The position numbers were made by a program, and so were the translations under genes. Of a stretch of DNA of 64,000 nucleotides, positions 1-64,000 are shown in pieces. The notes beneath the pieces are model-generated. The model searched no databases. It was not told the origin of the DNA and worked only from the letters and a program-made list of their open reading frames with translations. The stretch is from Pancytospora philotis (Eukaryota > Microsporidia): contig JALRLY010000269.1 in the NCBI GenBank assembly GCA_023647555.1, positions 1 through 64,000 on the forward strand, read 5' to 3'. Every line of letters starts with the position of its first letter. Position 1 is the stretch's first letter.

Positions 1-287
1 CCGCGGATGATGAGTTCTTCGTGCACGACGGCAGGAAGGTGCACGCACTGGCGGGCAGTGAATGGGAAGATGTCTGGGAGACCGGCGCTATAGTCTCCAA
101 CCTGGCCACATGCCCCGGCAAAACTGGGATTGCGTATGGTGCCCCGCGGGGCGAACTCGTGTTTCTGCCGGAGCTGGACCGTCTGAGGCTTACAGAGCAC
201 GGCATAGGCTACGTGTGCGCAAGCCCGAGGGTCTGCGGCAATCTGGCGGTGGGTCTGAGTAGCGGTAAGATAATAATCTGTAGCTAA
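1..287 (+). CDS. C-terminal end of a WD-repeat-like protein (partial)
   Basis: This reading frame is open from the window edge to a TAA at 285-287, so only about the last 95 residues are present and the true start lies upstream. The visible part alternates short hydrophobic strands with Gly/Asp turns and ends in a strand of the form LAVGLSSGKIIICS, which is how the last blade of a beta-propeller (WD40-type) usually looks. No catalytic motif is visible. The propeller reading is inference from pattern only; the parent protein cannot be identified from this fragment. It is convergent with the helicase gene that ends at 393. Confidence 0.5.
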   Translation, partial: ADDEFFVHDGRKVHALAGSEWEDVWETGAIVSNLATCPGKTGIAYGAPRGELVFLPELDRLRLTEHGIGYVCASPRVCGNLAVGLSSGKIIICS

Positions 288-392
288 TAAGCATCCAATC
301 AAGCACACTATGGTAATAAATAGTTTACTGTAGCATGCTCAACCGTAACTGGCAACCACGCAGCACAGACAGCGGTAAAAAGCAATTTAATA

Positions 393-3029
393 TCAAATGT
401 AGAGACTGGGCATGAAGATGATGTCTCGTTTGATTATGGCGCTGGCCTCCGCGAACTTCTGGCCGAGGCCCTCGTCGCCTATCAGGGCCGCGACGTTGAC
501 CATCTCCCTGCAGCACTCCTCGAGCCTCAGGATCAGCCGCACGAACGCGCCCTCCTGGATCCCGTGCTTCGCAACGATCGCGCCCAGACTGTCGCCCGAG
601 CACCAGTCGTGGACGGCGCAGACCATGCCGAAGTTCAGCGGGCTCATCTTCGGGATCTCCAGCGCGCACATCTCGTCGGACAGCCGGCCGTACATCTCTT
701 TGATCGTGTCGACCCGCTCGCGGAACCGCTCGGGGACCTCGAAGTCCTCCTCGTCCCGCGTCTCGTAGACCATCGAGCTGAACAGCGCGATCAGCTCGGA
801 GGGGTCGCAGTCCGCGAAGAAGTTCTCGAGGATCAGCTCCACGACGACGATCTCGTTCACCGTCCGGATCTCCGCGGCGGCGCGCCCCTTGAGCTCGATG
901 AACTGGTCGATGTACCCGTGCGCTCTGAGGAACCGCAGCCGCGCCGAGTACTCGCCGATCTGGATGAGGCTGTTGCGGTCGTACTTCTCCTTGATGTGCC
1001 TTATCTCCCGCTGGACGCGCGCGCTCTCGATGATTTCGTAGTAGTGGGCGCTGAAGTCGGGGCAGGCCAGACAGGCCGCGCCCTCGAGCCGGGCGAGCGC
1101 CTTCCCCAGATCGAGCATCGTCTGCACGTGCTGAATGTCGGTAATGCCGTAGTCCAGCGCTATGGCGTCGCCGCGCACCAGGGCGAACACGTCTCGGAAT
1201 TCCACCGTGCCGGAGCAGCCGGCGGCCACGCGGTCGATGGGGTGCGCGCAGTGGCCCTCGGGTATTCTTGCCCCGTCAGCACAGAGCGTGGTCTGGGTGG
1301 CGAACAGCGGGCCAGCGAGCGCCGTCTGCCTGGGCCCGATGGTGAGCCTGTTCCCATCAATCTGCCTTACCTCCACCGTCGTATTATTTTTTAATATCAG
1401 AGTATCGCCGAGCTTAACGACCTTTTTGATCAGGCTGAAGTTCTCCCTGCAGATGAGGGCCATGCTGGCGAGCATCTCGGCGCAGTCGCCGCACGCGGCG
1501 CAGCTGAAGGGCCTGACCGCCTCGAGCCGCCCGAGCCGCAGCATGTCCTCGGTGGCGCCCTTCTGCGCCCCGTGCTCCTTGAAGCTGTTGCGCATGAGCT
1601 CCTCCACCTCGATGTTGCTGCGGAAGGCCATCAGGATGAGCGAGAAGCTGAGCTTGAACTGCGAGCTCAGGTTGTAGGGCGTGCCGGTGATCATCCGCTT
1701 GATCGACTCGATCGGGTGCATCTTCTGGTCGGCGATGAGCACCGTCCCCACCCGGTCCATCCCGCGGCGCCCGGCGCGCCCGCTCATCTGGATGAACTCG
1801 GCGGGCGTGAGGAAGCGCTGCGCGCCGCAGTCCATCTTCGTGACGCTGAGGAACGCGCAGCACTTCGCGGGCATGTTGACGCCCATCGCGAAGGTCTCGG
1901 TGGCGATGAGGATCTTGACGAGGTTGGAGGCGAAGAGGAGCTCGATGCACTCCTTGACGAACGGCAGCAGCCCACCGTGGTGCACGGCCACGCCGCGCGC
2001 CGCCTGCTGCTTCATCGCGAGCACCTGCGGGAGGAAGCGGTCCTGCTCGGAGAGCGCGCCGAACGCCTGCTCGAGGAACGCCGCGATCTTCTTCTTCTCG
2101 GCCGGGCTGGTCAGGTCGAGCAGCTGCAGCGTCTTGCCGTACTCCTCGCAGGCGCGCTTCGAGAAGCTGAAGAAGATGGCGGGCAGCAGGCGGCGGTTCG
2201 CGATGTAGTTGCCGAGGTCGGACACGCTGAAGCGGCGCTTCGGCCGCACCTTGCCGGAGAACACGCCGAGCGGCGCGGCGAAGTTGCTCGGCGCGTGGCC
2301 GTCGCGCGGCCGGTCGTCGAGCCGGTACGCGTCCGAGTCGCAGTACACGGCGAACTCGAGCGGCACTGCGCGCTTGTTGGTGGAGATCACGTAGACGCAC
2401 TCGCGCCGCGTGCGCCCCACCCACTCGCCGAACTCCAGCGCGTTGGGGATCGTCGCGCTCAGGAACACCATCGAGACGTGGCGCGGCATCATTATGATCG
2501 CCTCCTCCCACACCACGCCGCGGTCCGCATCGTTGATGTAGTGCACCTCGTCGAAGATGACGTACTCGGTGTCGCGCAGCACGTCCGAGTTCCGGTACAC
2601 CATGTTGCGGAGGATCTCCGTGGTCATGATGAGGCACTGCGCGTCGGGATTCACCTGCACGTCGCCGGTTATCAGCCCCACGTCGGCGAACTTGTGCTTG
2701 AAGTCGTAGAACTTCTGGTTGCTCAGCGCCTTGATCGGGCTCGTGTATATCACGCGCGTGCCGTTCTTCTCGGCGCGGAACACCGCGTACTCGGCGACGA
2801 GCGTCTTGCCCGAGCTCGTGTGCGCCGCGACGAAGGTCGGCTTGTTCTGGCTCAGGAAGTAGAAGGACTGCTTCTGGAACACGTCGGGCCGGAAGTCGAC
2901 CTTGAGGATCGACTCGTCGACCCTTGCGGCGTAGTCCGCCGGCACCCAGTCCTGCTTGATGAGCACGGCGTGCCGCTCGGTCTCGAGCGCGCCGCGGAGC
3001 GTCGTCGTGTCGAAGCTGCTGGCGGCCAT
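393..3029 (-). CDS. SKI2: Ski2-like DExH-box RNA helicase (Ski2/Mtr4 family)
   Basis: An 878-residue superfamily 2 RNA helicase that would feed RNA to the exosome. Walker A (AHTSSGKT) is at residues 69-76, the DEVH box at about 160-163, SATIPN at about 191, and the C-terminal RecA lobe has HHGG, ATETFAMG and QMSGRAGRRG. The DEVHYINDADRG and AVHHGGLLP segments and the Gly-rich start of motif I resemble Ski2 more than Mtr4, but the protein is shorter than either (usually about 1,000-1,300 residues), so the insertion (arch) domain is probably reduced and the split is not certain. The start is the ATG preceded by GGCCC. Exosome subunits Rrp4 (6 kb) and Rrp41 (16 kb) lie nearby, consistent with cytoplasmic 3'-5' mRNA decay or nuclear surveillance. 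Confidence 0.85.
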   Translation of the reverse strand: MAASSFDTTTLRGALETERHAVLIKQDWVPADYAARVDESILKVDFRPDVFQKQSFYFLSQNKPTFVAAHTSSGKTLVAEYAVFRAEKNGTRVIYTSPIKALSNQKFYDFKHKFADVGLITGDVQVNPDAQCLIMTTEILRNMVYRNSDVLRDTEYVIFDEVHYINDADRGVVWEEAIIMMPRHVSMVFLSATIPNALEFGEWVGRTRRECVYVISTNKRAVPLEFAVYCDSDAYRLDDRPRDGHAPSNFAAPLGVFSGKVRPKRRFSVSDLGNYIANRRLLPAIFFSFSKRACEEYGKTLQLLDLTSPAEKKKIAAFLEQAFGALSEQDRFLPQVLAMKQQAARGVAVHHGGLLPFVKECIELLFASNLVKILIATETFAMGVNMPAKCCAFLSVTKMDCGAQRFLTPAEFIQMSGRAGRRGMDRVGTVLIADQKMHPIESIKRMITGTPYNLSSQFKLSFSLILMAFRSNIEVEELMRNSFKEHGAQKGATEDMLRLGRLEAVRPFSCAACGDCAEMLASMALICRENFSLIKKVVKLGDTLILKNNTTVEVRQIDGNRLTIGPRQTALAGPLFATQTTLCADGARIPEGHCAHPIDRVAAGCSGTVEFRDVFALVRGDAIALDYGITDIQHVQTMLDLGKALARLEGAACLACPDFSAHYYEIIESARVQREIRHIKEKYDRNSLIQIGEYSARLRFLRAHGYIDQFIELKGRAAAEIRTVNEIVVVELILENFFADCDPSELIALFSSMVYETRDEEDFEVPERFRERVDTIKEMYGRLSDEMCALEIPKMSPLNFGMVCAVHDWCSGDSLGAIVAKHGIQEGAFVRLILRLEECCREMVNVAALIGDEGLGQKFAEASAIIKRDIIFMPSLYI

Positions 3030-3158
3030 GGGCCGGCGGGCCGCGCTGCAAAAAACCGGAAGTGCAGCGGCGGAAAGGAATGGCGCGGTACGCAGCGTAT
3101 GCGGGATGGAATCATCGTAACTGAATTTAGTGCTGTAAAAAGGCAGCCTGCGGCCATT

Positions 3159-4802
3159 TCATCGCAGGCCCAGGTCCATCTCTTCGGAAACGCCTCTGAG
3201 AAACGCGGCGAATTCGGCGCGCATCATAAACTGCTTGGACTTGCTCTTGAAGCCCTTGTACTTCAGCGTGATCTGCGCGGCGAGCCCGCCGAGCCCGGTG
3301 GCGGCGGCGTCGCTGCTCGCCAGCACGAAGCTGTCGTAGTAGTCGTGGCGGCGCCCGACGAGGAACTCGCGGACCCGCAGCTTGAACCCGCCGATGTCGG
3401 CCGGGCTCAGCGTCGGCGGGATGCCCACGCTGAACACCAGCTTCTTCTCGGGCGCCTTCGAGATGTTGACGATGGTCTTGCGCCAGAGGTCGCTGTTGAG
3501 GATCTTGATCTTGCCGCCGTTCGCGCAGAGGAAGGACGTGGAGGCCACGCCGATGCTGTGCACGGTCAGCGCGTCGCTGCCGACGAGCACGTCGTCGCCG
3601 ATGTCAAACTGGTGGCTGAGCAGCATGACGAAGTTCCTGACGGACTCGTTGAGGACGCCGCTGGCGATGAAGTTCAGCGCGAGCGTCGACGAGAGCGCGA
3701 GCGCAAGCAGCTCCCTGAAGCTCGTGCCGAAGACGACGAACCAGACGATGACGAGCACAAAGAACGCGAAGGCGTAGAGGAAGTTCCCGACCATGCGCAC
3801 GAAGTGGCGGGCGTTGGCCAGCGAGCGCTGCAGCACCTCCCGGCTCCTGTAGAAGTACAGCACGCCCTCTCTGAATGTTTTGCGGTCGATGCTACGGCTG
3901 CCTTCCGTGCTGAAGTAGTTGTGCGCCTCCGCGGCCGCTCTGTCCGAGTTGAAGATCGCCGCGAACTCGGCGAAGGAGAGCGCCTCGCCGTCCGCAGCCG
4001 CCCTCGTAAAGGTGTCCCGCGCAAGCGTCATGGCGTCCTTCTTCGTCAAGACAGCGGGCCGCAGGATCCTGGCCAGCAGCGGCCATCCGGCCCTGTCGTC
4101 CGTGCGCGGGGCGTGCTCTTCGCCCCGTTTGCAGCACGCGTCGATGTGGAAAAGGTCGGGGCAGCCCGGCGCGCTGTCGTCGCCGCCCGAGGACTCTGTT
4201 ATCCCGTAGCAGAAGCGCTTGAGCGCTCGGAGCAGCGCTTCGGTCTTGCCGACCTCGTTGATTTTGCTGCGCAGCGCCTTGCGGATGAAGAAGCGCTCGA
4301 AGCCGTCGACGGCCCAGACGCTGAGAGCGTAAGCGGCGGCTGTTATTGCGCAGCACAGGAGTGCGTTTTTGCATGGGCTGTAAGCGCCGCGCAGCTCATC
4401 CTCCACAATGCCTATGTTGATGTAGCCGAGGCTGGTCCACGCGAGTACTGTCAGGAACTGCCGCATCCGCCACACCCGCCGGCAGAGCGCAGCACCGGTA
4501 ATCTGCGCAGCTACGCCTTTCAGAATGCGTGTAGTATAATCCAACACCAACAGGGCACCTACGAATACTATAAGAGCATTGAGGATGGTGTTCAAATTGC
4601 CGCGCCCGGTGCTGCGGACGAGGCTGCTGACCAGTCGGAGGCAGAGCAGCACCGGAACGACGACGTGCGCCGCGCCTACGAGCTTCTCGTAGACCCCGGC
4701 CATCATGTGCGGCTTGGGCTCTTCTACGGCGATGGCGTCGTCCTCGTTTGTTCCGTCGTACTGGAACCAATCGAAGCCGTCGGACGGCGCCTTCGGATGC
4801 AT
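3159..4802 (-). CDS. MscS-family mechanosensitive ion channel (eukaryotic/fungal type)
   Basis: A 547-residue membrane protein counted from the ATG at 4802; an upstream in-frame GTG at 4883 is less likely. The N-terminal half has at least four hydrophobic segments. A central stretch (about residues 290-320, with ...DRAAAEAHNYFSTEG...) looks like a decayed EF-hand of the kind found between the membrane parts of fungal Msy1/Msy2 channels. The MscS core follows: a pore-lining Ala/Ser/Leu helix, then FDIGDDVLVG and KILNSDLW, matching the family's HPxDxGDxV and PNS positions. It is expected to release osmotic pressure at the plasma or ER membrane. Microsporidia are known to retain MscS channels, some of fungal and some of bacterial type; this one looks fungal. 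The family is clear; localisation is inferred. Confidence 0.82.
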   Translation of the reverse strand: MHPKAPSDGFDWFQYDGTNEDDAIAVEEPKPHMMAGVYEKLVGAAHVVVPVLLCLRLVSSLVRSTGRGNLNTILNALIVFVGALLVLDYTTRILKGVAAQITGAALCRRVWRMRQFLTVLAWTSLGYINIGIVEDELRGAYSPCKNALLCCAITAAAYALSVWAVDGFERFFIRKALRSKINEVGKTEALLRALKRFCYGITESSGGDDSAPGCPDLFHIDACCKRGEEHAPRTDDRAGWPLLARILRPAVLTKKDAMTLARDTFTRAAADGEALSFAEFAAIFNSDRAAAEAHNYFSTEGSRSIDRKTFREGVLYFYRSREVLQRSLANARHFVRMVGNFLYAFAFFVLVIVWFVVFGTSFRELLALALSSTLALNFIASGVLNESVRNFVMLLSHQFDIGDDVLVGSDALTVHSIGVASTSFLCANGGKIKILNSDLWRKTIVNISKAPEKKLVFSVGIPPTLSPADIGGFKLRVREFLVGRRHDYYDSFVLASSDAAATGLGGLAAQITLKYKGFKSKSKQFMMRAEFAAFLRGVSEEMDLGLR

Positions 4803-5226
4803 GCAGCGGGCGCCCTTGGTGGTTTTAATACGGTCATGTAAAACAGCGCCCGTGAATGGCGGCCTATGGCTGGGTGGTTTCACATGTTGTCAGAGATCAA
4901 ATTTGGCCTGCAGGATGCGCCCTGATTGAGTAAACACTGCAGTTCGTTTAATTTGTAGTACTGCTTTCGCTATCGTGTGCTGATGCAGCGCCTGGCTGGC
5001 CTCCGAATGGCGCAGCACTTGCTTCAGGCACGCCAAATGGTTATTCTGTTAAAGTTAAGCAGTGCCTTTAGAGGACGTATGTAATCAATTATCTGAATCA
5101 AACAGCTGGTTATTTATTTTTAGCAGATACTAGCGTCTAAAAGCCCCAGGACTGCTGTGCAGCCCATTTTCTACATAAATCGTGCCCGCCAGTCCCAACT
5201 GTACGACCCAGACGAACGCAGACAAC
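4803..5226. other. Intergenic region without recognised gene
   Basis: About 420 bp between the divergent MscS start and the Rad10 stop. It is more AT-rich than its neighbours. I see no ATG-led frame of useful length, no tRNA arm pattern and no strong repeat. Confidence 0.5.
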
Positions 5227-5793
5227 CTACTTCTTGAAGGGCATCTTCAGATACTCTATGATCCCCGAGGCCTTGGTGCTCCCGATTCCCTTGATGGACG
5301 AGAGGCTGCCGAGGTCCGCACGCAGCAGGTCAGCGATGCCGGGGTAGGCGGCGCGTATCGCCGCGCTGTCGGTCTTGTTGATGCTCGGGAACGACTCCAC
5401 AAAGCCCGCGTACCCGGGCGTCTTCTTGCGGATCGCCATCGAGGTCCGCCGCTTGGCCATGTCGAGCCCGCGCAGGTACAGCGAGCACTCCTCGTTGCTG
5501 CGGCAGGCTACGATCGTGAGCGGGACGGTCCTGTACAGCTCGCGGAGGGCGAGCATGCAGTTCGGCACGTCCACCAGGACCATGAGCACGTTGAGCGCGG
5601 TCTTCTTGAGCCGGTTGATTCGTTTGTAGATGTACTCCGGCCGGCATGCGTGGAACTTCAGACTCAGAAAAAGGACCGAGGAGCTGTGGTTGATGACGTA
5701 GTCTGCCGATGTATCCGCGTCGTAGTACCAGCACGCGGCGTTGAGGTAGCTCAGGACGCCGTTGCCCCTCTGCACCTCCGAGACCTGTATCAT
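5227..5793 (-). CDS. RAD10: Rad10/ERCC1 DNA repair endonuclease subunit
   Basis: A 188-residue protein, non-catalytic partner of the Rad1/XPF nuclease in nucleotide excision repair. The central domain reads GNGVLSYLNAACW...DYVINHSSSVLFLSLKFH...PEYIYKRI, which follows ERCC1's GNPVL...DYVLG...ALFLSLRYH...PDYI order closely. The C-terminus has the helix-hairpin-helix pattern LSSIKGIGSTKASGIIEYL used for DNA binding and XPF pairing. As in other ERCC1 proteins there is no ERKxxxD nuclease motif. I chose the ATG at 5793 because it is preceded by GCCACCC, like other starts here; an upstream in-frame start at 5868 would add 25 low-complexity residues. XPD at 23 kb belongs to the same pathway. Confidence 0.9.
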   Translation of the reverse strand: MIQVSEVQRGNGVLSYLNAACWYYDADTSADYVINHSSSVLFLSLKFHACRPEYIYKRINRLKKTALNVLMVLVDVPNCMLALRELYRTVPLTIVACRSNEECSLYLRGLDMAKRRTSMAIRKKTPGYAGFVESFPSINKTDSAAIRAAYPGIADLLRADLGSLSSIKGIGSTKASGIIEYLKMPFKK

Positions 5794-5909
5794 GGGTGGC
5801 AAGGAGAAGGCGTTGAAAACCCGCTCATCAACAGAGTGCGCACGCGGCGGCAAAAGAGCAATCCACACCGAATAAGTTTATTGTGCGCCAACACCAGCGG
5901 AGCTGTAAA

Positions 5910-6575
5910 TCAAAAAGCATCCATAATCTGCGCCATGTCTATCCGGCTCTGCTGCAGCGCCAGCTCCTGTATCCTAATACGCAGCGCCGCCGCTTTTCTG
6001 TAGCCCTCCGGCTCCTCGGCGAGCACGGATATCCAGATGTAGCCGTTGCTGCCCACGATCGCCTCGATCCCGTCCTTGCACAGGAACTTGGTCTTCAGCG
6101 GCACCAGCAGAAACTGCGGGATCGCGATGAGCAGGCCGTTGGTGAGCCGTCTGTACTTCTCGTTGCGCGTGTGGAGCGCAGCCGCGCCGCTCTTCGCGAC
6201 CTTCTGCACCTCGCACACGAGCAGGTCGTCCACGTCGAAGAACGTGCGCATGTTCATCTCGTCCGCCTCGAGCTTCCGCCGCTGCATGACGCCGGGCAGG
6301 TTGATCGCGCTGAGGCTCAGCGTGGTGTCCACGCGCGCGTTCGCGTCGATCTTCCACTTCTTGTTGAAGATCTGCGTGACGCGCCCGATCAGCACGTCGC
6401 CGATCTCGGGCGCGTACTGGAACGCGAAGACCGGGTTGACCGTGATCAGCTTGTTGATCTGCTTCGCGTGGCCGCAGTACGTCGACGTGATGGTGGATCC
6501 GGCGAGGTTGGTGCCGTGGCCCTTGATGAAGCCCTCCGCCTGGCAGATCGGCTGGCCGGGTAGCAGCAGCGCCAT
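5910..6575 (-). CDS. RRP4: Exosome RNA-binding subunit Rrp4
   Basis: A 221-residue S1/KH cap subunit of the RNA exosome. An N-terminal domain contains GFIKGHGTNLAG (family: GFMRGHGTY), followed by an S1 domain with PEIGDVLIGRVTQIFNKKWKID, the LSLSAINLPG turn, and LHTRNEKYRRLTNG. A KH-like end contains GIEAIVGSNGYIWIS, matching the NNGFIWI motif of EXOSC2. The length is slightly under that of fungal Rrp4, with the C-terminal tail trimmed. The ATG is preceded by AATTTTTCACCC, a typical start context in this window. It would form the RNA entry pore above the RNase PH ring that includes Rrp41 (encoded at 16 kb). Confidence 0.92.
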   Translation of the reverse strand: MALLLPGQPICQAEGFIKGHGTNLAGSTITSTYCGHAKQINKLITVNPVFAFQYAPEIGDVLIGRVTQIFNKKWKIDANARVDTTLSLSAINLPGVMQRRKLEADEMNMRTFFDVDDLLVCEVQKVAKSGAAALHTRNEKYRRLTNGLLIAIPQFLLVPLKTKFLCKDGIEAIVGSNGYIWISVLAEEPEGYRKAAALRIRIQELALQQSRIDMAQIMDAF

Positions 6576-6580
6576 GGGTG

Positions 6581-6587
6581 AAAAATT
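6581..6587 (-). promoter_or_regulatory. AATTTTT block upstream of Rrp4
   Basis: AT block ending 6 nt before the Rrp4 ATG and followed by CACCC. It is one of many similar blocks in this window and probably acts in transcription start or translation start choice. Confidence 0.5.
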
Positions 6588-6749
6588 CCCGGCTGTTGAA
6601 AGTGTGCGTAGTGTAAAGCGGGTCTTAAATAGTGGAAGAACAGCACAGTTGTAAAAATTATCGAATCATTAGACCACAGTCTCATTCCAATAGCATACAA
6701 TGAAAAAAGCGTGATTTCAGAGATTTAATTAGTTGCGTGGCGGCGCGCA

Positions 6750-7622
6750 CTAGGCAGAGGCGTTCTTGGTGTAGATTCCGAGGCCGGCCTCGACGCTCTC
6801 GCGCAGGATCTGCACATCGGAGTCGAGGTACTGCCGGAGCACCGCGACGCAGCGCGGCGTGCCGATGTTGCCGAGCGCCTCCGCCGCCTCGTGCCGGACT
6901 ATGTCCATCTCGTCCGGGTTCTCGAGCACCTCCACGAGCGCGTCCACGGAGTGCTCGTTCTCCATCTGCCCGAACACGTAGGCGATCTCGTGGCGCAGCA
7001 GATCAGAGGGGTCGTTGAAGCCCGCGGCGAGCACGTCCACGGCCTCCCGGGTGTTCAGATCGCGCAGGTAGAAGATGGCCTGGTACTTCTCGACGAGGCC
7101 GCCGCGCAGGAACTTCTCCACGGCCGCCTCGAAGCTGCCGGTGTGCGGGAAGGCCGGGTCGCGCGTCCCGAACTGCCCGACCATCTGCTGGTCCGCGCCG
7201 GACTCGGCCAGCTTGCGCACGGCGAGGACGGCCGACTCGCGCACGATGGCGCAGTCCGACGCGGCGAACGCCTCGATCTCCGGGATCAGCGCGGCGTCCT
7301 CGAAGTTCCCGAGCGCCTCGATGGCCTCGTGGCGCACGATCCCGCTGACGCCCTCGTCGCGCGCGACGGCCAGCAGGAACGGCACCGAGTTGGGCTGCTT
7401 CATCTGCCCCAGGATGTAGGCGACTTCGTGGTCCTGCAGCACGGACGAGTGCGAGAGGCAGTGCTCGAGGCAGTGCGCCGCCGCCGGCGAGTCCAGCGAC
7501 TTGAGGTAGAAGAGCGCGTCCATCTTCGTGGCGATGGCCACGTCCGCCGACCGGGCGTTCTCGACCGCGCGCCGCATTTCCGCGGTGATCTCGTAGTCCG
7601 CAGTGCTGAGGCAGCCGCTCAT
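6750..7622 (-). CDS. LIA1: Deoxyhypusine hydroxylase (HEAT-repeat, Lia1/DOHH)
   Basis: A 290-residue HEAT-repeat metalloenzyme that hydroxylates deoxyhypusine on eIF5A, the last step of hypusine formation. All four di-iron His-Glu pairs are visible in order: QDHEVAYILGQ, VRHEAIEALGN, LRHEIAYVFGQ and VRHEAAEALGN. The two halves of the protein are symmetric, as in the human and yeast enzymes, and the length is near normal. The start ATG is preceded by TAAATTTTTAACGCT. Deoxyhypusine synthase and eIF5A should be elsewhere in the genome. The intact metal ligands argue for an active enzyme. Confidence 0.94.
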   Translation of the reverse strand: MSGCLSTADYEITAEMRRAVENARSADVAIATKMDALFYLKSLDSPAAAHCLEHCLSHSSVLQDHEVAYILGQMKQPNSVPFLLAVARDEGVSGIVRHEAIEALGNFEDAALIPEIEAFAASDCAIVRESAVLAVRKLAESGADQQMVGQFGTRDPAFPHTGSFEAAVEKFLRGGLVEKYQAIFYLRDLNTREAVDVLAAGFNDPSDLLRHEIAYVFGQMENEHSVDALVEVLENPDEMDIVRHEAAEALGNIGTPRCVAVLRQYLDSDVQILRESVEAGLGIYTKNASA

Positions 7623-7628
7623 AGCGTT

Positions 7629-7636
7629 AAAAATTT
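7629..7636 (-). promoter_or_regulatory. AAATTTTT block upstream of deoxyhypusine hydroxylase
   Basis: An AAATTTTT block ends about 6 nt before the ATG at 7622. It shares sequence and position with blocks before other genes in the window. Confidence 0.5.
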
Positions 7637-7851
7637 ACCGGGTATTTAAACGGCGGAAGCAGCGGGCGGGCGCGCAAGAGCGACCAGACTGGTGCTCTTA
7701 TTACGATAAAGCCGGTGTCCGTTTGAAATGACACGCACTTCAATAAGTCTTAATTTGATTAGGCTCGCCTACGATATGTTGTTAGGCGAGCCACAGCGTT
7801 TATCATGTCGATGACAGCAGCGCGCAGATGCCAGTAATTTACTCAAAGTGC

Positions 7852-8514
7852 TCAGAGAAGCGACAGGACGTACTTGCGCGTGAGCAGGATGGTGAAGCAC
7901 AGGTTCGCCGCGATCGTCAGCAGGTGGAAGATCTCGTGGTACCCGAAGGTCAGCGGCAGCGGGTCGGGCCGCTCGAGCCCGTAGACCACGCCGCCGACCA
8001 GGTAGAGCGCGGCGCCGAGCGCGATCAGCAGCTTGTCGGTGCCCTCGCAGGCGGCGAGGATCTTGTAGAACGGCACGAGCACGAAGCCGTGCGCGATGTA
8101 GACGACGAGGTCGAAGATGTTGTCCAGCCGGTTGAGGATCAGGATCTTGAGGATGCCCACGAGCGACACGGCCCACGAGACCTTGATGGCGAGCCGCGCG
8201 AGCGGGAACGCGGCGGTGTCGATGAGGCTGATGATGACGGATGTCTGCGTGCCGCTGATCAGGATGAAGATGCAGATGTGGTCGAGGTGCTGCATGAACC
8301 TGCGCATCCGCGGGCGCCACGCGCGGGTGTGGTAGGCGGAGCTGATGCCGAACTGCAGCAGCTGGCTGATCAGGTAGATCAGCAGGCTGAGGTTGAACTT
8401 GTAGAGCGTCGCGGAGACCGCGTACAGCGCGGATGAGAGGACGGTGCACGCGAACGCGAAGCCGTGGAGGACCCCGCGGTATTTTGGCTTGATCAGTATT
8501 TCCTGCTTGTCCAT
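7852..8514 (-). CDS. PAQR / hemolysin III-family seven-TM protein
   Basis: A 220-residue integral membrane protein with about seven hydrophobic helices. Three conserved family sites are visible: SAYHTR after the second helix, the Asp/His of QHLDH in the third, and the C-terminal FGYHEIFHL, which together form the zinc-hydrolase-like site of PAQR proteins (adiponectin receptors, yeast Izh, bacterial hemolysin III). The short N terminus and overall length are closer to the hemolysin III/YqfA branch than to the longer adiponectin receptors. Family members act in lipid or ceramide signalling and zinc homeostasis; the role here is not known. The ATG is preceded by CCACCC. Confidence 0.85.
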   Translation of the reverse strand: MDKQEILIKPKYRGVLHGFAFACTVLSSALYAVSATLYKFNLSLLIYLISQLLQFGISSAYHTRAWRPRMRRFMQHLDHICIFILISGTQTSVIISLIDTAAFPLARLAIKVSWAVSLVGILKILILNRLDNIFDLVVYIAHGFVLVPFYKILAACEGTDKLLIALGAALYLVGGVVYGLERPDPLPLTFGYHEIFHLLTIAANLCFTILLTRKYVLSLL

Positions 8515-9132
8515 GGGTGGTGCGTCGCGGCAGCCTAAAAGTGATCAAACAGGCGCAATGCCCGCTGCGCGGGAAAAGGCCCAGCCGGCCCTGGGCTGCC
8601 AAGATCGGCGGTGGATGGTTGCGGGCTAGCTGTGCCGAGCTTACAACCACCCTATGTGCGCGTACAGCTCGTTTATTGCTGACGTGGAGATGATCGTTGA
8701 TGCTACGTGTGTGGGCGCGCACGGTGATTGCGTATTGCCAAAATTGAATGTTATGCTGGCCGCTGTATTGCCGGGCAGCCGTGGGCGGCGGTTTTGGAAA
8801 TCTCGACAAGCGTGTTGGGGGATTTTAGAGTGAGGCGCTGCGTATCGGCAGTCTTTCACTAAAGGGGCTGTGCACAATCGTGCAAGCAGTACTAGTAAGA
8901 AGCAGCGGAGAGCTGACACTGCTGCTTAGTCAACTGGCGTATCTGAAAGCACCGAACCCACTCGGCGCAGCTGTTTTTTGCGGCAGCGCAGAAGCGACGG
9001 GGAAGGAGCAGAGCGCCGGACAAAAAATAGAAAAATGCGGACGGCGCAGAAATGATACTATGCACACCAGCCGGCAGCCCCCGCGCGCCGGTCCGTGCGT
9101 GCGCGGCCCGCTTACAATTAACAATGAATTGT
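8515..9132. other. Intergenic region without recognised gene
   Basis: About 620 bp between the divergent PAQR and ISWI genes. One minus-strand frame (8641-8919) could give 92 residues with a hydrophobic N terminus, but it opens with GTG and has no family resemblance. Otherwise I see nothing. Confidence 0.5.
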
Positions 9133-9140
9133 AAAATTTT
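9133..9140 (+). promoter_or_regulatory. AAAATTTT block upstream of ISWI gene
   Basis: AAAATTTT lies 10 nt before the ATG at 9150, followed by ATTAGCCCC; this is one of the clearest examples of the AAATTTT-CCC-ATG start context. Confidence 0.55.
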
Positions 9141-9149
9141 ATTAGCCCC

Positions 9150-11606
9150 ATGGGGCGGAGAACGCTTAGGAAGTATGCCGACTTTATCGACGACACTGAC
9201 TTTTTGCGCCAGTTCATACCCAGCTTGGACAAGCTGCTCGGTGACGGGCGCTCGGCGGACCGCACGGTGCCCGAGCTGTACACGTTCGTGCAGTCGCCGG
9301 ACTACGTGGCGGTTAAGCTGCGGCCGTACCAGCTGGACGGGCTGAACTGGCTGGTGCGGATGCATGAGAACGGGATCAACTGCATCCTGGCCGACGAGAT
9401 GGGCCTCGGCAAGACGCTGCAGAGCATTGCGCTGCTGGGGTACATCAAGATGGTGCGGCGCGAGCGCGCGAAGCACCTCGTGATCGTGCCGAAGTCGTGT
9501 CTGCAGAACTGGAAGAACGAGTTTGCGCGCTTCGTGCCGGAGCTGAGCGTGCATGTGTTCCACACGTCGAAGAGCGAGGTGAAGGCGGAGGCGGCGGCGA
9601 TCTTCGCGAAGAAGATCGACGTGGTGCTGACAACGTACGAGATGTGCCTGTTCGCCAAGTCGGCGTTCAAGAAGATCGCCTGGTCGTACGTGGTCGTGGA
9701 CGAGGCGCACCGCCTGAAGAACGAGAACTCGCAGCTGAGCCAGATTCTGCGGATGTTCCGCTTCGACCACCGGCTGCTGCTCACGGGCACGCCGCTGCAG
9801 AACAACATCCACGAGCTCTGGGCGCTGCTGAATTTCATCGTGCCGGAGATTTTCGCCGATGCCGAGAACTTCGAGCAGTACGTGCTGAGCGCGGACAAGG
9901 ACGAGGACGGCGGGAGCATCGACAAGCTGCGCTCGGTGCTGCAGCTCTTCTTCCTGCGGCGCGAGAAGGCGGACGTGGAGCACTCGCTGCTGCCCAAGAA
10001 GGTGATCAACCTGTACTGCCCGCTGAGCGATCTGCAGCGCGTGTGGTACCGCTCGATCCTGAGCCGCGACCTGACGGGCGTGACGCTCAGCGGGAACGCG
10101 AAGGCGTCGCTGCTGAACATCGTGATGCAGCTCAAGAAGTGCTGCAACCACCCGTATCTCTTCCCGGGCGCCGAGCCGGAGCCGTTCGAGACCGGCGAGC
10201 ACCTGGTGGCGGCGTCTGGCAAGATGGTCGTGCTGGACAAGCTGCTGCGCTCGCTGCGGCAGAAGGGCTCGCGCGTGCTCATCTTCTCGCAGATGGCGCT
10301 GATGATCGACATTCTCGAGGACTACTGCAACTACCGCGACTACAGCTACAGCCGCATCGACGGCAAGACCACGCTCGCGGAGCGCACGGAGGCGATCGAG
10401 GACTACAACCGGCCGGGCTCCGACAAGTTCATCTTCCTGCTCACCACGCGCGCCGGCGGGCTGGGCATCAACCTCTATACGGCGGACACGGTCGTGATCT
10501 TCGACAGCGACTGGAACCCGCAGGCCGATCTGCAGGCGCAGGACCGCGCGCACCGCATCGGGCAGAAGGGCCAGGTGCACGTGTTCCGCTTCATCACCGA
10601 GAACAGCGTCGAGGAGGGGATCGTGCTGCGCGCGCAGCAGAAGCTGAAGCTCGACGACATTCTGCTCCAGACGGGGCAGAAGAAGACGTCGGCGTCGCTC
10701 ACGCAGGGCGAGCTCATGGAGATCCTCTCGGCCGGGCTCGACGCGGCGGCCGGCACGCAGGCGGACATGAGCATCGAGGAGCTGCTGCGGCGCGGCGAGG
10801 AGAAGACGCAGGAGATGAACGAGCGGCTGGACGACTTCAGGATTGCCGACACGGTCACGGAGGGCAAGATCGACCTGTACCAGTGGGAGGGCGAGAATTA
10901 CGCGCGGAAGCGGCTGTCCGGGTTCATCGATGCGGAGCGCGCGGCGCGGCCGGCGCGGAGCAACCTGTTCGCGGCGCGCAGCTTCCAGCCGCTCGTGTTC
11001 CCCGACTACCAGTTCTACCCCGCCGCGTTCTTCGAGCTGCAGAAGGAGGAGGAGGCGCTGGTCAGCAAGGGCCTGCAGCTCGAGGAGGCGCAGCAGGCGA
11101 AGAAGGAGGAGCTGCTCTCGCAGGGCTTCAACTGGACGAAGCGGGACTACAAGGCGTTCCTGTCGGCGGTCGACAGCTGCGGGAACGACCTGGAGAAGAT
11201 CAAGGAGCAGCTGCCGCACCGCAGCGACGTCGAGGCGTACTACCGCGTCTTCCAGGAGCGGTACGGCGAGCTGGACGACGCCGCCAAGATCCAGGCGATC
11301 TTCGACAAGGCGCGCAGCCGCAGCACGCGCGTCACGAAGCTCCGGAACATCTTCGAGAAGCACTCGGCCGCCATCGACGACAACATCTTCAGCAAGAACC
11401 GGCTCTACACGAACAACAAGCGGCTGATCGGGCTGTACGCGAAGTACATCGACCATCCGCGCTGCATGGAGATGATCAGGGCCGACATCCTCGCCGATGA
11501 CGAGTTCATGTGCGACTACTTCTTGCTGTCGCGCACGCCCCACGAGCTGTCCAAGCACATCAGCCTGCTTGCCACGCACCTCATAAAGTCATTTGACAAA
11601 AAATAG
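9150..11606 (+). CDS. ISW1: ISWI-type chromatin-remodelling ATPase
   Basis: An 818-residue SNF2-family ATPase that slides nucleosomes. Walker A (DEMGLGKT) is at residues 82-89, the DEAH box at 184-187, LTGTPLQNN follows, and the C-terminal lobe has the LLTTRAGGLGIN and QAQDRAHRIGQ motifs. The C-terminal third (about 600-800) carries WEGENY, the HAND region, and SANT/SLIDE-like helices with GFNWTKRDYKAFL, which places it in ISWI rather than Chd1 or Swi2. The N terminus before the ATPase is only about 55 residues, much shorter than in yeast Isw1/Isw2, so the AutoN region is mostly gone. No bromo- or chromodomain is present. Confidence 0.93.
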   Translation: MGRRTLRKYADFIDDTDFLRQFIPSLDKLLGDGRSADRTVPELYTFVQSPDYVAVKLRPYQLDGLNWLVRMHENGINCILADEMGLGKTLQSIALLGYIKMVRRERAKHLVIVPKSCLQNWKNEFARFVPELSVHVFHTSKSEVKAEAAAIFAKKIDVVLTTYEMCLFAKSAFKKIAWSYVVVDEAHRLKNENSQLSQILRMFRFDHRLLLTGTPLQNNIHELWALLNFIVPEIFADAENFEQYVLSADKDEDGGSIDKLRSVLQLFFLRREKADVEHSLLPKKVINLYCPLSDLQRVWYRSILSRDLTGVTLSGNAKASLLNIVMQLKKCCNHPYLFPGAEPEPFETGEHLVAASGKMVVLDKLLRSLRQKGSRVLIFSQMALMIDILEDYCNYRDYSYSRIDGKTTLAERTEAIEDYNRPGSDKFIFLLTTRAGGLGINLYTADTVVIFDSDWNPQADLQAQDRAHRIGQKGQVHVFRFITENSVEEGIVLRAQQKLKLDDILLQTGQKKTSASLTQGELMEILSAGLDAAAGTQADMSIEELLRRGEEKTQEMNERLDDFRIADTVTEGKIDLYQWEGENYARKRLSGFIDAERAARPARSNLFAARSFQPLVFPDYQFYPAAFFELQKEEEALVSKGLQLEEAQQAKKEELLSQGFNWTKRDYKAFLSAVDSCGNDLEKIKEQLPHRSDVEAYYRVFQERYGELDDAAKIQAIFDKARSRSTRVTKLRNIFEKHSAAIDDNIFSKNRLYTNNKRLIGLYAKYIDHPRCMEMIRADILADDEFMCDYFLLSRTPHELSKHISLLATHLIKSFDKK

Positions 11607-11787
11607 TATAATAAACAGTTAAAATAATATGCAGTATTTTATTATGATATGATTGGTGTTGTTTCTTCAGTTATGTTGGTGGTTTAGAGTGATCACGGCG
11701 CAATCATTTACTATAGCTTGAATAGGAGAGCACTGATCTCACATGCATGTGTCGCATTTGCTGTGCGCTTCCATCCACCGCAGCATT

Positions 11788-12681
11788 TTAAAGAGGCGGC
11801 TGTCTGCAGAGTACGCATGCGCTGTCCTTTTCCAGCCTCAAACAGCTGACTGCAGGAAAGGACGCCCCGTTGTAAAAGAGAAAGTCCACACCATCTTTTC
11901 TCTCCAAAAGCCGCACGGCCAGGGATGCGCAAATCGCATTTATAGTGCACACGTTCGGGACTATCTGCTCGAAATGCCCGCGTACTTCGAAGTTATCAGT
12001 TCTGTGTTCTGCCGAAGCCATCTCGTTGAATCTGGCGACGATCTGTGCAATCAGCGCGTCGCTGTTTGCCGGAGTGCGCAGTGCATCTGCACCGCCGGCA
12101 GTAAGCTCTTCTCTGGTCTTGTAAATGAGGCTCAGAAGGATCTTCTCGCGGCTCGCAGCATCCACCTTCTGCTCGGTGTTACGCAGGCTGCACAGGTTGG
12201 GTGCGCGCGGCGACGAATACAGGTCTCTGATGCAGTACAGGCAGGGCCCCTCGCGCGTCACCAGCTTGGCATGGGCCTGCAAGCCCTCCACCCCGCAGTC
12301 CACGAGCAGCGGGCACCTGGAACGCTTGAAGAGGTAGTTCAGCTCCATCCGGCCCGGCACATTATCGAGGCAGGCGATGACAGCATCGAACTGGTCAAGC
12401 CAGACCGCCTTAAGCTCCTGCAGCCGGCATTCTCTAAAGGAGGCACCTGTCCTGGACGCAGCAACTGCGGCTTTCCCCAGCCCACGGTCCGCAACGCGGT
12501 ACAGGAACTGCCTGCTCAGATTGGAGGTCTCGACTCTATCGTAGTCGACGATGGTCAGATCGTAGCTGCGGCCGGCAGCAGAGGCGCCGTTGCAGCAGCC
12601 AAACAGCTTCAGCACCTCCGAGCCGACGCCGCCGCAGCCAACAACCAGGATCTTCTTAGCACTTGCTCCATCTGGATGCAT
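11788..12681 (-). CDS. Small ubiquitin-like-activating E1 subunit (Uba3-like)
   Basis: A 297-residue ThiF/E1-fold protein. The nucleotide-binding GCGGVGSEVLK is near residue 15, followed by DYDRVETSNLSRQFLYR and the ACLDNVPGR site, all standard for E1 adenylation domains. CLYCIRDLY and the final CVLCRQPP form the CxxC pair that binds zinc, and PNLCSLRN sits where the catalytic cysteine lies in Uba3 (FPMCTIAS). The protein stops just after the second CxxC, so the C-terminal ubiquitin-fold domain that recruits the E2 is missing. Uba3 (NEDD8/Rub1) is the best fit; Uba2 (SUMO) is the alternative. Its partner subunit is not in this window. Confidence 0.72.
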   Translation of the reverse strand: MHPDGASAKKILVVGCGGVGSEVLKLFGCCNGASAAGRSYDLTIVDYDRVETSNLSRQFLYRVADRGLGKAAVAASRTGASFRECRLQELKAVWLDQFDAVIACLDNVPGRMELNYLFKRSRCPLLVDCGVEGLQAHAKLVTREGPCLYCIRDLYSSPRAPNLCSLRNTEQKVDAASREKILLSLIYKTREELTAGGADALRTPANSDALIAQIVARFNEMASAEHRTDNFEVRGHFEQIVPNVCTINAICASLAVRLLERKDGVDFLFYNGASFPAVSCLRLEKDSACVLCRQPPL

Positions 12682-13004
12682 TTCTCGGATGGGGGCGAGT
12701 GCGCTTTTGGAATCTGCGCTGGCGCGGTTTTGAATAGTCTGTAATTACTATCTGAACAGCGCAGACAATCCCCGCTCGACATAGCCATGCAATATCCCAG
12801 CATACGCTAAACTCTCTGGGCAGGCAGAAGACAGCCACAGCCGTGCAGACACCGATACTGCCCATGCCTCTTCAGCGGCAAACACACTCGTATGAATTGT
12901 GATGACTGGTTCTGGGCTCCGCCACACGTGTAAAAACATGGCAGATCTGATTGCTTCGTCACGCGAATTCAAAATATATAAAGAACTGCGATTAAGTTGC
13001 GACC
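12682..13004. other. Divergent intergenic region (E1-like / hexokinase)
   Basis: About 320 bp upstream of both genes. Apart from the TATA-like element before hexokinase I see no other element; short frames here overlap each other and have no recognisable content. Confidence 0.45.
12975..12983 (+). promoter_or_regulatory. TATA-like element before hexokinase
   Basis: TATATAAAG sits about 22 nt before the hexokinase ATG at 13005. A TATA-like box this close implies a very short 5' untranslated region, as is usual in microsporidia. Confidence 0.45.
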
Positions 13005-14384
13005 ATGTGGACGATTGCTGCCCTCATCGGCCGGATGACAATCGTGGGAGGCGTCGCGGAATTAGCAGAGGGCGTTGCGAATCCTACTGTAGCACATACA
13101 GAGCCGCGGCTGGCAGCTCCTGCGGTCGAGAACGCAGAAGAGCGCGCGTTCTGCATCTCTGCGGAGGCGCAGCGGCAGATATACGAGGAGTACCGGCGGA
13201 GAATCCGGGAGGTTGCAAGCGGCGTGCGCTGCGACTTTCTACGGAGCCTGGTCGACATGGGCGCCGTGCGCCAGTTCCGCAGCGACGAGCATCGCCACGT
13301 CGTGCCGGTGGTCGACGTGGGCGGGAGCTTCCTGAAAGTCTCAGTGGTGGAGATCGCCAAGCGGGATGGGGCGTACCGCACATCGGTCGCATCGCGCGAG
13401 ATAGAGTACAAGCCGTTCAACGGCAGGGCGCTCAGCGAATACAACTGGGACGAGTGGGTGGCCGAGGTCATCGCCCGCGATGCGAGCGTGCAGGAGCTGT
13501 TCAAGGCCGCGCACAGCGAGGGCAGCCGGATGGAGTACGCGGCGCTGACGTTCTCCTACGCGCTGAACCAGACGGCGCTCAACAGGGCGACGATCAAGGA
13601 GGTGCACAAGCAGTGGCGGTTCAGAAAGAATGCGGATCTCGGCCAGAAGGACATTGTAGAGTCGTTTAACGCGCAGCTGGCGAAGCAGAAGCTCGGGTTC
13701 GAGGTCAACTGCGTGCTGAACGATGCCGTGGCGACGTACATGGCCGGCGTGCTCAACAACCGCGACGACAGGCAGATCGGGATGATAGTGGGCACCGGGA
13801 CCAACGGCGCCTTCGAGATGGCGCTTGGCGGGAAGATGGAGCTGATGAATAACGAGTGGGCACAGGCGTTTGTACCCATGGACATCCTCACGCCTGCTGA
13901 CGAGGCCGTGCTGGCGCAGCTGCACAGGTCTAACCAGACCTACCAGCTGCTCGAGGTGCTGGCCGCCGGCTACAAGTTCGTGGATATCACTAAGGCGCAC
14001 ATGGAGAGCATCGCCTGCGACTCGTGCGAACGCAAAGAAATCACGCTTAACAGCATACTGCATACACTCAGCATGAGCGAAGCCGAACTAGACAGCTTCG
14101 ATAGGGCGCTGCATACCGCCGCGCTTGGCTTCAAAAGGCGCGCTGCAAAGATCCTCGCGGCGGTGATGCTGGCAATCGCGGCGGAGAGGCAGATGGAAAC
14201 CGTGCACGTGACGATGAACGGCTCGATATGCGCGCATCTGCTGGACTACACTCTGTTCACCGGGGAGCTAGTGAAGCTGGCGGAGGCGTACGGCCAGAAG
14301 ATCCAGTTCGTATGCGTCCAGGATAATAACGCGTCGCTGACCGGTGCGGCCTTCACCGCTCTGGCTACGGGCGCTATTAATTAA
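13005..14384 (+). CDS. HXK1: Hexokinase with signal-peptide-like N terminus
   Basis: A 459-residue hexokinase phosphorylating glucose at the entry to glycolysis. Visible sites are the phosphate-1 loop DVGGSFLK (about 104-111), the sugar loop TFSYALNQT (about 182-190), the catalytic Asp in LNDAVATYMAG (Asp240), GTGTNGAF (263-270) and the glucose-contacting Glu in NNEW (284). The first 25 residues are hydrophobic and end in small residues after VANPTVA, like a secretion signal; cytosolic hexokinases lack this. In microsporidia secreted hexokinases that act in the host cell are known, so export is a reasonable inference. Some family motifs are altered (VNDTVG to LNDAVA; NTEWGAF to NNEWAQAF) but the catalytic acid is kept. 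Confidence 0.92.
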   Translation: MWTIAALIGRMTIVGGVAELAEGVANPTVAHTEPRLAAPAVENAEERAFCISAEAQRQIYEEYRRRIREVASGVRCDFLRSLVDMGAVRQFRSDEHRHVVPVVDVGGSFLKVSVVEIAKRDGAYRTSVASREIEYKPFNGRALSEYNWDEWVAEVIARDASVQELFKAAHSEGSRMEYAALTFSYALNQTALNRATIKEVHKQWRFRKNADLGQKDIVESFNAQLAKQKLGFEVNCVLNDAVATYMAGVLNNRDDRQIGMIVGTGTNGAFEMALGGKMELMNNEWAQAFVPMDILTPADEAVLAQLHRSNQTYQLLEVLAAGYKFVDITKAHMESIACDSCERKEITLNSILHTLSMSEAELDSFDRALHTAALGFKRRAAKILAAVMLAIAAERQMETVHVTMNGSICAHLLDYTLFTGELVKLAEAYGQKIQFVCVQDNNASLTGAAFTALATGAIN

Positions 14385-14579
14385 ACTAAGTATCTAAACT
14401 GCTTGATAACTCTTTAGGGGTTGCTGTAGGCGCAATGTGCGTGCCAAATACTTCCATCCATTCTTATCAGTGGCACTTCAGCTTTCTATCTGCAATGAAG
14501 CGCCACTCGTAAATAGTAAAAGAGCGCAATGAGCATGTCTAATATATTTAATGAGCGGATCATCGCCCACATGGCGCAG

Positions 14580-15305
14580 TTACCGAACGAGGCTCTTGGA
14601 GTACAGAGCGCATATCTCCAGCGCGACAAAGGCGATCGCTTCGTCGCTGAACTGCAGCTCGGGCATCTTGAGGGACGCCAGGAAGGCCTGGACTACCTCA
14701 GAGTTCCCCACCGGGAGCGCGCTCCCGGCTGTGGGCCCGCCAGCCTCCTTGTGCGCAGCGGCAGAGACCCACTCGGCGCAGATCGCGCCCAGCGTGATTT
14801 CCTCAACGCTGAAGAACACGGATACGGGGGTCGCCAGGATGTCGTTGAGCATCACCCAGCAGCGCCTGCTGTAGTCGGTCGGGAGGCTGTTCTCCCTGCA
14901 GACGCGCTTGAGCAGGCCGTAGAAGTCGGGCAGCCCGAAGTCGAAGTCGAGCGCGTAGCACACGCTCAGCTCCGTGTGCGCGATGCAGTTGGCGTACATC
15001 GGCCTGAGCTCCGGCGTCATCTCCACCGCGTAGAGGAGCGCAGCGCAGTCCAGAATGCGGTCGCAGGGCCGGTGCGTCTCGCACACCTTGCAGGCGATGC
15101 TGATGCAGGCGCTGTGCAGCACGGCGTCGTCCGGCTCGATGTCTATCGTGTGCTTGGTCATGAAGAAGACGTGGAGGACGACGGCGACGGTCTTCTGCGG
15201 CAGATGCAGCAGCCTGCAGATCCTGACGAGGCCCGCGACCTCCTCGGCAAGGATCGTATCGGACAGCTTCTGGTATTTTTCAATGCTGTCCTGGACGCCC
15301 AGCAT
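14580..15305 (-). CDS. Cyclin-box protein (transcription-type cyclin)
   Basis: A 241-residue protein with two cyclin-fold helical domains. The first box reads about 25-115 with SACISIACKVCETHR at the position of cyclins' conserved Ala-Lys-Glu core; the second starts after ELSVCYALDFDFGLPDFYGLL, matching the ExxxLxxLxFDL signature. The arrangement is like cyclins C, K, L and T, which partner transcriptional kinases, rather than mitotic cyclins; no destruction box is seen. I chose the ATG at 15305; an upstream in-frame TTG at 15377 is rejected because an AATTTTGC block lies between them. The exact cyclin class cannot be fixed from the sequence alone. Confidence 0.68.
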   Translation of the reverse strand: MLGVQDSIEKYQKLSDTILAEEVAGLVRICRLLHLPQKTVAVVLHVFFMTKHTIDIEPDDAVLHSACISIACKVCETHRPCDRILDCAALLYAVEMTPELRPMYANCIAHTELSVCYALDFDFGLPDFYGLLKRVCRENSLPTDYSRRCWVMLNDILATPVSVFFSVEEITLGAICAEWVSAAAHKEAGGPTAGSALPVGNSEVVQAFLASLKMPELQFSDEAIAFVALEICALYSKSLVR

Positions 15306-15577
15306 GGAGTCCCGCACGGCTGCAAAATTATTGCGCGCGGCGGCCGGGCAGAGCGGGCCAGCGGCTGCAAGAGACAAATAGTCGTGTTACATGTGATGCG
15401 ATACTACACCGCGATATCTCATATGCATATTATTGGTAGCATCTATAGCAGTTTGCTCATTTGCGCCTTTGCGCACAAGAATAAGCTTATGAGCGCAGAT
15501 TTGTTTGGCGGGGCTCGGTCCGCAGCTTTGTGCAGCAGAAAGGATACGGCAGTTGAAACAGCATGCCCAGTGTATCA

Positions 15578-15650
15578 ACCTGGTTAGCTCAATCGGTAGA
15601 GCATCAGACTCTTAATCTGAGGGCTGCGGGTTCGAGTCCCGCATCGGGTG
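15578..15650 (+). tRNA. tRNA-Lys (anticodon CTT)
   Basis: A complete 73-nt cloverleaf without intron. The acceptor stem pairs ACCTGGT (15578-15584) with ATCGGGT (15643-15649), including two G-U pairs, with G as discriminator. The D arm is GCTC...GAGC, the anticodon stem TCAGA/TCTGA with loop CTCTTAA gives anticodon CTT, and the T arm is GCGGG-TTCGAGT-CCCGC. A run of Ts (ATTTTTTTCC) follows directly and should act as the RNA polymerase III terminator. Confidence 0.96.
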
Positions 15651-15659
15651 ATTTTTTTC
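15651..15659 (+). terminator. RNA polymerase III terminator after tRNA-Lys
   Basis: The sequence ATTTTTTTCC follows the tRNA discriminator base immediately; a run of seven Ts on the coding strand is a standard polymerase III stop. Confidence 0.75.
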
Positions 15660-15743
15660 CGCGCTGACATGAGAAGGCAGGCACAAAACGGTCGGTCATA
15701 ACTTATTTATTTGTGGCTGTGCGCAGACGCCGGTGCATTGCGG

Positions 15744-16367
15744 CTACTTTGATACGGCGTTGAGGAACTCAGCGAAGTGGCGGCCGATGATGCCGCAGCA
15801 GGCGATCCCGCGCTCGACTGCGGCCTTGAGCGCGTCCTTCTGGCACTTCCCGACCGAGTAGAAGTAGATGACCCTGTCGGAGTTGGCGAGGTACGCCACG
15901 GTCGCCGCGAAGCCGCGGCCCTGCTCCTTGGTCGTGAGGTCGTAGTTCTCGTTCACGCAGGCGGCCAGGCACATGTCCGCGAGCGCGACGCCGTGGAAGC
16001 ACAGGCAGAGCGTCGTGGCGTTGACGAGCGCGGCGAGCAGGCTGCCGTCGTCGCCGAGCACGGCCAGCTCGATGCTCACCGGGCTGTCCGACAGCACTAT
16101 CGGCGCGAAGATCTCGGTGATGCGCGTCTGCATGATGTAGCTCTGGCGGTCGCCGATCGCCTCAGCGCGAGCGGTGTCGTGGAAGACCAGGCTCACGGAG
16201 AAGGCGCCCCGGTCCTTTGGGCGCAGGAGCGTCGCCCTTACCCGCGTGAGCCCGTGCGCGAGCATGATGTACCCGTTGTTGCCGATGATCTCGTACTCCA
16301 GGCCGATCCGCCGCAGGTCGTCCGCGAACCGCCCGTCCGGCCGGATTGCGCGCACATCCGCGTTCAT
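15744..16367 (-). CDS. RRP41: Exosome RNase PH-like subunit Rrp41 (Ski6)
   Basis: A 207-residue RNase PH-fold protein of the exosome ring. The N terminus has RPDGRFADDLRRIG, the family's R-x-D-G-R-x-x-x-x-x-R-R start. The second half has ALVNATTLCLCFHGVALADMCLAACV, which follows Rrp41's IxAATLALxDAGIPMxDLV. Catalytic phosphorolysis residues are not preserved, as expected in eukaryotes where the ring is inactive. The pattern fits Rrp41 better than Rrp46 or Mtr3, but these paralogues are close. The start is preceded by CAAATTTTGCTCCTCCT. Together with Rrp4 and the Ski2-like helicase this makes three RNA-decay genes within 16 kb. Confidence 0.8.
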   Translation of the reverse strand: MNADVRAIRPDGRFADDLRRIGLEYEIIGNNGYIMLAHGLTRVRATLLRPKDRGAFSVSLVFHDTARAEAIGDRQSYIMQTRITEIFAPIVLSDSPVSIELAVLGDDGSLLAALVNATTLCLCFHGVALADMCLAACVNENYDLTTKEQGRGFAATVAYLANSDRVIYFYSVGKCQKDALKAAVERGIACCGIIGRHFAEFLNAVSK

Positions 16368-16376
16368 AGGAGGAGC

Positions 16377-16383
16377 AAAATTT
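16377..16383 (-). promoter_or_regulatory. AAATTTT block upstream of Rrp41
   Basis: AAATTTT lies about 10 nt upstream of the ATG at 16367, followed by GCTCCTCCT. Confidence 0.5.
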
Positions 16384-16587
16384 GCTCGTATGAATGGATA
16401 TGCGCTCCATTGCTCTGTGCTGCTCGGGTTAGCGCAGCAAGAGGGTGAATGTCTGTAATATCTTCGCTGCTACGCTATAATTGCATTGCACTACTCTTGA
16501 ACACACCTGCACCCCAAAGCAGCGTATTCGCAACAGCTCGCCCACCGCCGCCCGGCAATTCTTGCTGGTGCCAATTTTTGATCCCCG

Positions 16588-17193
16588 ATGCAGTACGACC
16601 TAAGCAAGAAGGCCATCGAGTCCGGTGCGCAGTACGTAACCACGCAGCTGGAGCGGGTGGACTACGGGCGGCTCCACAAGTACTTTGACGTGGACAACAC
16701 CTTTCTGTGCTCGAAGCTGCGCCTGCTCCTCCTTCCCTCGGGCAAGTCCGGCTTCGAGTTCTACCGCCCGGATCTCTACGTGCCAGCCGTGTCGCTCTTC
16801 GCGCTGCTGCTGCTCAAAAGCTTCGTGCTCGGGCTCCACGGCCGTTTCCACCCCGAGACGCTGTGCCTGCACGTGACGCGGCACGTCTGCTTCCACGCCA
16901 TCATCGTGGCTGTCTACAAGACCGCGGCCTACATGTGCGGCAGCTCGTTCGCTATGCTCGACATCACAGCGCTCGCGGGCTACAAGTTCGCCGCGGCGCT
17001 CATAATCAGGCTGCTGCGCTTTCTGCCGCTCGGCTGGCTCCTCGGGATGGCGCCCATCGTCTCGTTCTTCTTCTTCATGTCGCGCAGCCTCAAGCAGCTG
17101 CTGCTCCACCCGGGCTCGCCGCGCACCGTGCTCTACCTGCTGTTCGGGCTCTCGCTCTCCGAAGCGCTCCTTGCTTATCTGTTCTCTGGATAA
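16588..17193 (+). CDS. YIF1: Yif1-family Golgi membrane protein
   Basis: A 201-residue membrane protein of ER-Golgi vesicle traffic that binds Yip1 and Rab GTPases. YFDVDNTFLCSKLRLLLLP (about 32-50) and RPDLYVPAVSLFALLLL (about 60-76) match the Yif1 signatures DVNxxYVxxKLxxLLFP and PDLYIPxMAFxTY. Four to five hydrophobic segments follow. The cytosolic N-terminal tail is shortened to about 30 residues, less than in yeast (314 aa overall). The ATG follows CAATTTTTGATCCCCG. It fits with Bos1, the lectin receptor and Sec10-like genes further along. Confidence 0.86.
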   Translation: MQYDLSKKAIESGAQYVTTQLERVDYGRLHKYFDVDNTFLCSKLRLLLLPSGKSGFEFYRPDLYVPAVSLFALLLLKSFVLGLHGRFHPETLCLHVTRHVCFHAIIVAVYKTAAYMCGSSFAMLDITALAGYKFAAALIIRLLRFLPLGWLLGMAPIVSFFFFMSRSLKQLLLHPGSPRTVLYLLFGLSLSEALLAYLFSG

Positions 17194-17413
17194 CCGCCGG
17201 CCATCTGTTATAAACCCTTAGCAATGCGTGCGGGTGCTCCATTTGGCAGAGCCTCGCCTCCAGTGCGCTGGCCGGTCTGCTGCTGTGAAACTAAGTAAAT
17301 TCAAACCTGCTTTCTGGTAACTGCTTTAAGATGTACATCGTTTTACTTGCATTACAAGATAGACGGCTGCATGCACGCAGGCAGCTGTTTTCAGTTCCGG
17401 TTTTTTGCATCCC

Positions 17414-17647
17414 ATGGGCAGCGAGCTGGCGTACCTCTACCGGCTGCTGGGGCACTACAGCGCATTGGGCGCGCCGGAATACATCGTCTCCAAGATCTGC
17501 AGCATCGACGGACGCGACTCCCCGGTGTTCTGCGTCCGGTGCTGCGTCCTGTTCGTGCCGAATGTGAACTGCAAAGCGAAAATGGACGACAAGAAGTTCA
17601 CGGTGCGCTGCCTGTCCTGCTCCAAAGAGTACGTGTTTGGGGCGTGA
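17414..17647 (+). CDS. Small zinc-ribbon protein, RNase P/MRP Rpr2/Snm1-like
   Basis: A 77-residue protein counted from the ATG at 17414 (context TTTTTTGCATCCCATG). An N-terminal helix (LAYLYRLLGHYSAL) is followed by FCVRCCVLFVPNVNC, a positively charged stretch, and VRCLSCSKEY. The CxxC-VPxxNC...CxxC spacing is that of the Rpr2/Rpp21/Snm1 subunit of RNase P and MRP, where the ribbon binds zinc and contacts RNA. It is shorter than yeast Rpr2 (144 aa). Other small zinc ribbons cannot be excluded, so the call is moderate. Confidence 0.6.
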   Translation: MGSELAYLYRLLGHYSALGAPEYIVSKICSIDGRDSPVFCVRCCVLFVPNVNCKAKMDDKKFTVRCLSCSKEYVFGA

Positions 17648-17889
17648 CCGCGTTCGTTTAATAGGCGGTATCAGGCCACTGATGCTGCTCTGGGGTGTGT
17701 GCAGCCAGCACCCAGTCCATACGTTAAATTTTTGAAGAGGAGCGGACGAACTCTCGGTGTAGTCTTTTTCAATTACAAGCTTGCACATGCACCGAGTCTG
17801 AAAGCATTCTTTGGAGCTTGCTGCGTGCAAACCGCCTCGCCTTTGTTGTCCCGTGCGTAAGTACCGCAAAACAAAAATGCTCCCCAAAG

Positions 17890-18693
17890 ATGTCCAAGGC
17901 CGTGGAACGATGCGAGCGCACGCTGCTTTTCAGCACGCTCACTTTCCTCTACACCGCGCCGATGCTGAGCTATATCAAGGACATCCCGCTGGCGTACGTG
18001 AAATACGCGGTCCCCTTCCTCATGCTCACCTCGTGCCTGTCGGTCCTCTACGCCGGGCTTTGTTTGTGCTTCCGCGGGTTCGTGAACTCCGCGGCGGACC
18101 AGAAAATCCTCTCCTGCTCCTCCGCGCGCGGCTGCAGCATATGCATGCGCTTCAAGCCGGAGCGCGCGCACCACTGCAAGCGCTGCAAGGCGTGCATCAA
18201 GAAGATGGACCACCACTGCCACTGGCTCGGCCGCTGCATCAACTACGACAACCTCGGCCACTTCGTGCGCTTCCTGCTCTTTACGTTCCTGAGCAACGTG
18301 ATGATCATCGCGATCAACCTGTACTACATCCTGGACATCGTCCTGACGCCGCGGCGCGTCACGATCCCCCGGGCCGTGGTCGCGGTGGTGAGCACGCTCA
18401 TCGCGATGCTGGTCAGCGTCGTCACGGGCGTGCACTGCTACGCGCAGTTCCGGATGATCTCCAACAACATCACGTACGTCGAGCTGCTGCAGAAGGCCAA
18501 CTTTGACATACGCAAGGACAAGTACTCCTCCGTGTACGACGCCGGCCTGCTGAACAACCTCGTCGATGTGCTCGGGTCGCCCGCGCATCTTTTCCTGGGA
18601 ATGCCCAGCGGCGACGGGATGAACTTCGTGAAGAAGGACCAGCCGGGTCACGAGGAGCTGGACGAGGACAGCGACCTGTTCGAGTCGATTTAG
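17890..18693 (+). CDS. DHHC-type protein S-acyltransferase
   Basis: A 267-residue palmitoyltransferase. Two N-terminal membrane helices are followed by the cysteine-rich domain CSICMRFKPERAHHCKRCKACIKKMDHHCHW, split here by the usual zinc ligands, with the catalytic DHHC at about residues 109-112 and the GRCINYDN continuation. Two more helices follow, then a TTxE-like TYVELL and the C-terminal YDAGLLNNLVDVLG that matches the family's PaCCT motif. The ATG at 17890 is preferred over an in-frame TTG at 17818. It would attach palmitate to cytosolic cysteines at the ER/Golgi or plasma membrane. Its substrate is unknown. Confidence 0.93.
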   Translation: MSKAVERCERTLLFSTLTFLYTAPMLSYIKDIPLAYVKYAVPFLMLTSCLSVLYAGLCLCFRGFVNSAADQKILSCSSARGCSICMRFKPERAHHCKRCKACIKKMDHHCHWLGRCINYDNLGHFVRFLLFTFLSNVMIIAINLYYILDIVLTPRRVTIPRAVVAVVSTLIAMLVSVVTGVHCYAQFRMISNNITYVELLQKANFDIRKDKYSSVYDAGLLNNLVDVLGSPAHLFLGMPSGDGMNFVKKDQPGHEELDEDSDLFESI

Positions 18694-18848
18694 TCTGACG
18701 GCTGGCAAGAGTGTGCCGGGATAAAGAGTTGCAGCTCAGTAAATTTATTGTGTACACTTGGATTTCATGTATTTACTGGAAGACTAGACAGCCCTGTCCT
18801 ATCCTTTGCGATATTGCTGCTGCGCATATAAATAATTCACCGGCGCTC

Positions 18849-19361
18849 CTACTCCAAGCAATCAGACGGTGAAATGCAGGAATTGAGGACGTCCAACAAG
18901 CTGTCGTTCTCGAAGGCCGCAAGCACCCGCTCTCTGTCGTTCAGTTGCTTGTTGAGCGCCGCGCTGGTGTTGTGCGTGCCCTCTTCGATGAACACGCGGA
19001 TCCAGAAGCCGGCGGTGTAGCGCTGGATCTGGTAAATGATCGACAGGCCGATGATCCCAGCCATGGAGCAGTGGGGCACGGTGGGCCTGAATGTAACCGT
19101 GATCTGCGGAATGGGGAGGCCGAGCGTGCACACCGGCATCTCCTTCTCGTCTTCGATATTGCCTTCAATCTCGCCGACGGCTACCATTTCCCTGCGCACC
19201 ACGCCGAGCTGCTCCAGCGAGTACGGATGCTCCGGGTCCTTGATGTCCTTGATCAGTTCATAGACCGTGTCTGCGCTCACGGTCTCGAGAACGCCGTCAA
19301 TAATCTTGAAATCGGCGCAGCGCTCCGACTTCTCCTGCACGGCCGGATTCACGTTATCCAT
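18849..19361 (-). CDS. CIA2: Cytosolic iron-sulfur assembly protein Cia2/MIP18
   Basis: A 170-residue FAM96/MIP18-family protein of the CIA targeting complex, which inserts Fe-S clusters into cytosolic and nuclear apoproteins. Signatures are ELIKDIKDPEHPYSLEQLGVV, TFRPTVPHCSMAGIIGLSI with the reactive Cys, and EEGTHNTSAALNKQLNDRERVLAAFEN, all in family order. The ATG at 19361 (context CAAGTGCCC) is preferred over an in-frame TTG upstream that would add a spurious hydrophobic leader. XPD and DNA polymerase epsilon, known clients of this pathway in yeast and animals, are also encoded in this window. Confidence 0.94.
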   Translation of the reverse strand: MDNVNPAVQEKSERCADFKIIDGVLETVSADTVYELIKDIKDPEHPYSLEQLGVVRREMVAVGEIEGNIEDEKEMPVCTLGLPIPQITVTFRPTVPHCSMAGIIGLSIIYQIQRYTAGFWIRVFIEEGTHNTSAALNKQLNDRERVLAAFENDSLLDVLNSCISPSDCLE

Positions 19362-19472
19362 GGGCACTTGCCAGCCGACGCTAAAACGGCGCTCAGAGAA
19401 ATATCGTAAAAATCGCCACAAAGCCAGGGAAAGGATACAGAACACCACAAAACACAATTGCGCTAACAATAT

Positions 19473-19787
19473 TTAATAGGTAAGAGCCTCTCCCTTGACC
19501 TTCTTCTCATTGCTGATCAGCACGTGCTTGGCCCTCTTGAGCGCGCGGCACTGCTTCCACTTGCACTCCTTGCACTCGAGCTTGATGACGGGCTTCTTGG
19601 TGACCTTCGACTTCCTCCTGAAAATCGGCTTGGTCTGTCCTCCGAAACCGGCCTGCTTGAGGCGGTAGCGCCTCGCGCCTTGTCTCATCGGGTTATCCTT
19701 CGACTTCTTGTAGAGGGAGACTTTGAACTCGGCGTGCTTGTTGCAGCGGCCGCAGAACGTATTCCTCGTCTTTGGGATATTTACCAT
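19473..19787 (-). CDS. RPL42: Ribosomal protein eL42 (L36a/L44)
   Basis: A 104-residue large-subunit protein, full length. It begins [12 protein letters not shown] and has two zinc-binding CxxC pairs (CGRC near residue 12 and CKEC near residue 72), with the [17 protein letters not shown] core visible as [16 protein letters not shown]. It sits near the ribosomal E site. The ATG is preceded by AAAATTTTGCACCCAAG; an AAATTTT box upstream of ribosomal-protein genes is described in microsporidia. No intron is seen at the start, where microsporidian ribosomal genes sometimes have one. Confidence 0.97.
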
Positions 19788-19796
19788 CTTGGGTGC

Positions 19797-19805
19797 AAAA
19801 TTTTT
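19797..19805 (-). promoter_or_regulatory. AAAAATTTT box upstream of eL42
   Basis: The block ends 9 nt before the eL42 ATG and is followed by GCACCCAAG. It is the ribosomal-gene type of AAATTTT signal. Confidence 0.6.
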
Positions 19806-19887
19806 ACAATTTTTTAATAACTGCACGGCGCGCAGCAGTCGGCGGGCGGCGCTACACAGCACTGCGCAGCTATGCGTAGGGACCGCT

Positions 19888-20832
19888 CTACGATTTCCCG
19901 TTGAAGTACACCGGCACCGCCCCCGCCTGCCGGAACTGCTCCTCGGCGCGGTCGTAGTAGACGTAGTCGTGCCCGTCCGGCTCCACGACCATGACCGCGG
20001 CCCTGTTCTGGCACTTGTAGCAGTAGTTGGGCGCGCTCCACACCGTGATGCAGGCGCCGCCGAAGTGCTCCTTGATCCCTTCCATGACCAGCTGGTGGCT
20101 GCGCACGATGGCTCTGAACCGCATGTCTGCGTCGCTCCCGGCGGCCGGGCAGGCGATGGCGGGCCAGGCGTCGTTCAGCTGCAGCAGGAAGTCGGCAACG
20201 GCCATTCGGCCGAACAGATAGCCGGCGCCGCGCTGGCTCGGGACGTAGTCGTCGACGTCGTCCGACGGGTCGCTCCACATGATGCTCCCAAGCCTCGGGT
20301 ACTCCACCAAGCGGTCCACGGCGAGCAGCTCGTCGATGCAGAGGTCGGGCGTGATCCCGCCGTGCATGCAGAAGAAGCCGCCCTGCACCGCCGCTGCCAG
20401 CGGGAGCGCCTCGAAGAGCTCGCACATCTTCCAGTACACGATCTCGTCGTACTTCGCCAGGCACTCGTCGCGGAAGCCGTACGCCGACGTCTGCGCCCTG
20501 TTCTCGTGGTTCCCGCGCAGCATGTGCACCGCCACCGGGCGCTGGAGCCGCATGACGAGCGTGTAGAGCAGCAGCTCGACGGAGTTGTAGCCGCGGTCCA
20601 CGTAGTCGCCGAGGAACAGGAACCCGTGCGCGCCGTCGCAAACGTCGAGCATATGCAGGAAATCGAAGAACTGGCCGTGCAGATCGCCCACGATGTTGAC
20701 GGGCGCCTGCACGCACACGATGTTCCGCTCCCCGAGCAGCGAGCCGAGCGCGGCCTCGATGATCGCCAGCGCCTCCTCCCGCGTGGGCAGGACCAGATCT
20801 CGCAGATTTGCCAGCACGCGGCCGTAGTCCAT
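19888..20832 (-). CDS. PP2A/PP4/PP6-type protein phosphatase catalytic subunit
   Basis: A 314-residue Ser/Thr phosphatase. All metal and catalytic motifs are present: [21 protein letters not shown], the second-shell [14 protein letters not shown], and the [12 protein letters not shown] segment that separates PP2A-like enzymes from PP1. The DDVDDY insert before SQRGAG leans toward PP6/Sit4 or PP4. The usual C-terminal DYFL tail, which is carboxymethylated in PP2A-type enzymes, is absent: the protein ends VYFNGKS. This suggests altered regulation by methylation. The ATG at 20832 is used; an in-frame TTG upstream is less likely. Confidence 0.9.
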
Positions 20833-21058
20833 TTGCAGGGCACGCGCGAGCTGCAAATATTCGCAGACCAGAACGCGAGGTGTTTAAGGCGGCGCAGAAG
20901 TATTAGATGTGCAGCCATACCATGCTAGTAGCAGCGGAGTTGCGCATCGCTATGATACACTCATGTTCATGGCAGTGCATGAGAAGAGTCGCAGATATTA
21001 AAAATAATGGTGTTGCTATACTTTAATCTGAATATTTTTTTGCAGTTTCTAGAGATGC

Positions 21059-21937
21059 TTAGTTTTGAGCGAGCAGCCACGGTGTGTGCTTATGAATAAC
21101 CTCGTCGTAAGCCTCGCTCCATTCCGCATCGCTCTCCGCCACAGCTTTGCGGAAGTTCGATACGACGCCGAACTTGAGGAGCCGCTGGCACTTCAGAAGC
21201 AGCCCAAGGAAGGCCGCGATATCGTCGGTGTTTTCTTCACCAGCGGCATTGTCGCGCAGATAAAGCTCGAGCAGCTGCGTGTACGCCTCGCATGCGGTCG
21301 GACCGCCCTTCCTCTTGTCCTGCGCGCGGTAGAGCACAAGCAGCGCAAAGTCATCGCCCCTATTGCAGCCTTTGCCACGCTGGTAGACGTCACCGAGAAC
21401 GCCGTACGCATTTCTCTGCAGGAAACCGTTGAGAACGTAAAACCCGTGCTCGGCGGGCCGATTGAGCAGCGGATCCCTGGTGACATCCGCGCCTCTCAGC
21501 GTTTCTTTCAGCAGGGTGCCAACATTTGGGTTTTTGCTGCATTTACTCGCAAAGCAGTGGAGGTACTTGCTGAGCGCATACGCGCTGCTGATCCGCGTGG
21601 CGCCGATGTCCATCGCCGCGTATATTTCAGCGAGGCTTTTGTGCAGCAGCACCCTAAGGTAACTGTACTCGTAGTAGAAGTTGTAGTAGCATTCGTATAA
21701 TGCCTGCTGCAGGAACGAGACATATCTGAGCTCCGGCTTTTCTTCGGCGGCGCTATCGATGAACTGCTCCATCATGTACTGTTGATACGCCGACATGCTT
21801 TCCGGGGATTCGTAGGTGCGGTCAGCAGTAGTGGGATAGGCTGCGAAAAGCACGCAATCCGCAGCGTCTCGCTCACTCAAGCTGGTGCACAGGGTGGACT
21901 GTAAAAGTGCTAGGCCAGTTACTAGGGTCATTCTCAT
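21059..21937 (-). CDS. Predicted secreted protein with Sel1-like region
   Basis: A 292-residue protein starting MRMTLVTGLALLQSTLCTSL, a good signal peptide. The rest is helical and rich in Tyr and Cys. Around residues 175-235, NAYGVLGDVYQRGKGCNRGDDFALLVLYRAQ followed by ACEAYTQLLELYL (read as two pieces) has the A...LG..Y..G.G......A...Y spacing of Sel1 repeats. Sel1 proteins act in ER quality control (Hrd3/SEL1L) or as secreted adaptors; no membrane anchor is visible at the C terminus, which ends WLLAQN. An ER-luminal or exported protein is equally possible. No close family is recognised. Confidence 0.6.
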   Translation of the reverse strand: MRMTLVTGLALLQSTLCTSLSERDAADCVLFAAYPTTADRTYESPESMSAYQQYMMEQFIDSAAEEKPELRYVSFLQQALYECYYNFYYEYSYLRVLLHKSLAEIYAAMDIGATRISSAYALSKYLHCFASKCSKNPNVGTLLKETLRGADVTRDPLLNRPAEHGFYVLNGFLQRNAYGVLGDVYQRGKGCNRGDDFALLVLYRAQDKRKGGPTACEAYTQLLELYLRDNAAGEENTDDIAAFLGLLLKCQRLLKFGVVSNFRKAVAESDAEWSEAYDEVIHKHTPWLLAQN

Positions 21938-22054
21938 GCAGGTGGGCACGGCAGGTTTGCGACAAAAATTTACAGTGAAAAGTATTTTAAGCTTTATTGA
22001 AGGCTACTGCAGTGCATTCCTGGTTGTTATTGGGAGGCCTGGGTAAACACAGGC

Positions 22055-22324
22055 CTAGGACTTCTGCTTTTTGTTGATGTACGCGAGCCGCGAGACCTCC
22101 TCGCTGGATTCGCTTTCCGCGCGGTCCTGCTTGCCGCTGTCCTCGCGGCGCCGCTCCTCCATTCTTTTGCGCGCCTCTCTTTTGACCGGCGCGAGAACGC
22201 TCTTGCTCGCGCGCGTCGCAACGAGCGCGTAACCAAGCCCGACGCGTCGCGGCGTAAACTCGATGCGCGGGCTATTGGTGTTGAAGCGCGTGTGGCTCAG
22301 CAGCTCGTCGAGGAAGTCGCCCAT
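22055..22324 (-). CDS. Small basic protein, unknown
   Basis: An 89-residue protein from the ATG at 22324, which follows CAAAATTTTGCGGGCC, a strong start context. It begins MGDFLDELL and has a compact motif PRIEFTPRRVGLGYALV, then a highly charged Lys/Arg/Glu tail ending INKKQKS. The PRRVGLGY segment looks conserved rather than random, and the tail resembles small ribosome-biogenesis or RNA-binding factors, but I do not recognise the family. A longer frame to 22507 without this start context is rejected. Confidence 0.62.
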   Translation of the reverse strand: MGDFLDELLSHTRFNTNSPRIEFTPRRVGLGYALVATRASKSVLAPVKREARKRMEERRREDSGKQDRAESESSEEVSRLAYINKKQKS

Positions 22325-22331
22325 GGCCCGC

Positions 22332-22339
22332 AAAATTTT
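22332..22339 (-). promoter_or_regulatory. AAAATTTT block upstream of the small basic protein
   Basis: AAAATTTT lies 7 nt before the ATG at 22324 and fixes this ATG as the likely start. Confidence 0.55.
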
Positions 22340-22528
22340 GGCCCAGAAATCGAGCAATGAGCGGCTGCCAATAATGGCTGCTAATGATGCTAGACAGCCA
22401 GCACAAAGGTGATTAGCTATTGAAATGCAGCAACATAGTGCAACACTGTTTAAAATAGCAGATTGCACAGAAAAACCCAACCTTAAACAGCGAATAATAC
22501 AGCGCATTTAATCAAGAATGAGCCGTGC

Positions 22529-22747
22529 TCAAAACTGCGCAGCACCCTTGTTGATGCTCTCGATCCGCATCAGCACGTCGGTGAGTGCGCGCTGCGACTC
22601 CTCCAGCAGCCTTCGCAGGTGCCTAGCGACGTACTCGTCGTCCGCGGTCTTGATGTCTGCGGTGTACCTTTCGATCTCTGCGTGGTACTGCTCCACGTCC
22701 TTCTGCAGCCGCTTCAGCGCGCCCGTCTTGGTGCTGTCTGGCATCAT
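22529..22747 (-). CDS. TBCA: Tubulin-binding cofactor A
   Basis: A 72-residue three-helix protein that captures beta-tubulin during folding. After MMPD it reads STKTGALKRLQKDVEQYHAE, matching the IKTGVVKRLxKE start of cofactor A, followed by a loop and LLEESQRALTDVLMRIESI, matching the LQESxxMIPDCxxRL third helix. At 72 residues it is shorter than yeast Rbl2 (106), with loops trimmed. Two adjacent ATGs (22747 and 22744) could start it. It is divergent from XPD with 211 bp between starts. Confidence 0.82.
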   Translation of the reverse strand: MMPDSTKTGALKRLQKDVEQYHAEIERYTADIKTADDEYVARHLRRLLEESQRALTDVLMRIESINKGAAQF

Positions 22748-22765
22748 AGCGGGCCCGGAATCCGC

Positions 22766-22772
22766 AAATTTT
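22766..22772 (-). promoter_or_regulatory. AAAATTT block upstream of cofactor A
   Basis: AAAATTT lies about 18 nt before the ATG pair, followed by GCGGATTCCGGGCCCGCT. Confidence 0.45.
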
Positions 22773-22943
22773 ATCGCGGATGCGCTGTGATGGCCGAGGA
22801 ACACGCTTTTAACAGATACAGACTCGGCAGGAATGAGAATGGATGGAACATAACCCACATGTTGCTTTCGCGCGGTATCATTTACTACACCACATTGCGA
22901 TTTAAGCTGCACTTCGCCCGCAGGCAGTCCAGATGCGCGTGCG

Positions 22944-22950
22944 AAAAATT
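22944..22950 (+). promoter_or_regulatory. AAAAATT block upstream of XPD
   Basis: AAAAATT lies 8 nt before the ATG at 22959 and is followed by CTGCCCAC. It is a weaker form of the repeated start signal. Confidence 0.4.
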
Positions 22951-22958
22951 CTGCCCAC

Positions 22959-25127
22959 ATGCTCCTGGAGGTCGAGTCCGTCCCTGTCTACTTCCCGTAC
23001 CCGACGATCTACGCCGAGCAGCTCGAGTACATCAGAAACGTGATCAGGACCCTGCAGGGGCGCGGGCACGCGCTGATAGAGATGCCGTCCGGCACGGGGA
23101 AGACCATCGCGCTGCTCGCGTCCTGCGTGTCGTACCAGCACCACTGCCGACAGACCGGCAGCGCGTTCAAGATCGTGTACTGCGCGCGCACGGTCGCCGA
23201 GGTGGACAAGACGCTCAAGGAGCTGCGCGGCTTCATCGAGAGCATCAGGCGCGAGCTCCCCGATTTTTCGTATCTCGGCCTCGGCCTCACGTCGCGCGCC
23301 AGCATGTGCATAAACCCGGCTGCGCGCTGCGGGAACGTCGATGCGATCTGCCACCGCCTGATCAGCCGGCTGAACGACTCCAAGTGCGATTTCTACGAGG
23401 CGCTGCCCTACGCGTTGCCGCCCGGCGTGTACTCCTTCGACGACCTGCACGCGATCGGCACCGAGCACGCGGTGTGCCCGTACTATCTCGTGCGCTCCGC
23501 CATCGCGTCGTGCGACTGCATCGTGTACACATACAACTACATAATCGACCCGGCGATCTACGGCGCGGTCTCCAAGGCGCTGCCCAACAGCTCTGTGATT
23601 ATCTTCGACGAGGCGCACAACATCGACTCGCACTGCATCGAGGCGCTGAGCGTGAACCTGAGCAGGAGCACGCTCGAGGGCGCGGCGCGCGTGGTCACTG
23701 CGCTCGAGGGATCGCTCAAGGCCCGGCATGCGGCGGACGAGGGCGCCGGGCCCGCGGGCGCCCAGGAGAGCCTCCGCAAGAATGTCACCGAGTCCATCGA
23801 GGGCTTTATTCCCTACTTCGCTACCGACAAGCGGGCGCTGGAGCCGCTCCCCGGCTCGCTGCGGAACCCGCTGCACTTCACGAGCGTTCTCAAGCGGCTC
23901 ATCGAGTTCTACAAGACAAAGCTGAAGACCACGCATCTGACCATCGAGAAGATCGCGGATTTCGTCGAGCACATCGAGGAGCTGACGTTTGTGAGCAAGA
24001 AGAGCCTGCAGTTCTGCTCCCAGCGGCTCGGCATGCTGCTCGCGAGCTTCGACGACGAGGAGGCGCACAAGCTCAAGACCGTGGCCGAGTTCTCGACGCT
24101 GCTCGGCACGCACACGCGCGGGTTCTCTGTGATCTTCGAGCCGTACGAGAACGGCGCGTTCAGTCCGGTGCTGCGCCTCAGCTGCCTCGACGCGAGCCTT
24201 GCCATCTCGCATGTCTTTGCCAAGTTCAAGAACGTTGTCATTACGAGCGGCACGCTGTCTCCGATCGAGATGTACCCGAAGATTCTGAACTTTGTTCCCG
24301 GGACCGTCGCGGAGATCGGCGCGACGCTGGACCGCAACCGGATCTCTCCGCTGCTGATCACGAAGGGCAATGACCAGATGATCCTTACGAACGCTGACAA
24401 CAACGGCTACTACCTGGACGCCGCCCTCCAGCACCAGGACGCGCTCACCACCAGCTTCAGCTTCCGCAGCGATCCGTCCGTTGTGCGGAACTACGGGAAC
24501 CTCCTGCTGAATCTCGCGCGCTCTGTACCTGACAACATCGTGTGCTTCTTCCCCTCCTATATCTACATGGAGGACATTGTAACCGTATGGTCCAAGACCG
24601 GTGTACTGCGCGAGATCCTGGAGAGCAAGCTGGTGTTCGTCGAGACCCCCGATCCTGAGGAGACGGCGCTCGCCCTGGAGGCTTTCCGGAACGCCTGCAG
24701 CACCGGGCGCGGGGCGATCTTCCTGAGCGTGGCGCGCGGCAAGGTCTCCGAGGGCGTTGATTTCGAGTACGGCTACGGCCGCGCGGTGGCGCTTTTCGGC
24801 GTGCCTTTCATGTACACCGAGAGCGTGCGGCTTAAGGCGCGCCTGGCCTACCTCAAGAGCACCTTCGGCATCAAGGAGTATGAGTTTCTTGTGTTCGATG
24901 CCATGCGGCACGCTGCGCAGTGCCTCGGCCGCGTGCTCCGCAAGAAGGACGACTACGGGCTGATGATCATGGCTGACAGCCGGTTCAGCGGCTGCGTCGA
25001 GAAGATGCCGCGCTGGATCAAAGAGCGGATCGAAAAGGGCAACACCGGGCTGAGTGTCGACCAGGCGCTGCACATCGCGAAGGCTTACTACAGGGAGATG
25101 GCCCAGACGGCCTATGAGACGGAATGA
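22959..25127 (+). CDS. RAD3: XPD/Rad3 DNA helicase (TFIIH)
   Basis: A 722-residue superfamily 2 DNA helicase of TFIIH, opening DNA in nucleotide excision repair and needed for transcription initiation. Walker A EMPSGTGKT is at 41-49, and the DEAH box at 217-220. Four cysteines at about 117, 131, 143 and 173 match the Fe-S cluster ligands of XPD. The C-terminal helicase motifs include SVARGKVSEGVDF and QCLGRVLRKKDDYG, close to the human QCVGRAIRGKTDYG. Length is slightly under the human 760. Rad10 at 5 kb acts in the same repair pathway and Cia2 at 19 kb would supply its cluster. Confidence 0.96.
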   Translation: MLLEVESVPVYFPYPTIYAEQLEYIRNVIRTLQGRGHALIEMPSGTGKTIALLASCVSYQHHCRQTGSAFKIVYCARTVAEVDKTLKELRGFIESIRRELPDFSYLGLGLTSRASMCINPAARCGNVDAICHRLISRLNDSKCDFYEALPYALPPGVYSFDDLHAIGTEHAVCPYYLVRSAIASCDCIVYTYNYIIDPAIYGAVSKALPNSSVIIFDEAHNIDSHCIEALSVNLSRSTLEGAARVVTALEGSLKARHAADEGAGPAGAQESLRKNVTESIEGFIPYFATDKRALEPLPGSLRNPLHFTSVLKRLIEFYKTKLKTTHLTIEKIADFVEHIEELTFVSKKSLQFCSQRLGMLLASFDDEEAHKLKTVAEFSTLLGTHTRGFSVIFEPYENGAFSPVLRLSCLDASLAISHVFAKFKNVVITSGTLSPIEMYPKILNFVPGTVAEIGATLDRNRISPLLITKGNDQMILTNADNNGYYLDAALQHQDALTTSFSFRSDPSVVRNYGNLLLNLARSVPDNIVCFFPSYIYMEDIVTVWSKTGVLREILESKLVFVETPDPEETALALEAFRNACSTGRGAIFLSVARGKVSEGVDFEYGYGRAVALFGVPFMYTESVRLKARLAYLKSTFGIKEYEFLVFDAMRHAAQCLGRVLRKKDDYGLMIMADSRFSGCVEKMPRWIKERIEKGNTGLSVDQALHIAKAYYREMAQTAYETE

Positions 25128-25320
25128 GTGCATTTCTTGTTTGTACGCTCAGTACTGTGCGTGTTCATATTGTGATGGGTTACCATCGTTGCAGGGAGTT
25201 TACATTCGAATAAATTATTGTATACCAGATAGATTAGCAGTTGTAATCAGAGTATTTTACAATATCAAAATTGCGACACAATCACGAATCTCAAAACTTA
25301 AAAGGCGCAATCTAACAGTA

Positions 25321-27198
25321 TCAATTTATTAACAACGCCCGAATCTTCTCCTTATCCTTGCGGCACTTGATGAGGCTCTTCAGCTCCTTCTCGCTGATCG
25401 ACCCGTGGTACTCCTCGTACAGGGCAAGGAAGAGCTCCTGCTCCACGCTGATCAGCTTGCCGATCTCGCGCAGATGCGAGAACTTCCTGACGAGCTCCAC
25501 GTAGTTCAGAAAAGAAACGAAGCCAACAAAGTCGTCCAGGCACTGTTGCATGTGCGCAGCCGTGGTGCCGCTGTAGACAAGGTGGAGAATCTGCTTGTGC
25601 AGCCGCGCATAGGCCTCAGAGAGGATCGCCGACACGAACGCGGCGTAGTTGTTCCCCTTCATCGGCTCGGCCTCGGCGATGCAGGACTTGATGCACTCGA
25701 GACAGGCCTTGTGCCCGTCCTTCTTGCTGAAGCTCAGCACCTCCAGCTTCCGGCGGATCGCCGAGTTCGAATTTTCGATCTTCTCGACGAACGCGCCGCG
25801 CGCAGCCTCGCCGATCCGTTTGATGAACGGCGCCACGAGCGCGACCTTGGGCCCGAAGTACTTGCACGTAAGCAGGTAGATGCGGCTCAGCCTCGTCACG
25901 ATTTCGATCCTGTTGTCGGTCTTGGCCATGATGTTCTCCACGAGCAGCAGCATCTTGCGGTAGAAGTAGCGGAGCAGCTCGTGCTCGTCCTCCTCGTTGT
26001 ACAGGAGCGCGCAGCGCGACATCGCGAGGTGCACGACGCACAGCAGCTTCTCGTACACGCGCACCAGGTCCTCGCTCTGCTTCACGGGCTCGCCGAGCAG
26101 CAGATAGTTCCTTGTCGCCTTGTTGCCGTGCACAAAGACATCGAACACCTCGTCAAAGGCCTGCTTCTCCTTCTGGATCGCGCGCGAGAGGTGCTGCCCG
26201 AAGCCCTCGCGGATGTAGCAGTCGGCGTCGAACTGCGGGAAGCGCCCCTTGATGACGCCGGAGAGCACCTCGAGCTTTTTGTAGGCGGATGTCAGGCAGA
26301 GAAGAAAGACGAACGGATTCTCGATGCTCAGGAACTTCTCGAGGTTCCTGAAGATCATGATCCTGTACACTTTGCCGAAGATGTACTCCGTGTACTTCGC
26401 AGCGCTCCCGAAGATCGCGTAGAACTCGAGGATCTTCGCCTCCAGCGCATCGATGATCCGGTCCACGAACACCGCAAAGGAATTCTTCTCCAGCAAAAAC
26501 ACGTCCAGATCGACCGTGTCGAGCGACGGCGGCGCGGTCTCCACCGAGCCCTTGAGCATCCCGGTGAACAGCATGTACTCGTCGAGCAGCAGGCACTCCT
26601 TGTCGAGGTACTGCAGGCAGTGGAACGCGGCCTTCGCCTCGATCAGATCGCCCTCCTTCAGCGACTTCTCGAACTGCCCGCCCATCTTCTCCTCGATGCG
26701 CTTGGAGTACTCGAAAAAAACCTCGCGCTCCTTCTCGCTGCGGTACTTGGTGAAGTAGAAGAGGAGCTTGGCCAGGAACACCCAGTTCTCCTTGATTTTG
26801 CTGTCGAGCAGCGCGCCGAGCACCGGCTTCGGGTTCTTCTCGATCTCCACGGCGTAGCGCAGGTACTTCTGGATCTCCTTGAGCTCGAGGATCTCCTTGT
26901 TCTTCTCGAGGATGCCGCGCGAGTCGCCGAGCGGCGGTATCTGCATCTTCTCGAGGAAGGCCTCGACCTCCGCCGTGATCTTCGCGTACTTCTGCTGGTC
27001 GTAGGTGCTCATCCGCCGCAGCAGCTTCTCCTTCTTGAACAGCAGCGCCTCGCCGAGCGCCTCCAGGCTCGCCAGCTGGCTCTCCAGTGCCCGGTGGCTT
27101 TTGGCGATGTCGCTCGGGTTGATCTCGACCGCCGCCTCGACCACGCTGGTCGTGTTGAAGAACTCGGACTTCAGCTGCGCCAGAGTAACATTTTTCAT
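25321..27198 (-). CDS. SEC10: Exocyst Sec10-like tethering protein
   Basis: A 625-residue, almost wholly helical protein. About residues 165-215, KRIEEKMGGQFEKSLKEGDL followed by AAFHCLQYLDKECLLLDEYM, matches the place in Sec10 where LExxLxxxFDxAxxxxD is followed by the ADxLxxFNGG stretch. About 250-320, the FAVFVDRIIDALEA, then IFGSAAKYTEYIFGKVYRIM, then SAYKKLEVLSGVI follow Sec10's exocyst core helices. It would tether secretory vesicles at the plasma membrane. It is shorter than fungal Sec10 (about 870). The match is by spacing and hydrophobic pattern, so other CATCHR-type tether subunits remain possible. Confidence 0.55.
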   Translation of the reverse strand: MKNVTLAQLKSEFFNTTSVVEAAVEINPSDIAKSHRALESQLASLEALGEALLFKKEKLLRRMSTYDQQKYAKITAEVEAFLEKMQIPPLGDSRGILEKNKEILELKEIQKYLRYAVEIEKNPKPVLGALLDSKIKENWVFLAKLLFYFTKYRSEKEREVFFEYSKRIEEKMGGQFEKSLKEGDLIEAKAAFHCLQYLDKECLLLDEYMLFTGMLKGSVETAPPSLDTVDLDVFLLEKNSFAVFVDRIIDALEAKILEFYAIFGSAAKYTEYIFGKVYRIMIFRNLEKFLSIENPFVFLLCLTSAYKKLEVLSGVIKGRFPQFDADCYIREGFGQHLSRAIQKEKQAFDEVFDVFVHGNKATRNYLLLGEPVKQSEDLVRVYEKLLCVVHLAMSRCALLYNEEDEHELLRYFYRKMLLLVENIMAKTDNRIEIVTRLSRIYLLTCKYFGPKVALVAPFIKRIGEAARGAFVEKIENSNSAIRRKLEVLSFSKKDGHKACLECIKSCIAEAEPMKGNNYAAFVSAILSEAYARLHKQILHLVYSGTTAAHMQQCLDDFVGFVSFLNYVELVRKFSHLREIGKLISVEQELFLALYEEYHGSISEKELKSLIKCRKDKEKIRALLIN

Positions 27199-27581
27199 AG
27201 GGTGTTTCTCGGCCGTGATTTAGGGCGTTCAGGATGATGCGATGGTATTTTAAAGTAATGGTAAAGGTTGAAGTGTGTTTGTACATGTTGAATATTATGG
27301 GAGATGATGGCAGCAGTATGTGTACAGGGCCATTTTTAAGTTTTTTTGGTTTAACGAGCTGTATCAGATTCAAGTACTAAAATAGCTCATAGTTTTGAAA
27401 TATTAATCCTTAGTTACTTAACAGTAATTGTAAAAACTATAATTTAACGCAGATCTGATGCTTTAATAACCAAACTCGCTGTCCTACGCGGTATAACCAG
27501 CCTTGCGCACTTATTTACATTTTTGCTGCCAGAGAAACAACGTGAAACAGCCGCATATAAGCCGGCAGACAACAACACTGC
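27199..27581. other. AT-rich intergenic region
   Basis: About 380 bp between the divergent Sec10-like and lectin genes. It is strongly AT-rich around 27350-27450. No gene, RNA arm or repeat is seen. Confidence 0.5.
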
Positions 27582-28796
27582 ATGGTAGGAGGCATCGCGT
27601 TTCTTGGAGCCGTCGCAGCACTGCTAGACACGGATACGCGCAATGCACAGCATGTCACAGAAACACCACTGCTGGCGGTCGATGACCTGGCATCGCTGAG
27701 GGCCCATGCCGCGGTCGAGAACGTCGACGCCGACGGAGACTGGCTGAGAATGGGCGGACGCGCAAACGCCGGGAGCGTCGTGGCGTTCCACGAGGAGCAC
27801 GGAGACAAAGAGTGGGCCGTGGAGATGCGCGTCAGGCGGCCGAAGATGGCCGAGCAGCAGCACGCCGGCCTGCTTGTCTGGGCCACTAAGCAGCCGGTCA
27901 CCGGCGGCAAGTTCTTGGGCGGCGCGGCCAAGTTCACGGGATTTGCCACCGGCCTACTGTTCAGCAAAAATAGAACCGACTTTGCATTCTCGTACAACGA
28001 CGGCCTGGACCTCACGGACCTCGGCTCGCTGGCGATGCAGAGGGAGCCCGTGGATCCGAGCATACTCAAGGGCGTGGAGGAGCTGACGGTCAAGGTGGTG
28101 CACACCAGCCGCAACTTCATCATCGAGCTCTACGACGGGGAGCGGCTGATTTCCGACTCCTTCCGCGTGAACGACGTGCTGCTCGCCGGGGAGGCCGAGG
28201 TCGGGCCGCACCTGGGCCTGACGACCTTCTACGACGGCTCGCCGGCGGCCGAGCCGCTGAGAGTTGCGCACGTAACTGTGCTGGACCGGAAGGAGAGCGA
28301 GGACTACGACGCGACGGCGAGCCACCTGCCGCTGAACACCTACAAACACAGCGAGAGCAGCGCCGAGGTGGCACAGGCCGTGGCGCACATGAAGCACTTC
28401 ACCACCTATCTGCAGAATGCGCTCGTGTATGAAGGCAGCAATCTGCTCGACACTCTGCACGAGGATCTGCAGGAGCTCACCAGGCGCGTCGAGAAGCGCA
28501 TCGACGCGCTCATTGCGCAGGAAGCAGAGGCGCAGGAGGTGGATGCCGCCACGGCGGACACCCGCGGCTCGAGCCGGATCGACAGGTTCGACGCGGAGCT
28601 TCTGGACATGCACATCAAGCTCGAGCAGCTCAAGGTCGAAGTGGCGCGGGCTCGGCAGACGGCCATGCCCAGCAGCATAAAGACGATCTCCAACATGCTG
28701 CTGGTTTTCTCTGCGCTCGCTGCGGCTGTGGTGGTGGGCAAGCAGATTGCCATGCGCGTCATCCTCAGATCGCCGGCCGAGAAGAAGAGAGGATGA
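27582..28796 (+). CDS. L-type lectin cargo receptor (ERGIC-53/Emp47-like)
   Basis: A 404-residue type I membrane protein. A signal peptide (MVGGIAFLGAVAALLD) is followed by a legume-lectin-like domain to about residue 250, with DWLRMGG, HAGLLVWATKQP, GLLFSKNRTDFAFSYNDG and HLGLTTFYDG as beta-strand landmarks of ERGIC-53/Emp46-47/VIP36. A coiled-coil region (about 270-365) precedes a single membrane helix (SNMLLVFSALAAAVVVGKQI), and the protein ends KKRG, a KKxx-type COPI retrieval signal. It would carry cargo from ER to Golgi. The presence of a glycan-lectin receptor hints that some glycan or protein-fold sorting persists in this reduced secretory pathway. Confidence 0.82.
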   Translation: MVGGIAFLGAVAALLDTDTRNAQHVTETPLLAVDDLASLRAHAAVENVDADGDWLRMGGRANAGSVVAFHEEHGDKEWAVEMRVRRPKMAEQQHAGLLVWATKQPVTGGKFLGGAAKFTGFATGLLFSKNRTDFAFSYNDGLDLTDLGSLAMQREPVDPSILKGVEELTVKVVHTSRNFIIELYDGERLISDSFRVNDVLLAGEAEVGPHLGLTTFYDGSPAAEPLRVAHVTVLDRKESEDYDATASHLPLNTYKHSESSAEVAQAVAHMKHFTTYLQNALVYEGSNLLDTLHEDLQELTRRVEKRIDALIAQEAEAQEVDAATADTRGSSRIDRFDAELLDMHIKLEQLKVEVARARQTAMPSSIKTISNMLLVFSALAAAVVVGKQIAMRVILRSPAEKKRG

Positions 28797-28976
28797 GAAA
28801 ATAAAGACTATTCCGTTTAAGCGCTTTTATTCGTCTTGCATTACGGATGATGGGAAGTTGTGTTCTTGTAGTTATTAACTCGCATTGACCTAGAAGTCAT
28901 ATGCTAGATTGCAGCACTGAACGCTGGTAAACACCGATGATCGCATTTCAATCGCACTGCTTGGCTTCGCGCCACC

Positions 28977-28984
28977 AAAATTTT
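28977..28984 (+). promoter_or_regulatory. AAAATTTT block upstream of Bos1-like SNARE
   Basis: AAAATTTT lies 37 nt before the ATG at 29022, which itself follows GCCTGCCC. The spacing is longer than at most genes. Confidence 0.45.
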
Positions 28985-29021
28985 GGGCGGCAGCGCTTTA
29001 CTCGGCGGCCCGCGCCTGCCC

Positions 29022-29609
29022 ATGGCGCAGACCGAGCGGATCAGAGAGCTGGGCGAGCTGGCCGACCAGATAGAGGCCGAGCTGGAGCTGTGCAAGAACA
29101 ACAGCAAGAAGATCGGGACGGTGTCGGTCAAGCTGCAGTCGTTCTGCAAAATGCTCGACAGGGAGAACCAGGGCGACCCGGCGATCAGGAAGATGCTCAT
29201 CCGCAAGAAGTACTTCCTGAACCAGATCAGGGCGCTCGGCAGCGCGCAGGCCAAGGAGCGCAGCGACATGGAGCGCGAGATGGCGGAGTGCAACATGCCG
29301 GTCGCGACGCTCTCCGAGACGCACGACCCCGTGTACACGGTCAAGGACCGCGACTTCTTTGCGCAGCAGTCGTCCCACATCGACGACTTCATACACAGCA
29401 CGATGGACTCGCTCGACGCCATCAAGCGGCAGGGCGTGTACATCGACCGGACGCGCATGCGGCTGAGCAGCGGGCTGGAGAGGCTCGGTGTGAGCGGCGA
29501 GCTGATCGGGCGCATCGAGTCGCGGGTTGCGCGCGACAAGAGCCTCTTCATCGTGCTTTTTGTGCTCGTAGTGTTCTCAGTGCTAATGCTGCGCTTTTAC
29601 TTCAAGTAG
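29022..29609 (+). CDS. BOS1: Qb-SNARE Bos1/membrin-like
   Basis: A 195-residue tail-anchored SNARE of ER-Golgi transport. The N-terminal two thirds form helical bundles; the SNARE helix (about 125-170) contains FIHSTMDSLDAIKRQGVYID and ends with LERLGVSGELIGRIESRVARD, matching the LxxLGxSxxxIRxIExRxxQD signature of Bos1 and membrin, followed by a C-terminal membrane helix (SLFIVLFVLVVFSVLML). The ATG at 29022 is used; an upstream TTG is not. With Yif1, the lectin receptor and DHHC enzyme it makes an early secretory set in this region. Vti1 is the main alternative. Confidence 0.74.
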   Translation: MAQTERIRELGELADQIEAELELCKNNSKKIGTVSVKLQSFCKMLDRENQGDPAIRKMLIRKKYFLNQIRALGSAQAKERSDMEREMAECNMPVATLSETHDPVYTVKDRDFFAQQSSHIDDFIHSTMDSLDAIKRQGVYIDRTRMRLSSGLERLGVSGELIGRIESRVARDKSLFIVLFVLVVFSVLMLRFYFK

Positions 29610-30058
29610 CCCAGAAATTAAATATGTTGGGATGGAATGGGCTGTGTGCTTTTTTATTCTTCGCGAGCATATGATAACGTGCTGGCAATCAGAGAATATC
29701 GACGCCTCCTAGTTATTTCTCGGAGTCTTAGTTTACTAGTTCTTGGTTGTCCAGCGCCGTCAGCAATAATAATTATGAGCATTAGCCTGAGGCAGTTCTA
29801 TTCGTACGCGCGGCTAGTAAATCCATTCTATTTATTTGCAGCAGCTGGGCAGCAGTTTGCGCGGGAATAACAAAAGCGCGAGGCGCCCGCTCAGGCACCG
29901 GCGGCTCGAGTAAAATTTTCAGCAGTGGCGATACTGGCGCAACTGCCGGCTAAACAGCAGCTGTGTATCGCAGCTGCTATTGCAACGGCCCGCGCGCTGA
30001 CACAACCGCGGCCGCTTACGTTTCACAACAAAATGGGGCGGTTTTAAAAAGGCCAGCC
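29610..30058. other. Intergenic region without clear gene
   Basis: About 450 bp. An AAAATTTT block occurs near 29913 but is not followed by a useful ATG frame. A short frame, 29637-29870, ends with a possible small membrane peptide but has no recognised relative. I see nothing firmer. Confidence 0.45.
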
Positions 30059-31129
30059 ATGGCCGGGGTAATGCAAAAAATGGCGAAGAACGTCGCGATC
30101 ATGGTGCTCTGCGCCCCGATCATCGTATTCTACCTCGCGCTGCTCTGCGTCGTGCTGTTCGTCACGCAGCTGCTGCCCAGCGCGCGCCTCCGGCTGTGGA
30201 TCACCATATGCTGCAAGCGCTTCGCGTTCCACCTGGTGGTCGTGCTGCTGAGCCACTGGTTCCCCAACCCGGTCTACGTCAAGTACAACAAGAAGATCCT
30301 CAGCGCCCGGAAGACGATCACGATCTCCAACCACTGCTCGGACTACGACTGGTTCTTCCTGCTGCTGCTCTTCCACGAGCTGGGCATCAACGACACGCGC
30401 ATTCTGCTGAAGAAGGCGCTCGGCGACATCCCCGTCGTCGGCTTCCTCGTGCGGCGCTTCAACCACGTGTGCCTGAACCGCGCGCGCGCCAAGGACATGG
30501 CGATCATCAAGCGCGCCGTGCAGCCGCTCGTCGACCTGCCGCGCTACAACCTCGCGCTCTACCCGGAGGGCACGTACCTCTTCCCCGAGGCGGTCAGGGA
30601 CGCGCGGCGCTTCGCCCAGGAGACGAAGATGGAGGTGGACAGCAAGCCGTTCGTGCCGAAGCTGGTGCTGCTCCCCAGGAAGACCGGCTTCAACCTCATC
30701 ACCGAGACGCTCAAGGACGACTACGAGGGCGTGATCGACGTGACCATCATGATGAACCCGTACGTGTACATGCCCTGCGAGGACTGCCCGCCCTTCGAGC
30801 TCTTCTTCAACCAGAAGCTCGTGATGAACCAGTTCCTCATCGTGGACTTCGTGCCGCGCGCGCAGGTCACCGGCGACTTCCTGGACCGCTCGTTCCTCCG
30901 CAAGGAAAAGCGCATCAAGGCGTACATCGACTACGCGGACGGCGCGGTCGACACCGAGAAGAAGTTCCTGAAGACGATCAACAAGGTGGACAAGCCCACG
31001 GCCAACGACGAGACCCGCACGATCCTCGTGTATACCCCCTACGGCTCGTTCATACTGGTGCTCCCTATCGCCATTATGGTATTCTCCGTATTCGCGGCCA
31101 AAGGCTGTCTGACGGCCCTTTTCCAATAA
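30059..31129 (+). CDS. 1-acylglycerol-3-phosphate / lysophospholipid acyltransferase
   Basis: A 356-residue PlsC-family acyltransferase. The catalytic NHxxxxD motif is NHCSDYD (about residue 88), the acceptor motif is YPEGTYLFPEA (about 160), and KALGDIPVVGFLVRRFNHVCLNR matches the family's third block. There are membrane helices at the N terminus and at the C terminus (SFILVLPIAIMVFSVFAA). The order resembles the AGPAT3-5/LCLAT1 and yeast Cst26 branch rather than short bacterial-type PlsC. It would acylate lysophosphatidic acid or remodel phospholipids in the ER. The ATG at 30059 is preferred over a GTG-initiated extension. Confidence 0.88.
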   Translation: MAGVMQKMAKNVAIMVLCAPIIVFYLALLCVVLFVTQLLPSARLRLWITICCKRFAFHLVVVLLSHWFPNPVYVKYNKKILSARKTITISNHCSDYDWFFLLLLFHELGINDTRILLKKALGDIPVVGFLVRRFNHVCLNRARAKDMAIIKRAVQPLVDLPRYNLALYPEGTYLFPEAVRDARRFAQETKMEVDSKPFVPKLVLLPRKTGFNLITETLKDDYEGVIDVTIMMNPYVYMPCEDCPPFELFFNQKLVMNQFLIVDFVPRAQVTGDFLDRSFLRKEKRIKAYIDYADGAVDTEKKFLKTINKVDKPTANDETRTILVYTPYGSFILVLPIAIMVFSVFAAKGCLTALFQ

Positions 31130-31451
31130 ATACAAATGATAGAGCCGATGCGTGTTTTAATAAAGGTTGCAAGATGCTGTGCTAGTCGTGCCGCGCTGGC
31201 AGCACTGGGTCTAAGTGTAGCCTATCATTTTTTCGTATCGAAAATGTGCCAGACTGCACCCTGGAGTAGGAATGCATTTATTCTAGCGGCTACCCTAAAG
31301 TCGTTGTGATGCTCCAGATATCATTGCATTTTCAATAAACGCGCGCCGGTATCAGATTCTGTGCAATGATCTTACTTAAACAGCGTATATCAGTGATCCG
31401 ATAAGGCATATAAGGCATCAGCGTGCGCCTGCTGTGATTATAGCAAACATT
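31130..31451. other. Intergenic region without recognised gene
   Basis: About 320 bp between two plus-strand genes. AT-rich; no gene or RNA pattern found. Confidence 0.5.
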
Positions 31452-32966
31452 ATGGCGCTGTTAACAGCGCTGCTAGCCATGCTCGCGTGTCTGAACCAGA
31501 GCGCCGTGGCAGCCCCGGAGCCGCAGCCATCGGCCTACTCGGAGACCGCATTCGAGATGGTGCTGCGGAAGTCGCAGGAGGATCTGTTCAAGAAGCTGGA
31601 GCCGCTGCGCGCGCAGGAGAACGCGAAGAAGCTGATGGACGAGATGTTCAAGCCGAGAAAGCTGAACAAAAGGGAGGCGCTGGCCTCTGAAGTGGATGAG
31701 AGCGCTGCGGACGATACCTTCGCGAACATGCAGCTCTGCAGCTTTTACGAGCTGGTGGACGAGCCGAGCGATGAGGACTCAGAGCCTGCCCAGCCCGCGA
31801 CGGATCCGCGGGAACCACAGCGGGGAAAGAGAGTCAAGCGCCTGCGGGGCGCTCTTGTGCGCGCTGCGAAGATCGTGCGGGACAAGTGCAAGCCGCATCT
31901 GATCAGGAAACGCAAGAAGTCGAACGAGCCGCCGAAGCTGGTCGGGAACAACCTCAACGATGTCTTCGGCAAAATGCTGGAGATGGGCATGACCAAGGAC
32001 TTTGGCGCCGCCGGGAACGGCACCGACGGCCGCTGCATATTCAGGCTGAGCAGGGGCAAGCCCGTTAGCCCGCAGGACGTGTGGGAGTACAGCAAGCAGC
32101 GCTTTAATTCGATAAAGCACGACAAGATCTGGACCTACGACATTTTCAAGCCGTGGAAGGACCATCCGTTCATGACCTACTACATGCACGACCCGGTGTT
32201 CAACCATTTTGCCGCGAGCAACACTGGCAGCGAGGCGGACGCACCTTTTATTAGCGGCGCCGTCCTCGAGGCTGTGCGCGATATGCTGGCGAGCGGCGGT
32301 TCGTACAACGCGCTGAGCGAGGACCGCAAGATTGTCTGGAACGAGTTCGTGCTGCGCCGGAACATCTTCCAGATGTACGCGCTGCTCACCGCCGTCGAGC
32401 TCTACGACCTGGGCGAGTTCAAAATGTCGTACGAGGACTTCACCAGGACCATCTACAGCTACATCTGCAGGAGATACAACGACGCGCGCGAGCCCAGCCC
32501 GATAGTCGAGGCGATCCAGTCGATGGACAAGTTTGAGCTCGGGCTCGTGAACGCCACGACCGCGAAGTACCACGTGCGGCTCGAAAAGCACGCGCCGCGG
32601 GTCTCGATAGGCGACTACGTCGCGCGCCAGGCGTACGACCTGGTGTTCAACATCTTCGTGCTGCGCAAGGCGGTCGACGATGCCAGGGGCGGCGCCCTGG
32701 ACGACGCGATTGTGGAGAAGGCAAGGGGGGAGGTGGCCAGGCACTTTGAGCGCGGCGGCCTCGGCCTCAACTACGCCTGCTTCGCCGGGGCGGGCATAGG
32801 GCTGGCCATCGGTATAGGCATATCCATGGTCTGCATGTGCACGAACATCCTCAGCATCTGCCTGGCCTGCTTCGCAGTGGGCCGCTGCTTTTGCTGCTGC
32901 CCCCGCGAGACTGACACTGATAGCGAGCGCGGACCGGAATCGATCGAGCTCGTCGGCCTTGACTGA
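31452..32966 (+). CDS. Predicted secreted/type I membrane orphan protein
   Basis: A 504-residue protein counted from ATG 31452. MALLTALLAMLACLNQSAVA is a clear signal peptide. The lumenal part starts with a charged helical region and basic stretch (KRVKRLRGALVRAAKIVRDKCK), then a folded region containing WKDHPFMTYYMHDPVFNHF. One long hydrophobic segment near the C terminus is glycine- then cysteine-rich (GAGIGLAIGIGISMVCMC...) and is followed by an acidic tail. The architecture suits a surface or organelle-membrane protein. No family is recognised. Position beside other secreted genes suggests a lineage-specific, possibly host-facing role, which is inference. Confidence 0.72.
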   Translation: MALLTALLAMLACLNQSAVAAPEPQPSAYSETAFEMVLRKSQEDLFKKLEPLRAQENAKKLMDEMFKPRKLNKREALASEVDESAADDTFANMQLCSFYELVDEPSDEDSEPAQPATDPREPQRGKRVKRLRGALVRAAKIVRDKCKPHLIRKRKKSNEPPKLVGNNLNDVFGKMLEMGMTKDFGAAGNGTDGRCIFRLSRGKPVSPQDVWEYSKQRFNSIKHDKIWTYDIFKPWKDHPFMTYYMHDPVFNHFAASNTGSEADAPFISGAVLEAVRDMLASGGSYNALSEDRKIVWNEFVLRRNIFQMYALLTAVELYDLGEFKMSYEDFTRTIYSYICRRYNDAREPSPIVEAIQSMDKFELGLVNATTAKYHVRLEKHAPRVSIGDYVARQAYDLVFNIFVLRKAVDDARGGALDDAIVEKARGEVARHFERGGLGLNYACFAGAGIGLAIGIGISMVCMCTNILSICLACFAVGRCFCCCPRETDTDSERGPESIELVGLD

Positions 32967-33224
32967 CGAATTAAACTATTTATTGAGAAAATGCGCATCG
33001 ACCAATGAAATGCCTTACTGATCGCGATACAGCAAGGTGCAGACAGCCCAGCACCGGCGCGGTATTGGCCGCCAGCCTCGCCAAAATTTGCATTTAAAAA
33101 TTTATCGCGGCCAGCCCTGCTGATCGAAGCTCACAGTTTTATAACGCCTGAGTCAACATCAGACAACAATCAATGCTCTGCGCCGACGGCGCGCAGCAAA
33201 TATTTTATAACAAAGGTGTTCTGC
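32967..33224. other. Intergenic region
   Basis: About 260 bp containing a CAAAATTTGC...AAAAATTTATC stretch near 33084 that resembles the start-signal blocks but is not followed by an assignable start. The rest of the interval up to 33385 is covered by the tentative small frame below. Confidence 0.4.
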
Positions 33225-33362
33225 ATGCATGCAGCGATTCTATCATTTAGGCTACCCATTGAAGGCGTGGCCTTTTGTTTTCAGCAGCCCATTGCTGCGC
33301 TGCTGTGCTGGCTGCTGTGCTTGATAGTATACCATTGGTTGCGATTTGAAACGCAAGCGTAA
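33225..33362 (+). CDS. Possible 45-residue small membrane protein
   Basis: An ATG-led frame ending TAA encodes 45 residues: a short polar N terminus and one hydrophobic stretch (PIAALLCWLLCLIVYHW) followed by a basic end. A tail-anchored small subunit (for example of a translocon) could look like this, but nothing identifies it. It lies just upstream of the formin gene and may be chance. Confidence 0.2.
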   Translation: MHAAILSFRLPIEGVAFCFQQPIAALLCWLLCLIVYHWLRFETQA

Positions 33363-33385
33363 AAGCTGCTCCGCGCGCACAGCGA

Positions 33386-36076
33386 ATGGCCGAGAACGAT
33401 CAGCAAGGCGCGCCAGAAGTCGCCAACATCAAGGTGCAGAGCGGCATCATGGAGCGTATCAAGCAGCTTAAGGGCAGCCTCGGGAATAATGAAAATGAGG
33501 GCACGGCAGGCGGGAGTTTTGATATGCCGTGGCCAAGTGCGAAACACGACCGTGCGGCAGCTGATGAAAGTTGCGGCATTGATTGTGCCGTCGCAACCCA
33601 AGCAGCCAGCGAAACCCCCAATGCTCGGACAGATTCTAGCAACACAATTGGCCGAGCAACGCAGCTGGGCCGGGTTGCGCTTCATGACATCGGCGAGTGC
33701 ATTCTGCTAGCGTGCGTTTCAGACGAGCGGGCCAGCGTAGCAGCGGACGATGCAGCATTGCAGGAGTATTTGGACAGCAGATATGGGCGCAAGTGGATGG
33801 CATACACCCTCTGCGCAGATGACAGAAAGCGCACCCTCGGAAGGCTGCAAGTCTATGGAATGGAGGGCTTCGATGTCGAAACTCCGCTTATGATCGCGCG
33901 GACGGCGAAGTACTGGCTCGAGATCTGCGGCGGCGGTGCGATCGTCATAGAGGTGAGCCCGAGCACGGCGTCTTACGTTTTGGTCACCCTGTGTGCGCTT
34001 CTGCGCTTCACGGGGAGGGCCATGTCCGTGGAGCTCGCGTACCACAGCCTTTTGAGGGCAAAGAACCTGCCGTTTGGAGCGAACGGCACGACTTTGCGCT
34101 ATATCAAGTACTTTGAGCATCTCCTGTCCTCCGGGCTGGGCGACAGGCCCCCGAGGATCGCCCTTAATCAGGTCATCATCACCGTCCCGACCCGCGCGCT
34201 GCTCGGCGAGCGCGGCGCGCCCGCACTGCGAATCGCCGGAACAGGCTCGAGTGTGACGATCACGAAAAACTGCTACTATGATGAGAACTTCATCATTTTC
34301 AGCTTCATTAGCAGCAAGACCACGAACGACATCGTGCTCGAGCTCGCGTGCCAGGGAGGTGACACAAAACGCCCTGTGATGCGTCTCGCTCTGAACACGT
34401 CCTTCTATCAGGCCGGTCTGTACCGCTTCACCAGCTCCGAGATCGAGCTCTGCGATGCTGGCCTGCGAGAGGCCCATCACGGCATCTTTTTCGACGTCAT
34501 ATACGCCGAGTCGAACAGCGGCGAAAGGCCCGGCGCGTATTCTACTGGGCCCAACGCTACGCTCGACATCAGTACGATGGCGGGGCACCTGTGCTGTCAG
34601 GCGGATCCTGCGGTGCGCAAGAGGCTTGCCGAGTGCGGATTCGGCGAGGCGCTTACGGAGTTCTTTGCGCGGCTCAGGTACACGCCGGAGGAGAGCAGAG
34701 AGATGATGGGCAGGCTGGAGGCGCTGGGCTACCGCAACATAGCCTGTGAACGGCCGCCGGTGGCTGTACCGAGGATCGAAGAAGTGAGCGATGCCCGGCC
34801 TGAAGTAGTGATCCAACCATCCGAAGAAGAGGCACCCGAGCCAGCGCTGTGCATGGACCCCGCTGGTGCGGGCAGTGCTTCGGAGCCTGTGGACCTCGCC
34901 TTCGTGCAGGACGCGGCCGTCAAGAAGACCAGCTGCGCAACGGTGGGACTCAGCCCGTTCGCCAAGAAAAGTAAAGCTCAGGAGCAGAAGCTGGCCGCGC
35001 CAACAGTCGTGGCGATCAAGCCGCTGCACTGGGCCCCGCTCACGAATACCGAGGAGACCATCTTCAAGGAGATCGAGAAGATGAGTGTCGATTTAGACCT
35101 TGCGCGGTTCGAGGAGCTCTTTTGCGAAAAGTCGCGGGAGGCGGCTGAGGAGGGCGTTTGTAGCGTGCGGCCGAGCAGAATGAAGGACCTGAAAAAGCTC
35201 TTCATCGTGTCTCTGTCTCTCCGGCACCTGGAGCTCAAGCACATCACCCCCGAGTCGCTCCCCGGGATAATCGCTGAAACGCCAAGGAACCTGACGCTCC
35301 AGGACCTGCAGAACATCGAGCGTGTGCTGATGACGTCTGAGGACCGCGAAGCGCTGGAGATGGCCGATCCGGCGAGCCTGTCAGATACCGAGCAGAAAGT
35401 GCTGCAGACCGCGCGTATAAAGCACATCGAGCAGACAGTGAGGCTGCTCGTGTTCGAGCGGCGGTTCTGCGAGGAGATCGCGCTGCACAGGGCCTCGCTT
35501 TTGCAGTTCGTCAGGCTCGCGAACGCGCTGCTCGACAGCACCGGCCTCAGAAAGATCATGTCGGTTGTGCTGCACGTGGGGAACGCGATCAACTTCGAGT
35601 ATTCGACGCGGAGGAAGAGGGCGGCGGGCTTCAAGCTGGAGACCCTGGACATGCTGGGCTCGTACTGCGGCAAGGGCGGTGTTACGCTCTTTGATTACGT
35701 GGTCGATACCGCGCAAAAGAACCGTGTGGAGGCTGAGCAGCTGCTTGCCCAGGGCGATGTGATTGCGCGAGCTAAAAATACCAACCTTGCGAGCATCCGG
35801 GAGGGACTGAACGAGCAGATCGCGCTCTACAAGGAGCAGCTCGCAGGGTTCAGCGTCTTCGACGGGGAGGAGCAGGCACGCTTCCGTTACATACTGGGGT
35901 GCGCGTGCAAGCAGCTCGCCGAGGCGTCGCAGCTGTACAAGGAGTGCACGATATACGCGAGCATTCTGAAGAAGAAGTTTGGCGAGCTGGAGACGCGGCC
36001 GGTCGAGGATCTGCTTGACATGCTCCACAGATTCATTGTGCGGCTCGAGGCAAAGTACAGAGAGATAAGAAGCTAG
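33386..36076 (+). CDS. Formin with PTEN-like pseudophosphatase and C2-like domains
   Basis: An 896-residue actin-assembly protein. The C-terminal FH2 domain (about 545-890) begins PLHWAPL, contains the helix with VVLHVGNAINFEY (family: LxxGNYMN) and RKRAAGFKLETLDML (family: GFxLxxLxxL). The N-terminal 95-260 follows the PTEN-like domain seen in plant class II and some protist formins: an LDSRYG start, MEGFDVETPLMIARTAKYWL, then VTLCALLRFTGRA and TLRYIKYFEHLLSSG. Where that domain would carry HCxxGxxR there is VSPSTASY (about 185-195), so the phosphatase is dead. A C2-like block follows to about 400. There are no polyproline runs before FH2, so FH1 is absent or minimal. RhoGAP is encoded at 60 kb. 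Confidence 0.85.
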   Translation: MAENDQQGAPEVANIKVQSGIMERIKQLKGSLGNNENEGTAGGSFDMPWPSAKHDRAAADESCGIDCAVATQAASETPNARTDSSNTIGRATQLGRVALHDIGECILLACVSDERASVAADDAALQEYLDSRYGRKWMAYTLCADDRKRTLGRLQVYGMEGFDVETPLMIARTAKYWLEICGGGAIVIEVSPSTASYVLVTLCALLRFTGRAMSVELAYHSLLRAKNLPFGANGTTLRYIKYFEHLLSSGLGDRPPRIALNQVIITVPTRALLGERGAPALRIAGTGSSVTITKNCYYDENFIIFSFISSKTTNDIVLELACQGGDTKRPVMRLALNTSFYQAGLYRFTSSEIELCDAGLREAHHGIFFDVIYAESNSGERPGAYSTGPNATLDISTMAGHLCCQADPAVRKRLAECGFGEALTEFFARLRYTPEESREMMGRLEALGYRNIACERPPVAVPRIEEVSDARPEVVIQPSEEEAPEPALCMDPAGAGSASEPVDLAFVQDAAVKKTSCATVGLSPFAKKSKAQEQKLAAPTVVAIKPLHWAPLTNTEETIFKEIEKMSVDLDLARFEELFCEKSREAAEEGVCSVRPSRMKDLKKLFIVSLSLRHLELKHITPESLPGIIAETPRNLTLQDLQNIERVLMTSEDREALEMADPASLSDTEQKVLQTARIKHIEQTVRLLVFERRFCEEIALHRASLLQFVRLANALLDSTGLRKIMSVVLHVGNAINFEYSTRRKRAAGFKLETLDMLGSYCGKGGVTLFDYVVDTAQKNRVEAEQLLAQGDVIARAKNTNLASIREGLNEQIALYKEQLAGFSVFDGEEQARFRYILGCACKQLAEASQLYKECTIYASILKKKFGELETRPVEDLLDMLHRFIVRLEAKYREIRS

Positions 36077-36363
36077 CATTCCTGTGAGTAGAATCATAAT
36101 ACAGTGGCAAGCAGGCGCGCATGCGTAGACCAGTACTGTAGAGTACAAGAATTGTGGATTAAAATCATTTAGTCACTAGGAACAAGCCTTGTAAAATGCT
36201 GGATTAAATTATAATTAAACTATTTTTAAGCAGCACAAATACCAGCAAACCTCCACACGGGCAGTCTTTAAGAAAGGATGCTAATGAGCAGTAACAAAAT
36301 TTACTGTTGAGTGTTTCTATGTGAATAACAGCTTAAAGCTGGCACATCCAGACTAGCGCATAG

Positions 36364-38664
36364 CTAAATATCCCTGAAATAGACGGAGTGCAGGCTGTCC
36401 TTGTCTTTGAATCCCTTGAGCAGCACCTCGCCCTCGTTCACGAGACTCACGAGCGGGTGGGAAATGTTCATACTACCAGACACAAAAATGCCGAGGCCGA
36501 GATCGGCGATGCGCACGAGCTTGTTCAGCGTGGGGCCGCGGAAAGACACCAGCCCATTCTCAGCCGTGATGAACGTCGTGTCCTGCGCAATCCCGATGCT
36601 CACGCCAACGCCTAGGCAGCGCAGCATCGCCTGCACACGCAGCGACCACAGCACCGAGGAGTTCACGCTGCTGAACCCGATGATGCAGAAGAGGTGGTTG
36701 CGCTCTATAAAATCGCCAGCAAATACCAGGACCAGGAACTCCAAAACCGCCATGATGTTGCCGACCTCGGTCTCAATGACCGGATTGCTGCGCCCCCTGT
36801 GGTGCAGCTTCAGATACAGCATGATGGGGAAGTGGTCTGTATTGGGCGAGAAGCGCAGACCATCGCGGTAGAAGCCCGTGCCAAAGTCCATATTGGCGAA
36901 ACCCAGCCCATCGCTCAGCGCAGGCTTTGGGAGCAGCGCATGCTCGGCAAGAACAGTGCTGTACGGCCGCGAAGAGCAGCGCCGATCGACGGTCTCGTCC
37001 ATCCGCAACCCCCAGACACTGCGGCTCAGAAGCTCCCTGGTGTTGGAGATGGCGAGCTGCAGACTCAGGGGACAGCGCAGCCCCGCATAGTCGAGCAAGC
37101 CCGGGGCATCGATGCGTATCGTGTCGACCTTGTGGCAGCGGCCCAGCATGTCCGCGCTGAACGGGCAAAAAACGGGGATCACATGCCACATGCCTGCGTT
37201 GTTGAAGACCACTGTGTCTCTCTCGTTGTCCAGTTTGTAGATCCCCGCGAAAGTCGAGTAGATCGCTGCCAGGCTGCTTACTCTGATCATTACTACAGTC
37301 TCGGTAACGAGGACGAAGAGGCAGCTGTCAGCCTGCTTTATTTCCCGCAGCCTTTCAATGATGGCCTCTGCAGTGTCGTTGAACCAGTCCAGCTCCCGAG
37401 TGCGCGCATTCGAAGCATTGATGTCGGCAGCCAGATCTGCGGCCAGACACGTGCCAGCCGCGTTCTGGTGGATCAGGACCAGTTTGACTGCCCGTCCGTT
37501 GAGCGCGAAGCTTGCTGTGTACTTCGTTATGAATCTGTGCCTGGTTTTACAACAATGAGGCTGGTTCCTAAGCGCGGCCGAGATAGGCGGCCACTCTGCA
37601 TGGTTGGCAATTTTGGCAGCGATCGGGTTGTACGTGAGACTGACCGACTTTAAACGGCTGAATTTTTCGGACCGGAAAAACTCGAAGTTGTTCACGCTGA
37701 GGCAGGCAGACTCAAGGGCGGGCGCGCGGATGTGCGTTAGAAAGTTGCCGGAGAGGTCAGCGTGCAGCAGCGCGCCCATAGCCGGGATGCGTGTGAAAAA
37801 GTTATTCCTGGCCCGCAGATGCGTGATACCCGTAAGCCGCGGCGGAAACCTACGCAGACCGCAGCTGTTGATGCTCAGCGCAGTGAGCCGGCAGCAATCA
37901 CCAAAGGATATTCCCTTTGTCCCGTCCGCTACTATTCTGCGTGCAGGACAGCTCACCGGGTGCGACACCTGCGTATTGGCAATCAAGAGCACATCTGCGC
38001 GCGCATCAACAGCACAGAGAGGGTTGTCAGAGAGATTGAGATGGCGATAGTGGTGGGCCGAGCGGAATATCCTGATTTGGTTGCGAGCGAGGACCAGCGC
38101 GCTGGCCCGGACGATGCAGCCGCCGAGCCTATTCCCGGACAAATTGCAGTAGTCGTACCGCTGTGCGCCGAAGAAGGCACTGCGCAATCCGGTGTTGGTT
38201 ATACGAATGTATCGGAGGCAATGCTGGCCCGATAGGTCGATGCTACGGAGAAAGACGTCCTGCACGGTCAGCTTTGTGAGGCGGCGCGGATCGAAGCCGT
38301 GCAGATGCAGCGCAGGATCTACGCGCGGCACGGCAACCAGTTTGTAACGCGACAAAGGGCGCAGAGCTAGACCACGGAATACGAACAGACGGTATAGCGG
38401 GGTCTCATCATCGCGCAGCATTCTGGCAGCGCTGGAGCTGCTCTGGAGCAGCAGCTCGCAAGGCTGGCCCAGCATTTTTTTGATCTCGGCCACGGTCGTT
38501 CTGAACGTTCCTTTGACGAGCGCCTCGGTCCCGCAGAGGGCGACAGGGACGGTGCACTCGGTCAGCTCGTTCGCTGCGTACCGCCTGGCGACAGAAGTCG
38601 TGCACACGAACCCGTTGAGTCTGTTGACCATCCTGGTCTCGCGCACCAGCACTCTCGACAGCAT
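36364..38664 (-). CDS. Degenerate fungal-type adenylyl cyclase (Cyr1-like): RA-LRR-PP2C-cyclase
   Basis: A 766-residue protein whose order of parts matches fungal Cyr1. Residues about 35-105 look like a Ras-association ubiquitin fold; about 120-340 carry leucine-rich repeats with LxxLxLxxNxL spacing; about 370-600 fit a decayed PP2C domain; about 608-766 fit a class III cyclase with VSIGIA and FRGPTLNKLVRIAD (family: VRIGIHxG and FGPxVNxAxR). The metal-binding aspartates are not where expected: the FTDI strand is replaced by MLYLKLHH and the GDxFM strand by NHLFCIIGF. Yeast Cyr1 is over 2,000 residues. It is therefore probably a catalytically dead scaffold. The start ATG follows CGACCCC. Confidence 0.66.
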   Translation of the reverse strand: MLSRVLVRETRMVNRLNGFVCTTSVARRYAANELTECTVPVALCGTEALVKGTFRTTVAEIKKMLGQPCELLLQSSSSAARMLRDDETPLYRLFVFRGLALRPLSRYKLVAVPRVDPALHLHGFDPRRLTKLTVQDVFLRSIDLSGQHCLRYIRITNTGLRSAFFGAQRYDYCNLSGNRLGGCIVRASALVLARNQIRIFRSAHHYRHLNLSDNPLCAVDARADVLLIANTQVSHPVSCPARRIVADGTKGISFGDCCRLTALSINSCGLRRFPPRLTGITHLRARNNFFTRIPAMGALLHADLSGNFLTHIRAPALESACLSVNNFEFFRSEKFSRLKSVSLTYNPIAAKIANHAEWPPISAALRNQPHCCKTRHRFITKYTASFALNGRAVKLVLIHQNAAGTCLAADLAADINASNARTRELDWFNDTAEAIIERLREIKQADSCLFVLVTETVVMIRVSSLAAIYSTFAGIYKLDNERDTVVFNNAGMWHVIPVFCPFSADMLGRCHKVDTIRIDAPGLLDYAGLRCPLSLQLAISNTRELLSRSVWGLRMDETVDRRCSSRPYSTVLAEHALLPKPALSDGLGFANMDFGTGFYRDGLRFSPNTDHFPIMLYLKLHHRGRSNPVIETEVGNIMAVLEFLVLVFAGDFIERNHLFCIIGFSSVNSSVLWSLRVQAMLRCLGVGVSIGIAQDTTFITAENGLVSFRGPTLNKLVRIADLGLGIFVSGSMNISHPLVSLVNEGEVLLKGFKDKDSLHSVYFRDI

Positions 38665-39087
38665 GGGGTCGGGGCAAAAGCTGCTGAAGCCGCTTGAGTA
38701 GGATGCGCTGTTTTCTGGCGTTTACAGCTCCAGAGTAAAAGTACACCGGCGCCGAGGGATTATCCGCTCGAATGACGCGCAGCACGCAGAAGCTGGTTTT
38801 GCTATACAATATTTTTCCGGCGATGCTTGCTCTAGTGTGTACAACACCCGCGCGGAGATCTTTTACTGATGTGGATAATCTGCAAGAATTTGTGAATCAC
38901 CCAATTCTATGGCTTATTGCCCTTCCCAAACACAGATGCACTGTTTCAGTATTTTTGCCTGCGCAGCTTCCACTTCCTATACAATATGCTAGAATTAGCC
39001 TCAGAAATCACGTATTCTTCACCGCTGCTTGGCCTCCGCTTGATCCAATTGCGCCGCGGTTTGCCCCTTTGCATTTTGGTCACCGAT
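38665..39087. other. Intergenic region with two overlapping short frames
   Basis: About 420 bp upstream of family A copy 1. Two plus-strand frames (38772-39089 and 38917-39105) overlap; the second has a hydrophobic, Leu-rich reading (LRSFHFLYNMLELA) that looks less random than usual. Neither has a recognised relative; a decayed gene is possible. Confidence 0.35.
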
Positions 39088-39111
39088 AAATTTTTAACGA
39101 CCTGATTACCC
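39088..39111 (+). promoter_or_regulatory. Start signal of secreted family A copy 1
   Basis: AAATTTTT at 39088-39095 is followed by AACGACCTGATTACCC and ATG. The other family A gene has the same block at the same 24-nt distance. Confidence 0.6.
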
Positions 39112-40194
39112 ATGCCGCAGCTCGTAACTATACTGCACTTTGTTCGCATACTTAGCGGGGCTGCTGTGGGGCCGATCCCCACAGAGAGCTTCACGGCTCT
39201 TGATCAGACCCTCGCGGAAAATTATATTGCTCATGTGCGGCAGTTCTTCGACCCCGATGTGTCCGCCATTGACTCGCTGCACCGCCCCGAGCCCAGAGGC
39301 GAGGATATTCCTCACGAGGATACCCAGCCAGATACATCCGCCTGCATACTTAGATCAAGCGCAGAGATGTATTGGGTTGGGCATGCTATCAGCGTCGGTT
39401 GGTTGCAATGCTATGCAAAGAGATTGGCTGATTATATTTCAGAGTTCCAGAATGCATTGCACACCATCAACGGCCTCAACTATGAGGGCGACACCAGCCA
39501 AGATACTAACGATGCCCAGATTGGTAATAGCGCTTCGCTCAACTTGGCCAGCCCAGATCCAAGCCTGCGGTATGGCGCTAAGCTCAGGGCTCTGTGCGAT
39601 GATCTCCGCCGCCGCCTCATCGTAGATATCCCCGTTGTACTTCATCATTTCGCCAGCATCACCATTGAGGCGTTGCAGCTTTATAACGTAGACCTACCCG
39701 ATTTTACTCTGGAAGGTATCGTTAAAGAGGGGGTTGAGTTTGTGCGAACATATCGTGCTCGCTCACCGAAACAAAGGCATATAATCTTTGCTCGCTACGT
39801 AAAGGCTGCCATTCAGAAGGCTTCTATGATAGTTACTAGATGCATTAGTTTGGCGGAAAGGCATAGAAAACTTGTCCTTGCGGATCCGGTATTCAAGCCC
39901 AATCGAGTGTACATGAGTTGCAACTCATTTACTCAACTAATGCAGTTTTTGGAGACGTACATGGGTGCGTTTTTTCTCGTGCAAGTTGAACTTTTTGAGT
40001 TAATTAGTCAAGATATTCATTATGATGACAAGGTATATAGGACGATGTGCGCCATGACTCTCAACAATCCTTTGGAGGAGAGCGGCTGCGCGGAAGAATT
40101 AGGGGCTGGTACTTTCAGTATGAGAAGAATACAGCAAACACAGACTCTGCTTACGAATATTCAGGATAAGCTTCGCACGTATTTGAGCCATTGA
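39112..40194 (+). CDS. Predicted secreted protein, family A copy 1
   Basis: A 360-residue protein, MPQLVTILHFVRILSGAAVG at the start being a weak signal peptide. Paralogue of the gene at 44699: shared blocks are FIAHxRQFFDP near residue 40, LRALCDDLR near 160, SFTQLMQFLETYMGA and LVQVELFELISQ near 285, and QTxTLLTNIxxKLR at the end. The body is helical, with no membrane anchor and no known domain. Codon use is less GC-biased than in the housekeeping genes. A 4-kb retrotransposon now separates it from its sister. Expanded lineage-specific secreted families of this kind in microsporidia are usually thought to act on the host; that is inference here. Confidence 0.75.
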   Translation: MPQLVTILHFVRILSGAAVGPIPTESFTALDQTLAENYIAHVRQFFDPDVSAIDSLHRPEPRGEDIPHEDTQPDTSACILRSSAEMYWVGHAISVGWLQCYAKRLADYISEFQNALHTINGLNYEGDTSQDTNDAQIGNSASLNLASPDPSLRYGAKLRALCDDLRRRLIVDIPVVLHHFASITIEALQLYNVDLPDFTLEGIVKEGVEFVRTYRARSPKQRHIIFARYVKAAIQKASMIVTRCISLAERHRKLVLADPVFKPNRVYMSCNSFTQLMQFLETYMGAFFLVQVELFELISQDIHYDDKVYRTMCAMTLNNPLEESGCAEELGAGTFSMRRIQQTQTLLTNIQDKLRTYLSH

Positions 40195-40323
40195 TACTTT
40201 TAGGATCAATAAAGTTCTCAAACTAGGTAAATTTATTGAAGGTTAGTATGTTGTCAAGTTCTAAACAATGATCCCGTCAGCCAAACGCGTCTTGCTCGCT
40301 TCCGCTCCGCCCCTCTCTGCCGC

Positions 40324-40479
40324 CTACGCCGGTTGTCCTTCGGACCAGTACCCGCGTCGGTATTCGAAAGAGATGCGCTCGAGCGTCTTCTTGAGCACGA
40401 TCGTCTGGATGTAGGCCTCTACAGAATCGGAAAGTCCGATCTCTGTAGAGTGTTGTTCGTAGAATCGTAACAAATCCAT
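40324..40479 (-). CDS. Possible 51-residue protein
   Basis: An ATG-led frame of 51 residues: MDLLRFYEQHSTEIGLSDSV, then EAYIQTIVLKKTLERISFEY, then RRGYWSEGQPA. It reads as one amphipathic helical protein with good GC third positions and no low complexity, unlike most chance frames of this size. No AAATTTT block precedes it; the ATG follows GACACGGG. I do not recognise it. It might be a small conserved subunit or a leftover of an older insertion. Confidence 0.35.
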   Translation of the reverse strand: MDLLRFYEQHSTEIGLSDSVEAYIQTIVLKKTLERISFEYRRGYWSEGQPA

Positions 40480-40570
40480 CCCGTGTCACAAAGTGAGGAA
40501 TGGTCTTTATCTTGCAGTGTCATTCGCTGGTGGGCCTATTTGCAAGCATGCGGTACTACCTCGTCTTATC

Positions 40571-40656
40571 GGTCTCAGCGGTGGTCAGGCAGTCCTGACT
40601 CGCAATCAAGGCGCCGCTGGGGATAGTCTCGGGGAACTACCGCAGATACTTGCGGG
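40571..40656 (+). other. Hairpin-rich intergenic segment, possible structured RNA
   Basis: CAGCGG at 40576-40581 pairs with CCGCTG at 40614-40619 and encloses a hairpin GTCAGG (40584-40589)/CCTGAC (40594-40599) with a four-base loop. Directly after it, CCGCA (40640-40644) pairs with TGCGG (40651-40655) over a six-base loop. I cannot match it to SRP, RNase P/MRP, a spliceosomal RNA or 5S. It ends three bases before the retrotransposon target site. Confidence 0.3.
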
Positions 40657-40658
40657 TT

Positions 40659-40663
40659 GAAAT
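40659..40663 (+). repeat. Target-site duplication (left), GAAAT
   Basis: GAAAT directly abuts the left LTR and is repeated directly after the right LTR; a 5-bp duplication is normal for Ty3/gypsy integrases. Confidence 0.9.
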
Positions 40664-40759
40664 TGTCAAAGTTAGATTTATTGTTACTATCTACTGACGT
40701 CAGTTCGGTTGGCGGATACATAGGGGTAAAAGTTTTACGGACTTAAGAAGAGGACGACA
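40664..40759 (-). repeat. 3' LTR (96 bp)
   Basis: On the element's strand it reads TGTCGTCC...TTTGACA. It is identical at all 96 positions to the copy at 44435-44530. It also supplies the stop codon of the gag-pol frame. Confidence 0.93.
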
Positions 40760-43700
40760 CTCCCCCTCCCTTCGAAAGATCCAACTTTATATGGTGCTTA
40801 TTAATTCTATATTTACCCCTATTACTTTCTACGATGAAAGCATCCGGCAGGACTACATCCACTACAGTGAATCCTGGTAGCCAGCTGTTGGCAAGTTTCT
40901 TTCCGAGTTGCTCTTTGAAGATCAATACTCTGTCGCCGATTTTAATATCAGAACACCAGGGTGTTTTCCCTTTTTGGATATCACTTGCTCGGTAGTGTGG
41001 ACTGAATCTTGAGATGCTGTCAGTTATGCAACGAAGATCCACTTGCACATCGATCTTTTGGTGTACCTTATCTACTTTCATATTCGGAAGGATTCCAAAT
41101 TTCAAGATCGATGGGCATGTTTGGATTGCCCGGTGATAAGAAAAATTAACACCTTGCACTGCTGCAGCGACGTATAGGTCCCACGGTTTCTTACCGTAAT
41201 CACAAAGCTTTTTAAGCTTGTTAAAGAGTGTTTGATTCACTCTCTCTACAGCCCCTACGGTTTCGTGATGGCCTGGTGAACTGAAGGCATGCTCGATACC
41301 GTACTCGCTAAGTAGGCTTTTAAGCTCTAAATTATTGAACTCTAACCCATTATCAGTTAAAATCCTCTGAGGTGCCCCGTGTTTCTCAATGATGTGCTTC
41401 TTGACAAAAGCACAGATGTTGTACTTATCCTTCGCTTTAATGGGTACTGCTTCTACCCACTTGGTGTAGTGGTCGATTGCTACCAGCAAGAATCGATTTC
41501 CACGTTTAGTTGCATCGAGATAACCAACAACATCTATTTCCCACAGGTTATTAGGAGCGTCGGATACAATAGCTCGGTTCCCGCGGCGCTTGTTTTCATA
41601 CCCACTACGGAGGCAAATCATGCACTTATTAACATGCTCTTCAATATCTCGATACATTGAGGCCCATTTGTACTTTTGCTTAATCAGAAACTTCATCGCG
41701 TTCGCGCTACCATGGCCTAACGCTAAGTGGTAATCGTTGAGGATATCCTTGCGTTGTGCTACAGTGAGCAATGGTGTTTCGGTGTTCACTTGAATGTTAC
41801 CTACGTACCTGCTCATAGAGTCTGCGGGGTTGAGTTCGCCTTTAACATGCTCAATATCGTACTCATAATCCTGTAGCATTAAGGCGTAGCGGAGTTGTCT
41901 GCTCGTTGGGGATTTACAGTCCTGTAAGAATATGAGCGCTCTATGATCGGTTCGAAGTTTAAAGCTTCGTCCCAGTAGGTAATGACGGAAGTGTTCCAGC
42001 GATTTGACGATGCCGAGGAGTTCTAGATCAGTAGTTGAGTAGTTTTTTTGAGCCTTATCGAGCGCCCTACTGAAAGTATGAATAATACGTTCCTTGCCGT
42101 TATCGTCTGCCTGTGCTAGCACTGCGCCTATTGCTGTATGTGACGCATCAGTGATAACAATGAACTTCTTCGTGAAATCTGGGAGTGCTAATGAGGTACT
42201 TTCGCTAATAGCACCCTTGAGCTTGCTGAAACTCATTGCCTCATTTGGTCCCCATACAACCACCTTCGTACTTTTTTTCTGCTCTCCTTTTATCATGTTA
42301 TAGAGTGGGAGCGTGAGCTCAGTGAACTTCGGAATGAACTCACGATTATAATTCACCAAGCCGAGGAATGATCTGAGCTCCGATATATTGTCTGGCCGTT
42401 TGTATTCTTTGAGTGCCTTGATCTTATCAGGATCTGGTTTCACAATGCCGGCGCCAACAACAAATCCTAGTAGTTTAACCTCTGACTTCATAAAATTGCA
42501 TTTCTTCCTATTGAGTGCCATGTTAATGCCTTTGAGGCGGGAAAATACTACTTCTAAGTGTTTGATGTGTTCTTCAGCTGATTTGGAGAAGACAATGATA
42601 TCATCGAAATATGGCAGCACAAACGCCCTGTCTTTTTGGAATGCTCTATTCATAATTCTTTGGAATGTTGCAGGGGCATTGCAAAGCCCAAAGGGCATCC
42701 TGTTGAACTCGTATAGGCCGCCTTTCCAAGAGAAAGCGGTTTTGCTTCGGTCATCCGGGTTGATCTCAACCTGGTGATATCCGGACGTAGCATCGAGGGT
42801 GGAGAAAATGCGTGCCCCGCCCAGTGAATCAATAATCTCATCAATTCTTGGAATCGGATATTGGTCCCGGATGGTGATCTTATTCAACGGACGATAATCC
42901 ACGCACAGACGTAAACTTCCATCTTTTTTCTCAACGGGAACGATTCTTGATGACCAAGCACTTGTAGATTCTGAGATTATTCCAAGTTTTAGTAATTTTT
43001 GGATCTCTTGTTCAAGTGCCTCTTCGTATGCTATCGGTATACGCGAGTTGCCTGAGAAAAGTGGGCGGGCATTCCCTACGTCTATTGAGTGTGATCCGAG
43101 AGTGCACTTAATGTTCTGGTTAATCTCAGTTTGGAAGAGTTGTGCTTTTTGTTCAAGGAGGGCTTTCAGTAATAATCGGGCATCAAGCTGGTTAATAGCT
43201 ATGCCTTCTACTGGGGTGTTTGTTTGGCAAAAGGTTTTTTTTNNNNNNNNNNNNNNNNNNNNNNNNNNNNNNNNNNNNNNNNNNNNNNNNNNTTTTTTTT
43301 GCAGCAGCTCAGGGTGTTCAACAATTGCGTCTGCTCCAATAATGATGCGATCGGGCTTGTGTTTTGTGACTAAGCCCTTAATATTATACGTTTTCTCATC
43401 GATCTCTATTGGTATGCTGTTTGCCATGCCCACAATTTCAAGTTGTTGTCCACATGCTGAGCTGGCTTTGACGGCCGTTTTACGGATTTTGAGATCCGGT
43501 TCATGGGACAGGAATTTTTCGCAGATGACGGATGTGTCGGCTCCAGTGTCGATCAGGACCGGAACTCGCTGGCCGTTGATTGAGCCATCCCGCTTGAACG
43601 GGTTTACACGACAGTCGCTACTTGAATAGCGCTGCTCACTAACTGTATAAATCGTAGAGTTTTTATTCATGCCGTTTTCCTCTGTTAAATGCGTGTCCAC

Positions 43701-44492
43701 TAGTATCTGGTTAGCAGATACTGTGCGGGGAGTGAACGGTATACCCAATTGTTTCAGCTTACTTATAACCCAGCATTCACTCTCGGCGTGTCCGGGTCCG
43801 TGAAGGCGACACTGTTTTGCAGTACTCCTTTCAGCTGATTTCTTGGGCTTAAAGCTCCTATTCCCCATTCCCACAGCATTAACCTCTAGCTGATTTAAGT
43901 CAAACTCGGCTCTATTGAGAGCTTCAGATGTCTGGGGAAGTGATGGGAGGATGTCACTCGCGATAGTCTTGATGAACTCCTGCCAGCCCTTTGTTGCACG
44001 GACCATTTGACGAATACTTGGCCCGAATTGAGCAGGCATCCTACGCCCAGTGAGGTACTTTAAGGCATCCCCGCTGACATATCCTGCTTGGGCTAGACTG
44101 TTAAGATCTTTCATCAGTGTTAATAGCTCGCTCTGTGATGTAATTTCACTAGGTGCCATGACACGCTCCAGTGCCTTCTCGATCACTAGTTGACCAGAAA
44201 AACGTATGATAAATGATGACGTGAGTTCAGCTGCTGTCATATCTGGATTGCTGGCTACCATATCGGCGGCCCATTGCAAGGCGATGTCCTGTAGACAGCA
44301 GACAAAAATTTTCACGCGACGTTCTGGAGCGACGTCGTTAGCGTCGGCCCGTAACGTGAATGTCTGAAGCCATGCATTGGCGTCCTCATCGGGCAGACCC
44401 CGAAACGGCTTTACGATCTTTATCATCATCGCCATGTCAAAGTTAGATTTATTGTTACTATCTACTGACGTCAGTTCGGTTGGCGGATACAT
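40743..44492 (-). CDS. Gag-Pol polyprotein of Ty3/gypsy element
   Basis: A single frame of up to 1,249 residues. Gag-like capsid covers about 20-210 with a CxxHGxxHxxxxC knuckle at 228-240; protease has DTGA at 315-318; RT has a YFDD box near 628; RNase H has TDASHTAIGA near 777; integrase has an HHCC finger near 900-935, then D,D,E with TDNGLEF near 1045. No chromodomain follows. The frame opens at an ATG inside the 5' LTR (44492); a second in-frame ATG at 44435 uses the last LTR base as its A and may be the true start if transcripts begin within the LTR. The gap at 43243-43292 is placed in frame but its real length is unknown. Confidence 0.93.
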   Translation of the reverse strand: MYPPTELTSVDSNNKSNFDMAMMIKIVKPFRGLPDEDANAWLQTFTLRADANDVAPERRVKIFVCCLQDIALQWAADMVASNPDMTAAELTSSFIIRFSGQLVIEKALERVMAPSEITSQSELLTLMKDLNSLAQAGYVSGDALKYLTGRRMPAQFGPSIRQMVRATKGWQEFIKTIASDILPSLPQTSEALNRAEFDLNQLEVNAVGMGNRSFKPKKSAERSTAKQCRLHGPGHAESECWVISKLKQLGIPFTPRTVSANQILVDTHLTEENGMNKNSTIYTVSEQRYSSSDCRVNPFKRDGSINGQRVPVLIDTGADTSVICEKFLSHEPDLKIRKTAVKASSACGQQLEIVGMANSIPIEIDEKTYNIKGLVTKHKPDRIIIGADAIVEHPELLQKKXXXXXXXXXXXXXXXXXKKTFCQTNTPVEGIAINQLDARLLLKALLEQKAQLFQTEINQNIKCTLGSHSIDVGNARPLFSGNSRIPIAYEEALEQEIQKLLKLGIISESTSAWSSRIVPVEKKDGSLRLCVDYRPLNKITIRDQYPIPRIDEIIDSLGGARIFSTLDATSGYHQVEINPDDRSKTAFSWKGGLYEFNRMPFGLCNAPATFQRIMNRAFQKDRAFVLPYFDDIIVFSKSAEEHIKHLEVVFSRLKGINMALNRKKCNFMKSEVKLLGFVVGAGIVKPDPDKIKALKEYKRPDNISELRSFLGLVNYNREFIPKFTELTLPLYNMIKGEQKKSTKVVVWGPNEAMSFSKLKGAISESTSLALPDFTKKFIVITDASHTAIGAVLAQADDNGKERIIHTFSRALDKAQKNYSTTDLELLGIVKSLEHFRHYLLGRSFKLRTDHRALIFLQDCKSPTSRQLRYALMLQDYEYDIEHVKGELNPADSMSRYVGNIQVNTETPLLTVAQRKDILNDYHLALGHGSANAMKFLIKQKYKWASMYRDIEEHVNKCMICLRSGYENKRRGNRAIVSDAPNNLWEIDVVGYLDATKRGNRFLLVAIDHYTKWVEAVPIKAKDKYNICAFVKKHIIEKHGAPQRILTDNGLEFNNLELKSLLSEYGIEHAFSSPGHHETVGAVERVNQTLFNKLKKLCDYGKKPWDLYVAAAVQGVNFSYHRAIQTCPSILKFGILPNMKVDKVHQKIDVQVDLRCITDSISRFSPHYRASDIQKGKTPWCSDIKIGDRVLIFKEQLGKKLANSWLPGFTVVDVVLPDAFIVESNRGKYRINKHHIKLDLSKGGGVSSSS
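40760..40773 (-). other. Polypurine tract
   Basis: On the element's strand GAAGGGAGGGGGAG ends exactly at the first base of the 3' LTR. This is where plus-strand DNA synthesis is primed and it confirms that the LTR really begins there. Confidence 0.85.
43243..43292. other. Assembly gap (50 N) flanked by T runs
   Basis: Fifty Ns are bounded by at least eight Ts on each side (A runs on the coding strand), inside gag-pol between protease and RT. The round length indicates a placeholder, most likely over a long homopolymer. Confidence 0.95.
44421..44434 (-). other. Possible primer binding site
   Basis: On the element's strand TGGCGATGATG begins one base after the 5' LTR's terminal sequence GAC-A; TGG next to an LTR is the usual complement of a tRNA CCA end. 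The priming tRNA cannot be identified and the site overlaps the gag start. Confidence 0.4.
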
Positions 44493-44530
44493 AGGGGTAA
44501 AAGTTTTACGGACTTAAGAAGAGGACGACA
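44435..44530 (-). repeat. 5' LTR (96 bp)
   Basis: Identical to the copy at 40664-40759. It contains an in-frame ATG for gag-pol and its final base is the A of a second ATG. Confidence 0.93.
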
Positions 44531-44535
44531 GAAAT
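44531..44535 (+). repeat. Target-site duplication (right), GAAAT
   Basis: Second copy of the 5-bp duplication, directly after the right LTR. Confidence 0.9.
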
Positions 44536-44674
44536 ATTTCAGATACAATGCAACCACTGTTCATCTTACCCATAGAAAATTGGCTGCGATGCGCACTCAT
44601 TCCCGCACCACTTTTATTCTGTTCATACTGGTCGTGCCGTAGTCAGCCACGTTTTCAACTGTTTTGCACCCGAT

Positions 44675-44698
44675 AAATTTTTAGCGACCTGCAAACCC
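44675..44698 (+). promoter_or_regulatory. Start signal of secreted family A copy 2
   Basis: CCGATAAATTTTTAGCGACCTGCAAACCC precedes the ATG here and differs at only a few positions from the same block before copy 1. Confidence 0.6.
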
Positions 44699-45796
44699 AT
44701 GCTGCGGCTTGTGGCCACACTAAACTTCGCTGTTATGCCTAGTGCGGTGGTTGACGATGAGCTCATTGCAGAGGAATTCATTGCGCATGCGCGGCAGTTC
44801 TTCGACCCCCGTGCCCCAGCTGCTTATTCGCTGCTTCAGATCGCGCCCAGAGTCAAGGACGTTGTCTTCAAGGAGACCCAGTTGACCAAAACCAAGTTTA
44901 CGTTTGCAAGATCAAGCGCAAAAGAGTATCTATCTGTGCATAACAATAATGTCGATATACTGAACCATTATGCGGGAAATTTAGTCAATTTTATCTCGAT
45001 GATCCATTGTACACTGTTCCTCTGCCCTATTGCCGATTTCAAGCGGACTGACTACTCCAGTCAAGGCATTAACGGTGCCACGGCCAGTGACTGCATTTCA
45101 CTCGAGTCTGCCAGCCGGGTAGCAAGCAAGAGACTCAGGGCACTGTGCGATGATCTCCGCGACTACTTCATCCCGGAAATGACCTGTGCACTTAACAGCT
45201 TCGTCAGTATCTGCGTCCAGGAGCTGCAGTTTTACGGTGTAGTCGGGCCCGAGTTCACTCTGCCGGGCTTCATGTTCAAATGGCACCAAACCCAACAAAA
45301 GTATAAGTCTCTATCACCGGCAAGTATGAATATCTGCCTTGCGTGCGACATAAAAGATGCCATTGAGGGGGCTTTCATTATAGCAGCTCAGTGCGATGGC
45401 CTGGCTGAAGAGAACCAGAAAGTCGCCGGCGCTGATAACTATTGCGCTTCTAGCCGACTATGCTTAGAACGCGTTTCGTTCAGTCAACTGCTGCAGTTTA
45501 TAGAAACGTACATGGGGGCTATTTTGCTCGTGCAGGTTGAACTTTTCAAGCTGGAGAGCCAGAGCATCGCTTTCAGCGACGAGGTGTATAGAATTATGTA
45601 TGCCAAATCTTGCAATGGCATTCTGGCGGGGATGGTCTCCGCGGAAGAAGCGGAGACTGATGATTTTGCTATAAAGCAAATTTGCGATGCTCATTTGGAG
45701 ACGATTCAGCAGACAAGGACACTGCTTACGAATATTCGGAGTAAGCTCCGCTTTCGTTTAGACCACATCCACAGCACGAAGGCTGCATCTAATTGA
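44699..45796 (+). CDS. Predicted secreted protein, family A copy 2
   Basis: A 365-residue paralogue of the gene at 39112. MLRLVATLNFAVMPSAVVDD is a weak signal peptide. Shared blocks are FIAHARQFFDP, LRALCDDLRDYF, SFSQLLQFIETYMGA followed by LVQVELFKLES, and QTRTLLTNIRSKLR. The middle third is divergent. A few cysteines (about nine) are scattered, which suits an exported protein. Promoter block and 24-nt spacing are shared with copy 1, so the duplication includes the regulatory region. No known domain. Confidence 0.75.
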   Translation: MLRLVATLNFAVMPSAVVDDELIAEEFIAHARQFFDPRAPAAYSLLQIAPRVKDVVFKETQLTKTKFTFARSSAKEYLSVHNNNVDILNHYAGNLVNFISMIHCTLFLCPIADFKRTDYSSQGINGATASDCISLESASRVASKRLRALCDDLRDYFIPEMTCALNSFVSICVQELQFYGVVGPEFTLPGFMFKWHQTQQKYKSLSPASMNICLACDIKDAIEGAFIIAAQCDGLAEENQKVAGADNYCASSRLCLERVSFSQLLQFIETYMGAILLVQVELFKLESQSIAFSDEVYRIMYAKSCNGILAGMVSAEEAETDDFAIKQICDAHLETIQQTRTLLTNIRSKLRFRLDHIHSTKAASN

Positions 45797-46107
45797 TGCT
45801 TTTATTCCATGAGTAGAACTACCTGGGCTGATCTCTGAGACTATCCTCTCATGGTAAGATTGCGCGACTGTCGCCTCCCATCAGTAAATTCTATTCAACT
45901 ATGCATGTTGTTTTAGTACTGTGGCTTAGTGGCAAGCTTGTGCAGGCGCCTCGTTGTTACAGATATTTTTTGGAGAGCAGTGCCACAGGGCTAGATGCTA
46001 CAAAACGAGGCAGCCACTTGGAAAAAAGCGCCAACGAACAAAGAGAAATGAGGCAGGCGCGGGTGCGGATACAAAAGTCCCAAATACATTTACTAAACGT
46101 CTATCAG
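45797..46107. other. Intergenic region, convergent
   Basis: About 310 bp between the ends of family A copy 2 and importin beta. No gene, RNA or repeat recognised. Confidence 0.5.
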
Positions 46108-48570
46108 CTACTGCAAGGCCCGAGCCAGCACGGCGTACTCGCTGGACAGGTGCGGCAGAACACTCGCCAGATACGGGCCGACCCACGGATGCGAGCGCAG
46201 CTTGTTGTAGAAATGCTGGTTCACGTCGTTGAGGAGGTTGACCGACTCGTTGCAGTAGGCATGGTGGATGTCGTTGAGCATGATCCGCTCGAAGATGTCC
46301 AGAATGCCGTCGATCTTCGCGCTGAGCGCGGCCGAGGAGCCGACGGACATGATGATGTAGTCGAAGGTGGTGATGATGGCGCTGCGGATCTTGTCCACGC
46401 AGTCCAGCTCGCCGGTGCGCCTGTACATCGCGATATAGTTGAGCAGGCCCGTGGCGAGCTCCAGATACGGCTCGAAGCCCTTGCCGACCGCGAGGGCGAT
46501 CTCGCCGAGGATTTCTATGACGCGGGGCTTGTAGTCCAGATCGAGCGTGTTGGCGCCGATGACCGCGATCAGCACCGGTATGGTGTCCTCCGTGAACGGG
46601 ATGAAGTCCTCCTCGAGGGTAACTGTCGCGCAGGACAGCATGTTGAGCGCCGCCTTGGCGACGAACGTGTCGTTGGACTGGGCGTCGCGGAGGATGAAGG
46701 GAACAAACTGCGAGAGGTGCGAGCGGAAGTGCGCGACGAGCTTCACGAGGATGAAGTAGACCTCCCCGTGGGACTTGTTCGCGGGCGTCTGCAGGACTTT
46801 TATGAGCAGGTCCGTGATCGGCGCCGGCTCGAAGGCGTTGATGAAGCACAGTGCCACGGAGAGGAGCACGAGGTAGGCGGATATGATGCTCTCCAGAATG
46901 AGAATCATGTCGCGCGGGCTCTGCCCAAGCACCCCGACCGTCTCGCTGATCCGCGCCGCGAGCCACTCGGTGAGGTTGTAGAGCAGCTGGATCTTGTCGT
47001 TCGGACAGAGCGGGATGAGCTCGGCCAGGACGGTCGAGAGCGCGTTGCGCACCTCAAACTGCTCGGGATGGATCGCATTGAACTTGTTGGTCAGCAGGGT
47101 AATCAGATTCGTGTAGTGCATCGAAAGAAGCCCGTTGATCTCGCCGTAGGTGTTGTCCCTGACCGCGCGCGCCAGCGCGTCGAGCACCCAGATGGCGTTG
47201 ATGGAGGACTCGGAGGTGCCGGGCACGAGGGCGCTGCACCGCTCTATGATAGTGGGCAGGAAGTTGAGCGAGCAGCGCAGGTCCTTCTCAATGACCTTGG
47301 CCAAGGCAAAGAGCACCTCGTTGTCGCTGATGGGGCTGCCGATGGGAACAACGGGCGGCTCGTTTTCGCTGGTGGGGTTGCTAAGGCGCAGGACAAGATG
47401 GCCGAGCATTTCGTAGGTAAATTCGGCGGCCACGGGATGGCAGACCGAGCCGAAAGCAACGGCACCGATCGCCCACTCCTCAGGCGCGGAGGACTCGAGC
47501 CGCTGTCTGATAAAGGACTGCGCGACCTCCTGTCCTACCACGGCGCCCTCCAGCGCATCAGAAAGCGTCGCAAGCAGCAGCGCGGTCGCCTTGTGCTCCG
47601 TCCAGTCCGTGTCCTCCATGTCCTCCTTCATGAGCTTGGGGAAAAGGCGCTGGAGAAGCACAGGCAGGCCCTGCAGCAGATGCTGCTTGAAGCCGAGCTC
47701 GCAGAGGATCATCCAATACTCGAAGGACTCGAGACTGGCAACGTCGCTGCGTCCACCGAGAATTTCCAGATACAGCTGGCTCACGAACGGAAGATGCTCA
47801 ATCATCAGGTCGCTGAACACATTCACGAGCTTGTTGATGACCTCGACGGCGCGGTGCGCAACCTCCTCGTCGCTCACGCCGACGTATCTGGAGACACTGA
47901 AGAGCACCCGCCCACGCGCATCCGCCTGCTCCATCACATTCTCGAAGATGTCGAGCGTGCTCATCAGGCAGTCGAGCGAGCGCACCACCACGGCGCGGTC
48001 GGCGGTCGCGCCCTCCACGATGTAGCGCGTGGCAATCTCAAAAATGACGGGCTCGGCGCGCGCAAAGCTGTAGTCCGTCTCGTCGTAGAGCTGGTCGCAG
48101 GCGACGGCCAGCGCCATCAGCGCGCCGCACTCGTACCCGGGCTGCAAGCTGCGCGCGTTCAGCCGCTCGAAGTAGCTGTTCGGCTTGTCGCAGTGGCAGT
48201 CGATGCGGATCACCGAGCCGAGGATCTTCGCAACGCTGCCGCGGATGGGAATGTCCCGCAGCGAAAGGCCCTCCTCCATCCGCGCCGCAAAGGCCGACCG
48301 CACATCCTCGGGGCAGTTCAGCCAGCTCGTCTGCAGATCCCGCTGCATCTCGAAGTCCTTGGAGTGGAACGAGTTCTTCAGCACGATCGCCGCGATCCGC
48401 CTGATCGCCAGCGGCGCAGACTCGTCGAGCATCAGCTCGCTGAACAGCATCAGGTACTCCACGTAGCTCTGCTGCATCATCCGCTTGATGCTCTTCTCGG
48501 CGTTCACCCGCGTGGCCTCATCAGCCTGCAGCGCGTCCGCAAGAATTTCCTCGACCTTGTGGCGCTCCAT
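46108..48570 (-). CDS. KAP95: Importin beta-1 (Kap95-like nuclear transport receptor)
   Basis: An 820-residue protein of HEAT repeats, near the family's 860-876. The N-terminal helices (EEILADALQADEATRVNAEKSI; family: LxxALSPDxxxRxxAExxL) and RRIAAIVLKNSFHSKD match importin beta's LKNxLxxKD region. DWTEHKATALLLATLSDALE carries the acidic DWxxxxAAxxxL signature of the RanGTP/importin-alpha binding half, and the later repeats include EPPVVPIGSPISDNE. It would carry importin-alpha cargo through nuclear pores. The ATG at 48570 follows CGGCCCC, downstream of GTAAATTTTTCTC; an ATG at 48642 lies upstream of that block and is rejected. Confidence 0.86.
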   Translation of the reverse strand: MERHKVEEILADALQADEATRVNAEKSIKRMMQQSYVEYLMLFSELMLDESAPLAIRRIAAIVLKNSFHSKDFEMQRDLQTSWLNCPEDVRSAFAARMEEGLSLRDIPIRGSVAKILGSVIRIDCHCDKPNSYFERLNARSLQPGYECGALMALAVACDQLYDETDYSFARAEPVIFEIATRYIVEGATADRAVVVRSLDCLMSTLDIFENVMEQADARGRVLFSVSRYVGVSDEEVAHRAVEVINKLVNVFSDLMIEHLPFVSQLYLEILGGRSDVASLESFEYWMILCELGFKQHLLQGLPVLLQRLFPKLMKEDMEDTDWTEHKATALLLATLSDALEGAVVGQEVAQSFIRQRLESSAPEEWAIGAVAFGSVCHPVAAEFTYEMLGHLVLRLSNPTSENEPPVVPIGSPISDNEVLFALAKVIEKDLRCSLNFLPTIIERCSALVPGTSESSINAIWVLDALARAVRDNTYGEINGLLSMHYTNLITLLTNKFNAIHPEQFEVRNALSTVLAELIPLCPNDKIQLLYNLTEWLAARISETVGVLGQSPRDMILILESIISAYLVLLSVALCFINAFEPAPITDLLIKVLQTPANKSHGEVYFILVKLVAHFRSHLSQFVPFILRDAQSNDTFVAKAALNMLSCATVTLEEDFIPFTEDTIPVLIAVIGANTLDLDYKPRVIEILGEIALAVGKGFEPYLELATGLLNYIAMYRRTGELDCVDKIRSAIITTFDYIIMSVGSSAALSAKIDGILDIFERIMLNDIHHAYCNESVNLLNDVNQHFYNKLRSHPWVGPYLASVLPHLSSEYAVLARALQ

Positions 48571-48599
48571 GGGGCCGCGCGCTGCGCCGCTTTTCAGAG

Positions 48600-48607
48600 A
48601 AAAATTT
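48600..48607 (-). promoter_or_regulatory. AAATTTTT block upstream of importin beta
   Basis: AAATTTTT about 29 nt before the ATG at 48570; it lies between two candidate ATGs and supports the downstream one. Confidence 0.5.
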
Positions 48608-48996
48608 ACAGGGCGTGCTTGGCTGGGCGCCGCCCTGTGCATGTTGGCGTCTGACGACCGCAGTGGCAGCGGTTAGGCGGGCGTATAACAGGATCTGTTG
48701 CGTACAATTGGGAACTAAAAAGAATTGCCGCTGCAACCATGCTGTGCTTTAGGCAATTTGGCATTGGTACTGATGGCACTCCGTGCGGCATTTGATGATG
48801 AGTAGCAGCATCATATAGGACTACGTATACAAGTGCCCACAGAATTTACTGGGCGGCTGTATTAATGGCACAGCACGACATGACTTCGCAACATGGACTA
48901 CAAATTATTTTCAAAAATAAAATGGGGGGCAACGCGAAAACGATATCCATACCCAATAAGCGCCCACAAGCTGCCGATAATTCTTTAATGCATAGC
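48608..48996. other. Intergenic region with family B downstream homology
   Basis: About 390 bp. The last 100 bp (from about 48900) resembles the sequence just downstream of the next family B gene (50300-50373), so the tandem duplication unit extends past the stop codons. No gene seen. Confidence 0.5.
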
Positions 48997-50016
48997 CTAA
49001 GTAGATTCATTGCTGGAACCAGCTGGATTAGCCTTCTCTGCGTTGCAGATTTCAAATAGCTCCATGATCTTTCGGGCAGCAGATAACTGCTTTAGATTAC
49101 GCTCCGAATATATATTGTACCAGTAAGTGACGTTCTTCAGACTGTTATACATTTTGGTTATTTCTGCATCAAGCTCCGCAGCGGGCGGTGCACACGGTCT
49201 TTGTTGCCCAGTAGCGGCGTCCTTCTCAATTAGTTCTGATATGGGCTTTAGGCGGTCAAACAATGCCTTATAATGATTGTATATGCCCTGAATATCAAAA
49301 TTAATGAGCAATAAACTGCTTGTCACATCACAGACCAGGCTGGTCGCAAACTTTAGGCACAGAAAGAAATCATTTTTCAAACTTGGGGAGACATTGCCAT
49401 TTTTGCGCATAAATATTTTCATTCTGCAGCGCAGTTTGCCGCTGGGGATCTGGATATTCTGATTGAATGGCCAAATATATTCAAGGATAAACTTGTTTGG
49501 CCGATGTACAGTAGTTTTCAGAAGCCTGCCGCGATCGTTATCATAGTTCCCGGGGAAAGGTATCTGAAGGCTAGTTAGGTACCCCTCAAGGGGTGCTAGT
49601 AGGCCATTGATAAGGCCAAATAGATTGCTGAAATATACTAGGAAGCTGTTGAAATCGCGTCGCTGCTTTGCAATAGTATCCACGAGGTAGTTTTTATAAG
49701 CGTCGCTTTCTCTAGTGGATGAAATCGCCAAGAAATAATGGAAATCTTCGTAAGTTACTGTCTCCTGTAAATTCATAAGATTTTCCTGTATCTCTTCATA
49801 CACGCTCGCAATCTTCTTATATTCGTTGGTTGTTGCGGTCATGCCAGCATCGAGCTCGCGCACGGTCGATTCCAAATGTTTGTAGATCTCTTTGAGCTCT
49901 GTTATCCCGAGAAACGCAGAAAGACGTCTCATGTTAGCGCTCGCATTGGCAACCGTAATTTCCACGGGACTTGCGGCCACAGACGCGGCCAGTACGCCCA
50001 GTCGGCAAATGCGCAT
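48997..50016 (-). CDS. Predicted secreted protein, family B copy 1
   Basis: A 339-residue protein beginning MRICRLGVLAASVAASPVEI, a good signal peptide with a small-residue cleavage region. Almost entirely helical. It is closest to the gene at 50374 (shared LESTVRELDAGMTA/LETTVHKLEDGMTA, ISSTRESDAYKNYL/ISCARESDAYRNYL, LQIPFPGN, CDVTSxLLLI). No known domain, no anchor. Lower GC than the core genes. The ATG follows AAAATTTTTTGCAGGGGCACCC. A tandem, secreted, lineage-specific family suggests a role at the host interface, which cannot be shown from sequence. Confidence 0.75.
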   Translation of the reverse strand: MRICRLGVLAASVAASPVEITVANASANMRRLSAFLGITELKEIYKHLESTVRELDAGMTATTNEYKKIASVYEEIQENLMNLQETVTYEDFHYFLAISSTRESDAYKNYLVDTIAKQRRDFNSFLVYFSNLFGLINGLLAPLEGYLTSLQIPFPGNYDNDRGRLLKTTVHRPNKFILEYIWPFNQNIQIPSGKLRCRMKIFMRKNGNVSPSLKNDFFLCLKFATSLVCDVTSSLLLINFDIQGIYNHYKALFDRLKPISELIEKDAATGQQRPCAPPAAELDAEITKMYNSLKNVTYWYNIYSERNLKQLSAARKIMELFEICNAEKANPAGSSNEST

Positions 50017-50072
50017 GGGTGCCCCTGCAAAAAATTTTAATTTAAAACAGAGAAAGCGTAACAGTCATCAGC
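50017..50072 (-). promoter_or_regulatory. Conserved upstream block, family B copy 1
   Basis: The region before the ATG (AAATTTT block, then AAAACAGAGAAAGCGTAAC and a TGATCAGC-like end) matches the same positions upstream of copy 2 with few changes. Confidence 0.6.
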
Positions 50073-50373
50073 CAGGGGTATGCAGACGCTCGGTGAATTT
50101 TCTGTTACTGAAGTCAAAAATAAGTATATTGGTGCTTATCTATTATATTTATCCTGTTCAATTTGAGCTGAACTCGTAGTTGTTGCGCAGTTCAGCTCAG
50201 GCTCGCATACTAAAATGATCAACTTGCTGAGTTTTAAGAAGTAGTTTAGAAAAGTCCCGTTCTACTCCATCGCATCATGTACTAGAAAGTAGGATTCAGA
50301 GATAAAATAGGAGCAAAGCGCAGAAGGCAAGCATGCCCACAAACTAACGCCGATAATATTTCAATGCGCTGCC
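50073..50373. other. Intergenic region between family B copies
   Basis: About 300 bp, AT-rich, no separate gene seen. Confidence 0.5.
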
Positions 50374-51396
50374 TCAAGCAGATTTATTGTTGATACTAGC
50401 CGGATTAACCGACTCTGCGCCACAGCTCCCAAGTAGCTCCATAGTCTTCTGAGCATCGGATAGATACATTAGATTACGCTCCGCATATTTAGGGTGGAGG
50501 TTGGTTATATCTCTCAGACTATTATACATCTCAGCTATATTAATATTGAGCATCCTGGCAGAGGGTGGGCAGTGCCTATATTCCTCGTTTACCGTCTCTT
50601 CCATAATTAACCTCGATGTGGGCTTCAGATAACTAAACAGTGTGCTGTATAGTACGTACATATGCTGCAGGTCATTAGTGATAAGCAGCAGATTACTTGT
50701 CACGTCACAGACTTGGCTGACCACATATTTTAGACACAAGAAGAAATCGCTTATCACATCCGGGGGGTTGTTATTTCTAAAGCGCGCAAATCTTGACATT
50801 CTACAGCATAATTTTATGCAGGGCATCTTTATTTCCAGATTATACGGCCAAATGTATTTGAGAATCATTTTGTTTGGCCGAGACACTTTAGTTTTTAGCA
50901 GCCCGGTCCGCTGCTTTTTATCGAAGTTCCCGGGAAGAGGTATCTGCAGCTCATCCGCGTAGTTCTGCAGCGGAGTCAGGAGCTCCTTGATGAGGACAAA
51001 CAGCTCGTCGAAATATGTCAGATATTCCTCAAAATCGCAGCGCTGCTTTTCAATAGACTCGAAGAGATAATTCCTATAGGCATCGCTCTCTCTAGCGCAT
51101 GATATTGCAAAGAAATAATAAAAATCTTCGCAGCTCACTGCCTTCTGTGAATTCGTGTAGTCCTCGTGTATCGTTTCGTACCAGCTTGTGACTCTCTTGT
51201 TTTCATTGGTTATCGCGGTCATGCCGTCCTCGAGCTTGTGCACGGTCGTTTCTAGACATTTGTAAATACTCTTCAGCTCTGGTATTTCAAGCAACGAAGA
51301 GAGGCGTCTGATGCTAGCGAACGCATTTGATCCCGTAATTTTCACGGGTTTTGCGACCGCCAGAGCTGCCAAAACGCTCAGTCGGTAAATACGCAT
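50374..51396 (-). CDS. Predicted secreted protein, family B copy 2
   Basis: A 340-residue sister of copy 1, starting MRIYRLSVLAALAVAKPVKI (signal peptide). Alignable along its whole length, including LQIPLPGNFDKK, RPNKMILKYIWPYN and SQVCDVTSNLLLI. The divergence is highest in the C-terminal third. The strong full-length similarity and matching flanks show a fairly recent tandem duplication. Function unknown. Confidence 0.75.
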   Translation of the reverse strand: MRIYRLSVLAALAVAKPVKITGSNAFASIRRLSSLLEIPELKSIYKCLETTVHKLEDGMTAITNENKRVTSWYETIHEDYTNSQKAVSCEDFYYFFAISCARESDAYRNYLFESIEKQRCDFEEYLTYFDELFVLIKELLTPLQNYADELQIPLPGNFDKKQRTGLLKTKVSRPNKMILKYIWPYNLEIKMPCIKLCCRMSRFARFRNNNPPDVISDFFLCLKYVVSQVCDVTSNLLLITNDLQHMYVLYSTLFSYLKPTSRLIMEETVNEEYRHCPPSARMLNINIAEMYNSLRDITNLHPKYAERNLMYLSDAQKTMELLGSCGAESVNPASINNKSA

Positions 51397-51454
51397 GGGC
51401 TCCGTTGCAAAAATTTTTAAATTAAAACAGAGAAAGCGTAACCGTGATCAGCGA
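51397..51454 (-). promoter_or_regulatory. Conserved upstream block, family B copy 2
   Basis: AAAAATTTTTGCAACGGAGCCC before the ATG and the AAAACAGAGAAAGCGTAAC segment further out match copy 1. Confidence 0.6.
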
Positions 51455-51784
51455 AGTGTGTATACAGAATCTTTATCAATTTTCTGATGCATATATCAGA
51501 GTTAGACATATCAGTGCTAGTCCATCCATTTCAGGACGTAGCTGGACCCTTGGCTCGACTCAACTCGGGCTCGCATATTTGAAATGGTTTTACAGCGCCA
51601 TGTTGTATATTTACTCAGTGGTCGCACCACGCCGCCCATTGCTACTGTTTTGGTAGCACTAGTTGTACGCATATGGTGCGGACGCCAGTGCGAAGATGAA
51701 ATAAGCTGCAAACTGCTCAGCAAAAAAAAACCTCGAATATGAATGCGCAGAACAGCATTTAACGCTAATTTATTTTAAATTAAG
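51455..51784. other. Intergenic region
   Basis: About 330 bp; a run of nine As near 51722 is the only feature noted. Confidence 0.5.
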
Positions 51785-52750
51785 TCAATTTTTTGCCAAT
51801 AAATCAAGTTCTTTGAACTTAGACATATGCTCGCGTCCCTCTGACAGGTGCTGGTTCGTTTTTACTTTATAATGCGCCCAGAATTTTGATAATTTGCCCA
51901 ACAGTATCCACGTGTCTTCTACCTGCGCAGACGGCAGGCCCGGCTCCTTGTATCGAACGACTTCGGCCAGCGCCGATACGCACTCCAGCTGCGCGAACAT
52001 CTGGTTATTTTTCTCATACGCTCGGCGGATCAACGAAACAACAAACAGGAAGCGTCTTATCACATCGCAGGCATCAGCCAGCATGACTTTTAGGGAAAAG
52101 AGATAATTGTAACAGACTCCAGGAGGGGGCGTCTCTTTAAGTTTCTCAACGCTACCTATCGTGTACCGCAGCTTTAAAAATGGCTCTCTAATATCCTCGT
52201 TATACTGCTCAGCGAGAGCACCAAGCAGCCAGTCTAGCAGAAAAGGGTCGATGCGTAATAGCATAGAATCGATTGGTCTGTAGCTGGCCGGTAGCTGTAT
52301 CCCCTGCTCATTCAAGTGTTCTGTGACTAGCTTTATAAGCTCCTTGATGGGCAAGAATAGCGCACTGAATGATGATAATGAATCTTCGAAAGCCTGCAGC
52401 TGTTCCATGGACCTTATTCGGAGTTCCTGGTACTCGCTCGCGCGCTTGCAAGTTGAATTTATTAGACGCGCATTATGTATGTAGTAAAGCTCGTCACTCC
52501 ACGGTTTCAGTATTTCCTGGTCAGTTGTTTCGAATAACCGCCTGACGCTTCGGTCCTCCTCTTCCAACCTTGCCATTCCGTCTAGGAGCTTCTCACCGAT
52601 ATCGACCAGCAAACCGTAGGAGCCGCGAAGCTTAGAGAGAGATGCGTCTTCAGCCAGTTGTTTGACGTTGGCTACCGCATTCAGAACTGTGCGCGGCAGC
52701 GTTGCCGTGGCTATAGAACCCACTAGCAAGCCTAACTGGCGAGCGCGCAT
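51785..52750 (-). CDS. Predicted secreted protein, family B copy 3 (divergent)
   Basis: A 321-residue protein from the ATG at 52750, beginning MRARQLGLLVGSIATATLPR (signal peptide). It keeps the family B plan: an LLDGMARLEEE block, a cysteine in the RLINSTCKRASEY segment, LNEQGIQLPASYRP, a LRYTIG segment and ACDVIRRFLFVVSLIRRAYEK before a variable tail. Identity with copies 1 and 2 is low, so this is an older duplicate. The start follows CAAAATTTTGCGGCCCCACCC. Confidence 0.7.
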   Translation of the reverse strand: MRARQLGLLVGSIATATLPRTVLNAVANVKQLAEDASLSKLRGSYGLLVDIGEKLLDGMARLEEEDRSVRRLFETTDQEILKPWSDELYYIHNARLINSTCKRASEYQELRIRSMEQLQAFEDSLSSFSALFLPIKELIKLVTEHLNEQGIQLPASYRPIDSMLLRIDPFLLDWLLGALAEQYNEDIREPFLKLRYTIGSVEKLKETPPPGVCYNYLFSLKVMLADACDVIRRFLFVVSLIRRAYEKNNQMFAQLECVSALAEVVRYKEPGLPSAQVEDTWILLGKLSKFWAHYKVKTNQHLSEGREHMSKFKELDLLAKN

Positions 52751-52762
52751 GGGTGGGGCCGC

Positions 52763-52770
52763 AAAATTTT
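52763..52770 (-). promoter_or_regulatory. AAAATTTT block, family B copy 3
   Basis: AAAATTTT followed by GCGGCCCCACCC and ATG; one of the most typical start signals in the window. Confidence 0.55.
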
Positions 52771-53034
52771 GCAAGTCATCAGTAAGCAGGGTTCAGAATG
52801 CGCAAAGCAGCTAGCAATTTGTTGCCCCTTACAGTGGGCTGTTTACGGCCATCGATAAGCGATGTACCTTGGAGCCATTCATAAACGCATATCGTAACAC
52901 CTGGTTTAGTCCGGGTACCTGGTGGCTTTGCATCTGCAAAAAAAACCGCACATAGCATTCACAGCAATCACTATGGGCTGAATGGCAAATCTACAATAAC
53001 AACGCATCTTTCAAAGAGCTAACCGACTATTTAA

Positions 53035-54156
53035 CTAAATGCGAGTGCTGATAGCATCAACCACGGTAGCTTCAACCAAATAATCCTTTTCCTCCGTATA
53101 CGTTCCAGGCAGTGCATCATCTGGTACGTCCTCTGGCTCGCGCTCGCAGTAGTCGTAATATAAAGTGCTATCCAGCGTTAAATCAGGCACGACTGCCTGT
53201 TTGTAGTTGGAAGGAAGCTCTAATAATTTTAGATGTTTCGGGAACAATCTAAACCCTCTAGCGTTGGTCCTGCGGTATTCGTTGAAGAGTTCCTTGGCCT
53301 TGCTTAGATAAGCACGCGCATTTATTCTTTCTACCATGAACGCCAGCGCACACGACGTGTCGCGATTATCGCTCGCCGACTCAGCGACCGCTTCCAACGA
53401 TGCCTTGAGCTGGTCGAACAACGGAAGGGATTCCTCGTACGCGTGCTGTAGCTGCGAAGCAACCTTGAGGTACCAGCTCGTTACTTCACAGGCAGAGGAA
53501 AGCACCGTGACCATCCTCCATAGATGGTCGGTGCAATTTTGCGTGTGTGCATCGATAGCAGCAATATATTTAGCCCCATCTAGCCTATACCGTAGCCTGA
53601 TAAGCGGTATGATGATAGTGTGGTTAACACGCCTGCAGTAATAGCCGAGTAGACCCTTCGCCTTGAAATCCAGCAGCTTCCGGTCATAGAATGTAAAGCT
53701 GGGCGAGATGGGCTCGTAATGCTTGTCCACGTAGTCTGTGAGCAGCACTACGGTCTTCTCGAAAGGTGCTAGCAATTTAGCCAAACAGCCCAGATAATGC
53801 TCGAACACGCACTTGCAGGTATCGTTCATGTAGAATAGATTCCAGTGCTCAGCACAGAACGGAGCTGCCAATGCGTCAACAGAGCCAGTGCCATTCAGGC
53901 CATCCGGCCGCCGATCTATTGCAGCTTGTACCCAGCGGTACATGGATACAAAGCTATCATGCTCTGATTGCAGTCTGTCCATGCCGTCGTGGAGTTCGCT
54001 GATGGTGATCCCCAGTAAGTCGTTAGCCGTCTTAAATTCAGGCACAACGGACTGCAGAGGATCCTCCAGGACCCTAGCTAGCCAGCCTTTGGGTAGGTAT
54101 CGATACGGCCTGGAATGCGCTAGAATGTCTACCACATCCAGAAGCATAGTGCGCAT
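53035..54156 (-). CDS. Predicted secreted or intracellular protein, family B copy 4 (divergent)
   Basis: A 373-residue protein from the ATG at 54156. It has the family B order: ELHDGMDRLQSEHDSFVSMYRW, a cysteine pair in MNDTCKCVFEHYL, a RLRYRLDG segment, and SACEVTSWYLKVASQLQHAYEE with LFDQLKASLEAV. The N terminus MRTMLLDVVDILAHSRPYRY is a poor signal peptide, so export is uncertain. A C-terminal extension of about 60 residues, acidic and with several Tyr, is unique to this copy. It is the most diverged member in the array. Confidence 0.65.
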   Translation of the reverse strand: MRTMLLDVVDILAHSRPYRYLPKGWLARVLEDPLQSVVPEFKTANDLLGITISELHDGMDRLQSEHDSFVSMYRWVQAAIDRRPDGLNGTGSVDALAAPFCAEHWNLFYMNDTCKCVFEHYLGCLAKLLAPFEKTVVLLTDYVDKHYEPISPSFTFYDRKLLDFKAKGLLGYYCRRVNHTIIIPLIRLRYRLDGAKYIAAIDAHTQNCTDHLWRMVTVLSSACEVTSWYLKVASQLQHAYEESLPLFDQLKASLEAVAESASDNRDTSCALAFMVERINARAYLSKAKELFNEYRRTNARGFRLFPKHLKLLELPSNYKQAVVPDLTLDSTLYYDYCEREPEDVPDDALPGTYTEEKDYLVEATVVDAISTRI

Positions 54157-54338
54157 GAGGGTCCGTTTGCGGATGCATTCAGAACGTACGCATAAAAATT
54201 TTGTTGTGCGCGTTGGCCGGTAAATTTTGAGGTACAAGTGATACTAAATCGAAAGCGTACGGTATTTATCTAGTTGTTGTATTTACTTCAATTTAAATGC
54301 TCTGTATCCGGCAATATAGCTTAAGAATAGACGCAGAG

Positions 54339-56312
54339 CTATCCAGGGCCGGCAGCAAGCCTGTCAGCTTCTTCGCGTATTCTCTGGATAAAATCCGGAC
54401 TGAAGCAAGCGTAGTCGCTGGTCTCATCCCCGGCCGCATTCTCCTTGACTTCTGCGAACCAGCACATCGCACCGTTGGTGAATCGCCGATAGAATGCGAA
54501 CCTCTGTTTCCAGCTGTCTAGCATCGCCTGATTAATCACGCAGTATCCGTCGCGTGGGCCATCGACGAGCCTGGTGGGGATGCTTACGGCTAGTATGCGG
54601 GCTGGGAGCACAGCGGTGCATCCCATGAGTATAGCCATGGAGTCTGCATAGTTCGTGCCACGGCCCGGGCTGTCCAGCAGACACAGGCTCTTACTGCTGC
54701 ATAGGTTGAAGACTTCGGCGAGCGCAGCCACCTCAGCCAGAAATGTGCTCTGGTCCCTATGGACCGAGTCTTTCTGGCGCATTTTTACTAACACGTTATC
54801 GAACAGCGGCAGCTCGAGCCTTTTGTACGGCAGGCTAAAGCCGGCCTGCGCAAGAACGACGATCTGGCCCAGCTCAGTCAGCAGGTTTTCTGCGTCTGCT
54901 GCTATGGCGCGCCTATTGACCGTCAAATCTGCAACCTTCCACAGCCTGTTGGCATCGCTGTGCCTAATCACCATTCCCGATGCATGCGTGGTTCTCTTTG
55001 CCGCGTTGGTCGCATGTCCGATTTTAATCACCTCGTTCTCCGTGAACAGCGGCGGTCTGCAGCCGTGCGCCTCGGCAAATACGATCATCGAGCAGAGCGC
55101 GTCGACTTCGCCTATGTAGTCTATCAGCGGGCCCAGGTCTGCGCTCTGCACATCGTTGCGGAGAGCGGTGATTACCTCTGCTTCGCGGTGAGACAGCTCA
55201 ACCTCCGCGTCGCCCAGCTCCATGTCGAGGCAGCGCATCTCCTCGGTCTTGTAGTAGCTCTTGTTTTTGATGCTGAACAGCCGTCCCTCGAGCTCGCGCT
55301 TGCTCTCCACGAGATAGCCGAGCTGCGGGAAGTACAGAACCGAAAGCTCGGCGCCGTGTTTGTCAGCCATCAGCCGCGCCTCTTTATTCAACACGGCCGG
55401 TAGATCCCGTATAATTTTGCGCAGCTCATCGATCTGGCTATCGTAACCGTCCTTTATGCGGCCGTGCTCGATGGCTGCCAGTCGCTTGGCCAGTTTCAGG
55501 TAGGCCGCCTTGTTTTTGAGAACCACTGCGCCTTTGGTCAGCCGGCTCAGCTCCACGGCCGCAGCGAGCACCTGCCCCAGCCTCTCCAGGCCCGGCAAAT
55601 CGGTGCTTTCGCCGCACCTGCACCGCTTCAGGCCCGCCACGAGCAGCGAAACGAGCGGACGCAGCCGCTTCTGCTTTTTGTGCCGCAATAGAATATCCTC
55701 TTTGCTCCTCAGCGGCGAAATGAGCCAGGCCCTCAGCGTCCTGCGCCCAGGCACCGTCGCAGTGCTGTCGATTAGTTCAAAGAAAGTGCGCTCTTCGTGC
55801 CTCTTCTTGCTGTGGTGGCCAATACCGAGAGGAGATAGGATTTGCATAGCCTGGCTATCTCGACTCTGGGCTATTCCAAGGGCCGCGAGCGTTTCTTTTG
55901 GCACAACCATCGCGCATCCGTCCGCCTCATAATAGACCGTGCGGCCGCCTATGTACCCAGCGATGCCCGCTTTCTTGGAGCTGATAAAGCCCTGGTGCCC
56001 AAGGTGGCAGGCAAGTGCTGACAGGCACTTTCCGCTCAGCAAGAAAGGCTCTGCCACACTGATCCTTCTGTAATCCACTGCCTTGCTTTGCCGGTACTCG
56101 ATGTCGATCTCCGACAGAAGCTTATACCGCCGCGGACATAGAGTAGTCGAAACCAGGCACAGCTTTGCACCGTATTTGAGCAGCATGCTCTGCGCCAGCA
56201 GGCACTCGCTGCTGTCTCTCATCGGGCTCACCAGGATGTACCTGTTTGCGTCGAATACGCACATCCCCATCCTATCCGATTCGTATAGCAAGCAAGCCAC
56301 CGTGCTTTGCAT
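54339..56312 (-). CDS. MSH5-like MutS protein with degenerate ATPase
   Basis: A 657-residue MutS-family protein without the N-terminal mismatch-binding domain, as in meiotic MSH4/MSH5. The core/lever part has LGIGHHSKKRHEERTFFELID and the clamp helices follow. The C-terminal ATPase region keeps RDQSTFLAEVAALAEVFN (family: GQSTFMxE) and LLDSPGRGTNYADSMAIL (family: LIDExGxGTNxxDGxAL). But Walker A is gone: where TGPNxxGKST is expected (about 463-475) there is LTVNRRAIAADAE, and the Walker B Glu is Ser548. ATP binding is therefore unlikely. GKGTN-like GRGTN favours MSH5. It is shorter than MSH5 in other fungi (about 800-900). Confidence 0.72.
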   Translation of the reverse strand: MQSTVACLLYESDRMGMCVFDANRYILVSPMRDSSECLLAQSMLLKYGAKLCLVSTTLCPRRYKLLSEIDIEYRQSKAVDYRRISVAEPFLLSGKCLSALACHLGHQGFISSKKAGIAGYIGGRTVYYEADGCAMVVPKETLAALGIAQSRDSQAMQILSPLGIGHHSKKRHEERTFFELIDSTATVPGRRTLRAWLISPLRSKEDILLRHKKQKRLRPLVSLLVAGLKRCRCGESTDLPGLERLGQVLAAAVELSRLTKGAVVLKNKAAYLKLAKRLAAIEHGRIKDGYDSQIDELRKIIRDLPAVLNKEARLMADKHGAELSVLYFPQLGYLVESKRELEGRLFSIKNKSYYKTEEMRCLDMELGDAEVELSHREAEVITALRNDVQSADLGPLIDYIGEVDALCSMIVFAEAHGCRPPLFTENEVIKIGHATNAAKRTTHASGMVIRHSDANRLWKVADLTVNRRAIAADAENLLTELGQIVVLAQAGFSLPYKRLELPLFDNVLVKMRQKDSVHRDQSTFLAEVAALAEVFNLCSSKSLCLLDSPGRGTNYADSMAILMGCTAVLPARILAVSIPTRLVDGPRDGYCVINQAMLDSWKQRFAFYRRFTNGAMCWFAEVKENAAGDETSDYACFSPDFIQRIREEADRLAAGPG

Positions 56313-56469
56313 TTCGCATAAAAAGAGCGCGCTTTTGTATTTACCGATGCGAAAATGCGAGGATGCTTAAACCATTTGTCAATTAGGCAGGTTCAAAATA
56401 TAATACAGCTATGCTGTTACAAATATTAGTACTATTTGCATTATTAAATTACCTTTACGGCTGCATTCG

Positions 56470-56532
56470 CATCCGCATCCGCACTCGCCCGCAATCACCT
56501 CCCTGCATAAACACCTCCCTGCATAAACGCGG
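56470..56532 (+). repeat. Short tandem repeats upstream of SMC1
   Basis: CGCATC is repeated near 56470-56482, and a 17-bp unit (ACCTCCCTGCATAAACA-type) occurs twice in a row near 56497-56530. It lies just before the AAAATTTT signal. Confidence 0.55.
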
Positions 56533-56555
56533 CCACGCCCATAAACAAGGTGCCC

Positions 56556-56563
56556 AAAATTTT
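56556..56563 (+). promoter_or_regulatory. AAAATTTT block upstream of SMC1
   Basis: AAAATTTT ends 3 nt before the ATG at 56567; it decides against the longer frame that would start at 56411. Confidence 0.55.
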
Positions 56564-56566
56564 ACC

Positions 56567-59500
56567 ATGCAATTGGAAAAAATTGAGCTGAGGAACTTCA
56601 AGTCGTACCGCGGCGACTACGCGGTGGGCCCGCTGGAGCGCTTCACGTCTGTGATCGGCCCGAACGGCTCGGGGAAGAGCAACTTCCTCGATGCGCTGAT
56701 CTTCGCGATGAACGTGTCTGTGGACTCCCTGCGCGTGCACAGCATGGGCGAGCTGATCTCGCAGGGGGAGAGCGAGTGCCACGTGCGCGTGCGGCTCTGC
56801 GGCGTGCTCTTTGAGAAGGCGCTGAGCCTGCGCGGCGAGGAGCAGCAGGCGGTGGCTGCCTACCGGCTGGACGGGCGGCGCGTCGGTGCGAAGGAGTACG
56901 TCGCAAAGCTTGATGAGCTTAACGTGGTGAGCCGCATCAAGAACTTTGTGGTGTGCCAGGGCGACATCATCCAGACCGACGTGGATCTGCTGCAGATGGT
57001 GGAGCATGTGTGCGGCAGCCAGGCGCTCGTCGCTGAGTACAATGTGCTCGAGCGGGATGTGCAGCAGGCTGGCAAAGAGCTCGGTGTCAAGTACGAGCGC
57101 AGGAAGCACTGCCTGGACCGGCTGCACGAGGTGGAGAGCGGGAAGGAGAAGATGGCGCTTTTCGGCGATCTAATGGCGGAGAAGGAGGCGATACAGCGCC
57201 AGGTCTTTGCGCTCGAGATCGCGAGCAAGACCGATGAGATCGCCGCCGTAGGGGCCGCGCTCGATAAGTTGAAGGCGAACAACGAGGACGGCATTTACAA
57301 GGAGAAGGCCGAGCGCGTCAATGCTGTGCGCGCTGCTACCGTGCGCCTACAGAAGGAGTATTTCGAGAAGGAAAGCGAGCTAGTCTACCTAAAGAGCGCC
57401 GGTGCAGCGAAGGCGCCTGGAAAGAGCGACGGCGAGGCTTCTGGCCTTCAGGAGCTGGATGCGGAGATCAAGAAGAACGAGGACGCTGCGCGCAGCACTG
57501 CGGTGCGCATATTTGGACAGGGGGTCCATGCGCTCGATGCTCTCGGCGGCCAGGCCAATATCTATGAAGAAAGGCTGCTGGGCATAGCTGACGCTGTGGC
57601 CGAGAAGGAGGGCGCGTTCACCGAGGCTGTCAGCGCGGAGGAGAGCCGGCTGGCTGAGCTCACACTGCTGAACATCGATGATATAACCAGGCGGAGCCAG
57701 CTCAGCGCTGGACAGAAGCAGACAGCGGCCAGGATAGGCAGACTGGAGCGCGACCGAGAGGTGCGCAAGAGAGAGCGCGAGCAGCGCATGGCCAAAGTCG
57801 GAGCGCTGCAGCGCGAGATTGCGCAGCTGCATTCCCAGATCTCCGGGCGCGAGGGCCAGTACGAGCAGATCCTGGCTGATGAGAGCCGTAAGGAGGAGGA
57901 GCTCAACGTGATAATGCGCGAGATTCTGATGAGCAACGCGCGGGAGAGCGATGCCGTGCGGCGCGGACTCGTTGCGAAGGTGGTGAAGAGCATGAAGGAT
58001 ATTTTCTCGGGTGTGCACGGCCGGGTGATCGATCTGATCGTTCCTACGCAGAAGAAGTACGAGCTCGGTGTCAGTGCTCTGCTCGCTTCATACGACCAGG
58101 CGGTGGTTGTGGACAACGAGCGCGTGGCCCTGGACTGCATCAAGTACCTGAAGGAGATTCGTGCCTGCAAGCTTTCTTTCATTCCGCTGTCCAGAGTATC
58201 CGGAGCACCTGACCGTAGGGAGGCCATGCAGCGCAGAATCGATGAGCTGATGGGCAAGCAGACCGGTGGCAAGATAGTGCCAGCGCGGGACTGCGTGCAG
58301 TTCGACATGAAGCACAGCGGAGTCGTTGATTTTGTATTCAAGGATTCGGTGGTTGTTGACTCAAGTGATGTAGCACGTGCGATTCTTTACGAGAAGGGGT
58401 ACGACGGGCTTGTGTCTACGCTCGGTGGCGTGCTCTTTACGCCCACTGGTCTTGTTACGGGCGGTAAAGATGCGAAGAACCGGTTCGAAGGCAACATGGT
58501 GGAGGCGCTGCTGGAGAAGAGAACACGCGTTGCATCTGATCTCAAGGCTGTCAGGGACCGCAAGGCTGCTTACTCGGAGATCGGTGTGGTCAAGGACCGG
58601 ATCGATGCGCTGGAGCAGCAGAGAAGTGCGCTTGTGGCCATGGACAATGGCGCGAACGAGGAGGCCGAGAATGCGCTGGTTGAGCAGCTCCATAGCGACC
58701 TTGCAGCTGCAGAGGCCGAGCTGCGCCAGCTGTCCGCAGCGCTGAGCGGGTTCGAGGCCGAGAAGCGGCGAATTCGCCAGTTCATCAAGGCAACGGAGCA
58801 GACCGTTTTTGCAGAGCTGCTCAGAAGCGTTGGGCTGGTCACACTCGAGGAGTACAGAAGCGCCCGGGAGCAGCTTGGCGAGCTAAAAACGCTGCTGCTG
58901 AGAAGGGAGAGCCTCAGGGACGAAAGAGCGGCGGCGGAGCGCGAGCTCGCCCTGGTAGAGGAGATGAAGGCGAGAGATGGCCCGGCAGTTGATCTGAAAG
59001 CGCTGGAGTCTGAGCTGGATGGGCTACACAGGCGCTTGGAGGAGTCCCGTGGAACGCTGAAGCGCGAGACCGAGGGACTGAAGGCGCTCTCCACCCAGCG
59101 CGGCGAGCAGAGCCGCAGCATTCTAAGCACTGAGCTGCTCAGGTCGCGGCTAGAGGACGAGCTCAAGGACCTCAAGAAATACAGCCTTATTGAATGCGGC
59201 GGTCTGGACAGCGGCGATGGCCAGAAATTCCTCGGGCTGAGCGTGGACGATCTGAACCGCAAGCTGCTTGAGGTTGGCAAGAGTATCGACCAGATCGACC
59301 TATCGGCTAACGTGGACGACAACGGCGCCCAGTCGCGCTACGCAGCAGCCAACAGAGAATACACGGCCGCAAAGGAAAGCGCGGCTGCGCTGAAGAAGCG
59401 GTTCTATGAGATCAAAGAGCAGCGCATGGGCGCTTTCAGCGCGTGTTTCAATGCAGTCTCGTCCGAAGTTGCCTTGGTTTACAAGCGGCTCACCGGGGGC

Positions 59501-59884
59501 GCAGAGGCGGCGGAGGGCAACGCCTACATCGTATACGAGGGCGATCCCTTCCAGAACAATTTGCGCTACTACCTCATGCCGCCCAGCAAGCACTTCACGG
59601 AGTTCCACGATCTCAGCGGCGGCGAGCGCTCCATGGCTTTATTGGCCTTCATTTTTGCTCTCAATTCGTTCAGACAGGCGCCGTTCTACGTATTTGACGA
59701 GGTGGACTCTGCACTCGACCGCAGCAACGTAAACAGGCTGGTCAACTATCTGCTGGAGACCCAGCAGCAGTTCCTGGTGATCACGCTTAAACAGCAGGTG
59801 TTCCAGCACAGCGATGCTCTCGTTGGGGTCTACAAGTGCCCGCGGGAGAACGTATCGCGCGTTCTTACGTATCGACTGAGGTGA
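56567..59884 (+). CDS. SMC1: Cohesin subunit SMC1
   Basis: A 1,105-residue SMC ATPase (family about 1,230). Head motifs: Walker A GPNGSGKSN at 31-39 after ELRNFKSYRG, the QGD signature loop VVCQGDIIQ replacing the more usual FQGxVE, ABC signature LSGGERSM about 1015, and Walker B VFDEVDSALD. Two long coiled coils flank a hinge (about 480-640) with GLVSTLGGVLFTPTGLVTGGK. KNFVVCQGDI and the C-terminal QVFQHSDALVGVY fit SMC1 rather than SMC2-4. It would form the cohesin ring with SMC3 and Scc1. The ATG at 56567 is fixed by its start signal. Confidence 0.93.
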   Translation: MQLEKIELRNFKSYRGDYAVGPLERFTSVIGPNGSGKSNFLDALIFAMNVSVDSLRVHSMGELISQGESECHVRVRLCGVLFEKALSLRGEEQQAVAAYRLDGRRVGAKEYVAKLDELNVVSRIKNFVVCQGDIIQTDVDLLQMVEHVCGSQALVAEYNVLERDVQQAGKELGVKYERRKHCLDRLHEVESGKEKMALFGDLMAEKEAIQRQVFALEIASKTDEIAAVGAALDKLKANNEDGIYKEKAERVNAVRAATVRLQKEYFEKESELVYLKSAGAAKAPGKSDGEASGLQELDAEIKKNEDAARSTAVRIFGQGVHALDALGGQANIYEERLLGIADAVAEKEGAFTEAVSAEESRLAELTLLNIDDITRRSQLSAGQKQTAARIGRLERDREVRKREREQRMAKVGALQREIAQLHSQISGREGQYEQILADESRKEEELNVIMREILMSNARESDAVRRGLVAKVVKSMKDIFSGVHGRVIDLIVPTQKKYELGVSALLASYDQAVVVDNERVALDCIKYLKEIRACKLSFIPLSRVSGAPDRREAMQRRIDELMGKQTGGKIVPARDCVQFDMKHSGVVDFVFKDSVVVDSSDVARAILYEKGYDGLVSTLGGVLFTPTGLVTGGKDAKNRFEGNMVEALLEKRTRVASDLKAVRDRKAAYSEIGVVKDRIDALEQQRSALVAMDNGANEEAENALVEQLHSDLAAAEAELRQLSAALSGFEAEKRRIRQFIKATEQTVFAELLRSVGLVTLEEYRSAREQLGELKTLLLRRESLRDERAAAERELALVEEMKARDGPAVDLKALESELDGLHRRLEESRGTLKRETEGLKALSTQRGEQSRSILSTELLRSRLEDELKDLKKYSLIECGGLDSGDGQKFLGLSVDDLNRKLLEVGKSIDQIDLSANVDDNGAQSRYAAANREYTAAKESAAALKKRFYEIKEQRMGAFSACFNAVSSEVALVYKRLTGGAEAAEGNAYIVYEGDPFQNNLRYYLMPPSKHFTEFHDLSGGERSMALLAFIFALNSFRQAPFYVFDEVDSALDRSNVNRLVNYLLETQQQFLVITLKQQVFQHSDALVGVYKCPRENVSRVLTYRLR

Positions 59885-60093
59885 GCGGTGTATGAGTAAA
59901 TTCGTTGAAAGACTTGGCTGGTGGTGTGTTTTTACATTTATATTTTTGCAAGGTGTTAGATCAAAAATCGTTTATAGATGGGAGCTGCAGCATAAACTTC
60001 TAGATCAGGTCACCGCTCTGAAGTATCAGTTCAAAAAAGTCTGTGTGTATTTTATTTATTGTAGACACGCTCTGGCAAGCACAGTCGCAGCTA

Positions 60094-60894
60094 CTAGTGA
60101 TTTTGTAGAATATCAACCGCCAGATTCACATCATTCATGTCAACCGCAATGACCGTCTTGAAGAACTGGACCGCGCGGGGAATCACATCCAAGCTGTTGA
60201 AGGCCTCCTGCGGCGTGAGGGTGAGGCAGAAGATGTTGCCGATGCTCTCGTAGCCTATCCCGTTCACGACCTTATTGGCAGCTACAAGGCTGAACAGCTT
60301 CTTAAGCTCAATAAACAGCCGGCGCTCGTCGTCGGTCATCGCAAACACCAGGTACTTGCAGAGCAGCTCGGTATGCTGCTCCTCGCCCTGCTGGATGCTA
60401 TCAAAAATCCTGCCCAGGTGGATTATATCGAACAGCCCGTTCATCACCTCTCTGATGTAGTACTTGAGGGCGGAGCCGAGCTCGAGCGGCGTGTACCGTG
60501 CAAAGTCAAAGGGCATATTGGTGTGGGTTCTGTCGTGCTCTATTATCTCGCCTACAATCTGCACGGTGGTGGCCACCTTTCCCTCGCGTCTAAAAATGCC
60601 GGGTGTTTCAGGCGCGACCACGCGCAGATACTCGACCAGCTCATAGACCGTTGGCGTGATGGCTCGCTGGACCGCCCTGGGCCCGCCGGTGCAGAAGAAG
60701 ATCTGCTGGATGAGCGTGCGCTCCACGAGCAGGCTGGATGCCTTCTGGCGGAGCAGGGCGCGCTTGATCGACGAGATCCCCAGATAGGCGTTCGGAACCA
60801 CCGAGATCCCCTTGCCGGGCCTCAGCGTGCTCGTGTTTATTCTCGACGAGTAGAAAAGCTGGTTGGATGCGGAGCTGTGGGCCTTCGTCTCCAT
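60094..60894 (-). CDS. RhoGAP-domain protein
   Basis: A 266-residue protein, mostly one RhoGAP domain. VYELVEYLRVVAPETPGIFRREG contains the arginine finger (GIFR), SALKYYIREVMNGLF matches the LKxFLRELPEPL helix, and YESIGNIFCLTLTP matches the NLAxVFAPTL block. An N-terminal Ser/Thr-rich part of about 60 residues has no known domain. It should switch off a Rho/Rac/Cdc42-type GTPase and so works upstream of actin; the formin at 33 kb is a plausible pathway partner, though nothing in the sequence links them directly. Confidence 0.83.
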   Translation of the reverse strand: METKAHSSASNQLFYSSRINTSTLRPGKGISVVPNAYLGISSIKRALLRQKASSLLVERTLIQQIFFCTGGPRAVQRAITPTVYELVEYLRVVAPETPGIFRREGKVATTVQIVGEIIEHDRTHTNMPFDFARYTPLELGSALKYYIREVMNGLFDIIHLGRIFDSIQQGEEQHTELLCKYLVFAMTDDERRLFIELKKLFSLVAANKVVNGIGYESIGNIFCLTLTPQEAFNSLDVIPRAVQFFKTVIAVDMNDVNLAVDILQNH

Positions 60895-61245
60895 GTTAAG
60901 GGCCTTTGTTTGCCCGAGTTATTGGACAGGGGCTTTGTTTACTGTCAACAACAGAGCGTTTGGAGAGGCGGTGAGTGCCGAGAGTATAGTTTAATACACG
61001 GAACAGAGCGTATTAAAGAGATAATGGTTTGTTGGTGTTGCAGATAAACGTTTAGCGCAGTGATCAGATCATAAAAGTGATTTAGAAGGTAAAGCTGGCT
61101 GTGAATAGCAGATGTGAGCGATTAATCCATCACCCCTAATAGCTCGAAGCTCAATAATGAATCACTAGGTTATTAATCTTTTGACTAGAAAGAAAAAACT
61201 TCTAGCAAGAAAATATTTTTGACAACCCGATCTAATAGGTCTACC
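60895..61245. other. AT-rich intergenic region
   Basis: About 350 bp, divergent between RhoGAP and the transposase-like gene. AT-rich toward 61200. I looked for terminal inverted repeats of a Merlin element here and saw none convincing. Confidence 0.5.
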
Positions 61246-61716
61246 ATGGCTTGGAAGAATACGGAAGAGCTGTTCAGGGGGCTCAAGACGCATGAGGTAC
61301 GCACCGTAGAAGATGTTCTCCAATATGTTGAGAGGCCGAAGATGGTCATACGCATTGTCAGCTGCGCTAAGTGCAGGAGACCGATGCGGAAAAAGAAGGA
61401 GACAGAGGCGCTGATCGACTATCAGTGCAACCGCTGTGACACTTTCAAGCGGCTCCTTAAGTTTCGAAATATTTTTAACGCAAGACTGAACATTCTTCAG
61501 CTGCTTCGCTTCCTCGTCTACTTCGCGCTCAATATTGAAACTGGGGTAATAGCAGCCTTTCTAGATGTGTCTAAAAATACCGTAAGAACATACGTCGTTG
61601 CATTGCGAGGCCTCGTCCAGCAAAGATCGGCAGAAACATCTGTGCTACGCGGAGGGCCAGGCCAGCGCGCCCAAATGTTTGAAGAACTGCTCAAAATATG
61701 TATTAAAATACTCTAA
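61246..61716 (+). CDS. Merlin/ISXO2-like transposase N-terminal fragment
   Basis: A 156-residue protein from the ATG at 61246. A zinc-ribbon-like stretch (SCAKCRRPMRKKK ... YQCNRCDTFKR) is followed by a helix-turn-helix region (LRFLVYFALNIETGVIAAFL, then DVSKNTVRTYVVALRGLV). This is the N-terminal order of Merlin/IS1016-ISXO2 transposases: CPxC..., then the helix-turn-helix with GxSxxTVxxW. The catalytic DDE half is absent, so it cannot transpose. A truncated remnant or a domesticated DNA-binding protein fit equally. Microsporidian genomes are known to carry Merlin elements. Confidence 0.6.
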   Translation: MAWKNTEELFRGLKTHEVRTVEDVLQYVERPKMVIRIVSCAKCRRPMRKKKETEALIDYQCNRCDTFKRLLKFRNIFNARLNILQLLRFLVYFALNIETGVIAAFLDVSKNTVRTYVVALRGLVQQRSAETSVLRGGPGQRAQMFEELLKICIKIL

Positions 61717-61805
61717 ATCACTATTTATCGGTGCTCATGGCTTGTAGTTGTTCTGCCGGAACTATTCTCGCTCTGGCCTAAAAATTTACCCGTACGCCGC
61801 ACCCG

Positions 61806-62219
61806 ATGGACAGATTTACCATTGACTACTGCAGGGAGGAGGCCGACGGCGCACACGAGCTGCTGCTCCGCGGGAAACAGGCGTTTCTTGTACAGATCAG
61901 CCAAGTAGAGGATGCGCGGGCCCTGAATCCCCTGGCCCTCCACAGCGACATCAACAACCACATTGCCGTGTCCAGCCTAAAGAATAGCGCCGAGGCGTTC
62001 CCGCTCGAAATGCTCGTGCACTACGCGCTGAACCGGGCCTCCTTGAAGAACTACTCGGTGTCGGTGCACATTTTTGAGCCGCTGGACAGCCACGAGCTGC
62101 TCGCGGCGCTGCTCTGCTGCTTTGGCCGGATATGCGGTCTTGAATACGAGGTAAGGCAGTCCGTAGACTCGCTGCAAATCCTTCTCAACGACGCCCTGGT
62201 GTGCGATACTTTTGTGTAG
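61806..62219 (+). CDS. Conserved-looking protein, unknown
   Basis: A 137-residue protein whose ATG follows AAAAATTTACCCGTACGCCGCACCCG, the typical start signal. It has a mixed alpha/beta pattern with LLLRGKQAFLVQISQVED, NHIAVSSLK, NYSVSVHIFEPLDSHELLAALL and ICGLEYEVRQSVDS. The DSHELLAALLCC helix after a beta strand faintly recalls RNase PH-fold exosome subunits (Rrp46/Mtr3), which place an L(A/T)AAL helix there, but the Arg-rich start motif is missing. I do not assign a function. Confidence 0.55.
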   Translation: MDRFTIDYCREEADGAHELLLRGKQAFLVQISQVEDARALNPLALHSDINNHIAVSSLKNSAEAFPLEMLVHYALNRASLKNYSVSVHIFEPLDSHELLAALLCCFGRICGLEYEVRQSVDSLQILLNDALVCDTFV

Positions 62220-62374
62220 GCTAGTGTAAGTAAATCCATTGCAGTTTCTTATTCTTGTTGGCATTAGAGTATAGTTAGTTCTGCGATTAGCATTCTTAAA
62301 TTAAATGCTCATAGCACATCTAAAACAGAGCACTAGAAAAACACCTCCCACGAAAAAATCATCACAGCTTGTAT

Positions 62375-64000
62375 TTACTTAAAAAACTCGATCACAGCAT
62401 CGACGCTCTCGTCGAACTTCTTGGTGTCCACGAACTGCTTGAGCGCCAGCATCTCGTCCCTGTGGTCATTTGCGACGATCTTACCGCCGCAGCGGCAGTA
62501 GTCGCGCAGCTTCAGCTCTGCGGCGGCCTTGCACACGCTGCAGTGCCTGTCGCCGCGCGCCTGCATGCGCCACAGGTAGTTGAGGTAGCGGCCGCACTCC
62601 TCCTCGATGCACGCGTTCTCCAGGTCGGCGTAACACCGCACGCAGCGCTTTCTGATCAGCGCCTCGGCGCCGCAGTGCGGGCAGAATATCGTGAGGTTCA
62701 GCTGGTGGCTCTTCTCCTGCCCGAATTCGCTCAGCCGCAGCAGCTTGTAGCAGTTGGCCGCAAGCCCGTGCACGTCGCGCTTGTACGAGAGCAGCCGCAG
62801 CATCAGCCGCGCCTGCTCGTGGCTCATGCCCGTAACGAGCCCGTAGACCTGCTCGTTCGTGATCGCGGCGTCGCTGAAATAGAGACCGAAGAAGGAGCGC
62901 GGCATCTCGACGGACGCGAAGCTCAGGACCTCCCCGTCGTCGATGCAGAAGTAGCAGTCCGGGCTGACAAAGCCGAGCCGCTCGAATCTGCGCACGACCT
63001 GCAGACTCAGCAGCTCATAGCCGGCCAGCTGCGCGACTTTCTTCTGGATGTAGCCGAAGTACGCCGCGCAGCCTTCGGCGTCGGTGCGGCCCGTGTCTAT
63101 GGTAATGAGCTCCTTGCTCGCGCTCACCACCTTGCACTGCATCTCCTTGAGCTGGTGCACGAGGTTTATCAGGTACTTCTGCTGCAGGATGTTGATGAGC
63201 TCGCGCAGCTCCTCGGAGACGAGGCGCGAGTCCTTCTTGAGCCACTTGGCGATGGTGGGCACCAGACGCGCCGCGCCGTAGTTGTTCCGAAGGGCAGCGA
63301 CGAGGATGAGCTTCAGGAAATCGTACAGCAGCACGAACTCGCGCCTGCGGATGCCGTCGAAGAGCGAGTTGCTGCCGAGCAGGAAGCTGTGCTCGATGAT
63401 GGCGAGGAGCAGCGAGTTGGTGCACTCGATCTGCAGCGTGTACGTCGCGAAGTAGCCCGGCCTATAGCTCTCGTCCTTAATCACGTTCTGGGTGAATGCG
63501 TCGGACTGCACGGCCAGCGTGTCGGCCCTGCACAGCTCCTTGTAGAATGCGTACTCGAGCACCTGATCATTGATATTGCGCAGCGGCATCTTAAACAGCT
63601 CGGCGATGTCCTGCTGGCTGTTGTACTCCTCCCGCATCCTCAGCTGGAGGTCGTGCTGCCTCTTCAGCATCGCCTCGAGGCCCTCAAGGTGGATCGACTG
63701 CTTCAGCGCAAGGGGCACAAGCAGCGCGCCGCAAAACGCCTCCGCGATCTCTTCAGCGTTGGGATCAGAGCTGTTGTACACAATCACCGGTACGCTGTAG
63801 AGATGCCGGGCGCGGTATGCGGCCAGAGAGGTGCTTTGCACCTCCACGCCGCACTCTATCTTGGAATTCGATACAAAGGCCGTTACATCCGCCGTAATGC
63901 AGAAGATGCTCTTTTTCTGGTAGGTGATAGAAGAGACCGTCGCGTACGGCGCCACCAGCCGCCCGCCGTCGTGGTCGGCGATAAGCTGGTACATCGGATC
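62375..64000 (-). CDS. POL2: DNA polymerase epsilon catalytic subunit, C-terminal part (partial)
   Basis: At least 541 residues; the frame runs off the right edge. This is the inactive C-terminal half of Pol2. A degenerate polymerase-like fold contains NLVHQLKEMQCKVVSASKEL and ITIDTGRTDAEGCAAYFGYI, close to Pol2's LVxxLKxxGxxVVxAS. Two zinc modules end the protein: CPHCGAEALIRKRCVRC and then CSVCKAAAELKLRDYCRCGG, the second of which holds the last CxxC-CxC pattern where Dpb2 binds. The C-terminal region is required for replication initiation even though it does not polymerise DNA. The catalytic half lies beyond 64000. Confidence 0.88.
   Translation of the reverse strand, partial: DPMYQLIADHDGGRLVAPYATVSSITYQKKSIFCITADVTAFVSNSKIECGVEVQSTSLAAYRARHLYSVPVIVYNSSDPNAEEIAEAFCGALLVPLALKQSIHLEGLEAMLKRQHDLQLRMREEYNSQQDIAELFKMPLRNINDQVLEYAFYKELCRADTLAVQSDAFTQNVIKDESYRPGYFATYTLQIECTNSLLLAIIEHSFLLGSNSLFDGIRRREFVLLYDFLKLILVAALRNNYGAARLVPTIAKWLKKDSRLVSEELRELINILQQKYLINLVHQLKEMQCKVVSASKELITIDTGRTDAEGCAAYFGYIQKKVAQLAGYELLSLQVVRRFERLGFVSPDCYFCIDDGEVLSFASVEMPRSFFGLYFSDAAITNEQVYGLVTGMSHEQARLMLRLLSYKRDVHGLAANCYKLLRLSEFGQEKSHQLNLTIFCPHCGAEALIRKRCVRCYADLENACIEEECGRYLNYLWRMQARGDRHCSVCKAAAELKLRDYCRCGGKIVANDHRDEMLALKQFVDTKKFDESVDAVIEFFK

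Follow-up and report, generated by a model that had tools for sequence, protein, structure and literature searches.

The window analysed here, the 64,000-nucleotide stretch at positions 1 to 64,000 of contig JALRLY010000269.1 from the microsporidian Pancytospora philotis, contains a gene for a putative PTEN-formin, in which a PTEN-like PTP–C2 module precedes a C-terminal FH2 domain (Table 1). The FH2 domain scores 94.4 bits against a Pfam cut-off of 34.8, and it also matches formins in the PDB, with Formin-like protein 3 as the best match (E 3.7e-8). No NCBIfam model matches the window protein or its relative in Pancytospora epiphaga.

Table 1. Features of the PTEN-formin gene and its neighbours in the window, and the second formin of the genome.
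Feature	Position	Strand	Remarks
PTEN-formin ORF	33386..36076	+	896 aa, uninterrupted, without internal stop
Variable N-terminal tail, residues 1-89	33386..33652	+	gapped in the three-protein alignment; AlphaFold pLDDT 21-29
PTP-like half, residues 90-250, putative pseudophosphatase	33653..34135	+	three-protein profile of this half finds 5 PTEN and 1 auxilin
Degenerate P-loop VSPSTASY, residues 190-197	33953..33976	+	aligns with PTEN CKAGKGRT (profile alignment)
C2-like half, residues 260-376	34163..34513	+	Pfam PTEN_C2 match at 276-355
Conserved helical segment after C2, residues 395-465	34568..34780	+	identity 30/23/28%; helices low-confidence (AlphaFold)
Linker at FH1 position, residues 466-538	34781..34999	+	no proline tract; identity 26/10/16%
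FH2 domain, residues 540-837	35003..35896	+	Pfam E 1e-26; GNAIN...GFKLETL visible directly in the sequence
C-terminal helical extension past the Pfam FH2 match, residues 838-896	35897..36073	+	helical in the low-confidence model
MscS-type mechanosensitive channel protein	3159-4802	-	E 6.4e-6, over cut-off
Leucine-rich-repeat protein	36364-38664	-	766 aa; convergent with the formin gene
Two ORF sets flanking the retroelement	39112-40194, 44699-45796 (+); 48997-54156 (-)	+/-	~320-375 aa
Gag-pol-type retroelement ORF	40743-44492	-	protease, RT, RNase H, integrase
RhoGAP domain protein	60094-60894	-	E 4.3e-12
Second formin L002	G000:C11, 1486-3738	-	750 aa; FH2 E 5.4e-20
Identity triplets give the pairs window–P. 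epiphaga / window–Nosema granulosis / P. epiphaga–N. granulosis.

The surroundings of the gene are mixed. In the leucine-rich-repeat protein, Pfam gives two matches below its cut-off, to LRR_1 (E 0.00096) and to a PHLPP RA domain (E 0.046); the PDB (E <= 1) and NCBIfam give none. The layout of this protein recalls PHLPP or fungal adenylate cyclase; an identity as a cyclase was rejected, as the Guanylate_cyc model is unmatched anywhere in the genome. The retroelement ORF includes a masked stretch and lies in a dip of GC to 0.445, and the two ORF sets on its flanks appear by eye to be small multigene families with leader-like N-termini. The RhoGAP domain protein is possibly part of Rho signalling to actin.

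Two related proteins have the same colinear PTP–C2–FH2 order as the window protein. The closest relative found is PAEPH01_2330 of P. epiphaga (annotated as partial); it aligns with the window protein over 842 columns, N-terminal half included, at 36% identity. A search with the FH2-half alignment led to Formin-like protein 3 of Nosema granulosis, which is 23% identical to the window protein. A whole-protein search recovered only the window protein itself and the P. epiphaga protein, and a search with residues 655–800 of the latter recovered that protein alone. The FH2-half search also matched one grass and one fish formin (E 1.3e-3 and 2.5e-3), which were left out of the analysis; in the whole-protein and FH2-half searches, scoring was limited to the 7998 and 7999 candidates, respectively, with the most shared words. 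A survey of other microsporidian and rozellid formins for the module, proposed from the outset, is positive for P. epiphaga and N. granulosis, and the homologue searches reached no rozellid and no further microsporidian.

Pairwise identity, in the order given under Table 1, is 29/20/27% in the PTP half, 40/20/22% in the C2 half, 41/29/32% in FH2, and 42/23/24% over residues 841–896 of the C-terminal extension. Faster divergence of the PTP half was considered as a sign of lost catalysis and dropped: this half falls below the C2 half only in the closest of the three pairs, so identity adds little on this point. Common to the three proteins is a helical stretch between C2 and the linker, at residues ~419–451 (FGEALTEFFARLRYTPEESREMMGRLEALGYRN). 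The segment that holds it (residues 395–465) matches no family, and the stretch may be a short element for regulation or dimerisation.

In the single window protein, the Pfam PTEN_C2 model matches residues 276–355 with an E-value of 0.0057, under the cut-off. Searched against the 3.68-Mb genome (83 contigs) at E <= 10, the same model finds this gene as its sole match (E 0.001, under the cut-off), and the N. granulosis relative exceeds the Pfam cut-off both for PTEN_C2 (E 6.2e-8) and for FH2. Since the matches of single proteins are weak, the module was tested with multi-sequence profiles. A profile of the N-terminus built from two proteins (A2) matches five PTEN entries in the PDB at E-values of 2.8e-4 to 6.2e-4, followed by an unrelated chain at 0.87. 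The three-protein profile (A5) gives six distinct matches at E <= 10 among 177,635 PDB sequences, five of them PTEN (best E 5.5e-7) and one auxilin (E 4.3e-4), with nothing other than these two proteins returned. A profile of the PTP half alone recovers the same five PTEN and one auxilin as its only matches (6/6, E 4.9e-4 to 2.8e-3). The match to PTEN is not general to the formin N-termini of this genome, as the N-terminal 410 residues of the second formin, L002, yield no PTEN in the PDB (seven matches, E 0.13 or worse).

Judged by these sequence comparisons, the N-terminus is confirmed, beyond chance, as a PTP–C2 module of the PTEN/auxilin type, and the original prediction of a PTEN–C2-like module fused to FH2 is borne out. 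Neither Drf_GBD nor Drf_FH3 was found in the window protein with Pfam at E <= 10, a search in which filtering removes the majority of matches with E above about 0.1. The PTP-SAK model has one match in the genome, which is under the cut-off, covers only model positions 72–107, and lies outside this gene. Structure prediction, put forward as the means of refuting the PTEN assignment, gave neither a GBD/DID-type nor an unrelated fold, in AlphaFold models that are too weak to decide the fold: the pLDDT is 39.7 for the full length and 46.3 for residues 90–420, each from a two-sequence alignment. Their secondary structure runs from alpha/beta to beta and is not all-helical. The low-confidence model contains a beta-sandwich for which the best VIA rows are PTEN-type C2, and Foldseek found nothing significant in the PDB.

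The catalytic signature of the phosphatase is lost. In the A2 profile alignment, IHCKAGKGRT of PTEN aligns with IEVSPSTASY (residues 188–197) of the window protein, and the same columns read VEACNDKGPL in the P. epiphaga relative and IEINYNFVTL in the N. granulosis relative. Neither HC(x5)R nor CxxGxxR turned up in an alignment-independent scan of the three proteins over their whole length. Relaxing the pattern to Cx5R gives two hits in the window protein (residues 143 and 592) and two in the P. epiphaga protein (555 and 763), all away from the loop, and none in N. granulosis. The replacement of the HCxxGxxR loop by VSPSTASY, claimed from the window sequence alone, is upheld by the profile alignment, and the signature is missing from all three proteins; phosphatase activity of the window protein is highly improbable. 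Eroded catalytic sites are described for plant class II and prasinophyte formins, in which the arginine is lost, and for stramenopile formins, in which the catalytic histidine is lost (Grunt 2008; PMC2386819). Loss of the phosphatase site in 3/3 proteins suggests that a targeting role has been retained.

The linker ahead of FH2 has no FH1-like proline tract. The longest run of prolines is two in the window protein, in both relatives, and in L002, and the best 20-mer within the 150 residues before FH2 holds 4, 3, 3, and 5 prolines, respectively (window, P. epiphaga, N. granulosis, L002). The absence of an FH1 proline-rich region, also predicted at the start, is thereby supported and extends to both relatives; in ordinary formins, FH1 binds profilin (PMC5628938).

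By FH2 matches, the genome carries two formins, and L002 has no Drf domain anywhere in the protein (Pfam, E <= 1). There is one actin-family match in the genome, and the Pfam Actin model is expected to catch Arp2 and Arp3 as well. Together with the lack of a genome match to P34-Arc, this suggests that the two formins may be the only actin nucleators of the cell. Profilin has no genome match with the Pfam model or with yeast profilin, and cofilin, a domain of similar size, is matched; none of the control genomes supplied a positive control for either profilin search or for P34-Arc, and the loss of profilin and P34-Arc cannot be asserted. One PIP5K locus and two PI3/PI4-kinase-domain loci are present, and with actin and cofilin they make phosphoinositide ligands and an actin substrate plausible.

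The window protein is probably a microsporidian PTEN-formin, an actin assembler that carries a pseudophosphatase module and is anchored to a membrane or to phosphoinositides. By homology, its FH2 domain would form dimers, cap barbed ends, and drive actin nucleation or elongation. The PTP–C2 module, no longer an enzyme, may bind phosphoinositide or phospholipid through its C2 face and remnant PTP pocket and so tether the formin to a membrane, by analogy with moss For2A, whose PTEN domain binds phosphoinositides, PtdIns(3,5)P2 above all (PMC3817587). The same source reports that the PTEN domain of rice FH5 is required for targeting to the chloroplast envelope. With no FH1, profilin-actin would not be fed to the barbed end, and elongation would proceed from free actin monomers, independently of profilin. 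The PTEN-free L002 would presumably cover other actin tasks.

An unlikely but live alternative is that the PTP–C2 module is a protein–protein scaffold and not a lipid anchor, its dead pocket or C2 face binding a partner, such as a phosphoprotein, a vesicle coat, or a GTPase of the Rho family, by which FH2 is recruited or held in check, although we know of no such partner protein. In net terms the module is not positively charged (KR/DE of 34/34 in the window protein, and 39/41 and 41/51 in the relatives), and its CBR3-like loop holds few basic residues; the charge balance speaks against a simple electrostatic anchor and keeps a protein partner in contention with lipid. The 12 Ras-superfamily matches in the genome and the RhoGAP domain protein within the window are likewise consistent with a scaffold, as is the presence among the profile matches of auxilin, for which PMC2386819 names a role in vesicle uncoating. 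Against this, the characterised plant formins described in PMC3817587 use the PTEN domain for lipid or membrane targeting.

Extending the preferred reading, a membrane-anchored actin assembler, leads to a broader proposal that is doubtful as a whole. The window protein would then be an FH1-less, derived PTEN-formin and one of only two actin assemblers in the microsporidian cell, with assembly free of profilin and placed by phosphoinositides via a dead phosphatase, and the PTEN site of formins would have eroded independently for a third time. The profilin-free part of this proposal draws on the failure to detect profilin, an Arp2/Arp3 paralogue, or P34-Arc in the genome. If true, two FH1-less formins with no Arp2/3 and no profilin would make a usefully minimal actin system for in vitro work.

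The original prediction offered two origins for the architecture, ancestral descent or transfer, and the ancestral one is the scenario with support, albeit partial. PTEN-formins are described in a chytrid, in choanoflagellates, and in the microsporidian Encephalitozoon intestinalis, whose formin Eint_101200 has a predicted PTEN-like domain, and an ancestral PTEN-formin is inferred in the unikont/bikont ancestor (Pruyne 2017; PMC5628938). The E. intestinalis FH2 domain grouped with PHCF in that work, possibly as an artefact. The layout is shared by Pancytospora and Nosema, which makes a recent transfer unlikely; an older one may have preceded the split of the two lines. Horizontal transfer into the microsporidian line (with a stramenopile or a plant-like organism as a conceivable source) instead of descent from an opisthokont PTEN-formin is quite improbable overall. 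It would fit the patchy distribution, the fungi sampled by Grunt 2008 having GBD/FH3 formins only (PMC2386819), and the clustering of fungal and choanoflagellate PTEN domains with heterokont ones (PMC5628938). Set against it are the chytrid and choanoflagellate PTEN-formins, the layout common to the two genera, and the GC3 of the module (0.755), which is inside the range of six other window genes (0.740 to 0.952), at its low end; no positive support for transfer emerged. Two more genera and an uninterrupted ORF add weight to the view that a PTEN-formin was once present in fungi and was retained by microsporidia through severe genome loss.

Least probable is that the N-terminus is unrelated to PTEN and matches it by chance, being either a divergent GBD/DID or a mixed alpha/beta region joined to a beta-sandwich of other origin: the weak single-protein PTEN_C2 match, the poor structure models, the lack of any Pfam PTP family in all three PTP halves, and PDB searches that return no PTEN for the N. 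granulosis N-terminus alone (three antibody chains) or the C2 half alone (one unrelated match, E 0.72) lean that way, against the profile matches in the PDB, obtained also with the PTP half alone, the PTEN_C2 match over the cut-off in N. granulosis, the colinear order, the PTEN-type C2 sandwich, the lack of a PTEN match in L002, and a predicted secondary structure that is alpha/beta then beta and not all-helical.

The novelty implied for the architecture finds no support, since a microsporidian PTEN-formin, Eint_101200, had already been reported (Pruyne 2017; PMC5628938), the only source on such a protein among the literature matches listed, in a search with most subscription journals outside its range. 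By its description there, Eint_101200 resembles the window protein in its predicted PTEN-like domain and divergent FH2. PAEPH01_2330 and the N. granulosis protein are alike in lacking the catalytic signature and FH1; they differ in sequence, and their source names are only hypothetical or formin-like. New here are the layout in Pancytospora and Nosema, the loss of the catalytic signature in 3/3 proteins, and the missing FH1. Chytrid SPPG_06651_SPPG_06650 and choanoflagellate PTSG_07580 likewise have PTP–C2 N-terminal to FH2, and opisthokont PTEN-formins are described as PTP–C2–FH1–FH2 (PMC5628938), whereas the window protein has no FH1. A PTEN domain has also been reported in a Naegleria fowleri formin (PMC8296547). 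Plant class II formins share the eroded PTEN-like domain and FH2, but their site is described as lacking the arginine (PMC2386819), whereas the window protein lacks the whole signature; land plant formins also have FH1 (Table 2 of the same source). By profile, the PTP and C2 halves run colinear with PTEN and auxilin (PDB 1D5R, 3N0A), from which the window protein differs in its lost catalytic signature and its fusion to FH2. By its PTEN-like domain, the naming feature of the group, and its FH2 domain, the window protein would be classed as a PTEN-formin that departs from the typical layout in FH1 only.
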